In this document: piece after piece, positions 1-64,000 of the stretch | How positions within the stretch are numbered: position 1 is the stretch's first letter | How the letters are laid out: every line of letters begins with the position of its first letter | Assembly (NCBI GenBank): GCA_037447655.1 | Contig: JBBHKE010002644.1 | Location: 1 to 64,000 of the forward strand | DNA: 64,000 bases | From: Zygnema cylindricum | Taxonomy: Eukaryota; Streptophyta; Zygnematophyceae; Zygnematales; Zygnemataceae | Reading direction: 5' to 3' | Notes under the pieces: generated by a model | Told to the model about the DNA's origin: nothing | Database searches by the model: none | Seen by the model: only the letters and a program-made list of their open reading frames with translations | Program-made: the position numbers and the translations under genes

Positions 1-986
1 CTCCCTCCCTCTCACATACACATCCTCACTATTGCTGTGCCCTCTTTAACTTTCTCTCCCACTGTCTCCCTCTCGCTCCAGACAATGTAGCCTTGTCCCA
101 CATGGAGGAAGATGGGCTTTCAACGATAACGGGGTGAGACTCTCCTCTCCCGGATGGTCGACCGGTCCCTTCAATTCGTGGAAAGTAGGAAATGGGTTTT
201 TTGGATATGGTGGCGAAAAAGCAGTGACTACCATTCGATCTGGAAATGAAATGGTGAGGACATAACCTAAATACAGTATTTCCTTCACTCTCAAATACTA
301 TATTTGCTGCACTCTCAAATACTGTATTTCCTTCACGCTCAAATACTGTATTTGCATCCCTCTCTCCTTTTCCCTCTCCATTCTCATTCCCTCGCTCTCT
401 CTCTCTCCCTCCCCTTGTGTCTCCTCTTCTCCCTCTCCCCTCTCTTGCTCCTGTTCTGCTCCTCTCCCTTCCTTTCCCTTCTTCTCCCACTCCCCCTCTC
501 TTACATAAGAGTCAACGCATAAGAGGAATGTGCTGTCTCTTATGTAGAATGCATTCCCTTTAGTATAAGAGATAATTTTTTCAAAAAGTTCAATAAATGG
601 GAATTGAAACATTGAAGGTATTTCAATGTTGTGCCTTGTCTTCTTACAATTCTAAAATGTCTCCCATTTTCTATCGCTTTACCTTTATTTTTTCTTTAAC
701 CCTTTTTAAAGACCCACCATACTTTCTTTCTCTCGACTTTCTTTTCTTCCTTTATTTTTCTGTTTCCACTCTGTTTCCCTCTCTCTTCTACCCCCCTTCC
801 CCTTGGCTGTCTCGTCCCTTTCTTTGGCGCCCATGCCTAAATCGACGTAAAAAATAATCCACAATCCAAGGCCAAAAACTTTCTTTAATCAACACTAATT
901 ATGCTGACTAATCTTCGACATCTTACACTATCTCTGGTCTGACAATAGGATGATTCAAATACGTTTTTTTTTCTTTCGTTTTCCAG
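1..986. repeat. Low-complexity pyrimidine tracts and a short tandem repeat
   Basis: CT/CCT-rich tracts cover about 360-500 and 680-830. At about 269-355 there are four imperfect copies of a unit of about 27 bp built around CAAATACTGTATTTCCTTCA, itself partly palindromic. I find no convincing exon here, although the gene ending at 1692 must have its 5' exons in or beyond this stretch. Confidence 0.5.
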
Positions 987-1692
987 GGTGGAATCACGTG
1001 GTACTTCAAAACAAATTTTGGATATAAACCAGCTTCTTGTATGAAACAACTTCAATTTGGAATTATGATTAATGACGGTGTTGTCGTTTATATAAATGGC
1101 CGCGAAATTTATCGCGGAAATATGCCCGGAGGCCAAATTACAGCAGACACACCGGTAAGATAATCATAATCCAAAAATAAGAATGTACAAAAGAAGAAAA
1201 GTGAAATCTTCAATGAGTTTCCTTACCTTTCTGATTGAATTTTCAGTTTTTGATCTTTAAAATTAAAAAATGATTTCAACCCTTTCAGATTGAATGTAGG
1301 CTAATTTTGTAGGTTAATTTTTTGACATTCAGATTTTGATCCTTGATTGATTTTCTGGGTTAACTGTTGGAGTTGACTTTCTGACTTTGGGCGTTTTGAT
1401 CTTACCTTGTTGATTGATTGATTGTTTTCGCCTTATTTTTAGGTCCATTTTTTTACTTGGTGTTTTTTTTTTTTTGTGTGGGTTTTAGTCCCTTGGAACT
1501 GGACGAGACGACTACCGTACGCCTCCATACACAGAAGTTACGATGGATATAGCGAGAGCCAATTTACGGAACGGAGATAATACGTTAGCCGTTGAAGTCC
1601 ATACACATCACGTGTGGGCATGGAACGTCCGTTTTGACATGTGGCTCACTGGGATTGGATCAAGTTGTTCTATACTCGAATATTACATGTAA
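987..1692 (+). CDS. 3' end of a gene with a C-terminal beta-sandwich (galactose-binding-like) domain
   Basis: Two exons join in phase 0: 987-1154 (acceptor TTCCAG, donor GTAAGA) and 1489-1692 (acceptor TTTTAG, stop TAA). Together they give about 123 residues: a WYFKTNF strand, then DGVVVYINGREIYRGNMP, then NGDNTLAVEVHTHH and FDMWLTGIG. This series (ligand/Asp loop, VYLNG-like strand, NxLAVEVH strand, F-D-L-x-L-x-G end) matches the jelly-roll domain often found at the C-terminus of secreted metallophosphoesterase-like or surface proteins, usually as an accessory, possibly carbohydrate-binding, module. Upstream exons were not found, so the catalytic part, if any, is unknown. The family is recognised from pattern; the function is inference. 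Confidence 0.6.
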
Positions 1693-4600
1693 ACGGCTTC
1701 TCAAGAGGACCATAGTTAGAGCTTTTTGTTCCCTTCTCTCTCTCACAATCTCTCCTTCTCTCCATCTCTCCCACTCTACTCTCTTTCTCTCTAATTCTGG
1801 CTCTGTCAGTCTCTCGCTGTCAGGAAACTAGGGGTTGGGCATTTTTTTCTCTGTCTGTCGTTTCTTCTTTTCCTGCCTTCCCTCTATCAGTATTAAAAGC
1901 ACATTTTCATGATCTCCCTCCTCTGTCCTATTTTCTCTCACCTTCAAGGTTTACATTCCACAATTTTGCACTCAAATGAGATCCAGGCAGAAAATGGATT
2001 GAAGGAGAAAAAAGGGAGAGAAAGGGAGATAAAAAATCGGCTTTTTCATTGCAGAGACGTAATTTCTTCGGTTTTCTTTTGTACAACAGTAAGTATTATG
2101 CATCTTTATTCTTCACACATATGAAGCATAGAAAAAATATAGAGGTATTCCCTGAATGGCAAAGGCTATTGAGCTTTTGAATATTAAACTATCAGGTTGT
2201 AACATTAGTACTAAATAAGATTAGTATAGAATTTCAGAAAAATAATATATATATACATTATTAGGCCCCACAAGGTGTAGTAGATACACCATTTTAGACG
2301 CCTAATATAAAATTCATATTTCAAAGGAACAGGACATCATATTGGAGGGTTTTTAGTACCTTAATGGGTAGCTTTTAAGAACCTAGGAAGGATATTCTTA
2401 GAGTTCTCAAGGGGGTATTTCAAGTTTTTTTAGGGGTTTTTGGGTATTTTAGGGCTTTTTAGAGTTTCTAGTTTACAGTTACAGGTAGGTCTGTTGAATT
2501 TAGAGAGGTTTAGGTGTAGTTCAATTCCTAAACAGTGTAGAAACTACAATAGATTTCCTCTCTTTGTCCAATACTGGCAACACTAATTGTGAACATAAGG
2601 ATTTTGGGTATATTTAATAAACAATATTTCACCTTCTTTTTTCTGTCTTGGATAATTATGGTTTGCTTCGACCCGTAGTCAATGATGTTACATCTCTCAA
2701 AAACAGCGAAAATATTATGATATTTGAATTATATTGTTTGTATAATGACATGATTCCCGCGATGTATTCTGCTCCAAAAATGTTGTCTTTCAAACCAAAA
2801 AAATGCGAAGGTAATTTGTGTAAATTAAGAGAAAACTCATACCGAAAATAAAAAATGGAGCTCCGCGACAAACAAACTTTAGAACAACTTTCAAAGAGTT
2901 TTCAGTAACGTACAATTTTTAGGTTGTCCTCCCAAACAAAATTAAATAAAGAAACCTATTGTAAATAAAAGAAAAAAAAATAAAAGAGAGTGGACTGATA
3001 GAAATCACCTGTATGGTTAAGATTAGCAGACCTTGCAAAACGGACTTCCAGGTCAATTGGTTGAAATGTACAGGCCCGCATTAAAACTACATTTTTCAGT
3101 ACGATGCGACCGAAATTTTCGTGCGACTATTAGTAAACCCCAAACCCTGCGGAAAAAATTAGCACAAAGCTACAAACGAATCGCGAATCAATTGAGCTGC
3201 GATGTTTAACTAACATTAGGTGCCAGACCGAATCGCATCGTCACATCGGAATCGGAACACTGGATAAGCAGTTAATAGTGGAAAACAATTTTTAGTGTTT
3301 ATTGGCTGCACATTTACATAGACACATCGGGTTGCGGTTTAACCGATGCGATACAAATGACTAATTTACATGCGATTAATTTTTGCGGCCGCACGAAATG
3401 TTTACTTGTGATGATTCAAACTTCTATTCAGTATGATCTCTATACTGTAAGGGTGGACTTCCATGAGCGAAAAAGTGGGGTTTTTTACTGATGGCCGTAC
3501 CGTTTCGTACAAGCTCGTACAGAAATCTTTTTGTTTCAACGAAAACAACATTACAGAAAATTGTCCAGGGTTGAAGGCGTAAATTAGGACCGTCGGATTC
3601 AACTACACTTTTTATCCGTGACGCCACGTCACTAACCTTACAGTTTTCTAAGACCGTGCACAGTGAGGACAGTTCTCGAATACAGAACGTGTAAAAATAG
3701 GTCGCGTGGAAAAGGTAAAAAAAATCCAAGATGAGCGCGCGCGTATGTGCGTACACGTCGCAAGGGCCATGTGCCTTCCGCCAGGGTGGCTACGAATTCG
3801 CCGAAATTATCCCGTCACTCTCCCACCGTCAAAGTTTGCCGCCGCCTTTTTGTCGTTCCCACCGTCAAAGTTTGCCGCCGCCTTTTTGTCGTTGCGTTTT
3901 GAAATTTTGGGTAGTACATTTAATGCCCTTCGTACGAGTCATTAGTTACCTCCTCCGACCGTACTGATGTTGCGTTCTGACATTGCATTCGAAGATTCTT
4001 TCAAGATTTTAAGCATCGAATATTAACCTACGTGTTACCAACCAGAATGGGCCACGCAGGTTTACAAACGCGACCTAATGGAAGGCACGGCCTTAAGTAA
4101 AATTTGCAGTACAATTACTGGGACGCCTAATGGAAGTCCACCCTAAGGGTAACCCACTAACCCTCCATCAGGCGTTCCCAGTAATTGTACGATCACGTTT
4201 ACCGGCAGTAAAATTTGTAACACCCTTGCCAGTGAAGCTAAAATTGCTGATTTGTTAGATTGCGATTGGTACCACGTAGGATCCTGTTGAGCCGCCCGGG
4301 AATAATCATCATTTCGAAAAGGACAAAATCGTTACTAAGTATGTGTACGGATAGACGCCGATTAAAATATCTTAGTAACGTCACGCTAATGTACAATCTC
4401 AACGTTCTTAGGGTTGTCGTCGTACCAACGGCCACGAAAACCGTTGCAAAATTAAAGTTTGTATAAATGTCGAAGAATGTACCATTTTGTACGTGAATGC
4501 ATCTTCGCTGTACTAACTTGATTATGGACATTTATGAAGGAGGCGTGACAAGATGTCCGGTGACCAAGATTTTATCGGCGAACAGATTTTGTCGTCGAAC

Positions 4601-5021
4601 AGGGTGGTTTTTTTGACGTCAGAAGGTACACGCCATTTGCCACATGTAACTTTACAACTTCACGTCCGTCGTGGATTGACGCTGAATTTACAAGTGGTCC
4701 AATACACGCGTCGCTAGAAGTAGAATAGGCGTCGGGCAGGGCAAATTGACGTCATCTTGTGTGCGATGTGCACACTGCACACCGTATTATACGTGTGCTC
4801 TACGCGTTTCATAAATTAGGGTAAAATGCGGTACAGTACTGTACTTTTGATCTATGTTTCACACTACAGACTGTGCTATCAAATTCATATTTCATCCATC
4901 AACTAATATGATCAGCAATTCAGTATTCCTCGCATTTACCACATATTGAAGCACATAGCAATATAGAAGCTTCCTTACGATTCTTTCTCTGGCTTAGGGT
5001 TTAGTTTTGAACTAGCTATCT
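1693..5021. other. Intergenic stretch with no recognised gene
   Basis: CT-rich and AT-rich DNA. Short ORFs (for example 2648-2851) have no recognisable domain. A 36-bp unit starting TCCCACCGTCAAAG is repeated exactly twice at 3821-3892. The 3.1-4.8 kb part is somewhat richer in CG and GTAC. I see no exon chain here. Confidence 0.5.
3821..3892. repeat. Exact 36-bp tandem duplication
   Basis: The unit TCCCACCGTCAAAGTTTGCC followed by 16 more bases occurs at 3821-3856 and again without change at 3857-3892. It is not linked to a recognised gene. Confidence 0.85.
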
Positions 5022-5127
5022 ATGGCTTCTGTTTCTCGTTGTGTTTTACATCAAAGTCGCCATTTTCCTTTTTGTCAACAACGTAATCTTTGGAATACAA
5101 AAAAATCGTCTAAATTTGTTGACACGT
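5022..5127 (+). CDS. Candidate first exon (organelle transit peptide) of the NOG1-like GTPase
   Basis: An ATG at 5022 opens a short frame beginning MASVSRCVLHQSRHF, rich in Ser, Arg, Gln and Lys with no acidic residue before about residue 33. That composition suits a plastid or mitochondrial transit peptide. A donor GTAAAC at 5128 would end the exon in phase 1. The first secure GTPase exon (7134) also needs phase 1, but direct joining would create TGA, so at least one more exon must lie between. The link to the GTPase rests on position, strand and transit-like composition only. Confidence 0.3.
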
Positions 5128-5459
5128 GTAAACCGACATTAACCTTCGTCACACTTATACAGTAACACCTTAAGCACCATCCAGATTAATAGTTTACATG
5201 GCTAAGCTGTCTTCATTTGCATATTTGTGTGTTAATTTCTGACCCCTGATTCCATTTAGCATTAATTCCACATGAATATGGGATTCTTCCTTCTCCCTTC
5301 CCTCTATTTTGACTTCCTTCTTTCCCTTTGATCGCGCCGCACTCCCATAATTATTGATTAACCATCCAATTCTTATTTCACCCAGAATCATAAAGCTGTT
5401 TAACTCGTTTGGCCATAATCAGCCAGGTGGAAAAATAATGTAGTGTAGTTATTTTTAGA

Positions 5460-5504
5460 GCGCTAACACAAATAATTCACTAACTCTAATAGCGATGGGC
5501 GGTG
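5460..5504. mobile_element. Solo end of a TA-flanked TIR element
   Basis: The sequence CTCTAATAGCGATGGGCGGTG followed by TA resembles the right end of the element family described at 39978-40201. Only this end is recognisable. Confidence 0.4.
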
Positions 5505-7133
5505 TACTTTACGTCTTCACTTTTACATAATTTTACAAACTTATAAATTTTTACAAACTTATAAATTTTTACATATACAAAAATATCACAAAGCCGATAT
5601 TGCTTACCTTTTTTATTGAACGAAGACCTTAAAGTCTAACATTTGGTATGAAAAGGTCTACATTCCAAATATTGAATCGTTTCCACATATTCTTCTAGGA
5701 ATAGATAGTTTTTCCATGCATGAAATATATTAAGCAATTAAGGCAATGGGAGAAACCAGCATATTGTAGTACACTGTGCATTGCTATTAGATTTAACATT
5801 TTTTTTGGTCGTTAAACCCATTTTTCTCCCTGTGCACACTCGCTGGATTATTAATCTGATGGCTAAGAGAAAAGTTGATTGAACGGCGGAAAAACAGTCA
5901 AGCTACTAGCATTACATGGTGCAGTTGCTAGTTTATGTAGTTTTCTGAAGCAGGAATAGGGTAAAAAAGGAGGAATAGTGGCTGTTGCCCTGTAGTTTGT
6001 GCATACCATATTTTTGTGCATACTGAATATTTCTTCATACTATAGTCTTGCATACTATTTTATGGATACTGTTTCCTGTGTCATAAGTATTCACTTAATT
6101 CCCTCTTTGAAAAAGTTAATGAACTCTTCAATATATCAAGAATGAAGTATCATTGATACCATTTACAGCTCGGGTCAATATGTTTTGTTTAATTTGTTTT
6201 TCACCTAGATGTTTACTTGGATCACATCAGATGAAAAAGGACGACTTCTCGGAATGATTTTTGGAATATCAATTTTTCTTTTTTTTGAGGCACAATGGAG
6301 ATAGAAACATCTGTTATTTAAATTCTATGTTTTTAATTCAAAAAATATGTTTTTGTTCAAAATGTGTGGCGTTACTTCAAAATATGTGTATTTTCGCTGA
6401 AAATATATGCTTTCAGTTCAAAGTATATGTATTTGCCGTGTAAATCAAAGACAGGATGCAAGAGTCAAGTGGCGCGTAAAAAGAGACAAATAGAACACAC
6501 GCAGTCACGAATTTTAGGTCATTTGTAGGAACAATATTTTTTGTCTTTCAATTTTGTTTTATAAACTTATTTGGGCTAATAACTTTGGGGCCAAATCCTT
6601 AGCCACAAATGCTCTTTAAGCATCAGAAATGCAGTGCATGTACAAAGAAATGTCAAATGAATGTAAAGAAAGGCTAAATGAAAGAAATTGTATGCAAAGG
6701 TCCAAAAATGGCCATTTCTAAAATTCATGTGACAACCCACAAACTGAAAATGTCTTGTCTTTCCAGATGCACACATCGCCAGAAGAGGAGGTTTCACAAA
6801 AAAGCCTTAAGACTCACAAAAAAGTTATTCAGTTGCAAAGCTCTATATGTAATGTCAATTTATACATGATGTTTGTTGTAACCTGCAATCTTTGTTATCT
6901 CTCACTCGTTTCTGTTGATTACCAACCTAATTCTTTATTTCACTTTTGACTTTTTTTTTCTTTTTCACCCCTTTTCTTCATTGCTGATGCGTGTATGTTG
7001 TAGAGTTGGACCAAGAAACAGAAAAAATAAAAAAAAAGTAGCTTATATTGACATTTGAATTGGTGAAACTCTAATAGGAAGCAGTAGATTGCATGGAAAT
7101 TTGAAATTGCAGTACACTTCGGATTTTTTGCAG

Positions 7134-10100
7134 GACGAGATAAACGTCTCAGATCAACCGAGGTGACAACAGTTTCCCCCCTTGATCGGCTTCGAGTAAA
7201 AAACATATCTTTAGATCTATTCAATACTGAAGATAGAGCCACACCATCGAGAGTTTTATCCGGAGAAGAGGATTCAAAACAAAATCGAAGGGAAACTGAT
7301 GACTTGGTAGAATCTTTTGGAGAAGAAACCGGAGAAGTTTCTGATGGCGATAGTCGTAGAAGTAATGCTTCTTCTCAGTTGACGGGTCATGTGAAGAAGG
7401 TGGGACGACTTAGGATGAGTCTTTTAAGAAGCCATAACAACTGTTTATTGTGATTGTAATCATTGTTCACTGGATTTGCTTCAATGCAACAGTAAGATTA
7501 AGTAGCCTGGGCAAAATCCAACTATTCACTACTAAGTCCCCTCTCATAGAGGTTTACCTTTAGAAGGAAATTTCTATCTCATTTTCCAGTTCCACTTCTA
7601 TTTTTTTTAGGCAATTCAATTTCTATTTCCAGTTTGTTTTATTTTATTTATTTAGTTTTAATTAATCGAATGGGGTAAATAGACCAGCTGAAATTTCAAG
7701 TACCACCTTTAAATGCACTTTCTAATGAGTTGGTTCATTATGTGGCCGATTACACACACACACACACATACACACACATATTTATACACATATATATGTA
7801 TATATATATTTGTATGTATAAAATATATGTGTATATTATATACATATATACACAGATATACATACATATACACAGCCATATGTAAATGTATAACTCATAT
7901 GCACATACATGTGTGTGTGTGTGTGTGTGTATCAAATCACTGTTATCAAATTGCTGTTTTGATGAATCTTTTATGGTGTTGACATTCAGCAATCAACTGC
8001 AAAATGGAAAGTAGGAGCTTTTCAACATCTTCCTTCTGTTTCTCCAGCATACGAATTGATTGGATCTGCTTTAAAAAGAGCTCGAATGGTTAAACCGACA
8101 AAAGGTAATCACTTTTTCCATCTAATAATAGTACTATACATGTCCCGATAGTTTTTTGTTTGTTTCTGGAAATAGCTTAAATGTCATCATCATTTCTATT
8201 TTTATTTGAATTTGTTTTGAAGTTGGAACCGTTTGTCTAGCTGGAATCACTACTTTTGAACATAATTTTAATTCAAAATAGTCTGTTTATCAGCAACTGT
8301 CAAAAATCTGACAGATTTAGACTAGAATGAGGTTGTTGAAGTTCTGTTTCCTTTAATTTTTAAATAATGTTGTTGTTGACTTTAACCTTCTGCAATGATG
8401 GTTGTTGACTTTGACCTTTTTCAATTATGGTTGTTGACTTTGCCTTTACTTCGTCCTTAATTTTTTTCTCGATTTTTTTCAAGCAGGAATCGTAAATGCG
8501 GCCAAACGAGAAAGAAACAAAGGAGCACAACAACTTGATACCCTGACTAAGGTTTTTTTTTTTTTTCTTAATACTATTATATGCTTATGGTGTTACTTAA
8601 AATACTTAAGTATTTGAAGTATTTTTTTGTATTTTATTCTCAATTTACTGGTGAACATAGTACACTTGCATGTTACTGTAAATACACTTCAAATTCTTTA
8701 TCTCTGGTTCTTTGTGAGGTTTAGCATTTGTCTATTTCCGTATGCAAAATCGATATGTACTTTATTTGTTGTTTACCATAGGTAATGTTTGAACATTCCT
8801 CTTTTTCGGCATGCAAACTTTAGAATTACTTTATTTGTGATTCACTGTGGGTAATGTTTTGATATTCGTATTTTTCTGTATGCAGGAACTGGCAGGACCT
8901 TTAGCAATTTATGTACGGAAATTTCCCGTTAGAGGTCACCTTCACGATTTTGAGAAGTCTCTTTTGGAACTCACTCTTGGTGATTCAGTGTATGAGGAGG
9001 CAAGACATTTTTTTAATTTTTCTGTTACAAAAAAAAGCCTTTCCATTGGAAAAATCTGTCTTATGGGGCCTGATGTCAATTTGTCGTCCTGCATTTTCTT
9101 TTCTGCGAATCGAACAAAACAAAGAAGAATGTTTGTTGTCCACTTCTCTTTTTTTATTGCCTTTTTTTTCCGCAATATTTCATTTCGGCTAGGGAACATA
9201 TAGAAAGCCTGCATTACATGTCAGTAACTAGTCACTTTAATAACGTGTATTGCACTGCTTTCAAACTTAAGTTTTTTTTTTTTTAATGGTTCTTCAAGCA
9301 AAAATTGCAAAACTCTGGTAGTCGTTATTTTTTATGCTTTTCAAGCAAAATTACAAACTTTCATATGATGTAAAAACTGAGTTAGTGTGGATCACATCCA
9401 ACCTGAAAGCGGAACATGTTTGTGTGTGGACTTACATTGGAATCATTTGTATACAAAATAAAACAAAAATTCATACTAATAAGTATGGGTTCTGCTGCAT
9501 GGAAATTTATATGTTGATTCAGGCTCTCAATCGAGTGGACGTTTTACGAAAGAAAATTTTGGAAGTCGGAAAAAATGCGGCTTCTATGGTGAACAAGGTA
9601 AGGAATGTCGTTCATTGCAGTAAACAACATTAATTGATGTGCTATTTTTTTTTTTTTTAATTAACAAGCATAAATGTTAAGGAGAAAACAGAATTTTGCC
9701 ATGTCACCCAACTCTAATGTAATATGATTGTTTTTGTTTTCTCATTATTGTAATAATTATTTCATTTTAGTAGTGATGAAAAAGTATATGCATATTACCA
9801 TGGTGTATCCATAAGCATCTTTACATCTGTGTATAAAGTTTTTTGATTCAATTTTCTTTTTATGCGTGTATATTTGTATTATGATATCTACGATGTTTTC
9901 TTATTTGCTTTCTTATTTCCATGCGTTTTCTCACAGACAACAACAAGACGAGAGGCAGAGGAGAAGACGTTGGAGGTCTCTTTTTCTCTCTCCTCTCTCT
10001 CCCTCCCCCTCCCTTCTTCCTCTCCTCCCTTCTCTCCCTTTCAATTTTTCCCCATCACATGCAATCCTCTCTCCACCACAATATTGATCATCTAACTTCA

Positions 10101-11162
10101 GAAGTCTCAAATTGGAGGGGAGAAAATGTGTCGAGGCTTTTTTTTTTAGTGACACGATCTTGGATAAACCGTAATATTTTGCCATTTGTACTGTTAGTCT
10201 ATCCACATTGTTTATGGTGAATGTTATTGCATAACATGTATCATCATTTGAGTTAAATTTTCTTTCCCACTTAAATCCACTTTCTCTAAGATTATTCATC
10301 AGTTTGTCACGATTGAAAGGTAATAGAATCTGACCTTTGAAAATCGATAATCTGACAAGTTTACGTGGATGAAAAAATGAGTCTGAGAGGTAAAATGATA
10401 AAAAAATGACATTCACTCTAATAGCGGTACATAAACAATAGATAACGGGAAAGCAAGTCATCTATGCTAGGTTGTTTGCTTTGTGACTCTATTTTTTTCA
10501 TAACTCTAAATCCTGGTAACAAAATATGTTCAAAATATGTTCTACTTACATGTAAAAAGAACAGGTGTTCACCTACCACAATTTTTTCAGTGACACATAA
10601 ATGTGGAAAAATATCACTTCATTGGTGCTTATTAGCCAATGAACAGTTCCTGCACGTAAAACTGCATTCAACTGACATGACTAAAAGTTCTGCTGGTTTC
10701 GGAAGCGACACTGTGAATCTTTGTAAAGCGAGGGTTTTATTTTAATGTTATCTTTTCCAATTTAAATCGGAGCTATGTGGATTATTTTCTGCTCCCTGCT
10801 AAATTAGTGTTAAGAAACAAACAATTAGTGTTTTTAACGCTATTTTATGTTCAGGGTCCAAAAATAACCGGCTCCTATTTGTGTTGTTAGCACTAGTATC
10901 CACAGTGTAGCTTCTAAACCGAACCGTAAAGTAATTGAGAAGATTATGTTGACCGTTGAATCTTCTTGACATATGGACGATATTGCGTCATCGACATCGA
11001 TATATCGTGATAGTTGGCGAAATTGTTCATCGGCTCAATGTATCAATTATCGCGGGTCCTGAGAAAAGTACCTATCAATTATCGACAAATCCTGCTCGGT
11101 ATACAGGCACTAGGTTTCTCACTGTACTTCCTGACCAAGGAAGACTATTTCTCATTTCATAC

Positions 11163-11216
<54 letters not shown>

Positions 11217-14200
11217 GGTTTTCAGGGATTCACCCGTGTAGAGGATCTCTACCAACGGAATAGTCATGCAGTGGATTCTCTCAAGGAGATTGCAAAGGTA
11301 AAAAAAAAGGATAAAAAATGAAGAATGACTAGAGGAATATGAGACAAAAGTTCAATAAACGTATAAGGAAAAAGAGAAATTCAGTAAATTCAGTGGATTC
11401 TCTGAACGAATGCAAAGGTGAAAAAATGGAAAATGAATAATGAAAGAGACTAGTGAAAATTGAAGATTTAATAGAATAAATTAAAGTAAGAAAAAAGGAA
11501 ATAAGAAGCTCCACTGTCCATTATAATTAGTATAGATTACTCTTAATTCTTTGTGTTTTACATGTTCAACATTATCCACTCAAAAGTTCATCTCAAAGCT
11601 TCAAATGCAAACTGAAAGGCTGCTCTCTCTCTCTCTCTCAGTCTCTCTCTCTCTCTCTCCCTCTCCCTCTCCCTCTCCCTCTCCCTCTCCCTCTCTCTCT
11701 CCCCTCTCACTCTCTCTTCTCTTCCACTTTCTCTTTTTCTCCCCTTATCGAGGACGTCTCTCCGAAGCATATTACAAATCACAGTGCATTTCTATGCAAT
11801 CATCCTTCTTACGTTGTGTTGCTACTTGATGAGTTTTTAGGGCTGTTTTGAAGGTTTGTCTTGGAGGCTTTGAAAGATCTTTATAAGCCTAAAGCCTTCC
11901 AGAATCGTTCATTTTCATGCAACCAAAATTTGAAGTGACATTCTTCAGGGGTAATCGATATTTCTGAATGCTTTTAGGTGGTTTTATTGTAGTTCATGGT
12001 TTTACTGATCATGTTTATGCAATCATCTTTTCCACAATTATGTCCTCGCAACGAGTATTGCGAAATATAACTTGGGATTCTCTAAAAATGAGATTTGTTG
12101 ATTCAGGAATTGCAGTCATTATGATCTTTCAAATGCCTTCCTGAAAAAACTTACAAAGTTAAAGAAGCAACAAAACTAAGGGAGTTTGGGGGAGTTTGGG
12201 ACAGACGTTGCGTTTTATGCCAGTTGTTCATCCTAGAATTCCCACTTTGTGTCTTGTTGGGGCTCCAAATGTGGGAAAATCCTCACTAGTTAGAGTGCTT
12301 TCATCGGGAAAACCCGAGGTATAATCTTCTTCCACGTAACCTTTCTATTTTCACTTTGTTTTTTTTTTTTAACCTTTTCTCCTTGAATGTCTTGCTGTGA
12401 GATGACCTTAGATATTTAGAGTGACATTGACTATTTTCAACCGCTTTCTAAATTAGCGTTAGGAAATACTCACTTTGAATTATCAATGCTATTTTCTGTT
12501 CAGATGTTAAATTAGTGTTATTACCGCTAATAGTGATTCACGTTGTAGTTAAGTCAACAATTTTTGCGACGGCTCCCTTCACCTGCCCTTTCTTTTTTCC
12601 ACCCCTCTATCTTGTTTTTGTCTTTTTTTTGTAACTCCCTTTCGGGATTCCTTTTCTTTTAGGGCTCCTCATCTCCTTTTTTTTGTAGGCTGCTTCTTCT
12701 CTAGCTCCTCTCACCTCTCTCTTCTTTCTTACTCTCTTTTGGGTTCCTATTCGGTTTTGTTCTTTCCATCTCTCCTTTTCAAAGTTTTTTTCTCCTCTTA
12801 CAGTATGTTGAATAAATCGTGGATGTGGTCCCATAAATCATCACAGGGCCAAAAACTGTAGGAAGTCCAATAGTCTATTGTAACTATGGTGAAACTGCGA
12901 GTTAAGGGTTTAAGTTTTATTTTTTCTCTTTTGATTTTTAACTCAAAAAATATATGGTCCTACCGCCAAATACGGGAAACCAACGGGGTTTTGGGTTTAT
13001 CGAATATTTTCTGAATGCGAATATTCCATAATGAATGCAGTGCCAAGCTTATGAAGTATGTGAATTACATCGAGACCGCAAGATTTCCACTGAGATTGTA
13101 AACAGAAAAGAATTTATAAGAAAAATACATTCTTTATTTTTGTTGGCCTTTTGGTTTAGGTAAATTTCAAACAAGTTATAAGGAAAATATGGCTGAAAAA
13201 TGACAAACGTTTTATTTCAACTATTTTTTGAGTATTGGCTTGAGAAATTTCTTGCAATTGAATGAAAATGTTTATTCAAAAAATGACTATGTTATTTGTA
13301 AAATACTGATGGATGTCGCCAAAAAAAAAATTGAACTTCAGGGATGATGATGATGATATTTTTTTCCTTCTTTTTCAGGTTTGCAACTACCCATTTACAA
13401 CTCGAGGAATTTCTATGGGCCACTTTTTTGTCGACAGTCGTCGACATCAGGTGCACATCTCCACCTTTAATGTAATCCACACTATTTGTCAATTAAATCT
13501 ATGTAAAACTATGTAATGGATCTTTTTCAAAGTGAATCTGCTAAATTTGTTCAGAACAAGGCCTGAGTTGTCAAGAAATATTCATTTCTAGTAACTGTAA
13601 ATCAAAATTAGTGTGGATTGGCAATGATAACAGAAGTATAACTTGCTAACTTAATTAAAAACCCACACTAATTGTGGTAAATCTTGTGGATGGAGCGTTG
13701 GAGTTTTTCTTTTCCGGGCTTAAAGCCTGTCACTTTTTCTGTGTGATTTTTATTAGCTATAAAAGTGGGAGTAACCTGAGATTGTTCGTAACTGTTTTAC
13801 AGAAGGGGAATGTATTTGAGATTTTGCAGTTTTTTATGTGGTTGTCAGCATATGTGATAGAATGGTATTTGTTTTTTCCATTTGGGAGACAGTCTAGTTT
13901 TTTTTTGTATATGTTTTTGTTCTCCTGTTATATTCGGTGACAACATTTCGGACCTTGCCCGGGTTTTTTTATGGATATTTGTGGCTCGATAAAGCTTTTG
14001 AGGTTTTTCTTTGCTGGTCAAATTGAGAAGGGATCGTCTTTTTTCGGCCAAATTTTGTTTTTTCTGGTTCCATGTTTTTATGCCATATTAGGTGGTTTCT
14101 TGGGCAGGAAATGTTTTCTTTTCTGTTACAGGTTTTTATGTCATATTATGTTTCATGTATGATGTTTCATGTGTAGTTTTACATCTCTATGCTTTATTGT

Positions 14201-17200
14201 ATATTGTTGCATCCCATTCTATGGTGTATCGTTTTGTTTTGTTTCTGTTTTTGTTATTGTTAGTGTTATTGAAGTCATCGTCGTTGTTATCATGATATTG
14301 CTATTGTGGTACTGTGTTATACCTTTTTAAGCTGTATGTAATTGTATTATGTTTATATATAGCTGTGATTTATCGGAATATGCAATATTTTACTTTATCT
14401 ATATGTTACACTAAATTGAATAACTCAGGAAATGTTTAAGGAGGGGGGCTGGTTTTGCAGGTGACTGACACTCCCGGTCTTCTCCACAGACCAGACGGTA
14501 AGTTCTGTTTTTTTTTTCAAGCACTGTCACATCAAAATTATGCCTATTCGGCAGTTTTATTTCTATTTCTGACTAATTTGCTGCTAACGTTTGTGTTTTT
14601 TTTTGTCTTTTTAATATCACATCGCTAAGATGCACACCATTATTTGTGTGGATCTTTATAACTGCTGATTTTGTGACAGTATGAGCAAAGCTAATATATA
14701 GGAACTTACATGAATGAGGGCGATCACAGTACACTGTGATTGTTATTTGAGTAAAAAAACTATTAGGTAGGGTTTATATTACCGTAGCTCATATCAATGA
14801 ACTTTAAATGGTTACTCCATAAGGTTGTGCAATGAAAATACGAAAAATTATGAGCTGAAATGTTCAAATAGTTAAAAATTTGGCTGCGTCAACCTCGGTT
14901 AAGTATACCAACTTTTGCTGTTAGTGTTAATGTTTTTTTCGCCAAAACATATTTTCTTCATTCGCACATGTCCAATTTTTGATCGGAGACCGCCTATTGG
15001 AGGGTGAAAATCTTGCCTTCCAATCACAACTGTCCGATTAAAATCTGACAAGTGTGCACGGAGAAAAAATGCTTTAAGTGGCGAAAAAATTAACACTAAC
15101 ATGCGATACACGGTAAAGCTTCCATCTGTGCGGTTCGACACATTTTTTGCATCATGTCTTGAAAAGTGCAAAACATTAGAAATGATATTAACATACGTAC
15201 GTAAATTTCCCATGGTTGAAATTTAAAGTGACTGATTTCATTTGTTTCATCTATTCCCAACGATCGTATTGAACTCCACCTGTCCACTACACCGCGAATC
15301 GCTATTAGCGTATTGGACGCTAATTCGGTTCCCCCAAATTTTTGCCCAAATTCTCAAATAGAATTATCCATACTATTTAAAATTAACCCTAATTTCTATA
15401 GAGTAAATGATTTCTTTGAAAATTTTCAAATTCCCAATGAGCGTTAATAACGCTAATTATTTTTATACGCTATTTAATCTTGTAAGCTAATAGCCATTCG
15501 CGGTGTACTTGTAGCCAAAAAAAAACCAGAATGTGGTCTTTAAGTATCGCCGTGGATAGTCGGGCAATAGTTTTTCACTATTCGGTGATCTAAGTATAAA
15601 ATATTTGCATAGTCGATGTACCTGATTATGAATTTAAAGGTAATACCGTGCGTAAACTCGTTAAATATAATGTTCAACCATCAATATGTTACGAGTTGAA
15701 TGGTTCACTTCTTAAGAGAGCTGATGTCGGCTGGTTCAAAGTTCATTTTTGTGAGCACTATGTTACCCCCGTCTATTGTTATTAGTGTTGTCTTTTTCGC
15801 CATATAAATCAAAAATTCTCTGAGCATGTTTGTTGGATTATTATTTTGACGGTTGCGATGAAAAGGTGAGATTCTTACCTTTGAATCGTCGATCTTCAAA
15901 GGAAAACCGACATGTGTGCACGGAGAGAAAGCTGATTTAAGGGGCGGAAAACTGATTAGCGCTAATAGCAATACACGGTGTAGTTGCGGAATTCACACCA
16001 AACTTCCATAAAAAAAAAGCATGATAAAAAACGTGCGGTATTTTTGTTCTGATGTCAACTCACTGTTGATGTCATATGAAATCATCAAAAGCGCCGGGAT
16101 GTGACCAGATACTCTATACGAAATCACCTTCTTACACTGTGGTGCCACTCAAGCGATATTGTACGGGCGTTATCTTTGGATATCGTGTTTTTTTTTCTTT
16201 TTAAAAATCACATGTTTGCATTCACGATATGAAAACCATGAAGAGAATGGTCTGAAATAGCTCCACAACACTCTAAAACTGTCGAAACCAACTGTTTCAA
16301 CGGCGAGTTATAGCCTTTTCATTTTTATTCGTGTAGAATAAAATTTACAGATCATGTTTAAATCATGTTTTTTCATTTATATATATTTTGTGGAAGTTTA
16401 GTGTGAATACCGCATGTCTTATTAACTCTAAATTTGTTCCGAATGATGTGGCTGTTTCGGAATCGTTTAAAGAATTAGTCTTAAGAAAAATATGTTAGTG
16501 TTATTCACGCACTTTTTAAGGAAAATATATTAGCATTATTAACGCACCTTGTGTTCAGAGGGCAAAAAAACCGGCTTCGAGTTAGTGTTATTAACACTAA
16601 TAACGATTCACGCTGTTAGGAACTTCCAAATTTGTGGTCGGCAAAAGCCCTTTTCTTTTTTGACACTTTTTTTTTGGACGTAGTTTATTATGGAGAAAAA
16701 GAAACTAACTCTCCTATCATTCAATCCACATGAAATTGTGTGGATGTTGTATCCATTAGCATCATTTTATTTGTGTTGTTTACTTTTGAACATGTTTTCA
16801 AAGGCAATTGTAAGAGTTTTTTGAAGGCTAGAGAAAGTTTTCTTTTCAGAAATCTCCTTTTTTTTTCCCTTTTTTGACACAGATTATTTATTTATTTGAT
16901 TTTTTAACAAAATGCACTTTGCAAAGCAGAAGACGAAATCTTTAAATTGACTCTAGCAACTGGAGAGCATCTGCAAAAATTTGGTGTTTTTTTTTTCATT
17001 TTCTTCTCAAAAATGATCATCATGACTAATTTTTTCTTTTGTTTCCTTTCTTTTTTGGATGTTTTACTCTACAGAAGATCGAAATAATATCGAAAAATTG
17101 ATTTTGGCAGCTTTAGAATTTCTTCCTTTGGCAGTTCTTTATGTTCATGATCTCACCGGGGAATGTGGGACTTCTTTAAAGGATCAGGTATTTATAATAT

Positions 17201-18766
17201 TTAAAATGTTAAAAAAAAATGTATTGACTGTAAGCAAAAAGGGAGTCTTCTTCTTTTTAGGTGGTTTTTACATTTCAAACACAAAAAAAATCATTTTTTG
17301 AACGATGACAAACAGGAATTCTTCTTCTTTAAGAGATCAGGTTATTTTTTACATTTTAGACATCGAATATTTAGTAACAAAAAGCAAAAAGGGAGAGTTT
17401 GTCTTCTTTATAAGCTTGACATTTTAAACTTTAAAATTTTCATTTTCTTTAACGATAACAAACAGGGATTTTTCTAATTTAATCGGTCAGGTTTTTTCTG
17501 CATTGAAAACATTGAAATTTGAACAATTTTAAGACAGAAGGACTCAGTTACTGAACTAAACAAACAGGAATTAACTTCTTTGAAAGACGTGATAAATTTT
17601 CTTTTTAAAAGATTAAGCAGTTTATTTGAATGGCAAAAAATGAGGTTTTTTTTTTTTTGGTATAATCCGTGTAAATCTTTAACAGTGCTTTTTTTCACTC
17701 ACACATAACAAAGTGGGGCCTTAAAAATCCTGTAATTGCTATGATTGAAAGTGAAACCGAGATATATTATAATTCCCTCCCTGACTATTTATTTTGTTGT
17801 GGTTTATTTTTAGAAAATTCCTGCTTACAACTCACATTGTGTGTTGGAGTTGAGGATTTCAAACACTTGACAAACAAGTTGATAATTTCACACCATTTTT
17901 CTCTTTTGAAAACCAAGACACATAGATAGCCAAAGCCTGAAATAACTTTTATATTTATTTTTCCATTTATTTTTCCTGTTGGTTCCCTTTTAACTGGTCT
18001 CTTAGTTATTATTTTTAAAAGCCACTCCCCTTTTTCATAACTTCCTTTTATTTTTGCTTTTCCTGCTTTTAATTTCTTTTTTCTCTTCGTTTCTTCTCTT
18101 TGTTTGGACAGTTTCTTCTTCACGCCACTTTAAAGGCGAGATTTTCGAATCGTCCATGGTTAGATGCAATTTCAAAGGCAGATTTGCTCCCAGATTTGTC
18201 TTTTTCTGATGTTGAACCAAATTTTGATGACCCATTTGAGGAATATAAGAAAAACGGACCACCGGGAGCAATTCGTGTTTCGACGGAAACAGATTTTGGC
18301 ATTCCGGAGGTAAATTTTTCTTTTCCATTGTCATTTTTCATTTGTTGGGTCCTTTAAAACACGGTCCAATTTTGTTTCATGTTTCCCTTAACTTCAAAAA
18401 AAAAGACCTCAAGGAAAGTGCACACTATGTAGTCTCTGAAACTACATTTATTGATGAACTTGTGTGAGCTTGCAATAATTTTTGGAAATAAACTTTGCCC
18501 ACAAATTAGAAATGACCTGAAATAAATAAACGACTCTCCCTCTCCCTCTCCCTCTCCCTCTCCCTCTCCCTTTATTTTTCTGTGTTTTACAGCTGGTCGC
18601 AAAAGTCCAGGAAATGTTGGCAACCAATAATTTGCTGGAGGATGATGAAGATGGAGAGGAAAACTGTCTTATTTATTCCATGGAGGACGAGAAAGCTGTA
18701 AGAAGACGACAACAAGATGAATTTTATTTTCCGAAATTGCCATCAGAAATGTTGAGAGGAGTCTAG
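7134..18766 (+). CDS. NOG1-related (PDE318-like) GTPase, 13 exons, 5' end incomplete
   Basis: Exons: 7134-7399, 7990-8104, 8487-8551, 8886-8999, 9523-9597, 9937-9975, 11226-11297, 12205-12318, 13379-13450, 14461-14497, 17075-17187, 18112-18309, 18593-18766 (stop TAG). Phases agree throughout, giving about 483 residues. After a Ser/Glu-rich N-terminal stretch comes the NOG helical region (VKPTKGIVNAAKRERNKGAQ, then ALNRVDVLRKK). The G domain follows: G1 GAPNVGKSS, switch TTRG, G3 DTPGLL, conserved VLYVHDLTGECG, and G4 as SKAD instead of NKxD. The C-terminus is acidic. The pattern fits the Obg/NOG class of ribosome-assembly GTPases, and I recall SKxD in the plant organelle form (PDE318-like), so an organelle ribosome-biogenesis role is likely. 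The intron after 8999 starts with GC. Exons of 37 and 39 nt are unusually small. The 2.6-kb intron before 17075 holds several mobile-element copies. Confidence 0.9.
7753..7930. repeat. Compound CA/TA/TG microsatellite in a GTPase intron
   Basis: A CACACA run (about 7753-7778) passes through TATA/TACA-rich sequence to a TGTGTG run (about 7909-7930). The two ends are complementary, so the stretch can fold into a long hairpin. It lies in the intron 7400-7989. Confidence 0.85.
11167..11214. repeat. CT dinucleotide microsatellite
   Basis: An uninterrupted run of about 24 CT units sits just upstream of the acceptor of the GTPase exon at 11226, where it may act as an extended polypyrimidine tract. 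Confidence 0.9.
11619..11715. repeat. CT / CTCCCT simple repeat
   Basis: CT runs followed by about seven CTCCCT units in the intron between exons 11226-11297 and 12205-12318. The same CTCCCT hexamer recurs at 18537-18572, 22540-22570, 36360-36412 and 43640-43735. Confidence 0.85.
12448..12545. mobile_element. Degenerate short TIR-element copy in an intron
   Basis: AAATTAGCGTTAGG near the left end, then TTAGTGTTATTACCGC and a right end ATAGTGATTCACGTTG followed by TA. The right end matches the CGATTCACGGTG end of the family. A related relic lies at about 10795-10907, ending CACAGTG-TA. Confidence 0.4.
14908..15113. mobile_element. TIR element of the CACCGCGAATCG family (hairpin type), degenerate ends
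   Basis: The left half GTTAGTGTTAATG then TTTTTTTCGCC is mirrored on the right by GGCGAAAAAATTAACACTAA. The inner parts (TCCGATTAAAATC, GTGTGCACGGAG) match the better copy at 39978-40201. It is inserted in the intron 14498-17074. Confidence 0.65.
15290..15505. mobile_element. TIR element with TA target duplication (second internal type)
   Basis: It starts CACCGCGAATCGCTATTAGC and ends GCTAATAGCCATTCGCGGTG, flanked by TA at 15288-15289 and 15506-15507. The interior contains CCCCCAAATTTTTGCCC and differs from the hairpin type. The same interior type occurs at 54720-54936. TA flanks and inverted ends fit a non-autonomous Tc1/mariner-like element. It encodes nothing. Confidence 0.75.
15766..15980. 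mobile_element. TIR element of the hairpin type
   Basis: The left end is CCCCCGTCTATTGTTATTAGTG. The right end is GCGCTAATAGCAATACACGGTG followed by TA. The interior shares CGGTTGCGATGAAAAGGTGAG and GTGTGCACGGAGA with the copy at 21974-22183. Confidence 0.65.
16488..16615. mobile_element. Degenerate TIR-element copy
   Basis: Contains TTAGTGTTATTCACGC on the left and TTAACACTAATAACGATTCACG on the right, in the same GTPase intron as the copies at 14908, 15290 and 15766. At least four family members or relics sit in this one intron. Confidence 0.45.
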
Positions 18767-19080
18767 AAGTAAATTCCAAAGCAAATGTGACGGTTGTGTA
18801 GAGAGTAGAGAGGTTTCTTAAGGAGTTAGATATTTTCTAAGGTTATTTTCGTTGGGAGTTTTTCAGGGTTTTCGTCGAAAGATGCTGTATTGTTTTCAGA
18901 ATTTTGATTGGTACGCATGTTTTCAATCATTCGTGCGGCAAATAATATAGTACGAAAGCATTTTAGATGTGTACAAATCTGACATGTATGAAAAAAAAAA
19001 TGTTTACATCATAGTTGGACAAAAAAGTCGAAGTCAACAATTCCAACTAAGAAAGTGATTCTTAACTGTAAAAAATAAAT
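18767..19080. other. 3' flank of the GTPase gene
   Basis: AT-rich sequence after the stop codon, presumably 3' UTR and terminator region. AATAAA-like sequence occurs at about 19074. No other gene is seen. Confidence 0.4.
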
Positions 19081-19082
19081 GA

Positions 19083-19570
19083 TATGGCTGACTTTATTAA
19101 AAAGTGCGATGGTAAACCATCTGAGTCCATGGGAACAAAAGGAGGCAGCAATGCTAAAACTTAAAAACTACATGTGGAGGGAGTAAAACAAAAAGGATAA
19201 GCAAGGCAAAAGCAATGAAAATACAATAAGATGGCAGGTAAACCGAAAACACCCAAAGAAGCAATAAAAAATGAGGACATGTTAGGTGTTCCTAATTAGT
19301 GTGTAGGAGTAAAACAAAAAGGATAAGCAAGGCAAAAGCAATGAAAATACAATAAGATGGCAGGTAAACCGAAAACACCCAAAGAAGCAATAAAAAATAA
19401 GGACATGTTAGGTGTTCCTAATTATTGTGTAAAATTTAAATCAAAAACAAGGTACACTGTTCTCCTTTTGTGCAGCTTTATATTTGTGGTTTTGGCAAGT
19501 GAATACAATAAACCTGTGGTGGTAAACCATTTGAGTGCATGCAAACAAAAGAAAAGAAAAGTCTAAACAA
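19083..19570 (+). mobile_element. Retroelement 3'-tail relic with a 126-bp tandem duplication
   Basis: Positions 19083-19145 match the end of the LINE-like element at 57305 (GGCTGACTTTATTAAAAAGT followed by GATGGTAAACCATCTGAGTC). The following 126-bp unit at 19181-19306 is repeated at 19307-19432, and its sequence again resembles 57410-57480. No coding function is evident. It is a 3' tail in the orientation opposite to the copy at 57.3 kb. Confidence 0.7.
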
Positions 19571-19739
19571 AAGTGGAAAAGTCAAAACAAAACTGGAAGA
19601 GTCCAAACAAAACTGGAAAAACTTGACAGGGGAGTAAACAAACCAATGCGAAAAATATTGCCAAAGAAACTAGCGGAGAGGAAACAGCAAACTAGCAAAG
19701 TAAGCAGAAAAGAGGTTTGCAGCATAAGCAATGCGAATG

Positions 19740-21265
19740 ATGTAAAATACCACACCAAGAATCCATTAGAACTTGTTCATGTGCAAACAAGTTCTCTGTG
19801 GATCTCTGTGGTCATGAAAAGCCGAGGTCCTTGAGTGGTAATCAATACATTTTTGTCATTGTTGATGATTACTTTCGGAAATCTTGAGTTTCCCTTTCCA
19901 GAAGTTTCAAGAGTGGGTTGCGATGGCTGAGCGTCAATCAGGTCACAAATTGAAATTGTAAAAAAACCCTAAAAGGTTGCATAGCGGAGGTGAATAGGAT
20001 TTTAGTAAGGAGAGGGGGTTAAGGCAGCAACTTAGTGCTCCTTATTCTCTCGAATCTAATGGAATATCGGAGAGGAAGAATCGAACACTTCAAGAGATGG
20101 TGCCTGCGATGATCCATAGTGCTCGGCACGATATCTTCTTGAGGGGAAAAGCCATTCTAAACGCCAATTAAATTTGCAACAGGAGGCTGACATCAGTTTC
20201 TGGTGATGAAACTGGCGATAAAACTCCAGATGAGTTGTGGAGTGGGGTTGTGCCATCTGTCCGGCATTTGCACATTTGGAGATGCAGGGCAGCGGTGTAT
20301 GTTGAACGCATGCAAGGGGCTGGGATATTTCCTGTGAGGATTTGGACATGTAATTTTGGGGATATTGTAGCAAAGGGAGCTTGTATGAGGTTTATGATCC
20401 TTGGAGGAGGGTGGTGGCTGAATCTCGGAATGTCATTTCCATGAATTGGTTGGAAATGTAGAGAAAGACTTGGACTTTGAGGAGAAACATGAAATGGAAG
20501 AGCATCCGTAACTGCAAGAATCAGATTCGGATAGGGAAAAAGCTTTTCTTACCAAGGTAAAGTTTGACCGGCTTGGTACGACTTCAAAATCAAATTTCGA
20601 CGTCCGGAGTGATGGTACTTTTGAATTCTCAGTCTTCGGAAGAAACTCAGTCCAAAGTCAGTCTACTGTTAGTAGTGAGTGAGGGAAATGACAAGGAGAA
20701 AGATGTGACCGTGCTTCGGCGAGGTACCTGTGAGACGAGGGGAAGAAAAAAAGAAAAAAAAAATAAAAAAAATAAAAAAAAAATTGGCCAGATTGTGGTA
20801 TGATCGTGTTGCCAGAAAAGTTTTGAATTCCAAGTGTTTTATCTCAGAGGCTAGAGAGGATGATTTCCTCTTATAACAACTAGTGAGTGAAGCAATTTCC
20901 GGTTCCTTGGATCCTCAATCCTATTTGGAGGCTCGGAATTCGGGTGAGTGGGAGACAAAGCCGAAGTCCCCTTGGGAAAAGGAATGTAAGTCGGTGGTTG
21001 ATAACCGTACTTTTCAGGGGGTACAGCTACCAACGAGTAAGAAGGCTATCGATGCCAAGTGGGTGTTCAAAACAAAAACAGGTGCGTCCGGAGAGATTAT
21101 CAAGTATTACGCAAGGCTTGTTTGTAAAGGGTTTCAACAACAAGAGGGGGTAGATTATTCTGAAATATATGCTCCCGTCCTAAAGTTCGATATTGAGGCG
21201 GCCGAAAGGGAACATATTCATCAGATGGATGTGGAAACAACCTTCTTGAATGGTGAGTTAAAGCC
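19740..21265 (+). pseudogene. Degenerate Copia-type pol fragment (integrase and RT parts)
   Basis: Translated pieces in changing frames give an integrase core (about 19750-20160: LSGNQYIFVIVDDYFRKS, then NGISERKNRTLQEM-like sequence as SDGISERKNRTLQEM) and, at 20883-21260, an RT start: SYLEARNSGEW, AIDAKWVFKTKTGASGE, YYARLVCKGFQQQEGVDYSE, IHQMDVETTFLNGEL. These follow Copia order. Frameshifts, stops and an A-rich insertion near 20750-20780 break the frame, and nothing downstream of FLNGEL remains. It is more diverged than the Copia element at 59.3-64 kb and is of another subfamily. Confidence 0.8.
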
Positions 21266-21289
21266 GGTTACATCCTTGTCTCTGGTCTC

Positions 21290-21830
21290 GTTGGAGAAAT
21301 GTTGTCCCATCCATCTCTGGAAATTCCTATACACATGCTTTCTTTTAGGATGGGCAATCCTCAACATGTGTTCTTTTTGATTACAAAAAAAACAACTTTG
21401 GGGTTCTCTCCAAGACTCCCTACCGCTTCCATGGTGCAACTGAAACTGACCTCTATTCTTCTGAACTGAGCCTTAAATGCTTGGGCACTCTTATTTCCTT
21501 CTTTAGATAGCCGATTGGCTTCCTCGTCTAACACCAACTGTATGGCTACAGCTAAGCTCCAAACCTTTCAGAGTTATCTGCTTTAGTTGATTTGATGCGT
21601 TCTTATACTCTCCAGGAAGATCTCATAAAAGAAAAGCTTGCTGAGCTCCAGAAAAATCTTTTCCTAAACAAGTTCTTTTTACAAACAACTTCTGTAGTCC
21701 ATGGCAGTATTCTGCTATGCTTCTTCCTGCATACTTATATTCAAAAATGTTACTTGCAGTAATCATCTGATGGTTCACATTAGTCTTCTGATACATACTT
21801 TCAAGAGACTCCAAATTTCAGCAGCGTTCT
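21290..21830 (-). pseudogene. Degenerate Copia-type gag fragment
   Basis: On the minus strand, 21814-21623 reads LESMYQKTNVNHQM then AGRSIAEYCHGLQKL, like the gag (UBN2) region. Further on, about 21400-21330 reads CFFCNQKEHMLRIAHPKRK, a zinc knuckle that has lost its last Cys. The order gag then zinc knuckle is correct for the minus strand. It abuts the plus-strand pol relic, so two Copia fragments face each other tail to tail. Confidence 0.65.
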
Positions 21831-21973
21831 TCGTATGGATGTTTAGCGATTACCAAATCTTTTGTCAAAGATTGCCTGATAATGTTCAAACATTGAATAT
21901 TCTTCTTTTTCCAGGTTGTCGTTTTTTGACAAGTGTTCCATCCAATAGCTCATGGTTTTTTCTCCAAAGAGTA

Positions 21974-22183
21974 CACCGTGAAACGCTATCAGTGTTAATG
22001 TTCTTTTCGTCGCTTAAAACATCTTTTCTCCGTGCACACATGTCGGATTGTGGATCTTACGCTTGCGATTGAAAGGTAAGATTCTCGGCTTCCGATTGGC
22101 TGTCTGAAATTAAAAATCAAACAAATGTGATTATTTTCTTTAATTGGCGAAAAAATTATTAACACTAATAGCGATACACGGTG
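21974..22183. mobile_element. TIR element of the hairpin type with TA flanks
   Basis: It starts CACCGTGAAACGCTATCAGTG and ends CACTAATAGCGATACACGGTG, flanked by TA at 21972-21973 and 22184-22185. The next inner parts also pair (TTTTCGTCGCTTAAAACATC against TTTAATTGGCGAAAAAATTA). No ORF. Confidence 0.8.
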
Positions 22184-22228
22184 TAGCTTTCAAGCATGTC
22201 CTTATGGTACTGTAGCGGTATCCAGATC

Positions 22229-22452
22229 CATCAAATATTTCTAATTTGTTGACAAAGTTTATTTCCAGAAATTAATGCAAGCTCACCAACAACATCCACT
22301 TTAATTTGTGGTTTTGAATCTTTGATTTAAAACACAAGTAAATGTAGTTTCAAAAACTACATAGGGTGCACTTTCTTTGAGGTCATTTCCTTTTAAGTTA
22401 AGGGAAACATGATTCAAAGTTGGACCATGTTTTCAAGGACCCAACTAATGAA
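22229..22452 (-). pseudogene. Inverted copy of the last GTPase intron
   Basis: The reverse complement of this stretch matches 18348-18508 of the GTPase intron: shared words include GTTTCCCTTAACTT, GACCTCAA followed by GAAAGTGCAC, TGTAGT followed by GAAACTACATTTA, GAGCTTGCA and GGAAATAAACTTTG. The copy has an insertion of about 50 bp near 22300. It directly precedes a direct-orientation copy of the last exon. Confidence 0.75.
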
Positions 22453-22479
22453 AAAACGAAAAAAAGAAATCTGCCTCGT

Positions 22480-22815
22480 TAGCTCGCTTCCTCCCTCCCT
22501 CCGTCCTCTCCCTCCCTCCCTCTCGCTCTCTTGTTTGCTCTCCCTCTCCCTCTCCCTTTCCCTCTCCCTCCCCCTCCCTCCCTCCTCTCCTGCCCATCTG
22601 CTCCCAACTGATCCCGCAATGCCCACCTGGATCTCACCTGAACGTGCCTGATCCGCCTGTTTTTGGTCGCAAAAGTCCGGGAAGTGTCGGCAGCCACACT
22701 ATTAGCCACATTATGTGATGTGACGGAGGATGACGAAGACGGAGAAGAATTCGGTCGTATTTATTCGGTGGAGGACGAGAAAGGAGACGACAACAAGACG
22801 AATTTTTAAAAATAA
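22480..22815 (+). pseudogene. Broken direct copy of the last GTPase exon
   Basis: After a CTCCCT-rich tract like the one before exon 18593, positions 22655-22809 read LVAKVREVSAATLL, then TEDDEDGEEFGRIYSVEDEKG. The parent has LVAKVQEMLATNNL, EDDEDGEENCLIYSMEDEKA. The copy lacks the AG acceptor (GTTTTTGGTC instead of TTACAGCTGGTC), carries small insertions, and has lost about 7 bp after GAGAAAG, which changes the frame and ends it early. No upstream exons accompany it. Confidence 0.8.
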
Positions 22816-23917
22816 ATGGATAAAGTGCGGAATTACAAATGAAAGGACGCACATGGTCAGCGCCTGTTTTCCTCTGTCACGGAATATTCGACCGTACGGA
22901 TTAAAATAATGCAATTTCCGTGAACACGGACAGACGTATTATACTATTATTCTCAGTTGACCGTACGGATAAAATAAGGTTGGCACAGCAACTATTGCTC
23001 CTGTACGGAGAATAGTCAACGGCAAAGCCACGTTGGACAGTTCATTGGGTCTCCGTACGCCCTTAGGGTACGTTAGGGCACATTGGGTCATAAAATACTA
23101 CAGTACTTGAAAATGACCAGCTTGGAACGACCGTTGGATCATCCGCGTCGGATTTGAAATCGATAGTCTTCTGCCACGTATTCAGTACAGACAACAATAT
23201 AAGATAGTACGGAGAGGACAAAAAATGTGTGATTTATTTCAATTATTTCCCTTTTGGCTGTTTTACTCGTCTTCAATGTTTTTGGGGAACTAATAATTCC
23301 CGAACTGGACGATTGCCTCGTGCGAAAGTATTCCTTCGAAACTTCGCGGGTGATTCTAGTCAATCGTGTACGTTGAAGACTTAACATGGTACACGCGTCA
23401 CAAATCTATTGGTCCAGCTGGGACCCTCGCACCAATTTGCGAGTCAAAGAACACTCGTTACGAAAAGATTTATAACCCGCAAAAATAGAGCTGCAAAAGA
23501 TCAACGATTGCGATCGCGGCAGAAAATTCTGCCATACTTACACGTGTAAAATACGTCAAATAAAAAAGTACTAAAAAAGTACTAATAAAACCTTTCCACT
23601 GCCCGTGATTTCCATTCGAAACTTTTCTGTCTCCGCGACCCGGCAAAGACATTTCGCCTCTATTATATTCGCCGCGCATCATGCCATGCGCCCATCGATG
23701 TGTCGCCGCACGTGTGCGCGTTGACTCGCAAAATTGGTCCAATGAAAAGGCGCCAGCCCCTAACACAAAGGTATACCGTACAGTATTTCAGCTGGCGTAG
23801 GGCCGCGGGCAGCGGACCAAACCTACAGTCCACAGTACGGTACTTTACTGTACTGTACTGTACTCAAATCTTTGTCTGAAACGACAAAGGCAAAAGTCAT
23901 AACCTAGTAGCCGACGC
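22816..23917. other. Intergenic stretch rich in CCGTACGG-like words
   Basis: No gene recognised. GTAC-containing palindromic words recur (CCGTACGG near 22895, 22960 and 23050; a TACTGTACTGTACTGTACT run near 23840-23865). This is probably the upstream region of the gene at 24189. Confidence 0.4.
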
Positions 23918-23924
23918 ATATAAA
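23918..23924 (+). promoter_or_regulatory. Possible TATA box of the CBM14-papain-LysM gene
   Basis: TATAAAT lies about 265 bp upstream of the ATG at 24189. A second candidate, CATATATGA, lies at about 24132. The choice is uncertain; both are outside the inverted duplication. Confidence 0.3.
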
Positions 23925-24188
23925 TGGTTGGCAGAGTCCGAATGTCGAAGTGCAGGAAGCGAGCAACCAGTCAGAAATAGCGTGATAAGACTCTTGCATA
24001 AATACGCCACAGGTGTCATATTGCAACGAGGTTTAAAAAAGGCAGCAGAAAATTTTTTAATTTCCATTTTTCCATCTCTCCCTCTCCCCCGCCCCCCCTC
24101 TCCCTCTCCCTCTCTTCCCTCCTCTCCCTCTCATATATGATTTCCCGATAGCGAAAAAAGAAGTGCGAACGTTTCAGCAAATCTTCCA

Positions 24189-24344
24189 ATGACTCAATCA
24201 AGGTTCGCCTTTTCTTGTCCCATTCTTATTTTGTCCGTTCTGCTGTCCACCGACCTATCTTCCGGATATTCTGTTCCTCCAACAATCTCCCGACAGAGGC
24301 AGGACACGCGTCAGGATATTCCAACAGAGACGCCAGCTGTCAAG
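24189..24344 (+). CDS. Signal-peptide exon (exon 1) of the left-arm gene
   Basis: Fifty-two codons. A hydrophobic core PILILSVLL follows a short basic start, then a Ser/Pro/Gln-rich stretch ends TPAVK before the donor GTAATT. It ends in phase 0, matching the phase-0 start of exon 26249. The intron is 1.9 kb, long for this gene, and the left limit of the inverted duplication (about 25815) falls inside it. The link to the downstream exons rests on phase, strand, and the fact that a secreted protein needs such an exon. Confidence 0.6.
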
Positions 24345-27300
24345 GTAATTCAACTTTACTCTGAAAGCATACCACATTTAATGTGGATGGTTTCAACCAA
24401 TAGGGGCACAAAGGAACGGCATCAGCCGTGTTAACTGATTCTCTCTTCTCCCTCTCCTCTCCTCTCTTTCCTTTTGCACAAAATTTCTTGATTCGATCTC
24501 TCCTCTTTAACCTCGAAAAGATCCTAGTCGCCGAAAACTGATAACTGATCCGTGATCGTCCATATTTTCCGAGCATTATTATACCATTTTAACTTTTCCA
24601 TTTTCTAAAATAGCCCGAATATGGAGTTTGTGTTACTTCAAGCTCTCCATTTTTCATCACTACTACTCGTGTATTGTGTATATTTGTAGCAATGGTAACA
24701 TTTTTTTTTTTTAATATGTAAATGTAATTCGTGTAAACCATATACGATTTTTATTTTATTTCGTGCTGACTTATAGTACGCACAAATGTTGTAAAGTAGG
24801 TCTAGTGTGAAATGGCAAGCATGGATATGCATTATATTTCTGCAAAAAAGTCAAAAAAATGGCTTGAAAAGCAGATTTAAAACCATGAGAGTAGAAAACG
24901 TTAATTAACTGGCAGGGTTGGTCCGACCAGTGTCCTCCATGGTAGCGCTAACATTGAGTTTTCATTTTCAAGGTACTGTACTGTAGCTTGGAGCCCTGCA
25001 TTATTATGTTAATTTGACGACCACATTTACGCAGGCAAAACGTGTGACACATGTCACACTGTGCTTGAGAATTCTAGTGCTCAACACTAATATGTCGTAG
25101 GGCTCCGATTGCGGCAGTTTTCGGGACCGTCCAGATAAGAATCCGCTAAATTCCTGCGGCCATAAACTGCCCAGTCATCGAAAAACACGTAATGACCACT
25201 TTGTGCCCCTTTTTGGGTCCTTGATGGAGCAGTGGCCTTATTATTGTAATTTCTGTGGCACTTGTACGGCTGGCACCGACGAATGCCAGGTCCTCCAACG
25301 CTAAGGACAAACGTTTATTGAAAATTTGAAAAGAGCCGTTTGTTTGGGTGGTCGTAGGTTATAATGTTGGCGGAGAAGAAAATTCATGGTCGATTTTTCC
25401 AATTGGTCGATGTTTTTCGATTGGTCGATTTTTTTTGTTTGGGAGTGAGCGTGCTCTAATTGGCCGGTTCGTTAACTTTTGCGGCAATCGGAGGGTTTCT
25501 CTGTTTCAAATGGAAATTTGCCCTCAAGGGAAAGTCCCAAAACAAAACATCCCATTCAAAAACATTCCCTTCAAAACAGTGTGTGTTTCGCCGTCGTATC
25601 TGTTAACTTTTTGGAAAGCGTAACAGAATTTGCGTAACTTTGTTTCGCCGTCGTATCTGTTAACGTTTTGGAAAGCGTAACAGAATTTGCGTAACTTTAG
25701 TGTGTTTCGCCGTCGTATCTGTTAACTTTTAGGAAAGCGTAACAAAATTTGCGTAACTTTTCAGCGGCGGGACGCTTAGCTTGTAGCGTCCCGACAGCTT
25801 CACACATTGAAATAAGTTCCGATGGAAATCGCGCCTCATACTGACACGTGTATTTGACCTCAGCTGACGGCTATAGTACGGTTTGCTCGAGTGCACGCCA
25901 TAGTATAAACATACCGTACGCACTTTATAGAATATGTATTTTGAAATAATCACCCTCGTTTTGTATTTGCATAGAACGCAGTTTTTGTTATGCTGACTTT
26001 TTTCAAATTAAAAAAATATGTTCCCTGTACAGTTTTGCAGTTCTCAATTTTCCTTTTTACAATTTAAGAAATGCACAAGATGAAACAAAAAACAATGCTT
26101 TTCATAGGTCTCGTCATATTTCTATCTTTTTGCAGATATGGTTTCATGTCTGTTTAAAGCTCGATAGATGGCAGATAAAACTCCTTAATTAAACGTATTT
26201 AAATGGTCATTAACTGAAAGACTCGTGTTTTGCTGACTTTGTGTGCAGTATAATGTAAACAAATTTTGTGAATTTCAAGTCGACGGTTTTCATGCCGATC
26301 TTTCTAGACGGCCTCTATGCAGGTGCCTTTTTTTAACCTCTTAACTCTAAGAATTAAACTGGAACTATCAAGTTATTCTATGTTTTAAAATGCATTTGCT
26401 AGACACTTAATCAGAAACGTCGTTGTTTTTCAGCTCATCTTGGTTTGTCTTGGTTGGTTCTAAAACGAAAAGATTTCCAGTCTCGTGTTTATATTGAATG
26501 GGCTTTTTAGCTTGGTAAATAACAAAGATGGTTTTTTTTTTTGGCAACTTTTCAGTGCGTTCTACGAGTGTACTGGTGGTCTTCTAGTAAAATACTCAAA
26601 TTGTAGTAATGGACTACTCTTCAGTTCACAAGCAAAGGGATGTGACCTTCCTCATTTATCTTCTTGCAAGGGGAATGTAATTACATCGAATCCGGCTAAT
26701 TCAGAACTTGACGATGAAGAAAAAGAAAGAGACATAGGAGGTCAAGAAGAACACCGAGATGGAGAAGGAGACGTGGAAGTAAACAACGCTAATGTTGATA
26801 ACGGTGTGCAATTGCTCGCAAAATCAAATTCTTCAACCGAATCTGCGTATCGCAAAGTGCTTGAGAAAATTTATCATCGTCGAGCCCTCAGAAACGACCC
26901 CACTAAGGGAAAGCATCCTCCGGGAGTCGGAAAACATCCTCCTGGAGTAGGAAAACATCCCTCAGGAATAGGTAAACGTCCTCCAGGAAAAGGAGATCAT
27001 CCTCCAGGGAAAGGAAAGCATCCTCCATTACGAAGAAGAGGACATCATCCTCCTGGAAAAGGAAGACATCCTCCGGGTAGAGGGAGACATCCTCCGGGAG
27101 TGGGCGGACATGGAGGAGACCCATGTTTTCGGGGACCACATGATCCTGCCCTTCCCAAAAAGAACAGAACGAGACCAGTCGGACCATGTTCACCAAGCCC
27201 CTCTTCCCCCCCCAATTCTCCTCCCCTCAACTCTCCTCCCCCACACACTCCCTCTCCTCATTCTCCTCCCCCCAACTCTCCCCCCCCACATTCTCCTCCC

Positions 27301-30300
27301 CCTAATTTCTCGCCTCCTGTTTACCCACCACCCATTTTCCCACCTCCATTTTTCCCCCCTCCTAGTTTTCCAAGTCCTCCCCCTCCTTTTTACGACGACT
27401 ACCCTCCACCGTGGATCTTAACTCCTCTTGTTCTCGTGGTGAGTGGTAAAGAGCGACGGAGAGAGGGAGGGAGAGAAGGTTTCATATACGTTGTGTTATG
27501 GGTTTTTTTACAAATAATGGGAGATGGCGAGTGAGTTTTTCAGTGTGGCTGTCTTGTTCAACATTCGGTGATAGATGTTTACTATACGGTTCAGTGTTTG
27601 AAATCTGTTGAAGTGTTTTTTTTTTTTCCTTTTTTTTTACTCTTTTAATGTTTTTTCTTATCTTCGTAAATGTGGTCCAGGTAGACGATGGCTGTTGCCA
27701 AGGGAGAAAAAATGGCACTTTTCAAAATTTTCTCGTCCTCCCGGCTTGCAGGTGGGTTGACTCATTTGACAATTATTCAAAATGTATAAATTATTAAATA
27801 ACTGATACATAATGAAAAAACCATATTCAAGTTGAAATACATTGATTGTATTTTTATGATTTGAATACAAGTGGTTGCAATCAAGAAACAACAGCAAATT
27901 GAGGTGATATTACCATTGCATTTTATGCTTTTATTGGATGAACAGTTTTAATTTTGCTGGAATCTTTTTGCTTTAACCACTGTAAATTTCTAGTGGATGA
28001 CAAAAAAGGGATCGATCAAAATTTATTAAATGAGCTACATAATGCTCCAAAATTTTCTCCGTTCAGGTGCCCTTTATGTTAGTCACTTCCGAACCTGGAT
28101 CAACAAATGACAATTGTGTTTCTTGACAATTTGTGTACTTCGAGAACCTTTTTGTCACTCAGTTAGTAAATGTTCTCCCCGGTCTTTTTAACCAAATGTT
28201 TTCAATTTTTCGTGTTACAGTGCTTTTTGTGAGTGTGATACCGATGGAAATTTTGTGAGCGGCGGAGTTTGTCCTGATGATCTTTTATGGAATCAAACAC
28301 TCGGAATTTGCGATTATTTTCCGTATGTAACTTGCGACAACGGAACATATAACACTCCACCTCCTCCTGCATTACCTGATCTGGTATGTATACCAAAAAC
28401 ATAAATGTAATTTATGAAGGAATTGGCAAATGCATCTATGAATTCATTTGAGCAAGTTTTCAGTGTTTCCATATCCGTGAAAATTAAAGCTAAAAAGGTT
28501 TTGAGGTAGAATTTGTAACTGAACTGTCTTTTGCATGCTATGTTTTTTGTAGTTAAAAATGTTGAAGATTCCCTAACAGTGAGACAACATGACAGGCATT
28601 TTACAATGCATAACAACTGACTCTTGCGTTTCCAAATTTGGGTATAATCAGCCGAACGACGGAGTTCTTACCACTGGATTTATCGATCATTATGCGGCAA
28701 TTGAAGACTGTGTTGCTCCTTGTATACCATTGGTTTTTACAACAGAAAATTACCTTTTCCGATACATGAGCGTTCCGAGCTCTAACATACGCGAAACCAT
28801 TTCTTGGGCAAACTACAGTTCACAAGTCCGTTACCAGGGGAATTGCAGTGAGTTCCCGAATTCCTTCATTTCCGAATCGTGTTAGTGTTTCCAAGTATCA
28901 TTTTGGCAAAATAACAGTGTTAGGACAGGAGCAGCACAAGCGAGAAAATGAGGAAAGAACAAGAAATCAAAAGGGAATTTGTATCTGACTTCAGTTGATT
29001 ACCTTTTTTTTGTTGCATTATTCAGGTGGATGCTGGGCATATGCTGTTGTGGAGGCGGTCGAGATTGCAATTAGCATCAATGACTATTCAGTGGGTTCTC
29101 CTCTTTCCGTACAACAAATGCTTGATTGCATGGCGCAATACGGAGTCACATGTGAAGGAGGAGATCCTCGGGATGCGTTAGAATACGTTGCAAAATGGGG
29201 AGGGCTTAATTACGAATCCGATTACCCTCAGTTATCGGGGGAAGTGAGAGCTGGAACTTGCAATACCACTCTGGTGAGGACTCTTGCAGAATTAATCTCC
29301 ATTTTTTGCAAAAACGACTCCGAGTTTATTATGCCTTATGTTAATGCCTGACACAGATAACCAGCAAGACATAACGTTTGTTTGTTGGCTTGTCTTTTTT
29401 TTTCAATGATTTTCATCAAGTATGCTTTTTTGAATTGTGCCGAGGTTTAAGTCTGTTTTTCCACGTGGTGTATTCCACACTTATGATGTCTGAAATCAGA
29501 CAAATTATAAACCCTAAAATAAGGCAATCCGTTGGCTGAATTTACTAAGAGTGTGGATGACACTAATGGTGGAGAAGGTACCGGCTGTTGGGTCAACAGG
29601 AGGGTGTTTATGACACAGGAAGGAGTAAAGTAGTAGGATGGGAAAGAATTTCGAGTGGAAATGCGACAGCACTCATGCAAGTTGTCAACAGTCAACCCGT
29701 AGTAATTGGGATTTCCACTTCGTGTTTATCGATATTTACATACACTTCGGTAAGTCAAACATTAGATGATTTAATGGAGGATCTCTAAAAGTAACTTCTG
29801 CTATCGCCATTGCTGCTCTCAGATTCGTCAGTGATTTTATTATTTTTCCGGATGTGAAGTGGGCACTGAATACACTCGCATCTTGATATCCTGAAACGTC
29901 AAATGCTTTAGAAGTTGCAAAAACTTAGAAATTGGATCAGTTTTGGATAACGGACACTGATGTATTCTTCAATTTTTTGCAGGGAATATTTAATGATACT
30001 GAGAATGAATGTGATGGTATTCCAAACCATAATATGCTTGTGATGGGATATGGCACGACGGATGACGGTGTTCCCTATTGGCTGGCCAAAAACTCATGGG
30101 GCACTGCATGGGGAGAAAGTGGGTATATTCGTTTGTTTCGTAACATGACTGGATTGGGCGTTGGAAATATGTACCAAATGCCACCAGTTTATCCCGTCAT
30201 CAACCCTTTTCCAACAGGATTTAGTGGGACTCTTGGAACAAGTCGGCGTCTCTTGAGTAAGTTTTTTCACTCCCAGTGTTAATTTTTCTTTTTGGTTGTA

Positions 30301-33300
30301 TATTATTTCTTGTGAGCTTTATTTTGTCGGATTCTTCCCGGAAGTTTAGGATAATAGCCGCCGAAAAAAAAAAGAACACACCCACTTTGTACATGAGTTG
30401 AATTATGTATATCGACGAAACAAAAATGACAATGGGACTTTTCTCGGACCCCATTTTTCAATATTTTTTCCATCCTCTCTTGACCAAGTTTTGATTGACT
30501 TTTGTCAATTTTTGTCACCAACATCGTCATAATGACGTTTTTCTGGGAGGGGGTTGTGGGTGTGAAACTGCAGACTATAACTATCCTCTCCCAAGCCCCA
30601 TAACATATGAGGACGCCCTCCCATCTATATCACCTGAACCAGAAAGTCAAATGCCATCAACATCCCCTTATTTTTTGCCATCTCTCTCTCCTTCCACCCT
30701 CTCCCCTGCTCCCTCTCCGTATGAAGACGCTTCTGGTCCGTCTCCGATTGACTCTCCCTTCCCAGCTCCATCTCAAAAGCCTGTACTCTATCCCATCGTA
30801 ATTCCATCTCCTCCTCCTCCTCCCCGCCACACTCCTCCTGACCAATCTCCTCCTCCTCCTCCACGCCACTCTCCTCCTGACCACTCTCCTCCTCCTCCCT
30901 GCCACACTCCTCCCGACCACTCTCCTCCTGACCACTCTCCTCCTCCTCCCTGCCACACTCCTCGAGACCACTCTCCTCCTGACCACTCCCCTCCTCCTCC
31001 TCCCCGCCACACTCCTCCTGACCACTCTCATCCTCCTCCTCCCCGCTACACTCCTCCTAACCACTCTCCTCCTCCTCCTCCCCCGTCTCCTTCTCCTCCT
31101 CCTCCCCCGTCTCCTTCTCCTCCTCCCCCCCCGTCTCCTTCTCCTCCTCCTCCCCCGTCTCCTTCTCCTCCTCCTCCCCCGTCTCCTTCTCCTCCTCCCC
31201 CATCTCCTCCTCCTTCCCCGTCTCCTCCTCCTCCTCCTCCTCCCCCGTCTCCTCCGCCTCCTCCATCTCCTTCTCCCCCTCCTCCCCCGTCTCCTCCTCC
31301 TCCCCCCCCGTCTCCTTCTCCTCCTCCTCCCCCGTTGCCTCCTCCACCCCCCTCTCCTCCTCCTCCTCCTCCCCCGTCGCCTCCTCCCCCCCCCTCTCCT
31401 TCTCCTCCTCCCCCGTCTCCTTCTCCTCCTCCTCCCCCGTCTCCTCCTCCACCTTCCCCGTCTCCTCCTCCTCCTCCATCTCCTTCTCCCCCTCCTCCCC
31501 CGTCTCCTCCTCGTCCCCCCCCGCCTCCTTCTCCTCCTCCTCCCCCGTCTCCTTCTCCTCCTCCTCCCCCCCCCCCTCTCCTTCTCCTCCTCCCCCGTCT
31601 CCTTCTCCTCCTCCCCCCCCCTCTCCTTCTCCTCCTCCTCCCCCGTCTCCTTCTCCTCCTCCCCCCCCCTCTCCTTCTCCTCCTCCTCCCCCGTCTCCTT
31701 CTCCTCCTCCTCCCCCCTCTCCTTCTCCTCCTCCTCCTCCCCCGTCTCCTCCTCCTCCTCCTCCTCCGTCTCCTCCTCCTCCTTCCCCGTCTCCTCCTCC
31801 TCCCCCGTCTCCTCCTCCTCCTCCCCCATCTCCTTCTCCCCCTCCTCCCCCGTCTCCTCCTCGTCCCCCCCCGTCTCCTTCTCCTCCTCCTCCCCCGTCT
31901 CCTCCTCCTCCCCCTCCATCTCCTTCTCCTCCTCCTCCCCCGTCGCCTCCTCCCCCCCCCTCTCCTTCTCCTCCTCCTCCCCCGTCGCCTCCTCCCCCCC
32001 CATCTCCTTCTCCTCCTCCACCGTCTCCTTCTCCTCCTCCTCCCCCGTCTCCATCTCCTCCTCCCCCGTCTCCATCTCCTCCTCCTCCCCCGTCTCCTTC
32101 TCCTCCTCCTCCCCCGTCTCCTTCTCCTCCTCCTCCCCCCCCGTCTCCTTCTCCTCCTCCTCCCCCGTCTCCTCCTCCTCCCCCATCTCCTTCTCCCCCT
32201 CCTCCCCCGTCTCCTTCTCCCCCTCCTCCCCCGTCTCCTTCTCCTCCCCCGCCTCCACCGCCAAAAGCAATCGGTAAATGCATCCCCAATCGACTTCTTA
32301 TGTTTGCAATGGGTGGTTAATACGGTTCTGTTTCGGGAGAACATTAAAATAGAGATTCGAAAAATAAAGTTTTTTACAGTATACGACTATGGCTTTACAA
32401 ATTTATATAATAATCAGTTAACAGAGCTTTCAATCTCAAGAAGAATTTTCTGTTTATTGACCTATTTGTTTCTGTGGTTTTTTATTTAGCTACAAGTAAC
32501 TGTTGAGTCGTAGAAGCGAGTAGTCTCTTTTTCTGCTTTCCATCGTCTTCAGTCCTCACTCTTTAGCAACTTCTTTCTATTATCCATTTACCTTTCTGGT
32601 GTCTTTCCCTTTCTTCTTTTTTCTTCTTCTATCTTTCCATCTCCTAATCGTCTTATTTTTTCATTTAACAAAATTATAGAATCGCAGACTTTACTCTTTG
32701 ATTTTACGTTTTTTTTACTTTAAGAAAGCTGGAGAAGGGACAAAAACGCAATAAACGGGAAAAAGACCTTCGTGCATGACAAGTAAAAGTTGGAGTGGTC
32801 AAACTCAGATGGGCAGTCGCTCTTTCTCCCTGCCTCTTTTATGTTCCCTCCTTCCTCTTCCTCCAACTATCATTTGTACAGCCTTCCCTCCTCTCCCGTC
32901 ACTCCCCTCCCTCATTATCAAGAGTTACAAAAACTGGACAAAGAGGGACGTGACCAAATGAGGAAGAAAAACCCTAATCCTATGACATGAAGATGTGATT
33001 TCAATTTTTACTGCTAAAGCCCTCATGATAAACTCGTCATGTTGAAACCCCTAATCCTGTGATTTTGACTGAAAAACCGAATCCTTTGAAATTGAACTGT
33101 GAAAATCCCAATTCTGCGACTTCCACTCTTTACTAATAAAAGCAATGATGATCTAATCTTGACTACAGTGACCGCCTGCGATGGAGGAATCATCTATAAT
33201 ACGTGTGGAGGAGGAATATGTGTGCCTGATCCAGCAAATGTGACAAAGTACACGTGTAACTGTACCAGTGGCTACACAAATGTGAACAGCACCGGCGGAA

Positions 33301-36300
33301 ATGAAATTTGCACGCTCAGTAAGTTCTTTGAACTGATATTGTGATTGATATGGTTTAAAACAGTTCAAACAATCATTGAAAACGAAAGTTTACTAGCAGT
33401 CATGAATTCAGAAGCAGCCAGTCAGTCAACTAGGATTTTGAGTGTTATTAACCATGGAACCATGAAATCTTACCACCAGGAATGCAATTAGAAGCAGCCA
33501 GAGGATGAAGACTGCAAACATTCATTGACAGAACCATATGTAGAAGCACATACAGGAAAACAAACTCACACATTTTGTTTTTACATTAGTTCATGTGGAG
33601 AACTTCTGACAAGGGGAAAAGAGCGAGGAAATGTAGAACATCATGCGTGTTACATCCTGACTGTTTATGATGTACGTTTTGTGATGCAGTTGATGTTTGC
33701 GGAGCAAAATCATACAATCCTTGTGGTATTGGCACGTAAGTTTTTCCGTTCGCTTTCTCCGTTTTTCCTTTAAAAATAAGGTTTTCATTCACATTATTAC
33801 TTCTAAGGCAATTGAATAGGCCTAGAGTGACGATTGAGTAGAAATCAGTTTCGTGGTTGGCAATAAGAGAAATGTACTGTCAGACTTAGGGTTCACAGGT
33901 AGGTTTCATGTTTAAAGGCTTCACGTTTAGGGTTCACGTTTGGGTTCAGATTTTCTACCCATGAAGATGAAGCTTTTGCAATGATGTTTTCCATCCAGGT
34001 GTGTGAATGACAACGAAGGAAGCTATACTTGCGATTGTACTACGTTCCCTGGATTCACTTCCTATGTGAGGTCAACTGACGGTTCTGCAACTTGTGGACC
34101 TGGTATGACTCACTTTTACCAAAGTGAAAAAAAAAGTCTGTCAAATCTAGTGTTTTAGAATTGCAGAGTATAAAATTCAACAATAAAAATGTGCATAATT
34201 ATAAATTCAACGATCTACAGTTGCAGCATACAAAATCTAACGATGGAAATATGAGTAAGGTCCCAAGGGTCTAGATTACAGAGAATTAAATCCACCGACC
34301 ATTTAGTGAAATGTTGAACCTAATGGTCGGGAATTTCAGAGTATAAATCTGAGCATGACAAATTGCAAAATGTCAACTACATCAGTTGAAAAATTGCAGA
34401 GTATCGAATCCAAAAGATAAAAAAATGCATAATGTCAAATCCAGCAGTTTAAAATTGCAGAGCATCGAAAATTGCAAAATGTTAAATCCAACAGTCGAGA
34501 ATTTTAGAGTATCAAGGCCAACGATTAAAAATTGCAAAATGTCAAATTCAGCGGCCAATAATTACAGAGTAATAAATTGAAGTGGCTGACCAATATGTGA
34601 ATCTTGCAAATGTCTTGGCAGCTGAGATTGCTTCTCTGGAAAATACCACATACACTGTTCCTGATGGAGGGCTCACTTGTGCAAGTATCGCTGAAATAAA
34701 CCTTTTGGATCCCATTGATCTTCTGTACCTCAATCCGGTATGTTTTCCACTCGTTCCTTCTTTCTTTCTCTATCTTTTTTTGAATGGTGCATATCTATTC
34801 GCTTGGATAAATCTCAAAATTAATTTGAGTTTTTTTTTGAAAGTGCCGCAACCATTTTCACAACATTTTCAGCCATTAAGGTTAAACGACTAGCAATCAT
34901 GCATAAAGTCAAACGAAATAAAATTTCGACGACTCTCTGTAATGGTTCGCAATTGTGGATTTTTTGCAGCATCTTGATCCTGATTGTGGAAATAGTACAA
35001 CTGCATCATTAATCTCTGAAGGAACGGTTATTGCAACTGGGCCTGTCGCTAGAGAGGGAATCACATGTGGAGTGATCTACACAACTCAGGCGGTAAGCCA
35101 TGCGCATTTTTACCCACCGAGTTCATGACAAATGGCTCATTTCTTTAGCAACATTAGCGGGTCCCTTGTTTTCCCCACCAAACTTATTACAAACGTTACA
35201 TAATTTGTTAATCCCTTTTGTACCCACCAAATGTGTTACATATGTTCACATCTCTTTAGCACAAGCGGTGAGGTATGTGGCTATTTGTTTCTATAAACAT
35301 CGAAACGACTGAGAGGTGCTCAGCATTTGGAGTAGGATCTAACAATCACTAACACACGTATTTGGGTTTGATAGACTTCATAACACTGATCAGATGAGCA
35401 ATCATAAATCGCCAATCTAAACAAACTGTGTTAACAACACTAAAACAGTCCTCAGTTAATAACGTGGAGTTTTGGCATTTTGCCCTGTGTTGTACCAAAT
35501 TTGGGTATAAACTACGATAAGCTTCATTGTTTGGTTTCAAACCAAATTTACACTCACTTTCAAGAACAGATATGTACTGTTACATAAATTGGGTATGACG
35601 AGCTAAATAAAGCAAAATAACTGAGACGAAAGAGAGTCCCCCATTTTAAATGGAGCAAAACTGCTAATGGAATTTTAATAACGATTCACTTAATTAAAAC
35701 TACTACTTGGATACGAATGATATGAAGCCGAGAAATTCTGAAATGGTTCATTGTGAATCGCCATTACAATTAACACTTATTCTGTGCTGGGTGTTCTTGG
35801 CCTTATTACTCTTATGACACTAGTTGTATAAGCAATCATAACTTATCAACTCCATTCACACCTACATTAATATCACTAAAAAAGCCCTCGCAATAATATC
35901 TTTACTTTAATAGCAATTCACGGTGTACCGGAAAGTAAACAAAAAGAAAAAAGCTTAATGTATATTTTGTATCATTATGCTGCGCATTAGAGTGCACATG
36001 TACAATGGAAAATAAAAAAATGCATCCATGATTTTTATGCCGGTTTATTGGCACATACTAAATATATACAGAGAGAGAGGGGAGAGATCAAGAGAGGTGC
36101 TGGTGCGTTGGGCACATCTGTTGTTAAAGGTTTATTATGTTGAAATTTTGAGTTTCTAACCTGTTATAGTGAAACTAATTCATGTCTTCTTTGTGGCTTA
36201 CAGACCGACACATGTAACAGTCTTGTGGACCTTTTTACTGCCCCATCAAAGTCTCTCAGTTTGGAAACTTTGACAGCCATCAATCCATCCAGTGGTTTTG

Positions 36301-37337
36301 ACTGCACCAATCCAGATGCGCCTCTGGAAGCAGATTTGCAGGTATATTCCCTCTCCCACAGCCTCTCCCTCTCCCTCTCCCTCTCCCTCTCCCTCGCCCT
36401 CTCCCTCTCCGTCTTCATTTCTCTCTCTCATATTTTTCATTATTTCTTTGCAGATATGTGTGGAGAACAGTACTACCTACCTGAACCAGGAATGTGCGTC
36501 ATACTATCAAATAACAACTGAGGATCAAAGTAAAACTTGTGAATTTTTATATGAAAATATAACAACGGCACTCGGATTTTTTTCGTTAAATCCGGGACTT
36601 CGCTGCGGCAATCTGATTCCTGGAGAACTTGTAAGAAATTACAATCCTTTTGTATTTCTGGTTATGTATGTGGGATTTCAATGGCCGATGTGGGGAATCT
36701 TTGTAGTAAAAATGAGGTTAACATGAGAATATGTTTCGGGAAATCTGGATTTCGTTGGTGGATGTAGGACTGTGTTACATTTCATCAGTCAGATTTTTAT
36801 AATTACAATTGAAAACTCCCTTTTATATACATTGAATTCCTTGATCAATCACATCGACTAATTGTTTTAGTTTAATAAAGGTCATGTTAAGTCTGTCAGG
36901 TTCTGTGATTGCTCCAGATTTTGTTCTCAATATAACCGTTCCTTTTCTAGAGTTCAACGCGTAAAAACTAAATGGAATACAATTGATAATTTCCCTCCCT
37001 TCTTTTCTTTTCTCTTTTTCTATTTTTCCAGGTTTGTGTTCTTCCAGCCGATCCTCAAGCTTTTGGAGCCAGTGGCTGTACTACTTGTACCACAACGAAC
37101 ATACAAAAGAAAATCACCAAACTAGTGACCATAACGAAAGGAGTGAGTTGCTTGACTTTTTTAACAAGTTCACAGACATTTAAATGTAGTCTTGGTATTT
37201 ATAAATGCCTTAATGGAGGAGCCGGTTGTTCTGACACAAAACTCACAGTCAGCAAAAAAGTATGCGGTCCGGGAACGGCTTATACCTTTCCAACTACAGC
37301 CACGTGTCCTTCTTCTCTGGCGCTTTCCGTAGGTTGA
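24189..37337 (+). CDS. Left-arm copy: secreted CBM14 - papain - Pro-rich stalk - EGF - LysM protein, 18 exons
   Basis: Exons: 24189-24344, 26249-26322, 26556-27438, 27681-27751, 28221-28387, 28596-28847, 29026-29273, 29600-29749, 29983-30256, 30574-32273, 33169-33318, 33690-33735, 33999-34102, 34583-34737, 34970-35092, 36204-36341, 36454-36630, 37032-37337 (stop TGA). Total about 1,720 residues. The 28387/28596 junction is ambiguous: the usual donor at 28384 leaves phase 0, which meets a stop, whereas a donor four bases later fits acceptors at 28584 or 28596. Exon 1 gives a signal peptide (MTQSRFAFSCPILILSVLLS). Modules then run: two six-Cys CBM14-like chitin-binding domains flanking a GKHPPG/proline linker, a papain-type peptidase with an intact Cys/His/Asn triad, a Ser-Pro stalk, two EGF-like domains, and LysM-like repeats. 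Likely a secreted or vacuolar protease that binds a chitin- or GlcNAc-type polymer. Exon 10 is out of frame by one base in this sequence. Confidence 0.8.
25585..25761. repeat. Three tandem copies of a 57-62 bp unit beside the arm boundary
   Basis: The unit beginning GTTTCGCCGTCGTATCTGTT and ending TTTGCGTAACTTT occurs at 25585-25641, 25642-25703 and 25704-25761 with few differences. It ends about 50 bp before the inverted duplication starts and is absent from the right flank. Confidence 0.85.
26249..28387 (+). CDS. Chitin-binding section of the left-arm gene: two CBM14-like domains and a proline linker
   Basis: Domain 1 is split over exons 26249-26322 and 26556 onwards: NKFCEFQVDGFHADLSRRPLC then FYECTGGLLVKYSNCSNGLLF and CDLPHLSSC, six Cys spaced as in peritrophin-A/CBM14. 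Domain 2 is split the same way over 27681-27751 and 28221 onwards: CCQGRKNGTF, LPACSAFCECDTDG, GGVCPDDLLWNQTLGICDY, FPYVTC. In both the intron falls in phase 2 right after the Leu/Ala-Cys, which suggests an ancient tandem duplication of a two-exon domain. Between them lie an acidic stretch, GKHPPGVG-type repeats (about 26908-27110), and SPPPNSPPPHS-type repeats. Confidence 0.8.
28596..30256 (+). CDS. Papain-type (C1A) cysteine peptidase section of the left-arm gene
   Basis: Four exons. The oxyanion Gln and catalytic Cys are in RYQGNCSGCWAYAVVEAVEI, which is split by an intron at 28848. Substrate-pocket sequence follows (LSVQQMLDCMAQYG, CEGGDPRDALEYV), then a central QPVVIGIS strand, the catalytic His in IPNHNMLVMGYG and the catalytic Asn in AKNSWGTAWGESGYIRL. 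All key residues are present. A standard I29 inhibitory propeptide is not seen; the about 80 residues before the Gln (VFTTENYLFRYMSVPS) do not match it, so control of activation must differ. Confidence 0.88.
30574..32273 (+). CDS. Hydroxyproline-rich-type stalk exon, left arm, with a frame shift
   Basis: It begins in frame (NYNYPLPSPITYEDALPS) and passes through HTPPDHSPPPP repeats into SPSPPPPP repeats like extensin or algal wall HRGP stalks. Near 31565-31580 a run of C bases moves the reading from Ser-Pro to Leu/Arg-rich (LLLLPRLLL), which continues to the exon end. There the frame needed for the next exon is the Pro frame (PPPPPKAI, donor GTAAAT, phase 1). The exon is therefore one base short, or two over. 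A miscounted or unstable C run is the simplest cause. Confidence 0.75.
33169..34102 (+). CDS. Two EGF-like domains of the left-arm gene
   Basis: EGF 1 is one exon (33169-33318): ACDGGIIYNTCGGGICV, then YTCNCTSGYTN and NEICTL. EGF 2 spans 33690-33735 and 33999-34102: DVCGAKSYNPCGIGTCV, then EGSYTCDCTTFPGFTS and SATCGP. Each has six Cys in EGF order. They follow the proline-rich stalk directly and have Asn-Gly/Asn-x-Ser/Thr sites, so they are probably extracellular. Confidence 0.8.
34160..34575. repeat. Imperfect intron minisatellite
   Basis: About a dozen diverged units of 30-45 bp resembling AATTGCAGAGTATCAAATCC fill most of the intron 34103-34582. The right-arm intron (about 45950-46350) holds a similar array with a different unit order and count. 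Each unit contains a potential TTGCAG acceptor. Confidence 0.7.
34583..37337 (+). CDS. LysM-like C-terminal section of the left-arm gene
   Basis: Five exons. Repeat 1: YTVPDGGLTCASIAEINLL, LLYLNPHLDPDCGN, EGTVIATG. Repeat 2: GITCGVIYTTQATDTCNSL, LETLTAINPSSGFDC, ADLQICV. Repeat 3: ECASYYQITTEDQSKTCEFL, FSLNPGLRCGNLIPGEL, VCV. The last exon adds a Cys-rich unit (KGVSCLTFL, CLNGGAGCSDTKLTV, KVCGPGT) that may be a fourth, diverged repeat. The LNPxLxCxNLIPGxxVCV pattern is typical of Cys-containing eukaryotic LysM domains, which bind GlcNAc polymers. Domain assignment is by eye. Confidence 0.7.
35749..35925. mobile_element. Old TIR-element copy in a left-arm intron
   Basis: It starts CATTGTGAATCGCCATTAC and ends TTAATAGCAATTCACGGTG followed by TA. 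The matching copy lies at the same intron position in the right arm (44200-44392), so it was present before the inverted duplication. Confidence 0.6.
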
Positions 37338-38412
37338 GAAAATACTAAGTGAAGCATAATGTTGTAGGTTTTAGGTGATAGATTTCTTCGTTTTGTTATA
37401 TCACTTTTTTATACGTCTGAAACGAGTCACTAGTATTGAACATTGAGGGTTGAATTTTTTTGACGATATTTATTAGGAGACTAACCCACAAATTAGGTGG
37501 GTGTTAGCGGAACCGTTAACATTTTGTTAACGAACACGTTAACGTTTTGTTAATGTGATAGTTTTTTACCGTTTGAGTTATTTGTTTATTAGATACTTGA
37601 TGTCCATTGAACTGGATCAATGGTTTAGTGTTGACGTTTTATTAACACTTTTGTACATTATTTTTTTGTTAGTGGTTTCATATGGCATCCGACTTTTTTT
37701 TTCTAGGTCAAATTACGGTGTAATTAAAGTTTTTATCCACAGAGGTAGTGCTATTTATTGATCTATCTTTCAATGTAAGTGTATATATTCGAGGAATATA
37801 CATCCGATGACTATTGTTTCTTCTCATGATGATAAAAGGATTTCGTTTTCCAATTTGTAGCCAATTAAATGGATTGGAGTTAATGATTTTATAACATTAT
37901 TTAATCTGTCCCCCTTTTATTTTTTTGTTTTGGTTCTGCATTTTTTGTCGCATGTGTTTTGCCTTTCACTTCTGTACTTTGTACTTAGTTTGTTATCCAT
38001 CCCGTTTTCATGAAGTTTATGGGTAGTTTATACTTTGGGCTTGCGAGATGACTTTAAGACCAGAAAGATAAAACGATTTCTTAAAAATTGTAGCTTCAGC
38101 ATCAATGATTCTTTACTCTTTGAAACATAGTTGTCCAATTTGTGATTTTTTTTACTTTTTTACAAATATTCACTATTTTTTCTTGATTTTGAGCTTTTCG
38201 TAAATTTAGTATACTTTTCGCTGTACTGCAAAAATGTACAGAAAATTTTTGAAAACTTAAGCCATATCCCTCACATGAATACAAAAATGACTATTTTTTG
38301 CTTCAATTGTGAATTTGTGAATTTCATCCATCCCACATGGTTCATTTTCCGCTCCCACGCTTTCTCTTCCTCTCACCCTCCCAATTCCCATGTCGTCTTT
38401 GACTTATTAACC
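37338..38412. other. 3' flank of the left-arm gene and inner end of the arm
   Basis: Contains GTTAAC-rich sequence at 37508-37556, conserved in the right arm at 42480-42540. Homology to the right arm fades near 37985. No gene is seen. Confidence 0.5.
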
Positions 38413-38610
38413 ATGTCCGGAAGCCCTTCTTATTCCCTTCTCCCTCCCCCACCTCCGCCCAAACCTCGTAAACCTTTGAGGCGTTTGGAATGTCCTGGGT
38501 GTCACAACCTTTTTGCCGCTGGGGCCGGCATTTCCCTTCATACACGGAGTTGTCGACATTGTATAACCTTGGGTGGTCCTTTGTCTATCACCTCTCCTCC
38601 ATCAAAGTAA
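38413..38610 (+). CDS. Short zinc-finger ORF, possibly the 5' end of a LINE ORF
   Basis: From the ATG at 38413: MSGSPSYSLLPPPPPPKPRK, then RLECPGCHNLFAAGAGISLH, then TRSCRHC. CxxC-x12-H-x3-C is a C2H2/CCHC-like finger, and CPxCxxxFxxxxGxxxH resembles the N-terminal finger of LINEs that carry restriction-like endonucleases. The frame ends after 66 codons near a GTAATT that could be a donor. Plus-strand continuation may lie at 39159-39359 or beyond. It could also be a host gene fragment. Confidence 0.4.
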   Translation: MSGSPSYSLLPPPPPPKPRKPLRRLECPGCHNLFAAGAGISLHTRSCRHCITLGGPLSITSPPSK

Positions 38611-38758
38611 TTGCATATTGAAAATTGTGATAAACAATAGATGTTCTAAATCACCTTTACTTACCAGAAATTGCGCACGTCCTTCGGGCAAAGACTTTCG
38701 ACTTTCACGTGTCTTCCTCACTGACAGCTTTACAAACTGATTATTTAACCTATTATAC

Positions 38759-39765
38759 ATGCTTCAAGTGTTAAACAAAGTCGTCTATCATTATTTACTT
38801 GCCTTCCAGTTAGAAAACTTGTATTATCACTTTCAAATTTTGACATAATGTTGGCAATTGCCGATCAGCAACCATCAAAAGGATCCCTTTTGTAAATCCT
38901 TTCATGAATTAAATTTCAATACTTACATCCTTTTGTAATGTGAACGCAGTCTAAGAGAGTCTTCGTAATACATGGTACAACCTCCAACATGGTTCTTAAC
39001 GGTTTCCTTTTTTTAGGGTGTGTTCTTGTCGCTCTTTTTGTTTTTTATCGTTGTTTTTCAGTGTTGGTCATGCCACCCCTTTTGTACCCCCAGACTCAGA
39101 TGGTTTACCATCGTGCTTTTTAATTTATCCTGCAATAAGTATTTGACTTAAATCTTAGATGATAGTTAGGGCAAATTTATCGTACGATTTTAGTATATCG
39201 TACGGTAAGGAGCTCGTAGGTCCGAAGAAGGCCGCATCTCGGCAAGGTATGTCCACTCTCGATGACCATCCGTACATCCCGTCCGTACAGTCAATTTATG
39301 AATTGGTAGGCCTTCCTCAATCGGTGTGCTCTACTGTACCTCCGTGGCCTCCTCCATGAGTCTGTCCTTATCTGCCCTTTCCTCTAGCTTTCGAATCTTC
39401 CTTGGCGTCTCTTGTTCAATTCTCGCAATTTTCTAAGGCCAGAGGTGTGCCCTCGGGGCACCCTCCTTTTAGTCCTCCAAATTTTCCATCACCAGAGTTT
39501 CCTTTGCGCCTTCGAAATTCTCCACAACCGGAGTTTCTACTTTGACCTAAACTGTTTCCCGGTCTCCTCTTTTCCTTAACGATTTCCCTTTTTAATTCAT
39601 GAAAGGATTCTAAACATAAGAGATTTTTCTATGGTCAATGGTCAGCGATTACCAACATTTTTGTCATAGTGTGAAAGTGATAATACAACTTTTCTAATTA
39701 TAAGGCAAGTAAATAATAATAACAATAATAATAATAAGCAGCTTTATTTCACGGCTTGAAGCATG
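38759..39765. mobile_element. Foldback-type element with inverted ends of about 160 bp
   Basis: The left end 38759-38913 and right end 39592-39765 are diverged inverted repeats: CATGCTTCAAG, TATTTACTTGCCTT, TTGTATTATCACTTTCA and TCCTTTCATGAATTAA occur on the left, with their complements in reverse order on the right. The right end also has a short ATA(ATA)n run. The 680-bp interior includes a LINE-tail fragment (39092-39125, minus strand) and a plus-strand frame with no known domain. Confidence 0.6.
39159..39541 (+). other. Unassigned coding-like frame inside the foldback element
   Basis: The frame from 39159 reads SYGKELVGPKKAASRQGMST, then HPYIPSVQSIYELVG and PPWPPP before TGA at 39357. 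After that stop the sequence still looks coding-like (LAFESSLASLVQFSQFSKAR, then PPFSPPNFPSPEFPLRL). No family is recognised. It may be the interrupted continuation of the zinc-finger ORF at 38413. Confidence 0.3.
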
Positions 39766-39977
39766 TAAAATTCATCTAGAAAACAAGTTTGTATTATTGT
39801 AACTCAGGAAGCCACATGAATGGTGAAGTCGAAATTTTTCGTCCTAAAAGATGTGCACAATTTTTAATAACATTAGGAAATAACACTCCTTTAGAACAGC
39901 TTTTCACATTATTCCACAAACAATAAGTTATTCAACTGACTCTGTATAATTGTACCATTGTCCGTATGTGTACAGTA

Positions 39978-40201
39978 CACCGCGAATCGTTATTACTTAT
40001 TAGCGTCAAGGTTTTTTTCGCCACTTAAAACATCTTTTCTCCGTACACACCTGTCGGATTTTTTATTTGAGATCGCCAATCGGAAGTTGAGAACGTTACC
40101 ATTCAATCGCAACCGTCAGATCCACAATCCGACAAGTATGTACGGAGAAAAGATGTTTTAAGTGGCGAAAAAAACCTTGACGCTAATAACGATTCGCGGT
40201 G
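39978..40201. mobile_element. Best-preserved hairpin-type TIR element
   Basis: It begins CACCGCGAATCGTTATTACT and ends GCTAATAACGATTCGCGGTG, preceded by TA at 39976-39977. The ends extend inward as near-perfect complements (AAGGTTTTTTTCGCCACTTA on the left, TAAGTGGCGAAAAAAACCTT on the right, then AACATCTTTTCTCCGTACA and TGTACGGAGAAAAGATGTT), so the element can fold into a hairpin for about 80-100 bp. It has no ORF and sits in the spacer between the duplication arms. Confidence 0.85.
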
Positions 40202-40589
40202 GTTTAATTGTACGGAAAGATATTGACAAATTATATTTGGTTCTTGGTCTATATGCATAATTCAACAACAGTATGTTTTCATATTGAAAATGACTAATTG
40301 TTCAAAGTTTTCATTTCTTTGCGAGTATTAAAAATACGATGTGTATCCCTTTTTCGGTTTTTTAGGTGATATTGTATACTCGGTTCGACCAATTGATTGG
40401 ACCAGAAGCATACCACAATTCAAGTGGTGTTTCGTTGATAAATGGGATTACAATCTTGGTTATGTTTTGCAGAGAATCAAAATGGTCTGAATTTCTTCAA
40501 TCCATCAAAACTTGAATAGCTACGATATTGATGATTTTATAGATGACCAATTGCTTTTCTTCATAAAAAGTTAACAAGACTCTATTACT

Positions 40590-41741
40590 AAAGGGTGTTG
40601 GTAAACTATCTTAAGTACATGGAACCAAAACAAAGTGGACAACAAAGCCAAATCTAAAAAACTAAGTGCAGAGGGAAGCAGGCAAAAGACACACAAAAAA
40701 GCAAACATCATTAACACAAGGAGACAACAAATTTGCCGAATCAACATTACCTGACCAAAACTCAACATAGATAACGATTTACGAAAACAACCTCTTAAGT
40801 CTCCCATGTGTGAGGAAGCACGAGTTCCGGAACACAAAGACGTCCATAATCGCAATGCCTATCGAAAGAGGATAAAAATCTGCACTCGTTGTAAAGCCAC
40901 AGTTAAACGTTGACGATAAAAAGAAATATGGACCGAAGCGGAAGGGCTCATAGGGCCCCGGCTCTCGAAAAAGCATCAACCACAAGTACGGAAACTCGTT
41001 CAACACCACACCCAGACAACCAAATACCACGACGGCCTTCGGAATAAGACTCTGATGGTTTACCATCGCGCTTTTTAACAAAGTCGCCCCCCCCCCCTTT
41101 TTTTTTTGAATAAAGTCATTCATAGTACCTCAGTGTGCATGATCACGCTCTTTTTCTTAGGCGTGTCACCGGCAACGTTCCAACATATCGAGCCGCTTGA
41201 CCGACGATTGTATTCGAGGCATGGTTCGCCAAAACAATGTCAACACATACATGACGTGTGTGACACATGATACACCATCGTTATGTACAATGTCAATCCG
41301 ACGCGAGGGAATAACATGTGAAACCTCACGTTGAACAAAATATCCCACCTGGGAAGTAAGAGTCGCAACGGTGTCGCGAATAGTGTCATGCGTTGGAATC
41401 AACTCTCACCGTGGGAGCAAAGAAGCAGTTGGACGCCATCAGCCTCAGCGACACTCTGGTGAAATATAAAGTGGATAAAATAAGTGTAGCTAAGCCAAGC
41501 TCCTCGACCAGAAAGAAAGTGCGAGGCCAGCGCCTCCAGAAGCTCAGATTGAATGGTGGCGACAACCTTATTGAAAATTGATTCCTGGACACTAGCAACT
41601 GATTTCATACCATGGTAGAGAGAACCAGCATACCTGCTAAAGCAAGAGTAGTAGAACATGACACCTCCTAAATGAACTGTGGAAGGCAAAGACACTGTCC
41701 GGAACCCGGGGGAGAATGGTAGTAAGCACAGGAGTATCACT
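40590..41741 (-). pseudogene. Decayed LINE tail (zinc finger and endonuclease-like region)
   Basis: Minus-strand pieces match the better copy at 57304-58593: ASVQESIFNKVVATIQSELL, then LLLCSHGES, HDTIRDTVATLTSQVGYFVQ, REVSHVIPSRRIDIVHNDG, then AVVVFGCLGVVLNEFPYL. Several frameshifts and stops separate them. The 3' tail reads on the plus strand at about 40595-40700. At 41048-41091 a second tail end sits in the opposite orientation beside a C/T homopolymer, which suggests nested insertions. Confidence 0.75.
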
Positions 41742-42715
41742 AGCCAAAAACCGAGAGACGATATTTGAAATTCGAAGCCTTTTTCAGCTTTGTCCTCTCC
41801 TGCTTTTATTTTAATGCAGCTGCTTTCAAAATGTCAGATTTTTTCTATAGCATTGACCAGAAAAATAAGAGACATGACACGGCAGTTTTTGTCTCCTGGG
41901 CCTTTTTTTTATTTCGAATAGAGAATCGTTGATGCTGGAGCTACAACTTTTTATGAAATCCTTTAAACTTTCGGGTTTTAAAAGACACCTCGCGAGCTGA
42001 AAGAATTAATTTCCCCGTAAACATTATTAAAAGGCGTGATAAAAACAAGCAAAGTACAAGACTGAATTGAAATCCAAAATAAATGGGACAAAAAATGCAA
42101 AAAAAGCCAAAACGATAGAATAATAAGGGGACAAATCAAACAATGTCATAAAATCAATTCAACTGTAATCGGTGTAATTGGCTATAAATCGGAAAACGAA
42201 ATCCTATCTCGTCACGAGAAGAAACAATACCCGTCGAATGTAAATTCGTCGAATACATACACTGATTGAAGGATAGATCAATAAATAACACTACCTCTGT
42301 GGATAAATACTTCTAGTACACAGTAGCTTGACCTAGAAAGAAAAAGTAAAGATGTCATATGCAACAACTAACAAAAAAAATGTTAAAAAATGTTAATAGA
42401 ACATCAACTCTAAACCATTGATCCTGTTCATGTTCAATGGACATCAACTATCAAATAAACAAATAACCCAAACATTAAATAACTATCACGTTGTTAACAA
42501 GTTTAGCTTTCGTTAACAAAAGGTTTCATGTTAACGGTTCCGCTAATACCCACCTTAATTTGTGGGTTAAGACTCCTAATAAATATCGTAAAAAATTGTA
42601 ATAACCCCAGAATGTTCAATCCCAGTGACGACTCCTTCCAGATCAAAGAAATCTATCACTCAAAACCTACGACATTATTCTTTACTTCGTATTTTCTCAA
42701 CCTGCAGAAATTTTC
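41742..42715. other. Inner end of the right arm and 3' flank of the minus-strand gene
   Basis: From about 42050 the sequence is the inverse of the left-arm 3' flank. 41742-42050 is unique spacer. A short duplication (TTTTCTCAACCT with CAG/ACGGAAATT) lies at 42692-42730 across the stop codon. No gene is seen. Confidence 0.5.
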
Positions 42716-45700
42716 TCAACCTACGGAAATTCCCGTCACAGTAGTACACTTACTTGCAACTGTATTTGCTGTTCCCGGGCCGCATACTGTTTTTCCAACT
42801 GTGAGCTTTTTGTCAGTACAACCGGCTCCTCCATTAAGGCATTTATAAAGAGTAAGACTACATTTAAATTTTGTTGTACTCGTTAAAATACTCAAACAAC
42901 TCACTCCTTTTGCTATGGTCACTTTTTTGGTGATTTTCTTTGCTATGTTCGCTGTGGTACAACCGGTACAGCCACTGGATCCAAAAACTTGAGGATCTGC
43001 CGGAAGAACACAAACCTGAAAAAAGAGAAAAAAAGAAAAAAAAAAAGGGAGGGAAATCAGTTGTGTTCGATTTAGTTTTTACGATTTGTACTCTAGGAAA
43101 GGAACGGTTATATTGAGAACAAAATCTGGAGCAATCACAGAACCTGACAAGACTTAACATGACCTTTATTAAACTAAAACAATTAGTCAATGTGGTTGAT
43201 CAAGGAATTCAATGTATATAAAAAGGAGATTTCAATAGTAATTATAAAAATCTGACTGATGAAATGTAACCAAGTTCTACATCCACAAATGAAATCCAGA
43301 TTTCCCGAAACATACTCTCATATCAACCTAATTTTTACTACAAAGATTCTCCACATCGGCCATTAAAACCCCACATACATAACCAGAAATACAAAAGGAT
43401 TGTAATTTCTTACAAGTTCTCCAGGAGTCAGATTGCCGCAGCGAAGTCCCGGATTTAACGAAAAAAATTCGAGTGCCGTTGTTATTCCTTCATACAAAAA
43501 TTCACAAGTTTTATTCTGATCCTCGGTTTTAATTTGATAGTATGACGCACACTCCTGGTTCAGGTAGGTAGTACTGTTCTCCACACAAATCTGCAAAGAT
43601 ATAACGTAAAATATGAGAGAGAGAGAGAGAGATGGATGAAGAGGGAGCGGGAGAGGGAAAGGGACAGGGAGAGGGTCTGGGAGAGGGAGTGGGAGAGGGT
43701 CTGGGAGAGGGAGAGGGAGAGGGTGTGGGAGAGGGAATATACCTGCAAATCTGCTTCCAGAGACGCATCTGGATTGGTGCAGTTTAAACTGCTGGATGGA
43801 TTGATGGCTGTCAAAGTTGCCAAACTGAGAGACTTTGATGGGGCAGTAAAAAGGTCCACAAGACCGTTACATGTGTCAGTCTGTAAACCACAAAGAAAAT
43901 ATGAATTAGTTTCACTATGACAGGTTAGAAACTCAAAATGTCAACAGATGAACCAACATAATAAACAACAGATAAACAACATTATAAACCTTTTACAAAA
44001 GATGTGCGCTACGCACAAGCACCTCTCGCTCTCCCCCCTCTCTCTCTTACATATATAGTATGCGCCAACCAACCGATACAAAAACCACGGATGCATTTCC
44101 TTATTTTCCATTCTACAGATGCACTCTGATGCGCAGCATAATGATACAAAAGTACATATGTTTTTTTCTTTTTTTTTACTTTCGAGTTTATATCGCCTAC
44201 ACCAAGAATTTCTATCAGAGAAAAAATCTTATTGCAAGGGCTTTTTTAGTGATATTAATTTAGGTGTGAAATGGAGTTGGTAATTTATAATCACTTATAC
44301 AACTAGTGCCATACACGTATTAAGGCCAAAAACAACCGGCACAAAAACACACGGCACAGAATAAGTGTTAATCGTAATGGCGATTCACAGTGAACCATTT
44401 GCGTCAACAGAATTTCTCGGCTTCATATCCTTCGTATCCATGTAGTAGTTAAGTGAATCGCTATTAAAATTCCATCAGTAGTGACAGTAGTGTCAGTAGT
44501 GTGTCAGTAGTTTTGCTCCATCTTAAATGGGGGACTTTCTTTCGTCTCAGTTATTTTGCTTTTTTCAGCTCGTCATACCCAATTTATGTAACAGGACATA
44601 TCTGTTCTTGAAAGTGAGTGTAAATTTGACTTGAAACCAAACAATGAAGATTATCAGTGCTTGTACCCAAATTTGGTACAACACAGGGCAAAATGCCAAA
44701 ACTCCACATTATGAACTTGAGGACTGTTTTAGTGTCGTTAACAACGTTCAATTACATTGGCGATTTATGATTGCTCAACTGATCAGTGTTATAAAGTCTG
44801 TCAAACCCAAATACGTGTGTTAGTGATTGTTAAATCTTAATCCAAACGCCGAGCACAAATTGCTAAACTAAATCTTTTTGGATGCGTATTAAAGTTAAGG
44901 TCAATAATACCAATTTAGGTTTTAGCGACTTATATAACACTTTTTAAATAAGTGTTAAAACCACTACTTTATAATTGTTTGTTAAAAAACCATTGATCAG
45001 ATTGTTGTTATTAACTCTAATCACGATAGAAGCTATAGATTTAGCCTAACCACTTAAAATTAAACAAATATAACAATCTCAAGCTACTTCCGACCAACCC
45101 ATGCAAACCTAAATTTGTTGTATTCCTCTCAGTTGTTTCGATGTTTATAGAAACAGAAAGCCACATACCTCACCGCTTGTGCTAAAGAGATGTGAACACA
45201 TGTAACACATTTGGTGGGTACAAGAGGGATTAACAAATTATGTAACGTTTGTAATAAGTTTGGTGGGGAAAACAAGGGACCCGCTAATGTTGCTAAAGAA
45301 ATGAGCCATTTGTCATGAACTCGGTGGGTAAAAATGCACATGACTTACCGCCTGAGTTGTATAGATCACTCCACATGTGATTCCATCTCTAGCGACAGGC
45401 CCAGTTGCGACAACCGTTCCTTCAGAGATTAATAATGCAGTTGTACCATTTCCACAATCAGGATCAAGATGCTGCAAAAAATCCACAATTGCGAACCATT
45501 ACAGAGAGTCATTGAAATTTTATTTTGTTTGACTTTATGTATGATTACAAGTCTGTTTAACCTTTGCAGGGCTGAAAATGTTGTGAAAATGGTTGAAAGA
45601 AAACTTAAAGAAAACTGGTGATTGGAGAAAAAGATGCTATCGACATGATATCAGTATACGGCTGCACTTTAAAAAAAAAAACTCAAATTAATTTTGAGAT

Positions 45701-48700
45701 TTATCCAAGCGAATAGATATGCACCATTCAAAAAAAGATAGAGAAAGAACGATGGCACAAGTGGAAAACATACCGGATTGAGGTACAGAAGATCAATGGG
45801 ATCCAAAAGGTTTATTTCAGCGATACTTGCACAAGTGAGCCCTCCTTCAGGAACAGTGTATATGGTATTTTCCAGAGAAGAAATCTCAGCTGCAAAGATA
45901 TTTGCAAGATTGGCATATTGGTCAGCCACTTAAATTTATGACTCTGTAATTATCGGCCGCTGAATTTGACATTTTGCAATTTTGAATCGTTGGCCTTGAT
46001 ACTCTAAAATTCTCGACTGTTGGATTTAACATTTTGCAATTTTCGATGCTCTGCAATTTTAAACTGCTGGATTTGACATTGCTCTGCAATTTTTAAACTG
46101 ATGTAGTCGACATTTTGCACTTTGTCATGCTCAGAAAAGATACTCTGCAATTCCCAACCGTTGGATTCGACATTTTGCTAATTTCCATCGTTGGATTTTT
46201 TACTCTGTAATCTAGACGCCTGGACCTTATTCATATTTCCATTGCTAGATTTTGTATGCTGCAACTGTAGATCGTTAAATTTATAATTATGCACATTTTT
46301 TTTAAGTTGAATTTTATACTCTGCAATTCTCAATCACTAGATTTGACAGATTTTTTTTTGGACTGTGGTAAAAGTGAGTCATACCAGGTCCACAAGTTGC
46401 AGAACCGTCAATTGATCTCACATAGGAAGTGAATCCAGGGAACGTAGTACAATCACAAGTATAGTTTCCTTTGTTGTCATTCACGCACCTGGGTGGAAAA
46501 CATCATTGAAAAAGCTTCATCTTCATGGGTACAAAATTTGAAAACGTGAATCCTAAACCTGAACCCAAACGTGAAGCCTAAACGTGAAGCCTTAAACATG
46601 AACCTACCTGTGAACCCTAAGTCTGACAATACATTGCTCATATTGCCAACCACGAAACTGATTTCTACTCGTCATCACTCTAGGCCTATTCAATCGCCTT
46701 AGAAGTAATAATGTGAATGAAAACCTTACTACAAATGAAAAAACGGAGAAAGCGAAACGGAAAAACTTACGTGCCAATACCACAAGGATTGTATGATTTT
46801 GCTCCGCAAACATCAACTGCATCACAAAACGTACATCATAAACAGTCAGGATGTAACACGCATGATGTTCTACATTTCCTCGCTCTTTTCCCCTTGTCAG
46901 AAGTTCTCCACATGAACTAATGTAAAAACAAAATGTGTGAGTTTGTTTTCCTGTATGTGCTTCTACATATAGTTCTGTCAATAAATGTTTGCAGTCTTTA
47001 TCCTCTGGCTGCTTTTAATTGCATTCCTGGTGGTAAGATTTCATGGTTCCATGGTTAATAACACTCAAAATCCTAGTTGACTGACTGGCTGCTTCTGAAT
47101 TCATGACTGCTAGTAAACTTTCGTTTTCAATGATTGTTTGAACTGTTTTAAACCATATCAATCACAATATCAGTTCAAAGAACTTACTGAGCGTGCAAAT
47201 TTCATTTCCGCCGGTGCTGTTCACATTTGTGTAGCCACTGGTACAGTTACACGTGTACTTTGTCACATTTGCTGGATCAGGCACACATATTCCTCCTCCA
47301 CACGTATTATAGATGATTCCTCCATCGCAGGCGGTCACTGTAGTCAAGATTAGATCATCATTGCTTTTATTAGTAAAGAGTGGAAGTCACAGGATTGGGA
47401 TTTTCACAGTTCAATTTCAAAGGATTCGGCTTTTCAGTCAAAATCACAGGATTAGGGGTTTCGACATGACGAGTTTATCATGAGGGCTTTAGCAGTAAAA
47501 ATTGAAGTCACATCTTCATGTCATAGGATTAGGGTTTTTCTTCCTCATTTGGTCACGTCCCTCTTTGTCCAGTTTTGTAACTCTTGACAATGAGGGAGGG
47601 GAGTGACGGGAGAGGAGGGAAGGCTGTACAAATGATAGTTGGAGAAAGAGGAAGGAGGGAACAAAAAAGAGGCAGGGAGAAAGAGCGACTGCCCATCTGA
47701 GTTTGACCACTCCAACTTTTACTTGTCATGCACGAAGGTCTTTTTCCCGTTTATTGCGTTTTTGTCCCTTCTCCAGCTTTCTTAAAGTAAAAAAAACGTA
47801 AAATCAAAGAGTAAAGTCTGCGATTCTATAATTTTGTTAAATGAAAAAATAAGACGATTAGGAGATGGAAAGATAGAAGAAGAAAAAAGAAGAAAGGGAA
47901 AGACACCAGAAAGGTAAATGGATAATAGAAAGAAGTTGCTAAAGAGTGAGGACTGAAGACGATGGAAAGCAGAAAAAGAGACTACTCGCTTCTACGACTC
48001 AACAGTTACTTGTAGCTAAATAAAAAACCATAGAAACAAATAGGTCAATAAACAGAAAATTCTTCTTGAGATTGAAAGCTCTGTTAACTGATTATTATAT
48101 AAATTTGTAAAGCCATAGTCGTATACTGTAAAAAACTTTGTTTTTCGAATCTCTATTTTAATGTTCTCCCGAAACAGAACCGTATTAACCACCCATTGCA
48201 AACATAAGAAGTCGATTGGGGATGCATTTACCGATTGCTTTTGGCGGTGGAGGCGGGGGAGGAGAAGGAGGAGAAGGAGAAGTGGGAGGAAGGGGAGAAG
48301 GAGATGGGGGAGGAGGAGGAGGAGAGGGGGACGGGGGAGGAGGAGGAGGAGAAGGGGGGGGAGGGGGAGGAGGAGACGGGGGAGGAGGAGGAGGAGAAGG
48401 AGACGGGGGAGGAGGAGGAGGAGAAGGAGACGGGGGAGGAGGAGGAGGAGAAGGAGACGGGGGAGGAGGAGGAGGAGAAGGAGACGGGGGAGGAGGAGGA
48501 GGAGAAGGGACGGGGGAGGAGGAGGAGGAGGAGGAGACAGGGGAGGAGGAGGAGGAGAAGGAGACGGGGGAGGAGGAGGAGGAGGAGAAGGAGACGGGGA
48601 AGGAGGAGGAGAGGGAGACGGGGGAGGAGGAGGAGGAGGAGAAGGAGACGGGGGGGGAGGAGGAGAAGGAGACAGGGGGGGAGGAGGAGATGGAGACGGG

Positions 48701-51700
48701 GGGGAAGGAGGAGAAGGAGACGGGGGGGGAGGGGGAGAGAGAGACGGGGGAGGAGGAGAAGGAGACAGCGGAGGACGATTATGGCGAGGAGAAGGAGAAG
48801 AGTGGGCAGGATGACTGTGGGGGGGATGAGAAGGAAAGTGCGGAGGATGACTGTGGCGAGGAGAATGAGGAGAGTGGGCAGGATGACTGTGGGGGGGATG
48901 AGAAGGAAAGTGCGGAGGATGACTGTGGCGAGGAGAATGAGGAGAGTGGGCATGATGACTGGGGTGGGGAAGAGGAGGGAGAGACTGGGCAGGAAGACTG
49001 TCGCGAGAAGGAGAAGGAGAGTAGGCATGATAAGGCTCTTGAGATTGAGCTGGGAAGGGAGAGTCAAGCGGAGGTAAACCAGGAGGGACTTCAAACAGTG
49101 GGGGAGCAGGGGAGGAGGTGGAAGGAGTGAGAGATGGCAAAAAATAAGGGGATGTTGATGGCATTTGACGTGCTGGTTCAGGCGATATAGATGGGAGGGC
49201 GTCCTCATAAGTTTTAGGGCTCGGGGGAGGATAGTTGTAGTCTGCAATTTCACACCCACAACCCCCTCCCAGAAAAACGTCATTATGACGATGTTGGTGA
49301 CAAAACTTGACAAAAGTTAATCAAAACTTGGTCAAAAGAGGATGGAAAAAATGTTGAAAAAGGGGGTCCGAGAAAAGTCCCATTGTCATTTTTGTTTTGT
49401 CGATATACATAATTCAACTCATGTACAAAGTGGGTGTGTGTTTTTTGTTTCGGCGGCTATTATCCTAAACTTCCGGGAAGAATCCGACAAAATAAAGCTC
49501 ATAAGAAATAACATACAACCAAAAAGAACAATTAACACTGGGAGTGAAAAAACTTACTCAAGAGACGCCGACTTGTTTTAAGAGTCCCACTAAATCCTGT
49601 TGGAAATGGGTTGATGACGGGATAAACTGGTGGCATTTGGTACATATTTCCAACGCCCAATCCAGTCATGCTACGATACAAACGAATATACCCACTTTCT
49701 CCCCATGCCGTGCCCCATGAGTTTTTGGCCAGCCAATAGGGAACACCGTCATCTGTCGTGCCATATCCCATCACAAGCATATTATGGTTTGGAATACCAT
49801 CACATTCGTTTTCGGCATCATAAAATATTCCCTGCAAACAATTAAAGAATACATCAGTATCCATCATCCAAATCTGATAGATAAACTGTGAAAATCCTCC
49901 ATTTGCTGTGGTCCAATTTCTAAGTTTTTGCAACTTCTAAACCATTTGACGTTTCAGGATATCAAGATGCGAGTGTATTCAGTGCTCACTTCACATCAGG
50001 AAAAATAACAAAATCACTGACGAATCTGAGAGCAGCAATGGCGATAGCAGAAGTTACTTTTAGAGATTTTCCATTTAAACACCTAATGTTTGACTTACCG
50101 AAGTGTATGTAAATATCGATTCACAAAAAGTGGAAATCCCAATTACTACGGGTTGACTGTTGACAACTTGCATGAGCGCTGTCGCATTTCCACTCGAAAT
50201 TCTTTCCCATCCCACTACTTTACTCCTTCCTGTGTCGTAAACACCCTCCTGTTGACCCAACAGCAGGTACCTTCTCCACGATTAGTAGGATCCACACTCT
50301 TAAAAAAACCAGTCAATGGATTGCCTTATTTTGGGATTTAGAATTTGTCTGACTTCAGACATCATAAGTGTGGAATACACCACGTGGGAAAACAGACTTT
50401 AACCTCGGCACAATTCAAAAAAGCATACTTGATGAAAATCATTGAAAAAAAAAGACAAGCCAACAAACAAACGTTATGTCTTGCTGGTTATCTGTGCTAG
50501 GTAAAGTTGGGTATCGGGTAAAATCATAACGCGATAAGTTCGATACTCGATATATCGATTATCGATCGGCCAGAGGCCTCGATATATCGCACCGGGACCA
50601 ACATATTATATCGCGATATATTTGGTACAAGGTGGGTGTCCGTACAGACCCAGTACAGAATATCATACGAAAAATATTTAACGCGCGCCACGAGGGGGGC
50701 TTTTGGAAAAAAAAATTGACCTAGCGTCTCTTCGATATATCGCGATTGAAATATATCATGATATCGGCCAATATATCGCAGAAATATCGTGATATTAAGC
50801 TCCTCGATATATCGAAGGGGTAAATCGATTATCGGGTACCCAAATTTAGGTACATATCGAATATCGGCAAGGGGCCCTCGATACCCAACACTAGTGTTAG
50901 GCATTAACATAAGGCATAATAAACTCGGAGTCGTTTTTGCAAAAAATGGAGATTAATTCTGCAAGAGTCCTCACCAGAGTGGTATTGCAAGTTCCAGCTC
51001 TCACTTCCCCCGATAACTGAGGGTAATCGGATTCGTAATTAAGCCCTCCCCATTTTGCAACGTATTCTAACGCATCCCGAGGATCTCCTCCTTCACATGT
51101 GACTCCGTTTTGCGCCATGCAATCAAGCATTTGTTGTACGGAAAGAGGAGAACCCACTGAATAGTCGTTGATGCTAATTGCGATCTCGACCGCCTCCACA
51201 ACAGCATATGCCCAGCATCCACCTGAATAATGCAACAAAAAAAAGGTAATCAACTGAAGTCAGATACAAATTCCCTTTTGATTTCTTGTTCTTTCCTGAT
51301 TTCTTGTTCTTACCTCATTTTCTCGCTTGTGCTGCTCCTGTCCTAACACTGTTATTTTGCCAAAATGATACTTGGAAACACTAACATTAATTTGCGATTC
51401 GGAAATGAAGGAATTCGGGAACTCACTGCAATTCCCCTGGTAACGGACTTGTGAACTGTAGTTTGCCCAAGAAATGGTTTCGCGTATGTTAGAGCTCGGA
51501 ACGCTCATGTATCGGAAAAGGTAATTTTCTGTTGTAAAAACCAATGGTATACAAGGAGCAACACAGTCTTCAATTGCCGCATAATGATCGATAAATCCAG
51601 TGGTAAGAACTCCGTCATTCGGCTGATTATACCCAAATTTGGAAACGCAAGAGTCAATTGTTATGCATTGTAAAATGCCTGTCATGTTGTCTCACTGTTA

Positions 51701-54130
51701 GGGAATCTTCAACATTTTTAATTACAAAAACATCGGATGCAAAAGACAATTCAGTTACAAAATATACCTCGAAACCTTTTTAACTTTAATTTTCACAGAT
51801 ATGGAAACACTGAAAACTTGCTCAAATGAATTCATAGAAGCATTTGCCAATTCCTTCATAAATTACATTTATATTTTTGGTATACATACCAGATCAGGTA
51901 ACGCAGGAGGAGGTGGCGTGTTATATGTTCCGTTGTCGCAAGTTACATACGGAAAATAATCGCAAATTCCGAGTGTTTGATTCCATAAAAGATCATCAGG
52001 ACAAACTCCGCCGCTCACAAAATTTCCATCGGTATCACACTCACAAAAAGCACTGTAACACGAAAAATTGAAAATATTTGGTTAAAAAGACCGGGGAGAA
52101 CATTTACTAACTGAGTGACAAAAAGGTTCTCGAAGTACACAAATCGTCAAGAAACACAATTGTCAATTGTTGATCCAGGTTCAGAGGTGACTAACATAAA
52201 GGGCACTTGAACGGAGAAAATTTTGGAGCATTATGTAGCTCCTTTAATAAATTTTGATCGATCCCTTTTTTGTCATCCACTAGAAATTTACAGTGGTTAA
52301 AGCAAAAAGATTCCAGCAAAAATAAAACTGTTCATCCAATAAAAGCACAAAATGCAATGGTGATTTCACCTCAATTTGCTGTTGTTTATTGACTGCAACC
52401 ACTTCTACTAATACGATAAAATACAATCAATGTACTTCAACTTGAATATGTTTTTTTCCATTATGTATCAGTTATTTAATAATTTACACATAAAAATACA
52501 ATAAATGTACTTTAACTTGAATACATTGATTGTGTATCAGTTATTCAATAATTTATACATTATGGATAATTGTCAAATGAGTCAACCCACCTGCAAGCAG
52601 GGCGGACGAGAAAATTTTGGAAAGTGCCATTTGTTCTCCCTTGGCAACAGCCATCGTCTACCTGCACCACATTTACGAACATAAGACAAAAATGTTAAAA
52701 GAGTGAAAAAAAAAAGAAAAAAACACTTCAACAGAAGATCAAACACTGAACCGTATAGTAAACATCTATCACCAAATGTTGAACAAGACAGTCACTCTGA
52801 AAAACTCACTCGCCATCTCCCATTATTTGTAAAAAAACCAATAACACAACGTATCTGAAACTTTCTCTCCCTCCCTCTCTCCCTCGCTCTTTACCACTCA
52901 CCACGGGAACAAGAGGAATTAAGACCCACGGTGGAGGGTAGTCGTCGTAAAAAGGAGGGGGAGGACTTGGAAAACTAGGAGGGGGGAAAAATGGAGGTGG
53001 GAAAATGGGTGGTGGGTAAACAGGAGGCGGAAAAATAGGAGGCGAGAAATTAGGGGGAGGAAGAGAATGTGGGGGGGGAGAGTTGGGGGGAAGAGAATGA
53101 GGAGAGGGAGAGTGGGAGGGAGGAGAGTTGAGGGGAGGAGAATTGGGGGGGGAAGAGGGGCTTGGTGAACATGGTCCGACTGGTCTTGTTCTGTTCTTTT
53201 TGGGAAGGGCAGGATCATGTGGTCCCCGAAAACATGGGTCTCCTCCATGTCCGCCCACTCCTGGAGGATGTCTCCCTCTACCCGGAGGATGTCTTCCTTT
53301 TCCAGGAGGATGACGTCCTCTTCTTCGTGATGGAGGATGCTTTCCTTTCCCTGGTGGATGATCTCCTTTTCCTGGAGGACGTTCACCTACTCCTGGAGGA
53401 TGTTCACCTATTCCTGAGGGATGTTTTCCTACTCCCGGAGGATGTTTTCCGACTCCCGGAGGATGTTTTCCCTTAGTGGGATCGTTTTTGAGGGCTCGAC
53501 GATGAAAAATCTTCTCAAGCACTTTGCGATACACAGATTCAGTTGAAGAATTTGATTTTGCGAGCAATCGCACACCGTTATCAACATTAGCGTTGTTTAC
53601 TTCCGCGCCGCCTTCTCCTTCTCGGTGTTCTTCTTGACCTCCTATGTCTCTTTCTTTTTCTTCATCGTCAAGTTCTGAATTAGCCGGATTCGATGTAATT
53701 ACATTCCCATTACAAGAAGATAAATGAGGAAGGTCACATCCCTTTGCTTGTGAACTGAAGAGTAGTCCATTACTACAATTTGAGTATTTTACTAGAAGAC
53801 CACCAGTACACTCGTAGAACGCACTGAAAAGTTGCCAAAAAAAAAAACCATCTTTGTTAAATACCAAGCTAAAAAGCCCATTCAATATAAACACGAGACT
53901 GGAAATCTTTTCGTTTTAGAACCAACCAAGACAAACCAAGATGAGCTGAAAAACAACGACGTTTCTGATTAAGTGTCTAGCAAATGCATTTTAAAACATA
54001 GAATAACTTGATTGTTCCAGTTTAATTCTTAGAGTTAAGAGGATAAAAAAAGGCACCTGCATAGAGGCCGTCTAGAAAGATCGGCATGAAAACCGTCGAC
54101 TTGAAATTCACAAAATTTGTTTACATTATA
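42716..54130 (-). CDS. Right-arm copy of the CBM14 - papain - EGF - LysM gene, 17 exons, no signal-peptide exon found
   Basis: Exons in transcript order: 54130-54057, 53823-52902, 52661-52591, 52052-51890 (or to 51886), 51678-51427, 51222-50975, 50248-50099, 49831-49558, 49241-48232, 47337-47188, 46816-46771, 46488-46385, 45928-45774, 45471-45349, 43880-43743, 43590-43414, 43015-42716. All splice sites and phases match the left copy. The catalytic Cys, His and Asn motifs are intact. The linker exon is 39 bp longer (extra GEHPPGVG and PPIFPPP units). The stalk exon is about 690 bp shorter and has a His-rich section. The last exon has diverged (KGVSCLSILTSTTKFKCSLT). Minus-strand search of 54.6-57 kb gave no signal-peptide exon like 24189, so this copy may be unexpressed or may start elsewhere. 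Confidence 0.8.
43640..43735. repeat. GAGAGG-type hexamer repeat in a right-arm intron
   Basis: Purine-rich GAGAGGGAGAGG units with GTCTGGGAGAGG variants lie just before the acceptor-side exon. The left-arm equivalent is the CTCCCT array at 36350-36425, which differs in length and lacks the GTCTGG variant. Confidence 0.8.
44200..44392. mobile_element. Right-arm copy of the old intronic TIR element
   Basis: It ends GTAATGGCGATTCACAGTG at 44392 and its other end is CACCAAGAATTTCTATC at 44200 after TA. It lies in the intron equivalent to that of 35749-35925. Confidence 0.55.
48232..49241 (-). CDS. Hydroxyproline-rich-type stalk exon, right arm, with a frame shift
   Basis: The exon is 1,010 bp against 1,700 bp in the left arm. 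The start is homologous (YNYPPP, then ALPSISPEP and MPSTSPYFLPSL), then differs: a 72-bp tandem unit (48801-48872 and 48873-48944) encodes HSPHSPRHSHPPHFPSHPPH-like sequence absent from the left arm. SPSPPPPP repeats follow. Near 48508 one unit reads GAAGGGACGG where its neighbours read GAAGGAGACGG, and from there the frame is Leu/Arg-rich to the exon end. As on the left, the exon is one base short of the frame required by both neighbouring exons. Confidence 0.75.
50510..50895. mobile_element. About 385-bp insertion with inverted ends, only in the right arm
   Basis: It begins GTTGGGTATCGGGTA and ends CGATACCCAACACTAG. The inverted terminal word is GTTGGGTATCG, with CTAG at both edges. The interior is dense in CGATATATCG palindromes. 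The matching left-arm intron (around 29345) lacks it and reads straight through (GCCTGACACAGATAACC). A second end of the same family is at 55947-55968. Confidence 0.75.
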
Positions 54131-54719
54131 CTGCACACAAAGTCAGGAAAACACGAGTCTTTCGGTTAATGAGCGTTTAAATACGTTTAATTAAGGAGTT
54201 TTATCTGCCATCTATCGAGCTTTAAACAGACATGAAACCATATCTGCAAAAAGATAGAAATATGACGAGACCTATGAAAAGCATTTGTTTTTTGTTTAAG
54301 CTTGTGCCTTTCTTAAATTTTAAAAAGGAAAATTGAGAATTGCACAACTTTGTACAGGGAACATATTTTTATTTTTATTTGAAAAAAGTCAGCTTAAACA
54401 ATAACTGCGTTCTATGCAAATACAAAACGAGAGTGATTATTTTGTTATTTTAAAATACATAGTCCATTTAGAAGTGCGCACGATATATTTATAATATGAT
54501 AGTGCACCCGAACACGCCGTACTATAGCCGTCAGCTGAGGTCAAATACACGAACAAATACACGTGTCACAAGGCGCGATTTCCATCGAAACTTATTCCTA
54601 TGGGCGGTTTATGGCCGCAGGATTCCAGCGGATTCTAATCTGGACGGTCACGATTCGCCGAATCATTGCCAAACGGCCTTGAAAATTGAAATGGCCGCAA
54701 GACTCCCTACGACATACTA
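54131..54719. other. Upstream flank of the right-arm gene; outer end of the arm
   Basis: Inverse of the left-arm intron sequence up to about 54597, where homology stops. No signal-peptide exon or clear promoter was found. Confidence 0.5.
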
Positions 54720-54936
54720 CACCGCCAATCGTTATTAGCGTTGTGTACGCTAATTCCGTCCCGCTTTTTTTATTTTTTATTCTCAAATATAATTATACAC
54801 ACTAATTAAAAAAAACCCTAATTCCTAATTAGAATAGACGATTTCTTCGAAAATTTTCAAATTCCCAATTAGCGTAAACCACGTTAATTATTCGTATACG
54901 CTAAAAAAACTTACACGCTAATAACGATTGGCGGTG
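54720..54936. mobile_element. TIR element with TA target duplication, second internal type
   Basis: It starts CACCGCCAATCGTTATTAGC and ends GCTAATAACGATTGGCGGTG, flanked by TA at 54718-54719 and 54937-54938. The C-to-G change in one end (GCCAATCG) is matched by the other end (CGATTGGC). The interior (TCTCAAAT, ATTAGCGTAAACCACG) is like 15290-15505. It lies about 120 bp outside the right-arm limit. Confidence 0.85.
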
Positions 54937-55540
54937 TAGTGAAAAGGGAAAACCTATTAAATACGCATATATTTCGGGGTCACCAGATATAAGATTTCCA
55001 TTTTTTTCGCACTTTAGACCTACCCTACCTACAAGGTGGAGCCCATGAAGGTAGAAACTAGAAAACTACACCGACGAACAATCAATTTACATGTACCGAA
55101 CAGTTCACCTGGGAATCGTTTGTTCGACTTGTACGGTATCCGAATTCACCGTTCTCGAAATATCAGCGTCAAAAGTTCGGCTAAAAATGACAGCCGTCTA
55201 TTATCTACTTCATGTAAGGTTTGAGCCGTCGATCACCGTGACTAAAGATTAGGTACTATTCGCTCGTTAAAGTTTGCTATCTGACTACTGGCAATTCGGC
55301 GTACCAAGCAGACACTTTTTGTGCACGGATAGAATTGTAGATCAAATCAGAATGTTTTTTTTTCCTTTTTGAAAGGTCAACGATTGGATCTCTTCGCTCA
55401 AATATTACGTCATCACTCGATAGTTACCTACGCGAGTATTCGACTTTTTTTCCAGCGGGATACCTGCATGAAATGAAGAGAAACCAATTGGCAATTGAAA
55501 CCATCGACTTTCCTCAGCATTTCATTCTTTCTCAAAGCTA

Positions 55541-55706
55541 CACCGCGAATCGTTATTAGTGTCAACAACTCTAATTTGGGTTCTTAAAATTTTGTTTTTT
55601 TTCCCCAAATAGGATACATGAATTTAATTTTTCCTTGACGTTAATTAAGGTACCGTCCAAATTAGCGTAAAGAACGAAAGTACGATAACATCTAAATAGT
55701 GTGGTG
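55541..55706. mobile_element. Degenerate TIR-element copy
   Basis: It starts CACCGCGAATCGTTATTAGTG after TA and ends AAATAGTGTGGTG before TA. The right end has decayed. The interior contains CCCCAAATAGG and CCAAATTAGCGTAAAGAACG as in the second internal type. Confidence 0.55.
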
Positions 55707-55946
55707 TACGGTCGATGTCATACCGTACATAAATGTACCTTTTCAAGTGAAAATTTTACAAAAAATGAATTAAATCAGACGCGCACGCATAGGAACGTGC
55801 GCTAAAAAAACGGGATTGGTCTGACACGTAAATTAGTCTTACATGTACGGATTTTTAAACTTCACGACGGAGTACGATTTCTAATATTTTGTATTCATAT
55901 ATTAATGTGTATAATCGTACAGAAAATTTTCTCGAAAACTGGCAAA

Positions 55947-55968
55947 CGCTCCTCGATACCCAACACTA
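55947..55968. mobile_element. Solo end of the GTTGGGTATCG element family
   Basis: CCTCGATACCCAACACTAG is the same as the right end of the insertion at 50510-50895. No matching left end is seen nearby. Confidence 0.5.
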
Positions 55969-56836
55969 GTTACGGAGGATGACAGGTTTTCCCACGTGTA
56001 ATCTTGGAATGTTTTCATTGACAAGCTGTGCGTTGTCGCTCATCTTAATCTTGACACGTGTGGATGGGTTGGGATAAAGCCGAATTCGTGTTTCCATAAT
56101 TTTGCGATGCACAAAACAACAGTGAATCGCTATTTAGGGTGAAGTTCCATCGGACCTATTCGTACTATGCCGTACCAATCATTTTGTTTTTATCCTAGAA
56201 CAACATACCTGAGAATCTTGCCAATATTCTCCAAAGGTTTGGAGGTAACAATGACCGTTGGATATTCATTCTCGAAGTATTCGCTTCAGTTTTTGTGTAA
56301 CCGACAACCCAGCTCCCTGGCAACCCATCTCGAGGTTTGGTCAGTTACAAAATTCTTTGAGCCGCGACACGCTGGAAAATAAAGAGACGTGTTACGATGG
56401 GTAAAAAACGGAATTCAAAATGTCATGACTTTGGGTGTGTCCCCATGTGTTCAAGTAAGGGTTTTTATCCGTCGTTTTCACAAAAAATGGGACTTGCAAC
56501 GAGAAAATATTATGCCGCAAAAACAAAAGTACATTTTGCGTCATCTTAGAACTTGGAAGGTACGGCAAGTTGGCGTTATTATCATCACGACCCACTTCCG
56601 ACTCATCTTCACACTTGCACTGGAGTCAAATCGCGACCTAATTTTAATCAAAATATCACCATATTGACGAATAGAAACCTGGATTGCAAGCGTCAAACGT
56701 TTACGATTTTTTTTTTGCAGTTTGGAGAGTACACAAAAAAAAAGTTGTTTGTCTGTTTGCAAACAATTCAGACAAACAATGGCAATGAAAGAAGCCCGAC
56801 GTCTTCAATGTCACGCTATGTCACTTTCCACTACAG

Positions 56837-56930
56837 CACCGTGAATCGTTATTAGCGTAATGGACGCTATTTAAGGTACTTTTTTTTCCCCCAAATTCTT
56901 AAAGGGAATTGCTAATCGCAGAGACGATTT
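56837..56930. mobile_element. Left part of a TIR element
   Basis: CACCGTGAATCGTTATTAGC followed by GTAATGGACGCTATTTAAGG and CCCCCAAATTCTTAAA matches the second internal type. The right end is not recognisable. Confidence 0.5.
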
Positions 56931-57303
56931 TTGTTGCGCGCAGGTAGCTGTCAGAAATTGTACATTTGAAGTACATTTTCGTACAAGCTACGTACCTTTA
57001 AGTTTAGATTTGACAGTCAATCCGTCAAACAACTTTGACTGGCGAAATGTTGGAACGGCGGTTAAAAAAGTGTCCTGAACGTCGACCGTCATAAAAAAAA
57101 AAACAATTCACACGGCCGACGCGGGTTTACTGAAACAAAACTGCGGCAGCCACATATAAATAAAAATGGCTGCCCGCAGGTAGTTTCTCACTTCACGTGA
57201 GCTCCACACACCGACATTTGACTTGGGCACTTAGCCGCAAAAATATAATCTAATCGCGAACTATAAATTAAAGGACGACGTACGACATCAATAAACGATA
57301 ATG

Positions 57304-58593
57304 GTATGGCCGACTTTATTAAAAAGCGCGATGGTAAACCATCTGAGTCAATAAGAACAAAAGGAAGTAGCATTGCTAAAACTGAAAAACCACATAACAA
57401 GGGAATAAACAGAAGGGAAATTCAAGGCAAAAACTACGAAAATACGAAAGGATGGCAGGGAAGTCGAAAACACCCAAAAAAGCAAAATCCAACAAACAAA
57501 ACATCAAAGAAAAAAGCTAACACGTACCAAAAAACCCCCAACATAACTAAAAAAAAATTTACGGAAAACAACCACGTAAGTCCCCGAATCCCGGAGGAGC
57601 TCGAGGAGGAAGTTCTGGAACACGTCGTCGATCCATAACGGCAATAGACGATCGAAGTAATATAGAAGCCAACACCCGTTGTAGGGCCACGGAAAAACGT
57701 TGACGATAAAAGGAAGTAAGGACTGAAACAGGAGGGCTCCCAGGTCCTCGCCTCTCAAACGAGCGACGACCACAAGTACGGAAAAACTCGTCCAAAGCCA
57801 CACCCAAGCAACCAAAAATCTCGACCGCCATCAGAATGAAGCCATCCATAGCGTCGCGATGTGCATAATCACGCTATTTCCTTTTAGCTGCGTCACGGGC
57901 AGCCACTCCTATATGCCGAGCCGCTTGGTTGACGACTGTAGTTGAGGTAGGGTTCGTCAAAACAATGTCACCAAATGTACGACGCGCACCATCAAGTAAT
58001 ACAAGGTCGATCCGACGCGAAGGAATAATGTGAGAGACCTCGCGACGAACGGAAAATCCCCCCTCAGCAGCGATAGTAGCGATGGTGTCTCGAATCGTGT
58101 CGTGCGCATGAATCAACTCGCCCCCATGGGAGCAACGAAGTAAATGGACCCCATCGGGCTCGAGAACGTGGCCGCAGGAGCAAACAAGTGAGCCAAGCAA
58201 AGGTGGGTGAGGGAGGCCAAGCCGGAATCTAAGGGCCGTGGTGAACTGAGCCGGGGTGAAACGAAGAGTGGATAAGATAGGGACGGCCAATAGCCAAGCT
58301 CCAGAGCCAGGTCCGCCACAAGACAAAAAACGTGCACGCGAAGAATTGGAAGGAAGCGCCTGAAGAAGCTCAGATTTAATAGCGGCGACAACCCGATCAG
58401 TAATGGATTCCTGAACACGTGCAACTGATGTCGTAACGAGAGTGGAAAAAATCGGCATGTCCTCGATAGCACCAGGATTAAGAGAACGTGATGCATCCAA
58501 AAGGGACCGCTGGAAGGCAAGCTCACCATCCGAAACACGGGGAACCACGGCTGCAAGAATAGGAGTGTCCCTGTGCAATTCTGTGTCCTCCAT
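57304..58593 (-). pseudogene. 5'-truncated LINE tail: post-RT region, zinc finger and restriction-like endonuclease
   Basis: The minus-strand frame 58593-57874 continues in the same frame after one TAG (57874-57876) to about 57559. It contains RARFLSCGGPGSGAWLLAVP, FTTALRFRLGLPHPP, a CSCGHVLEPDGVHLLRCSHG knuckle, REVSHIIPSRRIDLVLLDG then FGDIVLTNPTS (PD-(D/E)XK-like), then AVEIFGCLGVALDEFF and YRQRFSVALQR. This order is seen downstream of the RT in plant and algal LINEs with a restriction-like endonuclease. No RT precedes it. Positions 57304-57550 are the 3' tail, shared with 19083 and 40.6 kb. The first six codons, MEDTEL, are shared with Copia gag, not with the older LINE copy. Confidence 0.75.
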
Positions 58594-59305
58594 TGGAATA
58601 CAGAATACAGGAAGCCTCTAGATAGTGTTTAACTAACCCACTTTCAGCCACGACCACTTCTGCCCAAGAAGTCAAACTGACAATTTGACTGCACCCCTAT
58701 GCAGCATGGACTCCCCTGAGTCCGTAGCAAAAAGAATCACTGAAAACGGCCAACCAGCCGATAAGTTATAGGGTGGCAATGATGCCAATTTATACAAACT
58801 CTCAGAGAGAGAGGACTATCTACCTAAATTTTCCTAAGTCCTAGTTTTTCCTAATTCCCTCTCACAGCTCCTATCTACTGCCTGTACGAACCAATCACAA
58901 AACTGTATAGTACTAGGAAGTACTACTGCCGATGTACTTTCTGTACGGCCTCTGTACGACAAAGCCATTAAGTGGACGCGTGCCCACTTTCCACTCGTCC
59001 GTACGTTCCTCGGAATTCCCGCGACCGAATGATGTCTTCCCACGTGGCGCCAGGTCATGCCACGTCACTAAATGCCAAAATGACCATTCCGAGATTTCGG
59101 CGATGATGTGCGCTGTTAGATTTGACGCGAAATTCAATCTCGGCCGTAATAAATACTTGCGCGATATTTGTTTCACTGTCGAAACAAAATGCGCGATATC
59201 CATTTCAAACAAGTACAATACTTCGTATTTTGTAGAACTGTATCTATGTGTGGCGTTAAGGGTTTCAGTTAAATGAATCTAGTACATTACAATAGTTTGA
59301 ATAGT
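58594..59305 (-). mobile_element. Copia-like leader and flank
   Basis: 58577-58664 is nearly identical (one mismatch) to 63912-64000, the leader just upstream of Copia gag. Further upstream on the minus strand is a TATAAATTGG word at about 58790. The exact limits of an LTR could not be set. 58900-59305 shows no gene. Confidence 0.55.
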
Positions 59306-59336
59306 AATGAAACCCTATATCTCCTATCGGACTTCT

Positions 59337-59414
59337 ACGACAGACTGGTTAGAGCTAACGGCTACGCCGCGCTTTGCCGATCGAGGGTTCGAGTCCTGCC
59401 GGACTCAACCTTTT
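59337..59414 (+). other. tRNA-like pol III promoter motif inside the presumed Copia 3' LTR
   Basis: GGTTCGAGTCC at 59386-59396 is a perfect B box. GACAGACTGGTTAGAG at 59339 is A-box-like, and TTTT at 59411-59414 could terminate. The acceptor ends do not pair, so this is not an intact tRNA. A 20-bp perfect palindrome follows at 59419-59438. It could be a tRNA-derived SINE end or a tRNA relic. Confidence 0.4.
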
Positions 59415-59629
59415 GTTGAGAGTGGCTTAAGCCACTCTTTAGTCCTTCCTATAGAGTTGAGGCAGCCATGGCTCCATTGCTCTCTCTCTCTCTCCTTCAG
59501 TGACTACAACAAGTATGGGGGCGAGAGAGAGAGAAGAGATAGAGGCAGGCTGCCTACATTTTCTTTTCTAATAAATTTAAACCTAGAAAATATACTAAAA
59601 ACTACATTTTTCAACACTCCCCTTATTTT

Positions 59630-60763
59630 CTAGTCAAATTTTAATTTTTCTTTTAACCCGCATTTCTCCCGACAATATTTTAATTTAGGAGAGGGCACAG
59701 GTTTGGTCATCATGTCAGCCACCATTTCTTCATCAGGTCTATACACAAGATTTAAAATTTTATTTTCAACTTTTTCTCTTACGAAGCTTAATCTTATGTC
59801 CATATGTTTTGCTTTGAAATGATGTTTTGGATTGGTTGCGATTGCGATTGCAGCTTGATTATCGCAAAAGATTTCATGCACTCCCTCCTTCATATATCCC
59901 AGTTCTTGCAACAATGACTTCACCCACATTCGTTCTTTCACAGCAGAACAAGACGCCATATACTCAGCCTCCATAGTAGACTGAGCAACCACCTTTTGTT
60001 GCTTACTGCTCCAACAGCAAGCACCTTCCCCAACATACAACACATACCCAGAAGTGCATCGTCTCATAGGTGCGTCCCCATAACTGGCATCACTCCAAGT
60101 AGTGATGTTAGTGTGCTCCCCTCCCAAATGCAACCATAACTCTCTAGTTCCCACCAGATATCTCATGACTCTCTTGGCTGCCTCCCAATCCCTCTTCCTA
60201 GGATCATTAAGACTCCTACTGAGTACACCAACTGCCGCCGCTATGTCCGGCCTAGTACAATTCATAAAATAGATTAAGCTTCCTACGACCTGTCTATAAG
60301 GGATAGACTTCATGAACTCTCTCTCCTCTGGACTCATCTGATCATCTAAGATCATCACTCCTCCTTCTACACTCCCATCACTTACTTTTTTCAAGTCCAT
60401 GGGAGTGGTACAACTGTTAGCATTTTCCATCTGGAATTTATCAAGCATATTACCTATTGCTTCTTTCTGAGTAAGTCTGATAATCTTCTTCCCCCTATCT
60501 CTCTCCATTTGGATCCCCAAAATATATTTTGCCTCCCCTAAATCCTTCATATCAAATCTGCCCCTAAGATCTTTCTTTAGCCTATTGATATTCTCCAAAG
60601 ACTTACTTAACACAAGCAGATCATCCACATAAATTGCAATAAAAATGACACCATTCTCATCTTCAAACATATAGATAGAATGGTCAGAGCTGATCCGGAT
60701 GTATCCCAGATCGGTGAGAAACTCATCTAGTTTCTTATTCCACTGTCGGGGAGCCTGTTCCAT
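59630..60763 (-). pseudogene. Copia RT (second half) and RNase H
   Basis: It starts in the EQAPRQWNKKLDEF block and has the RT catalytic box IAIYVDDLLVLSKS, then DLGEAKYILGIQ and SLIYFMNCTRPDIA. RNase H shows TTWSDASYGD, STMEAEYMASCSAVKE and FCDNQAAIAIATNPKHHFKA. The stop is at 59630. The joint with the first RT half (60727-60763) has lost the block normally found between QPEGF and KQAPRQW, and the frame differs. Confidence 0.85.
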
Positions 60764-61743
60764 TCCACAAACCCCTCGGGTTGCCTCATAAAAATCTCTT
60801 CCTCTAACTCACCATTAAGAAAAGCAGTCTTAATGTCCATCTGGTGTATTTCCATGTCTTCCGCTGCGGCCAGACTGAGGAGAATCCTTACCGATGGGAA
60901 CCGAACAACTGGAGCAAAGGTCTCCTCATAGTCAATCCCCTCTTTTTGGGTGAACCCCTTCGCTACCAATCGAGCCTTATACCTCTCAATTGTATTATCT
61001 GGGTTCAGTTTTAGTTTAAATACCCATTTACATCCAATAGATTTTCTGTCTGGAAGGCAATCCGCTAGTTCCCAAGTATTTGCTTCCATGATAGAAGCCA
61101 TCTCATCATTTATGGCTCTAATCCATCTTTCTTTCTCTGGACTATTCACTGCCTCTAAGTAAGATTGAGGCTCATCTGGGTGAGATAGCTTAGTTACCTT
61201 ATGGGCAGCTTGTTTTTCCTGTATCCTTTTGCTGCTCCTCCTTCCTCCCTCAAACTCCGAAGCTGGAATGGATGGAAGTCTTGGATTTCTTCTCACTGTC
61301 TCATCGGCTCCCCTGTCCATAAAAACCGTATCTTGTCCCGCTTCTTCAATCTCCTCGAAGTCCATAGGAGTATGTGAGGTTTCCGGTGAGTCTCCTGTAT
61401 TTTCGATCTCCCCTGAATCTGTAATCACAGTTTCACTCATGTCTTTTTCAGGAAGGACTGAGTTCTCCTCACTTTCGGACTCAAATCTGATCCTTATCTT
61501 CTTTGTATATTTGAAGGGGTCAAATGACTTCCCTTCATCCATGACAACTAAGTGTTTGACCAGAATGATATCTTTCTTTGCTAAGTCATAGACTCTATAT
61601 CCCTTAACATCCTCATCATATCCCACAAAGTATCCTGGTTTTCCCTTAGCATCTAGTTTCCAGTTTTTCCTATCCGTGTCAAGACTGTAAACTTGGCTAC
61701 CAAATACTTTAAGGTGTGAGATATCTGGTTCCTTCCAACCCAT
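60727..61743 (-). pseudogene. Copia integrase C-terminus, linker and RT (first half)
   Basis: HLKVFGSQVYSLD begins the integrase C-terminal part, followed by an acidic linker. The RT start follows: PQSYLEAVNSPEKERW, SIGCKWVFKLKLNPD, YKARLVAKGFTQKEGIDYEE, TFAPVVRFPSVRILL, IHQMDIKTAFLNGEL, MRQPEGFVE. The frame then runs into non-Copia sequence at the deletion. It overlaps the integrase frame by a one-base shift near 61735. Confidence 0.85.
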
Positions 61744-62555
61744 CTCTCATAAGGTGTCACTCCCTTTACAGCTGAGGTGAGGACTCTATTTTTAATATAG
61801 TTGGCACAATTCATTGCCTCTGCCCAAAATCTCTTTCCTATTTTCTTGTCTGCCAACATACTGCATGCACTATCTCCTAGTGTTCTATTCAACCTCTCAG
61901 CTACCCCATTTTGTTCTGGGTTATATGGTACAGTTTTCTGGTGTTGCACTCCCTCATCTCTCAGATATTCCTCAAATTGGTTAGAGGTATATTCTCCCCC
62001 ATTATCACTCCTTATCCTCTTAATAGGGGTTTCATGCAATTTCTCACTCCATGCTTTATATACTTTGAAGTAAGTTGATGCTTCAGACTTATTTTTCAGA
62101 AAGTAAACTCTAGAGTATCTAGACCAATCATCAGTTATTGTCATCATAAACCTCTTTCCTCCAACCAAAGGTACTTTTGCAGGTCCCCAAATGTCTGTGT
62201 GGACCAAATCTAACACTTTCTCACCTCTATATGTGGCGGCTTTGGGAAAGGGAAGTCTGTGAGCCTTACCTTGAACACAACCACTACAATCATCCATCAC
62301 TTCATTATCCCCAAACTGAATGCCATCTACTACCCCAAGCTTTTTCATTTCCCTTAACCTATCAAAATGCACATGCCCCAACCGCTTATGCCAAATCATC
62401 ACCTTAGGAACACCAACATAGTAAGCATTCTTCTTTTCATTACTCAAGTTAAGCCTAAACATTCTTTGGCTACCCTTATCTGCTGTAAAGTAAACTTCAT
62501 ATCGATACCTAGCTGTAAAGACTCCCTTTTTAGTGAAAGTATCAAACTCTTTGTC
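61653..62555 (-). pseudogene. Copia GAG-pre-integrase and integrase core
   Basis: Zinc-binding HHCC: WHKRLGHVHFDRLREM then CSGCVQGKAHRLPFP. The catalytic core has VHTDIWGPAK, IRSDNGGEYTSNQFEEYL and EQNGVAERLNRTL, giving the D, D, E triad. The frame is lost near 61735 inside the block after TPYERWVG. A TGA at about 62556-62558 separates it from the protease frame, with readable sequence on both sides. Confidence 0.85.
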
Positions 62556-62558
62556 ATC

Positions 62559-62984
62559 TCACACAGACGTAGAGACAAGATTTTTACTCAGCTGAGGAAT
62601 GTAAAGTACATCTGAGAATGTTAATATGGAAGTCTTACCCTCCACTAAGACTTTCAAATCTACTGATCCCACTAGATCTGTAGTAACTACTCTCCCATCC
62701 CCATACTCTATCTCTACAGTAGGAATCCTTCTTAACTTAGTGAAGAGTTTTTTATCACGACACATATGCATGGATGCACCTGAGTCGATGATCCATCCTT
62801 CCTGTGGAGCTTCCCGAATTGCTCCAAGGGCACACTTTTGCCTCCGAGGGATCTCCTTCTCCTCCAGACTCTCGTCAAGAAGAAGCTCCCCATCCTCCTC
62901 AGATGACTCATCCTCGGTTTCTCCTGACACTTTTGTAACCACAAGTGCCTTTTTCTTCCCTCCGGAAGAACCTCCTCCACGGTT
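62559..62984 (-). pseudogene. Copia aspartic protease
   Basis: An acidic stretch (SGETEDESSEEDGELLLDES) precedes WIIDSGASMHMCRDKKLF, the retroviral-type aspartic protease motif, then GDGRVVTTDLVGSV and VLYIPQLSKNLVSTS. It is in the same frame as gag, separated only by TAG at 62985-62987, and ends at TGA. Confidence 0.8.
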
Positions 62985-63929
62985 CTATTGGAGCCTCGGC
63001 TCTGATAGCTTGACACAATCTGCAATAAAGTGTCCCGGCTTTTTGCAATAATGACAAAGACCCTTTGGGGGGCTCTGTCCCCCAGAATGATCTCTTTCCC
63101 CTCTATAAGGTTTCTTCAAGTCCTTCCCCCATCGGTCCCCTCCAGCTGCTAGAGCTTGAATGCTCTTTCCTCCTCTCCTAATCTCCATTGTGTTTTCCTG
63201 CACAAGTATCATCCTGACTACTGTGTTCCATTTCCATGAACTATCACGCATTCCCTGTACTCGGTACACTATGTTTTCGAACTCATCTGGTAATTTCATG
63301 ATAAGGGTGTTAACTTTCATTTTCATTGTACCTGTCCACCCGACACTTTCCATTTCCATATACAAATAAGAAAGATCATTACAGTATTCTAACATCTTTC
63401 CTCCTTTGTAAGTGTAACTCAATAGCTTTTGCTCAGCCAACTGGAGCTCCTGAATAGTTCCAGCTCTATAAATCTCCACTAAACTCTCCCACAACTCCTC
63501 CGCCTTGTAAATGTGAAGATGAGGAGTGGCCAAACCTTGAGTGAGGTGCATCAGAATGAAGTTCTTGGCAGCCATGTTTACATCCTCCCACATTTGAGTA
63601 TCGTTCTCCACGGTCTTCACGGTCGCCGCTCCCGATACTGTGGCAATAGGAGTGAGGGGTGTCTCCTTCCCTTTTTCCTTTTCGGACACACTGCTGTCCC
63701 CATCATCTGCCTCCTCCGCTGAGGCAGCCGTTGTTGCAGAAAACCTTACTCCCCCAAATCCTGGTGGAGTTCCCGAGGGTGGACGTTTCACTTGTCCACT
63801 CACGATACCCCAGTATCGTTTTTCACACAAAGCTCCCATCATCATGGCTTCCCAATAGATGAACCCAGATCCATTGAAGGTGGGCACCCTAGAGGGTGGG
63901 CCCATAACCTGCAATTCTGTGTCCTCCAT
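62985..63929 (-). CDS. Copia gag
   Basis: 314 codons, MEDTELQVMGPPSRVPTFNG at the start. The central part resembles the UBN2/gag domain (AAKNFILMHLTQGLATP, ELWESLVEIYRAGTIQELQL, LPDEFENIVYRVQ), and a zinc knuckle CHYCKKPGHFIADC lies near residues 292-305. The TAG follows a Gln codon (context CAA TAG AAC). A leader of more than 70 bp precedes the ATG and continues past the window. Confidence 0.85.
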   Translation of the reverse strand: MEDTELQVMGPPSRVPTFNGSGFIYWEAMMMGALCEKRYWGIVSGQVKRPPSGTPPGFGGVRFSATTAASAEEADDGDSSVSEKEKGKETPLTPIATVSGAATVKTVENDTQMWEDVNMAAKNFILMHLTQGLATPHLHIYKAEELWESLVEIYRAGTIQELQLAEQKLLSYTYKGGKMLEYCNDLSYLYMEMESVGWTGTMKMKVNTLIMKLPDEFENIVYRVQGMRDSSWKWNTVVRMILVQENTMEIRRGGKSIQALAAGGDRWGKDLKKPYRGERDHSGGQSPPKGLCHYCKKPGHFIADCVKLSEPRLQ

Positions 63930-64000
63930 TGGACTACAGAATACAGGAAGCCTCTAGATAGTGTTTAACTAACCCACTTTCAGCCACGACCACTTCTGCC

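Follow-up and report, generated by a model that had tools for sequence, protein, structure and literature searches.

A stretch of the Zygnema cylindricum contig JBBHKE010002644.1 raises the question of whether a single gene can join animal-type chitin-binding domains, a papain-type protease, an extensin-like stalk, and EGF-like and LysM-like repeats, and what such a protein would do. The window analysed is the first 64,000 nucleotides of this contig (assembly GCA_037447655.1). We favor, with moderate confidence, the interpretation that the gene (gene A) encodes a secreted multi-domain papain-type protease, extracellular and glycan-tethered, and is present as two adjacent copies arranged tail to tail.

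Organization of the locus

Gene A is one plus-strand gene that starts at 24.19 or 26.1 kb and ends at 37.337 kb, and its parts follow one another in the order of two CBM14 domains, papain, Ser-Pro stalk, two EGF-like domains, and four LysM-like repeats (Table 1). The first exon has two candidates: the one at 24189 in the original prediction, for which no counterpart was found near the second copy (copy B), and one at 26095, whose signal-peptide-like open reading frame is also present in copy B (at 54284) and whose use in splicing we infer. The junction between exons 5 and 6 was set by alignment to a related protein, P0001; the join of 28383 to 28652 was adopted because P0001 has an equal length there, and it replaces the pairing of a GTATAC donor at 28388 with an acceptor that opens exon 6 at 28596, the join carried by the sequence used in the Pfam scan, the first PDB search and the first homology search. 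The gene break that had been feared at 28.39–28.59 kb is thereby an ordinary GT-AG intron. Rfam and tRNA scans gave no matches.

Table 1. Features of gene A and its duplicate, in window coordinates.
Feature	Position	Strand	Content
Candidate exon 1 (original prediction)	24189..24344	+	signal-peptide-like; donor AAG|GTAATT; phase 0 into exon 2
Alternative signal-peptide exon, MLFIGLVIFLSFCRYGFMS	26095..26151	+	weak donor GTTTAA; phase 0 into exon 2
Exon 2	26249..26322	+	first half of CBM14-1; identical in copy B
Exon 3	26556..27438	+	second half of CBM14-1 (Pfam CBM_14), acidic linker, GKHPPG repeats, Ser-Pro-rich segment
Exon 4	27681..27751	+	first half of CBM14-2
Exon 5	28221..28383	+	second half of CBM14-2, PPPP linker; donor GTATGT, phase 0
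Exon 6	28652..28847	+	pre-papain segment, first part of papain; GT-AG in both copies
Exon 7	29026..29273	+	papain, catalytic Cys (QGNCSGCW, spliced across exons 6 and 7)
Exon 8	29600..29749	+	papain
Exon 9	29983..30256	+	papain, catalytic His (NHN) and Asn (NSWG)
Exon 10	30574..32273	+	Ser-Pro stalk; frame shifts near 11-C run at 31566
Exon 11	33169..33318	+	EGF-like domain 1, six Cys
Exon 12	33690..33735	+	EGF-like domain 2, first part
Exon 13	33999..34102	+	EGF-like domain 2, second part
Exon 14	34583..34737	+	LysM-like repeat 1, main part
Exon 15	34970..35092	+	end of LysM-like repeat 1, start of repeat 2
Exon 16	36204..36341	+	LysM-like repeat 2
Exon 17	36454..36630	+	LysM-like repeat 3
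Exon 18	37032..37337	+	degenerate LysM-like repeat 4, stop codon
Copy B, exons 2-18	42716..54130	-	second gene copy, tail-to-tail with gene A

Both copies show a change of reading frame within the stalk exon, near the C run in gene A and elsewhere in copy B, so that as assembled neither encodes a continuous chain. An ordinary intron in the stalk of gene A is ruled out as the source of the change, since the sole AG between 31061 and 32273 lies at 32266. The stalk itself would be hydroxyproline-rich and glycosylated, and would serve as a spacer.

Domain composition

CBM14 is a chitin-binding domain type best known from animals. Two such domains had been predicted at the head of the protein, and Pfam accepts both on the spliced exons, at 30.2 bits (5e-7) for CBM14-1 and 24.4 bits (3.3e-5) for CBM14-2 against a cut-off of 22.1. 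They share the pattern of six cysteines, and none of ten shuffles that preserved Cys positions (five per domain) matched CBM_14 at E values up to 1. Each is interrupted by an intron at the same codon and in the same phase (C-S|A-F-x-E-C). A PDB search with CBM14-1 gives matches to the chitotriosidase chitin-binding domain (1.8e-4) and to tachycitin (0.032), and from these relatives the domains are predicted to bind chitin. The HPPG motif of exon 3 recurs N-terminally in two other proteins, one S41-like and from Mesotaenium (23.4 bits, cut-off 24), the other a Marchantia LRR protein.

Pfam matches the papain as Peptidase_C1 (3.6e-45 on the spliced exons), and the predicted intact triad is borne out, with the catalytic Gln, Cys, His and Asn all present. 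An inhibitory I29 (or C1) propeptide, which is common in papain family C1A without strictly defining it, was not listed at E values up to 1 in any of the 11 proteins scanned (A, B and nine relatives); activity must therefore be controlled some other way, possibly by the Cys-containing segment that precedes the papain. Ser replaces the catalytic Cys in four of the 13 papains compared, so proteolysis may not be the common function of the family.

The EGF-like assignment stands on its cysteines. Both domains have six at the spacing typical of EGF, with gaps of 8, 4, 11, 1 and 15 residues in domain 1 and 7, 4, 9, 1 and 18 in domain 2, but the Pfam scores (17.8 bits, 0.004, for the spliced exons of gene A and 16.7 bits for copy B) fall under the EGF (PF00008) cut-off of 21.5. 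That cut-off is reached by none of the 11 members scanned, the best being P0035 at 21.1; no EGF match is listed for P0036.

The LysM assignment depends on relatives. Pfam LysM has no match on the spliced exons of gene A or on copy B, and for this reason we refer to the repeats as LysM-like. With a profile built from eight relatives, and 2000 shuffles of the tail as control (best 8.9 bits), repeats 2 and 3 score 29.9 and 25.8 bits respectively. Repeat 1 is marginal at 9.8 bits, with exon 14 aligning to the Pfam LysM of P0001, and repeat 4, aligned through exon 18 to the Pfam LysM of Closterium P0008, scores 13.8 bits in copy B and 3.7 in gene A, where it is indistinguishable from shuffles. The AlphaFold model of P0001 has four strand-helix-helix-strand units in its tail, at a mean pLDDT of 42.9 that is too low for the model to be relied on; the Foldseek matches of the model are papain-family proteins by title among the 50 listed, and are thus uninformative on its other domains.

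Relatives of gene A

Three protein searches, each restricted to entries between 0.55 and 1.75 times as long as the query, returned no near-identical entry; the best, in the first of them, was 44% identical. In one of the searches, scoring covered just the 7989 candidates with the most words in common. Nearly the same architecture is found elsewhere. P0034, a EukProt protein of 1317 residues named as a complete TRINITY transcript ORF, has HPPG, CBM14, papain, stalk, EGF, EGF and LysM in that order in one protein, and shares with gene A a signal-peptide-like start, HPPG repeats, Ser-Pro stalk and LysM repeats; it departs from gene A in having one CBM14 (21.2 bits, just below the cut-off of 22.1) and Ser in place of the catalytic Cys, and is 30% identical over 36% of the gene A protein. 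P0001 (976 residues; source lgn, with contigs up to 4387 bases) is 45% identical to the gene A protein and has the order CBM14, papain, EGF, EGF, LysM, with HPPG repeats, a CBM14-2-like domain that Pfam does not call, an active-site papain, and four LysM-like repeats, one of which passes Pfam; unlike gene A it is without CBM14-1 and has a short Pro/HPPG linker instead of the Ser-Pro stalk. Because these two proteins share its parts, the architecture of gene A is not unique, and the view that CBM14 and EGF in one chain is unusual is weakened, given that P0034 has nearly the whole arrangement and P0001 most of it.

Six Closterium proteins (P0008, P0011, P0044, P0047, P0035 and P0036) resemble gene A in having a papain, EGF-like domains and a LysM-like tail, with no I29 listed, but are without CBM14; P0044 and P0047 have a legume lectin at the head, P0036 has an LRR plus a legume lectin, and in P0008 and P0011 the catalytic Cys is replaced by Ser. 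P0049 (gene id SM000013S26461), which we take from its id prefix to be of the Spirogloea type, combines a papain that retains its catalytic residues with two EGF-like domains and LysM repeats, and differs from gene A in its absence of a lectin head and stalk and in its extra Cys-rich C-terminus. Pfam LysM is over its cut-off in seven of the 11 members scanned (not in A, B, P0035 or P0036), and Peptidase C1 and LysM are joined in one chain by Pfam in seven relatives; in gene A they would be joined through spliced exons and LysM-like repeats, with the frame change of the stalk lying between.

From its predicted protein, gene A is placed in a family with a papain-EGF-EGF-LysM core whose members named here are streptophyte algae; among the relatives the core is constant and the head varies (CBM14, a legume lectin alone or with an LRR, or none). 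A, B, P0001 and P0034 fall together in the papain tree (89/95) and in the tail tree (90/88), with neither pair of values starred, and the data neither establish nor reject a single clade of all EGF/LysM-tailed papains (AU p 0.376).

The duplicate copy and the integrity of the gene

Copy B retains all 17 of exons 2–18 with GT-AG at every junction, and its protein is 93% identical to that of gene A, stalk excluded. Exon lengths are equal in 14 of the 17, and the other three differ by multiples of three, copy B having an exon 3 that is 39 bp longer. Across the 16 exons compared, dN is 0.039 and dS 0.081. The last exon is 18% divergent with a dS of 0.26, several-fold that of most compared exons, which we read as the likely result of gene conversion having evened out all but this exon; rates between the copies are blurred as a consequence. 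Positive selection on the last exon is unsupported (dN/dS 0.75, Fisher p 0.39).

The frame change in both stalks bears on whether one gene is present and whether it is functional. Translation of the upstream portion would stop there, as would suit two genes misread as one, a CBM14-papain-stalk protein followed by an EGF-LysM lectin, but we consider this very improbable: P0001, P0034, P0044, P0047, P0049, P0008 and P0011 each carry papain and EGF-LysM tail on a single chain, and exon 11 has no in-frame Met codon and continues in phase from the 3′ portion of exon 10. The single-gene reading is supported by the part order predicted in the duplicate and relatives. A real stalk frameshift, together with the apparent loss of the 24189 exon from copy B and the divergence of the last exon, could also mark one or both copies as decaying pseudogenes. 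This too is unlikely, in that the 16 other exons (2–9 and 11–18) are free of stops and frameshifts in both copies, indels are multiples of three, and dN in the papain is 0.016 against a dS of 0.067; moreover, the frame changes fall at different sites within C-rich repeats of low complexity, which are prone to misassembly.

Proposed function

The favored interpretation, a glycan-tethered secreted protease, would have GlcNAc polymers bound at both ends of the protein, by CBM14 at the head and by LysM at the tail, such that the protease would be held at a GlcNAc-bearing surface and would cut nearby proteins. Most likely this surface would belong to microbes with chitin walls, chytrid fungi for example, or would consist of glycoproteins with GlcNAc in the cell wall of the alga itself. 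That the target is the alga's own extracellular matrix rather than microbes, with the protein acting in wall remodelling, mating or cell release and CBM14 and LysM binding GlcNAc glycoproteins or other glycans, is a possibility to which we give somewhat less than even weight; the extensin-like stalk and the HPPG motif shared with the Mesotaenium and Marchantia proteins point toward it, whereas a chain that combines two distinct modules of the GlcNAc-polymer type suits a chitin-like target, which is not known from streptophyte walls.

Because the head varies among relatives while the core stays, the head is probably the part that chooses the target, and the predicted architecture of gene A suggests an enzyme that is directed to a surface and cuts there, in the service of the wall or of defence. 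A further possibility, to which we give slightly less than even odds, is that these proteins constitute a streptophyte-algal family of extracellular proteases and pseudo-proteases directed at glycans, with a fixed core and an exchangeable head. Members without the catalytic Cys may be pure surface-glycan binders or decoys, and the family would form a modular secreted system for defence or for sensing the wall that vascular plants later lost. If so, the algae closest to land plants would offer a testable extracellular recognition-and-cleavage system, built from parts usually studied in animals (CBM14, EGF) or in plant immunity (LysM, papain-like proteases).

Comparison with published proteins

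The original prediction drew a parallel to Volvox proteases joined to LysM modules. No volvocine name occurs among the named ones of the 49 proteins listed, and our literature searches did not find the Volvox study meant; the combination of peptidase_C1 with LysM has been published for Chlamydomonas (PMC2728734). Such green-algal C1A-LysM proteins resemble gene A in joining Peptidase C1 to LysM and are reportedly not retained in angiosperms or vascular plants (PMC2728734, PMC6362431); unlike in gene A, CBM14 and EGF are not named for them in the portions of these papers available, and EGF is reported with GNA or ricin-B lectins (PMC6362431). The combination of papain and LysM in green algae was thus known before, and what appears new, being absent from the literature searched (including portions of PMC6032398, PMC5122149, PMC6362431 and PMC2728734), is the fixed papain-EGF-EGF-LysM core with differing lectin heads, the CBM14 head in the plant lineage, and a catalytic Cys that several members have lost.

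Gene structure and the second copy

The features discussed here are collected in the table. The window is eukaryotic in character and rich in introns, with a mean GC content of about 40%; scanning its 64 kb for tRNAs and Rfam families gave no match.

Features of the 64-kb window
Feature	Position	Strand	Basis or remark
Possible NOG1-like GTPase exon	8841-9200	plus	NOG1_N 21.5 bits, below the cut-off of 22.9
Reverse transcriptase fragment, Ty1-copia	20877-21377 (~20.9 kb)	plus	ORF/Pfam scan
Gene A	24189 (or 26095)-37337	plus	18 exons, manual placement; phases consistent apart from the stalk
Stalk exon (exon 10) of A	30574-32273	plus	1700 bases
ORF in the spacer between A and B	38146-38607	plus	Zinc-finger-like CxxC-H-C motif by eye; no match in Pfam scan
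Gene B, second copy of A	42716-54130	minus	Tail-to-tail with A; 81-96% identical by segment
Stalk exon (exon 10) of B	48232-49241	minus	1010 bases
Ty1-copia ORFs (gag, integrase, reverse transcriptase)	59633-63953 (59.6-64 kb)	minus	ORF/Pfam scan

The gene break suspected at 28.39-28.59 kb in A turns out to be an intron. Homology to the related protein P0001 places the end of exon 5 at 28383 and the start of exon 6 at 28652, and the join reads PPPPALPDL/PNDGVLTTGF where P0001 has PPPPSRNGLANGGILTTGY. When exons 2-18 are projected onto B, all acceptors and donors conform to GT-AG, and exon lengths are equal in 14 of 17, the changes in B (exon 3, +39; exon 10, -690; exon 18, -6 by B's own stop, where the raw alignment end had given +13) all being multiples of three. 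Outside the stalk, no stops or frameshifts were found in these exons in either copy. The original prediction of a single gene from 24189 to 37337 is supported for E2-E18, which are mirrored in B and have consistent phases except at the stalk; for the candidate first exon at 24189, a counterpart was sought near B and none was found. A signal-peptide-like ORF at 26095 is present in both copies, and its use as an exon would require a weak donor, GTTTAA.

The stalk exons are each one base off the length class needed, and the Ser-Pro frame switches within them in the same direction and at different places, that in A lying at a run of 11 C near 31566. No ordinary GT-AG intron accounts for the switch in A. 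Our preferred reading is an assembly error in the C-rich repeats, with real frameshifts or recoding being possible.

Over the 16 exons compared, dN between the copies is 0.039 and dS 0.081 (0.016 and 0.067 in the papain part), values that mix histories because the divergence is uneven in a way that looks like gene conversion. Intron divergence is very uneven, ranging from 0 to 9.4%, and around 32.2-33.7 kb the copies hardly differ at all. The last exon (37032-37337 in A, 42716-43015 in B) differs by 18%, while the two introns preceding it differ by about 8-9%.

Domain composition

The sequence shows the parts of the predicted A protein in the order CBM14, CBM14, papain, Ser-Pro stalk, two EGF-like domains and LysM-like repeats. 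The CBM14 assignment holds: the Pfam cut-off is passed twice in A, B matches CBM_14 over two stretches (34.9 bits), none of ten Cys-preserving shuffles gives a CBM_14 match, and a PDB sequence search matches the chitin-binding domains of chitotriosidase and tachycitin. An intron lies at the identical codon and phase in both domains (C-S/A-F-x-E-C, the slash marking the intron), which suggests that they arose by duplication of one module. The papain of A has its catalytic residues all present, as predicted. Among the 13 papains compared (including P0012, which has no LysM-like tail, and leaving out P0022, P0039 and P0040), His and Asn are always retained, and the catalytic Cys is retained in nine and replaced by Ser in four (P0034, P0008, P0011 and P0016).

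The two remaining assignments stand in part. Each EGF-like domain has six Cys in EGF-like spacing, but the PF00008 cut-off is reached by none of the 11 proteins scanned (A, B and nine relatives). Pfam LysM is above cut-off in seven of the same 11 (P0001, P0008, P0011, P0034, P0044, P0047 and P0049), the exceptions being A, B, P0035 and P0036. With a family profile built from eight relatives, the four repeats score 9.8, 29.9, 25.8 and 3.7 bits in A and 9.7, 25.2, 30.0 and 13.8 bits in B; repeats 2 and 3 are far above the highest score among 2000 shuffled versions of the tail of A (8.9 bits), and it is repeats 1 and 4 of the window that line up with the places where P0001 and P0008 pass Pfam LysM. 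The matches listed for the 11 proteins include no I29 propeptide, and A without its stalk has 20 N-glycosylation sequons.

Relatives and their heads

Protein searches listed 49 distinct proteins, and CBM_14 is absent from their precomputed Pfam lists. The transcript ORF P0034 (1317 aa; HPPG-CBM14-papain-stalk-EGF-EGF-LysM) scores 21.2 bits in our scan against a cut-off of 22.1. P0001 is a predicted protein of 976 aa (CBM14-papain-EGF-EGF-LysM), presumably one uninterrupted ORF since its source contigs measure at most 4387 bases. Pfam makes no call on its CBM14 region, to which a profile built from both CBM14 domains of A and that of P0034 gives 39.5 bits (1000 Cys-preserving shuffles reach 17.5); as this profile contains A's domain 2, the score indicates homology to that domain and is no independent proof of a CBM14.

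Other relatives carry different heads before the papain and LysM-like tail. In Closterium, so named in the source records, these are a legume lectin (P0044, P0047), an LRR plus legume lectin (P0036) or a legume lectin with EGF-like parts (P0035); P0008 and P0011 are headless, as is P0049. We take P0042 to be from Mesotaenium and P0049 from Spirogloea by their gene-id prefixes; the relatives that bear a name are indicative of streptophyte algae. N-terminal GxHPPG repeats are common to E3, P0001, P0034, P0042 and a Marchantia LRR protein (P0041), which otherwise differ from one another, and are perhaps a streptophyte wall-binding motif.

The CBM14 carriers A, B, P0001 and P0034 cluster in the papain tree (89/95) and the tail tree (90/88), neither value being starred. 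The former holds 19 of 26 proteins, those with papain matches of 151 residues or fewer being left out (P0007, P0012, P0035, P0036, P0037, P0039 and P0040); the latter holds 13 proteins with LysM-like repeats, the P0034 row lacking the start of the first EGF. The trees neither establish nor reject a single clade uniting every tailed papain (AU p 0.376), and placement of P0034 with the Closterium group is likewise not rejected (p 0.182); these groupings are tentative because of long branches.

Possible function and known systems

Judging from the families involved, the protein would be secreted, the stalk (exon 10 allows about 560 residues in A and 335 in B) would be a rigid hydroxyproline-rich spacer, and the CBM14 and LysM ends would both bind GlcNAc polymers, with proteolysis taking place between them. 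We favour a tethered protease acting at GlcNAc-bearing surfaces, and consider defence against chitin-walled microbes somewhat more likely than remodelling of the alga's own wall. Because the head varies among relatives, we suggest that it sets the target; with no I29 propeptide listed, activity would have to be controlled in some other way.

As stated in passages of the reports cited, Peptidase_C1 plus LysM was already described in Chlamydomonas (PMC2728734), C1A plus LysM is present in Viridiplantae and absent from vascular plants (PMC6362431), and CBM14 is predominantly animal and fungal (PMC5122149). In the mainly open-access literature searched, supplementary tables aside, we saw no description of a papain-EGF-EGF-LysM family with a CBM14 or legume-lectin head. 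Within that literature the pairing of papain and LysM in green algae is known and the head-bearing family is apparently undescribed, and it is this family-wide pattern, more than gene A alone, that is of interest.
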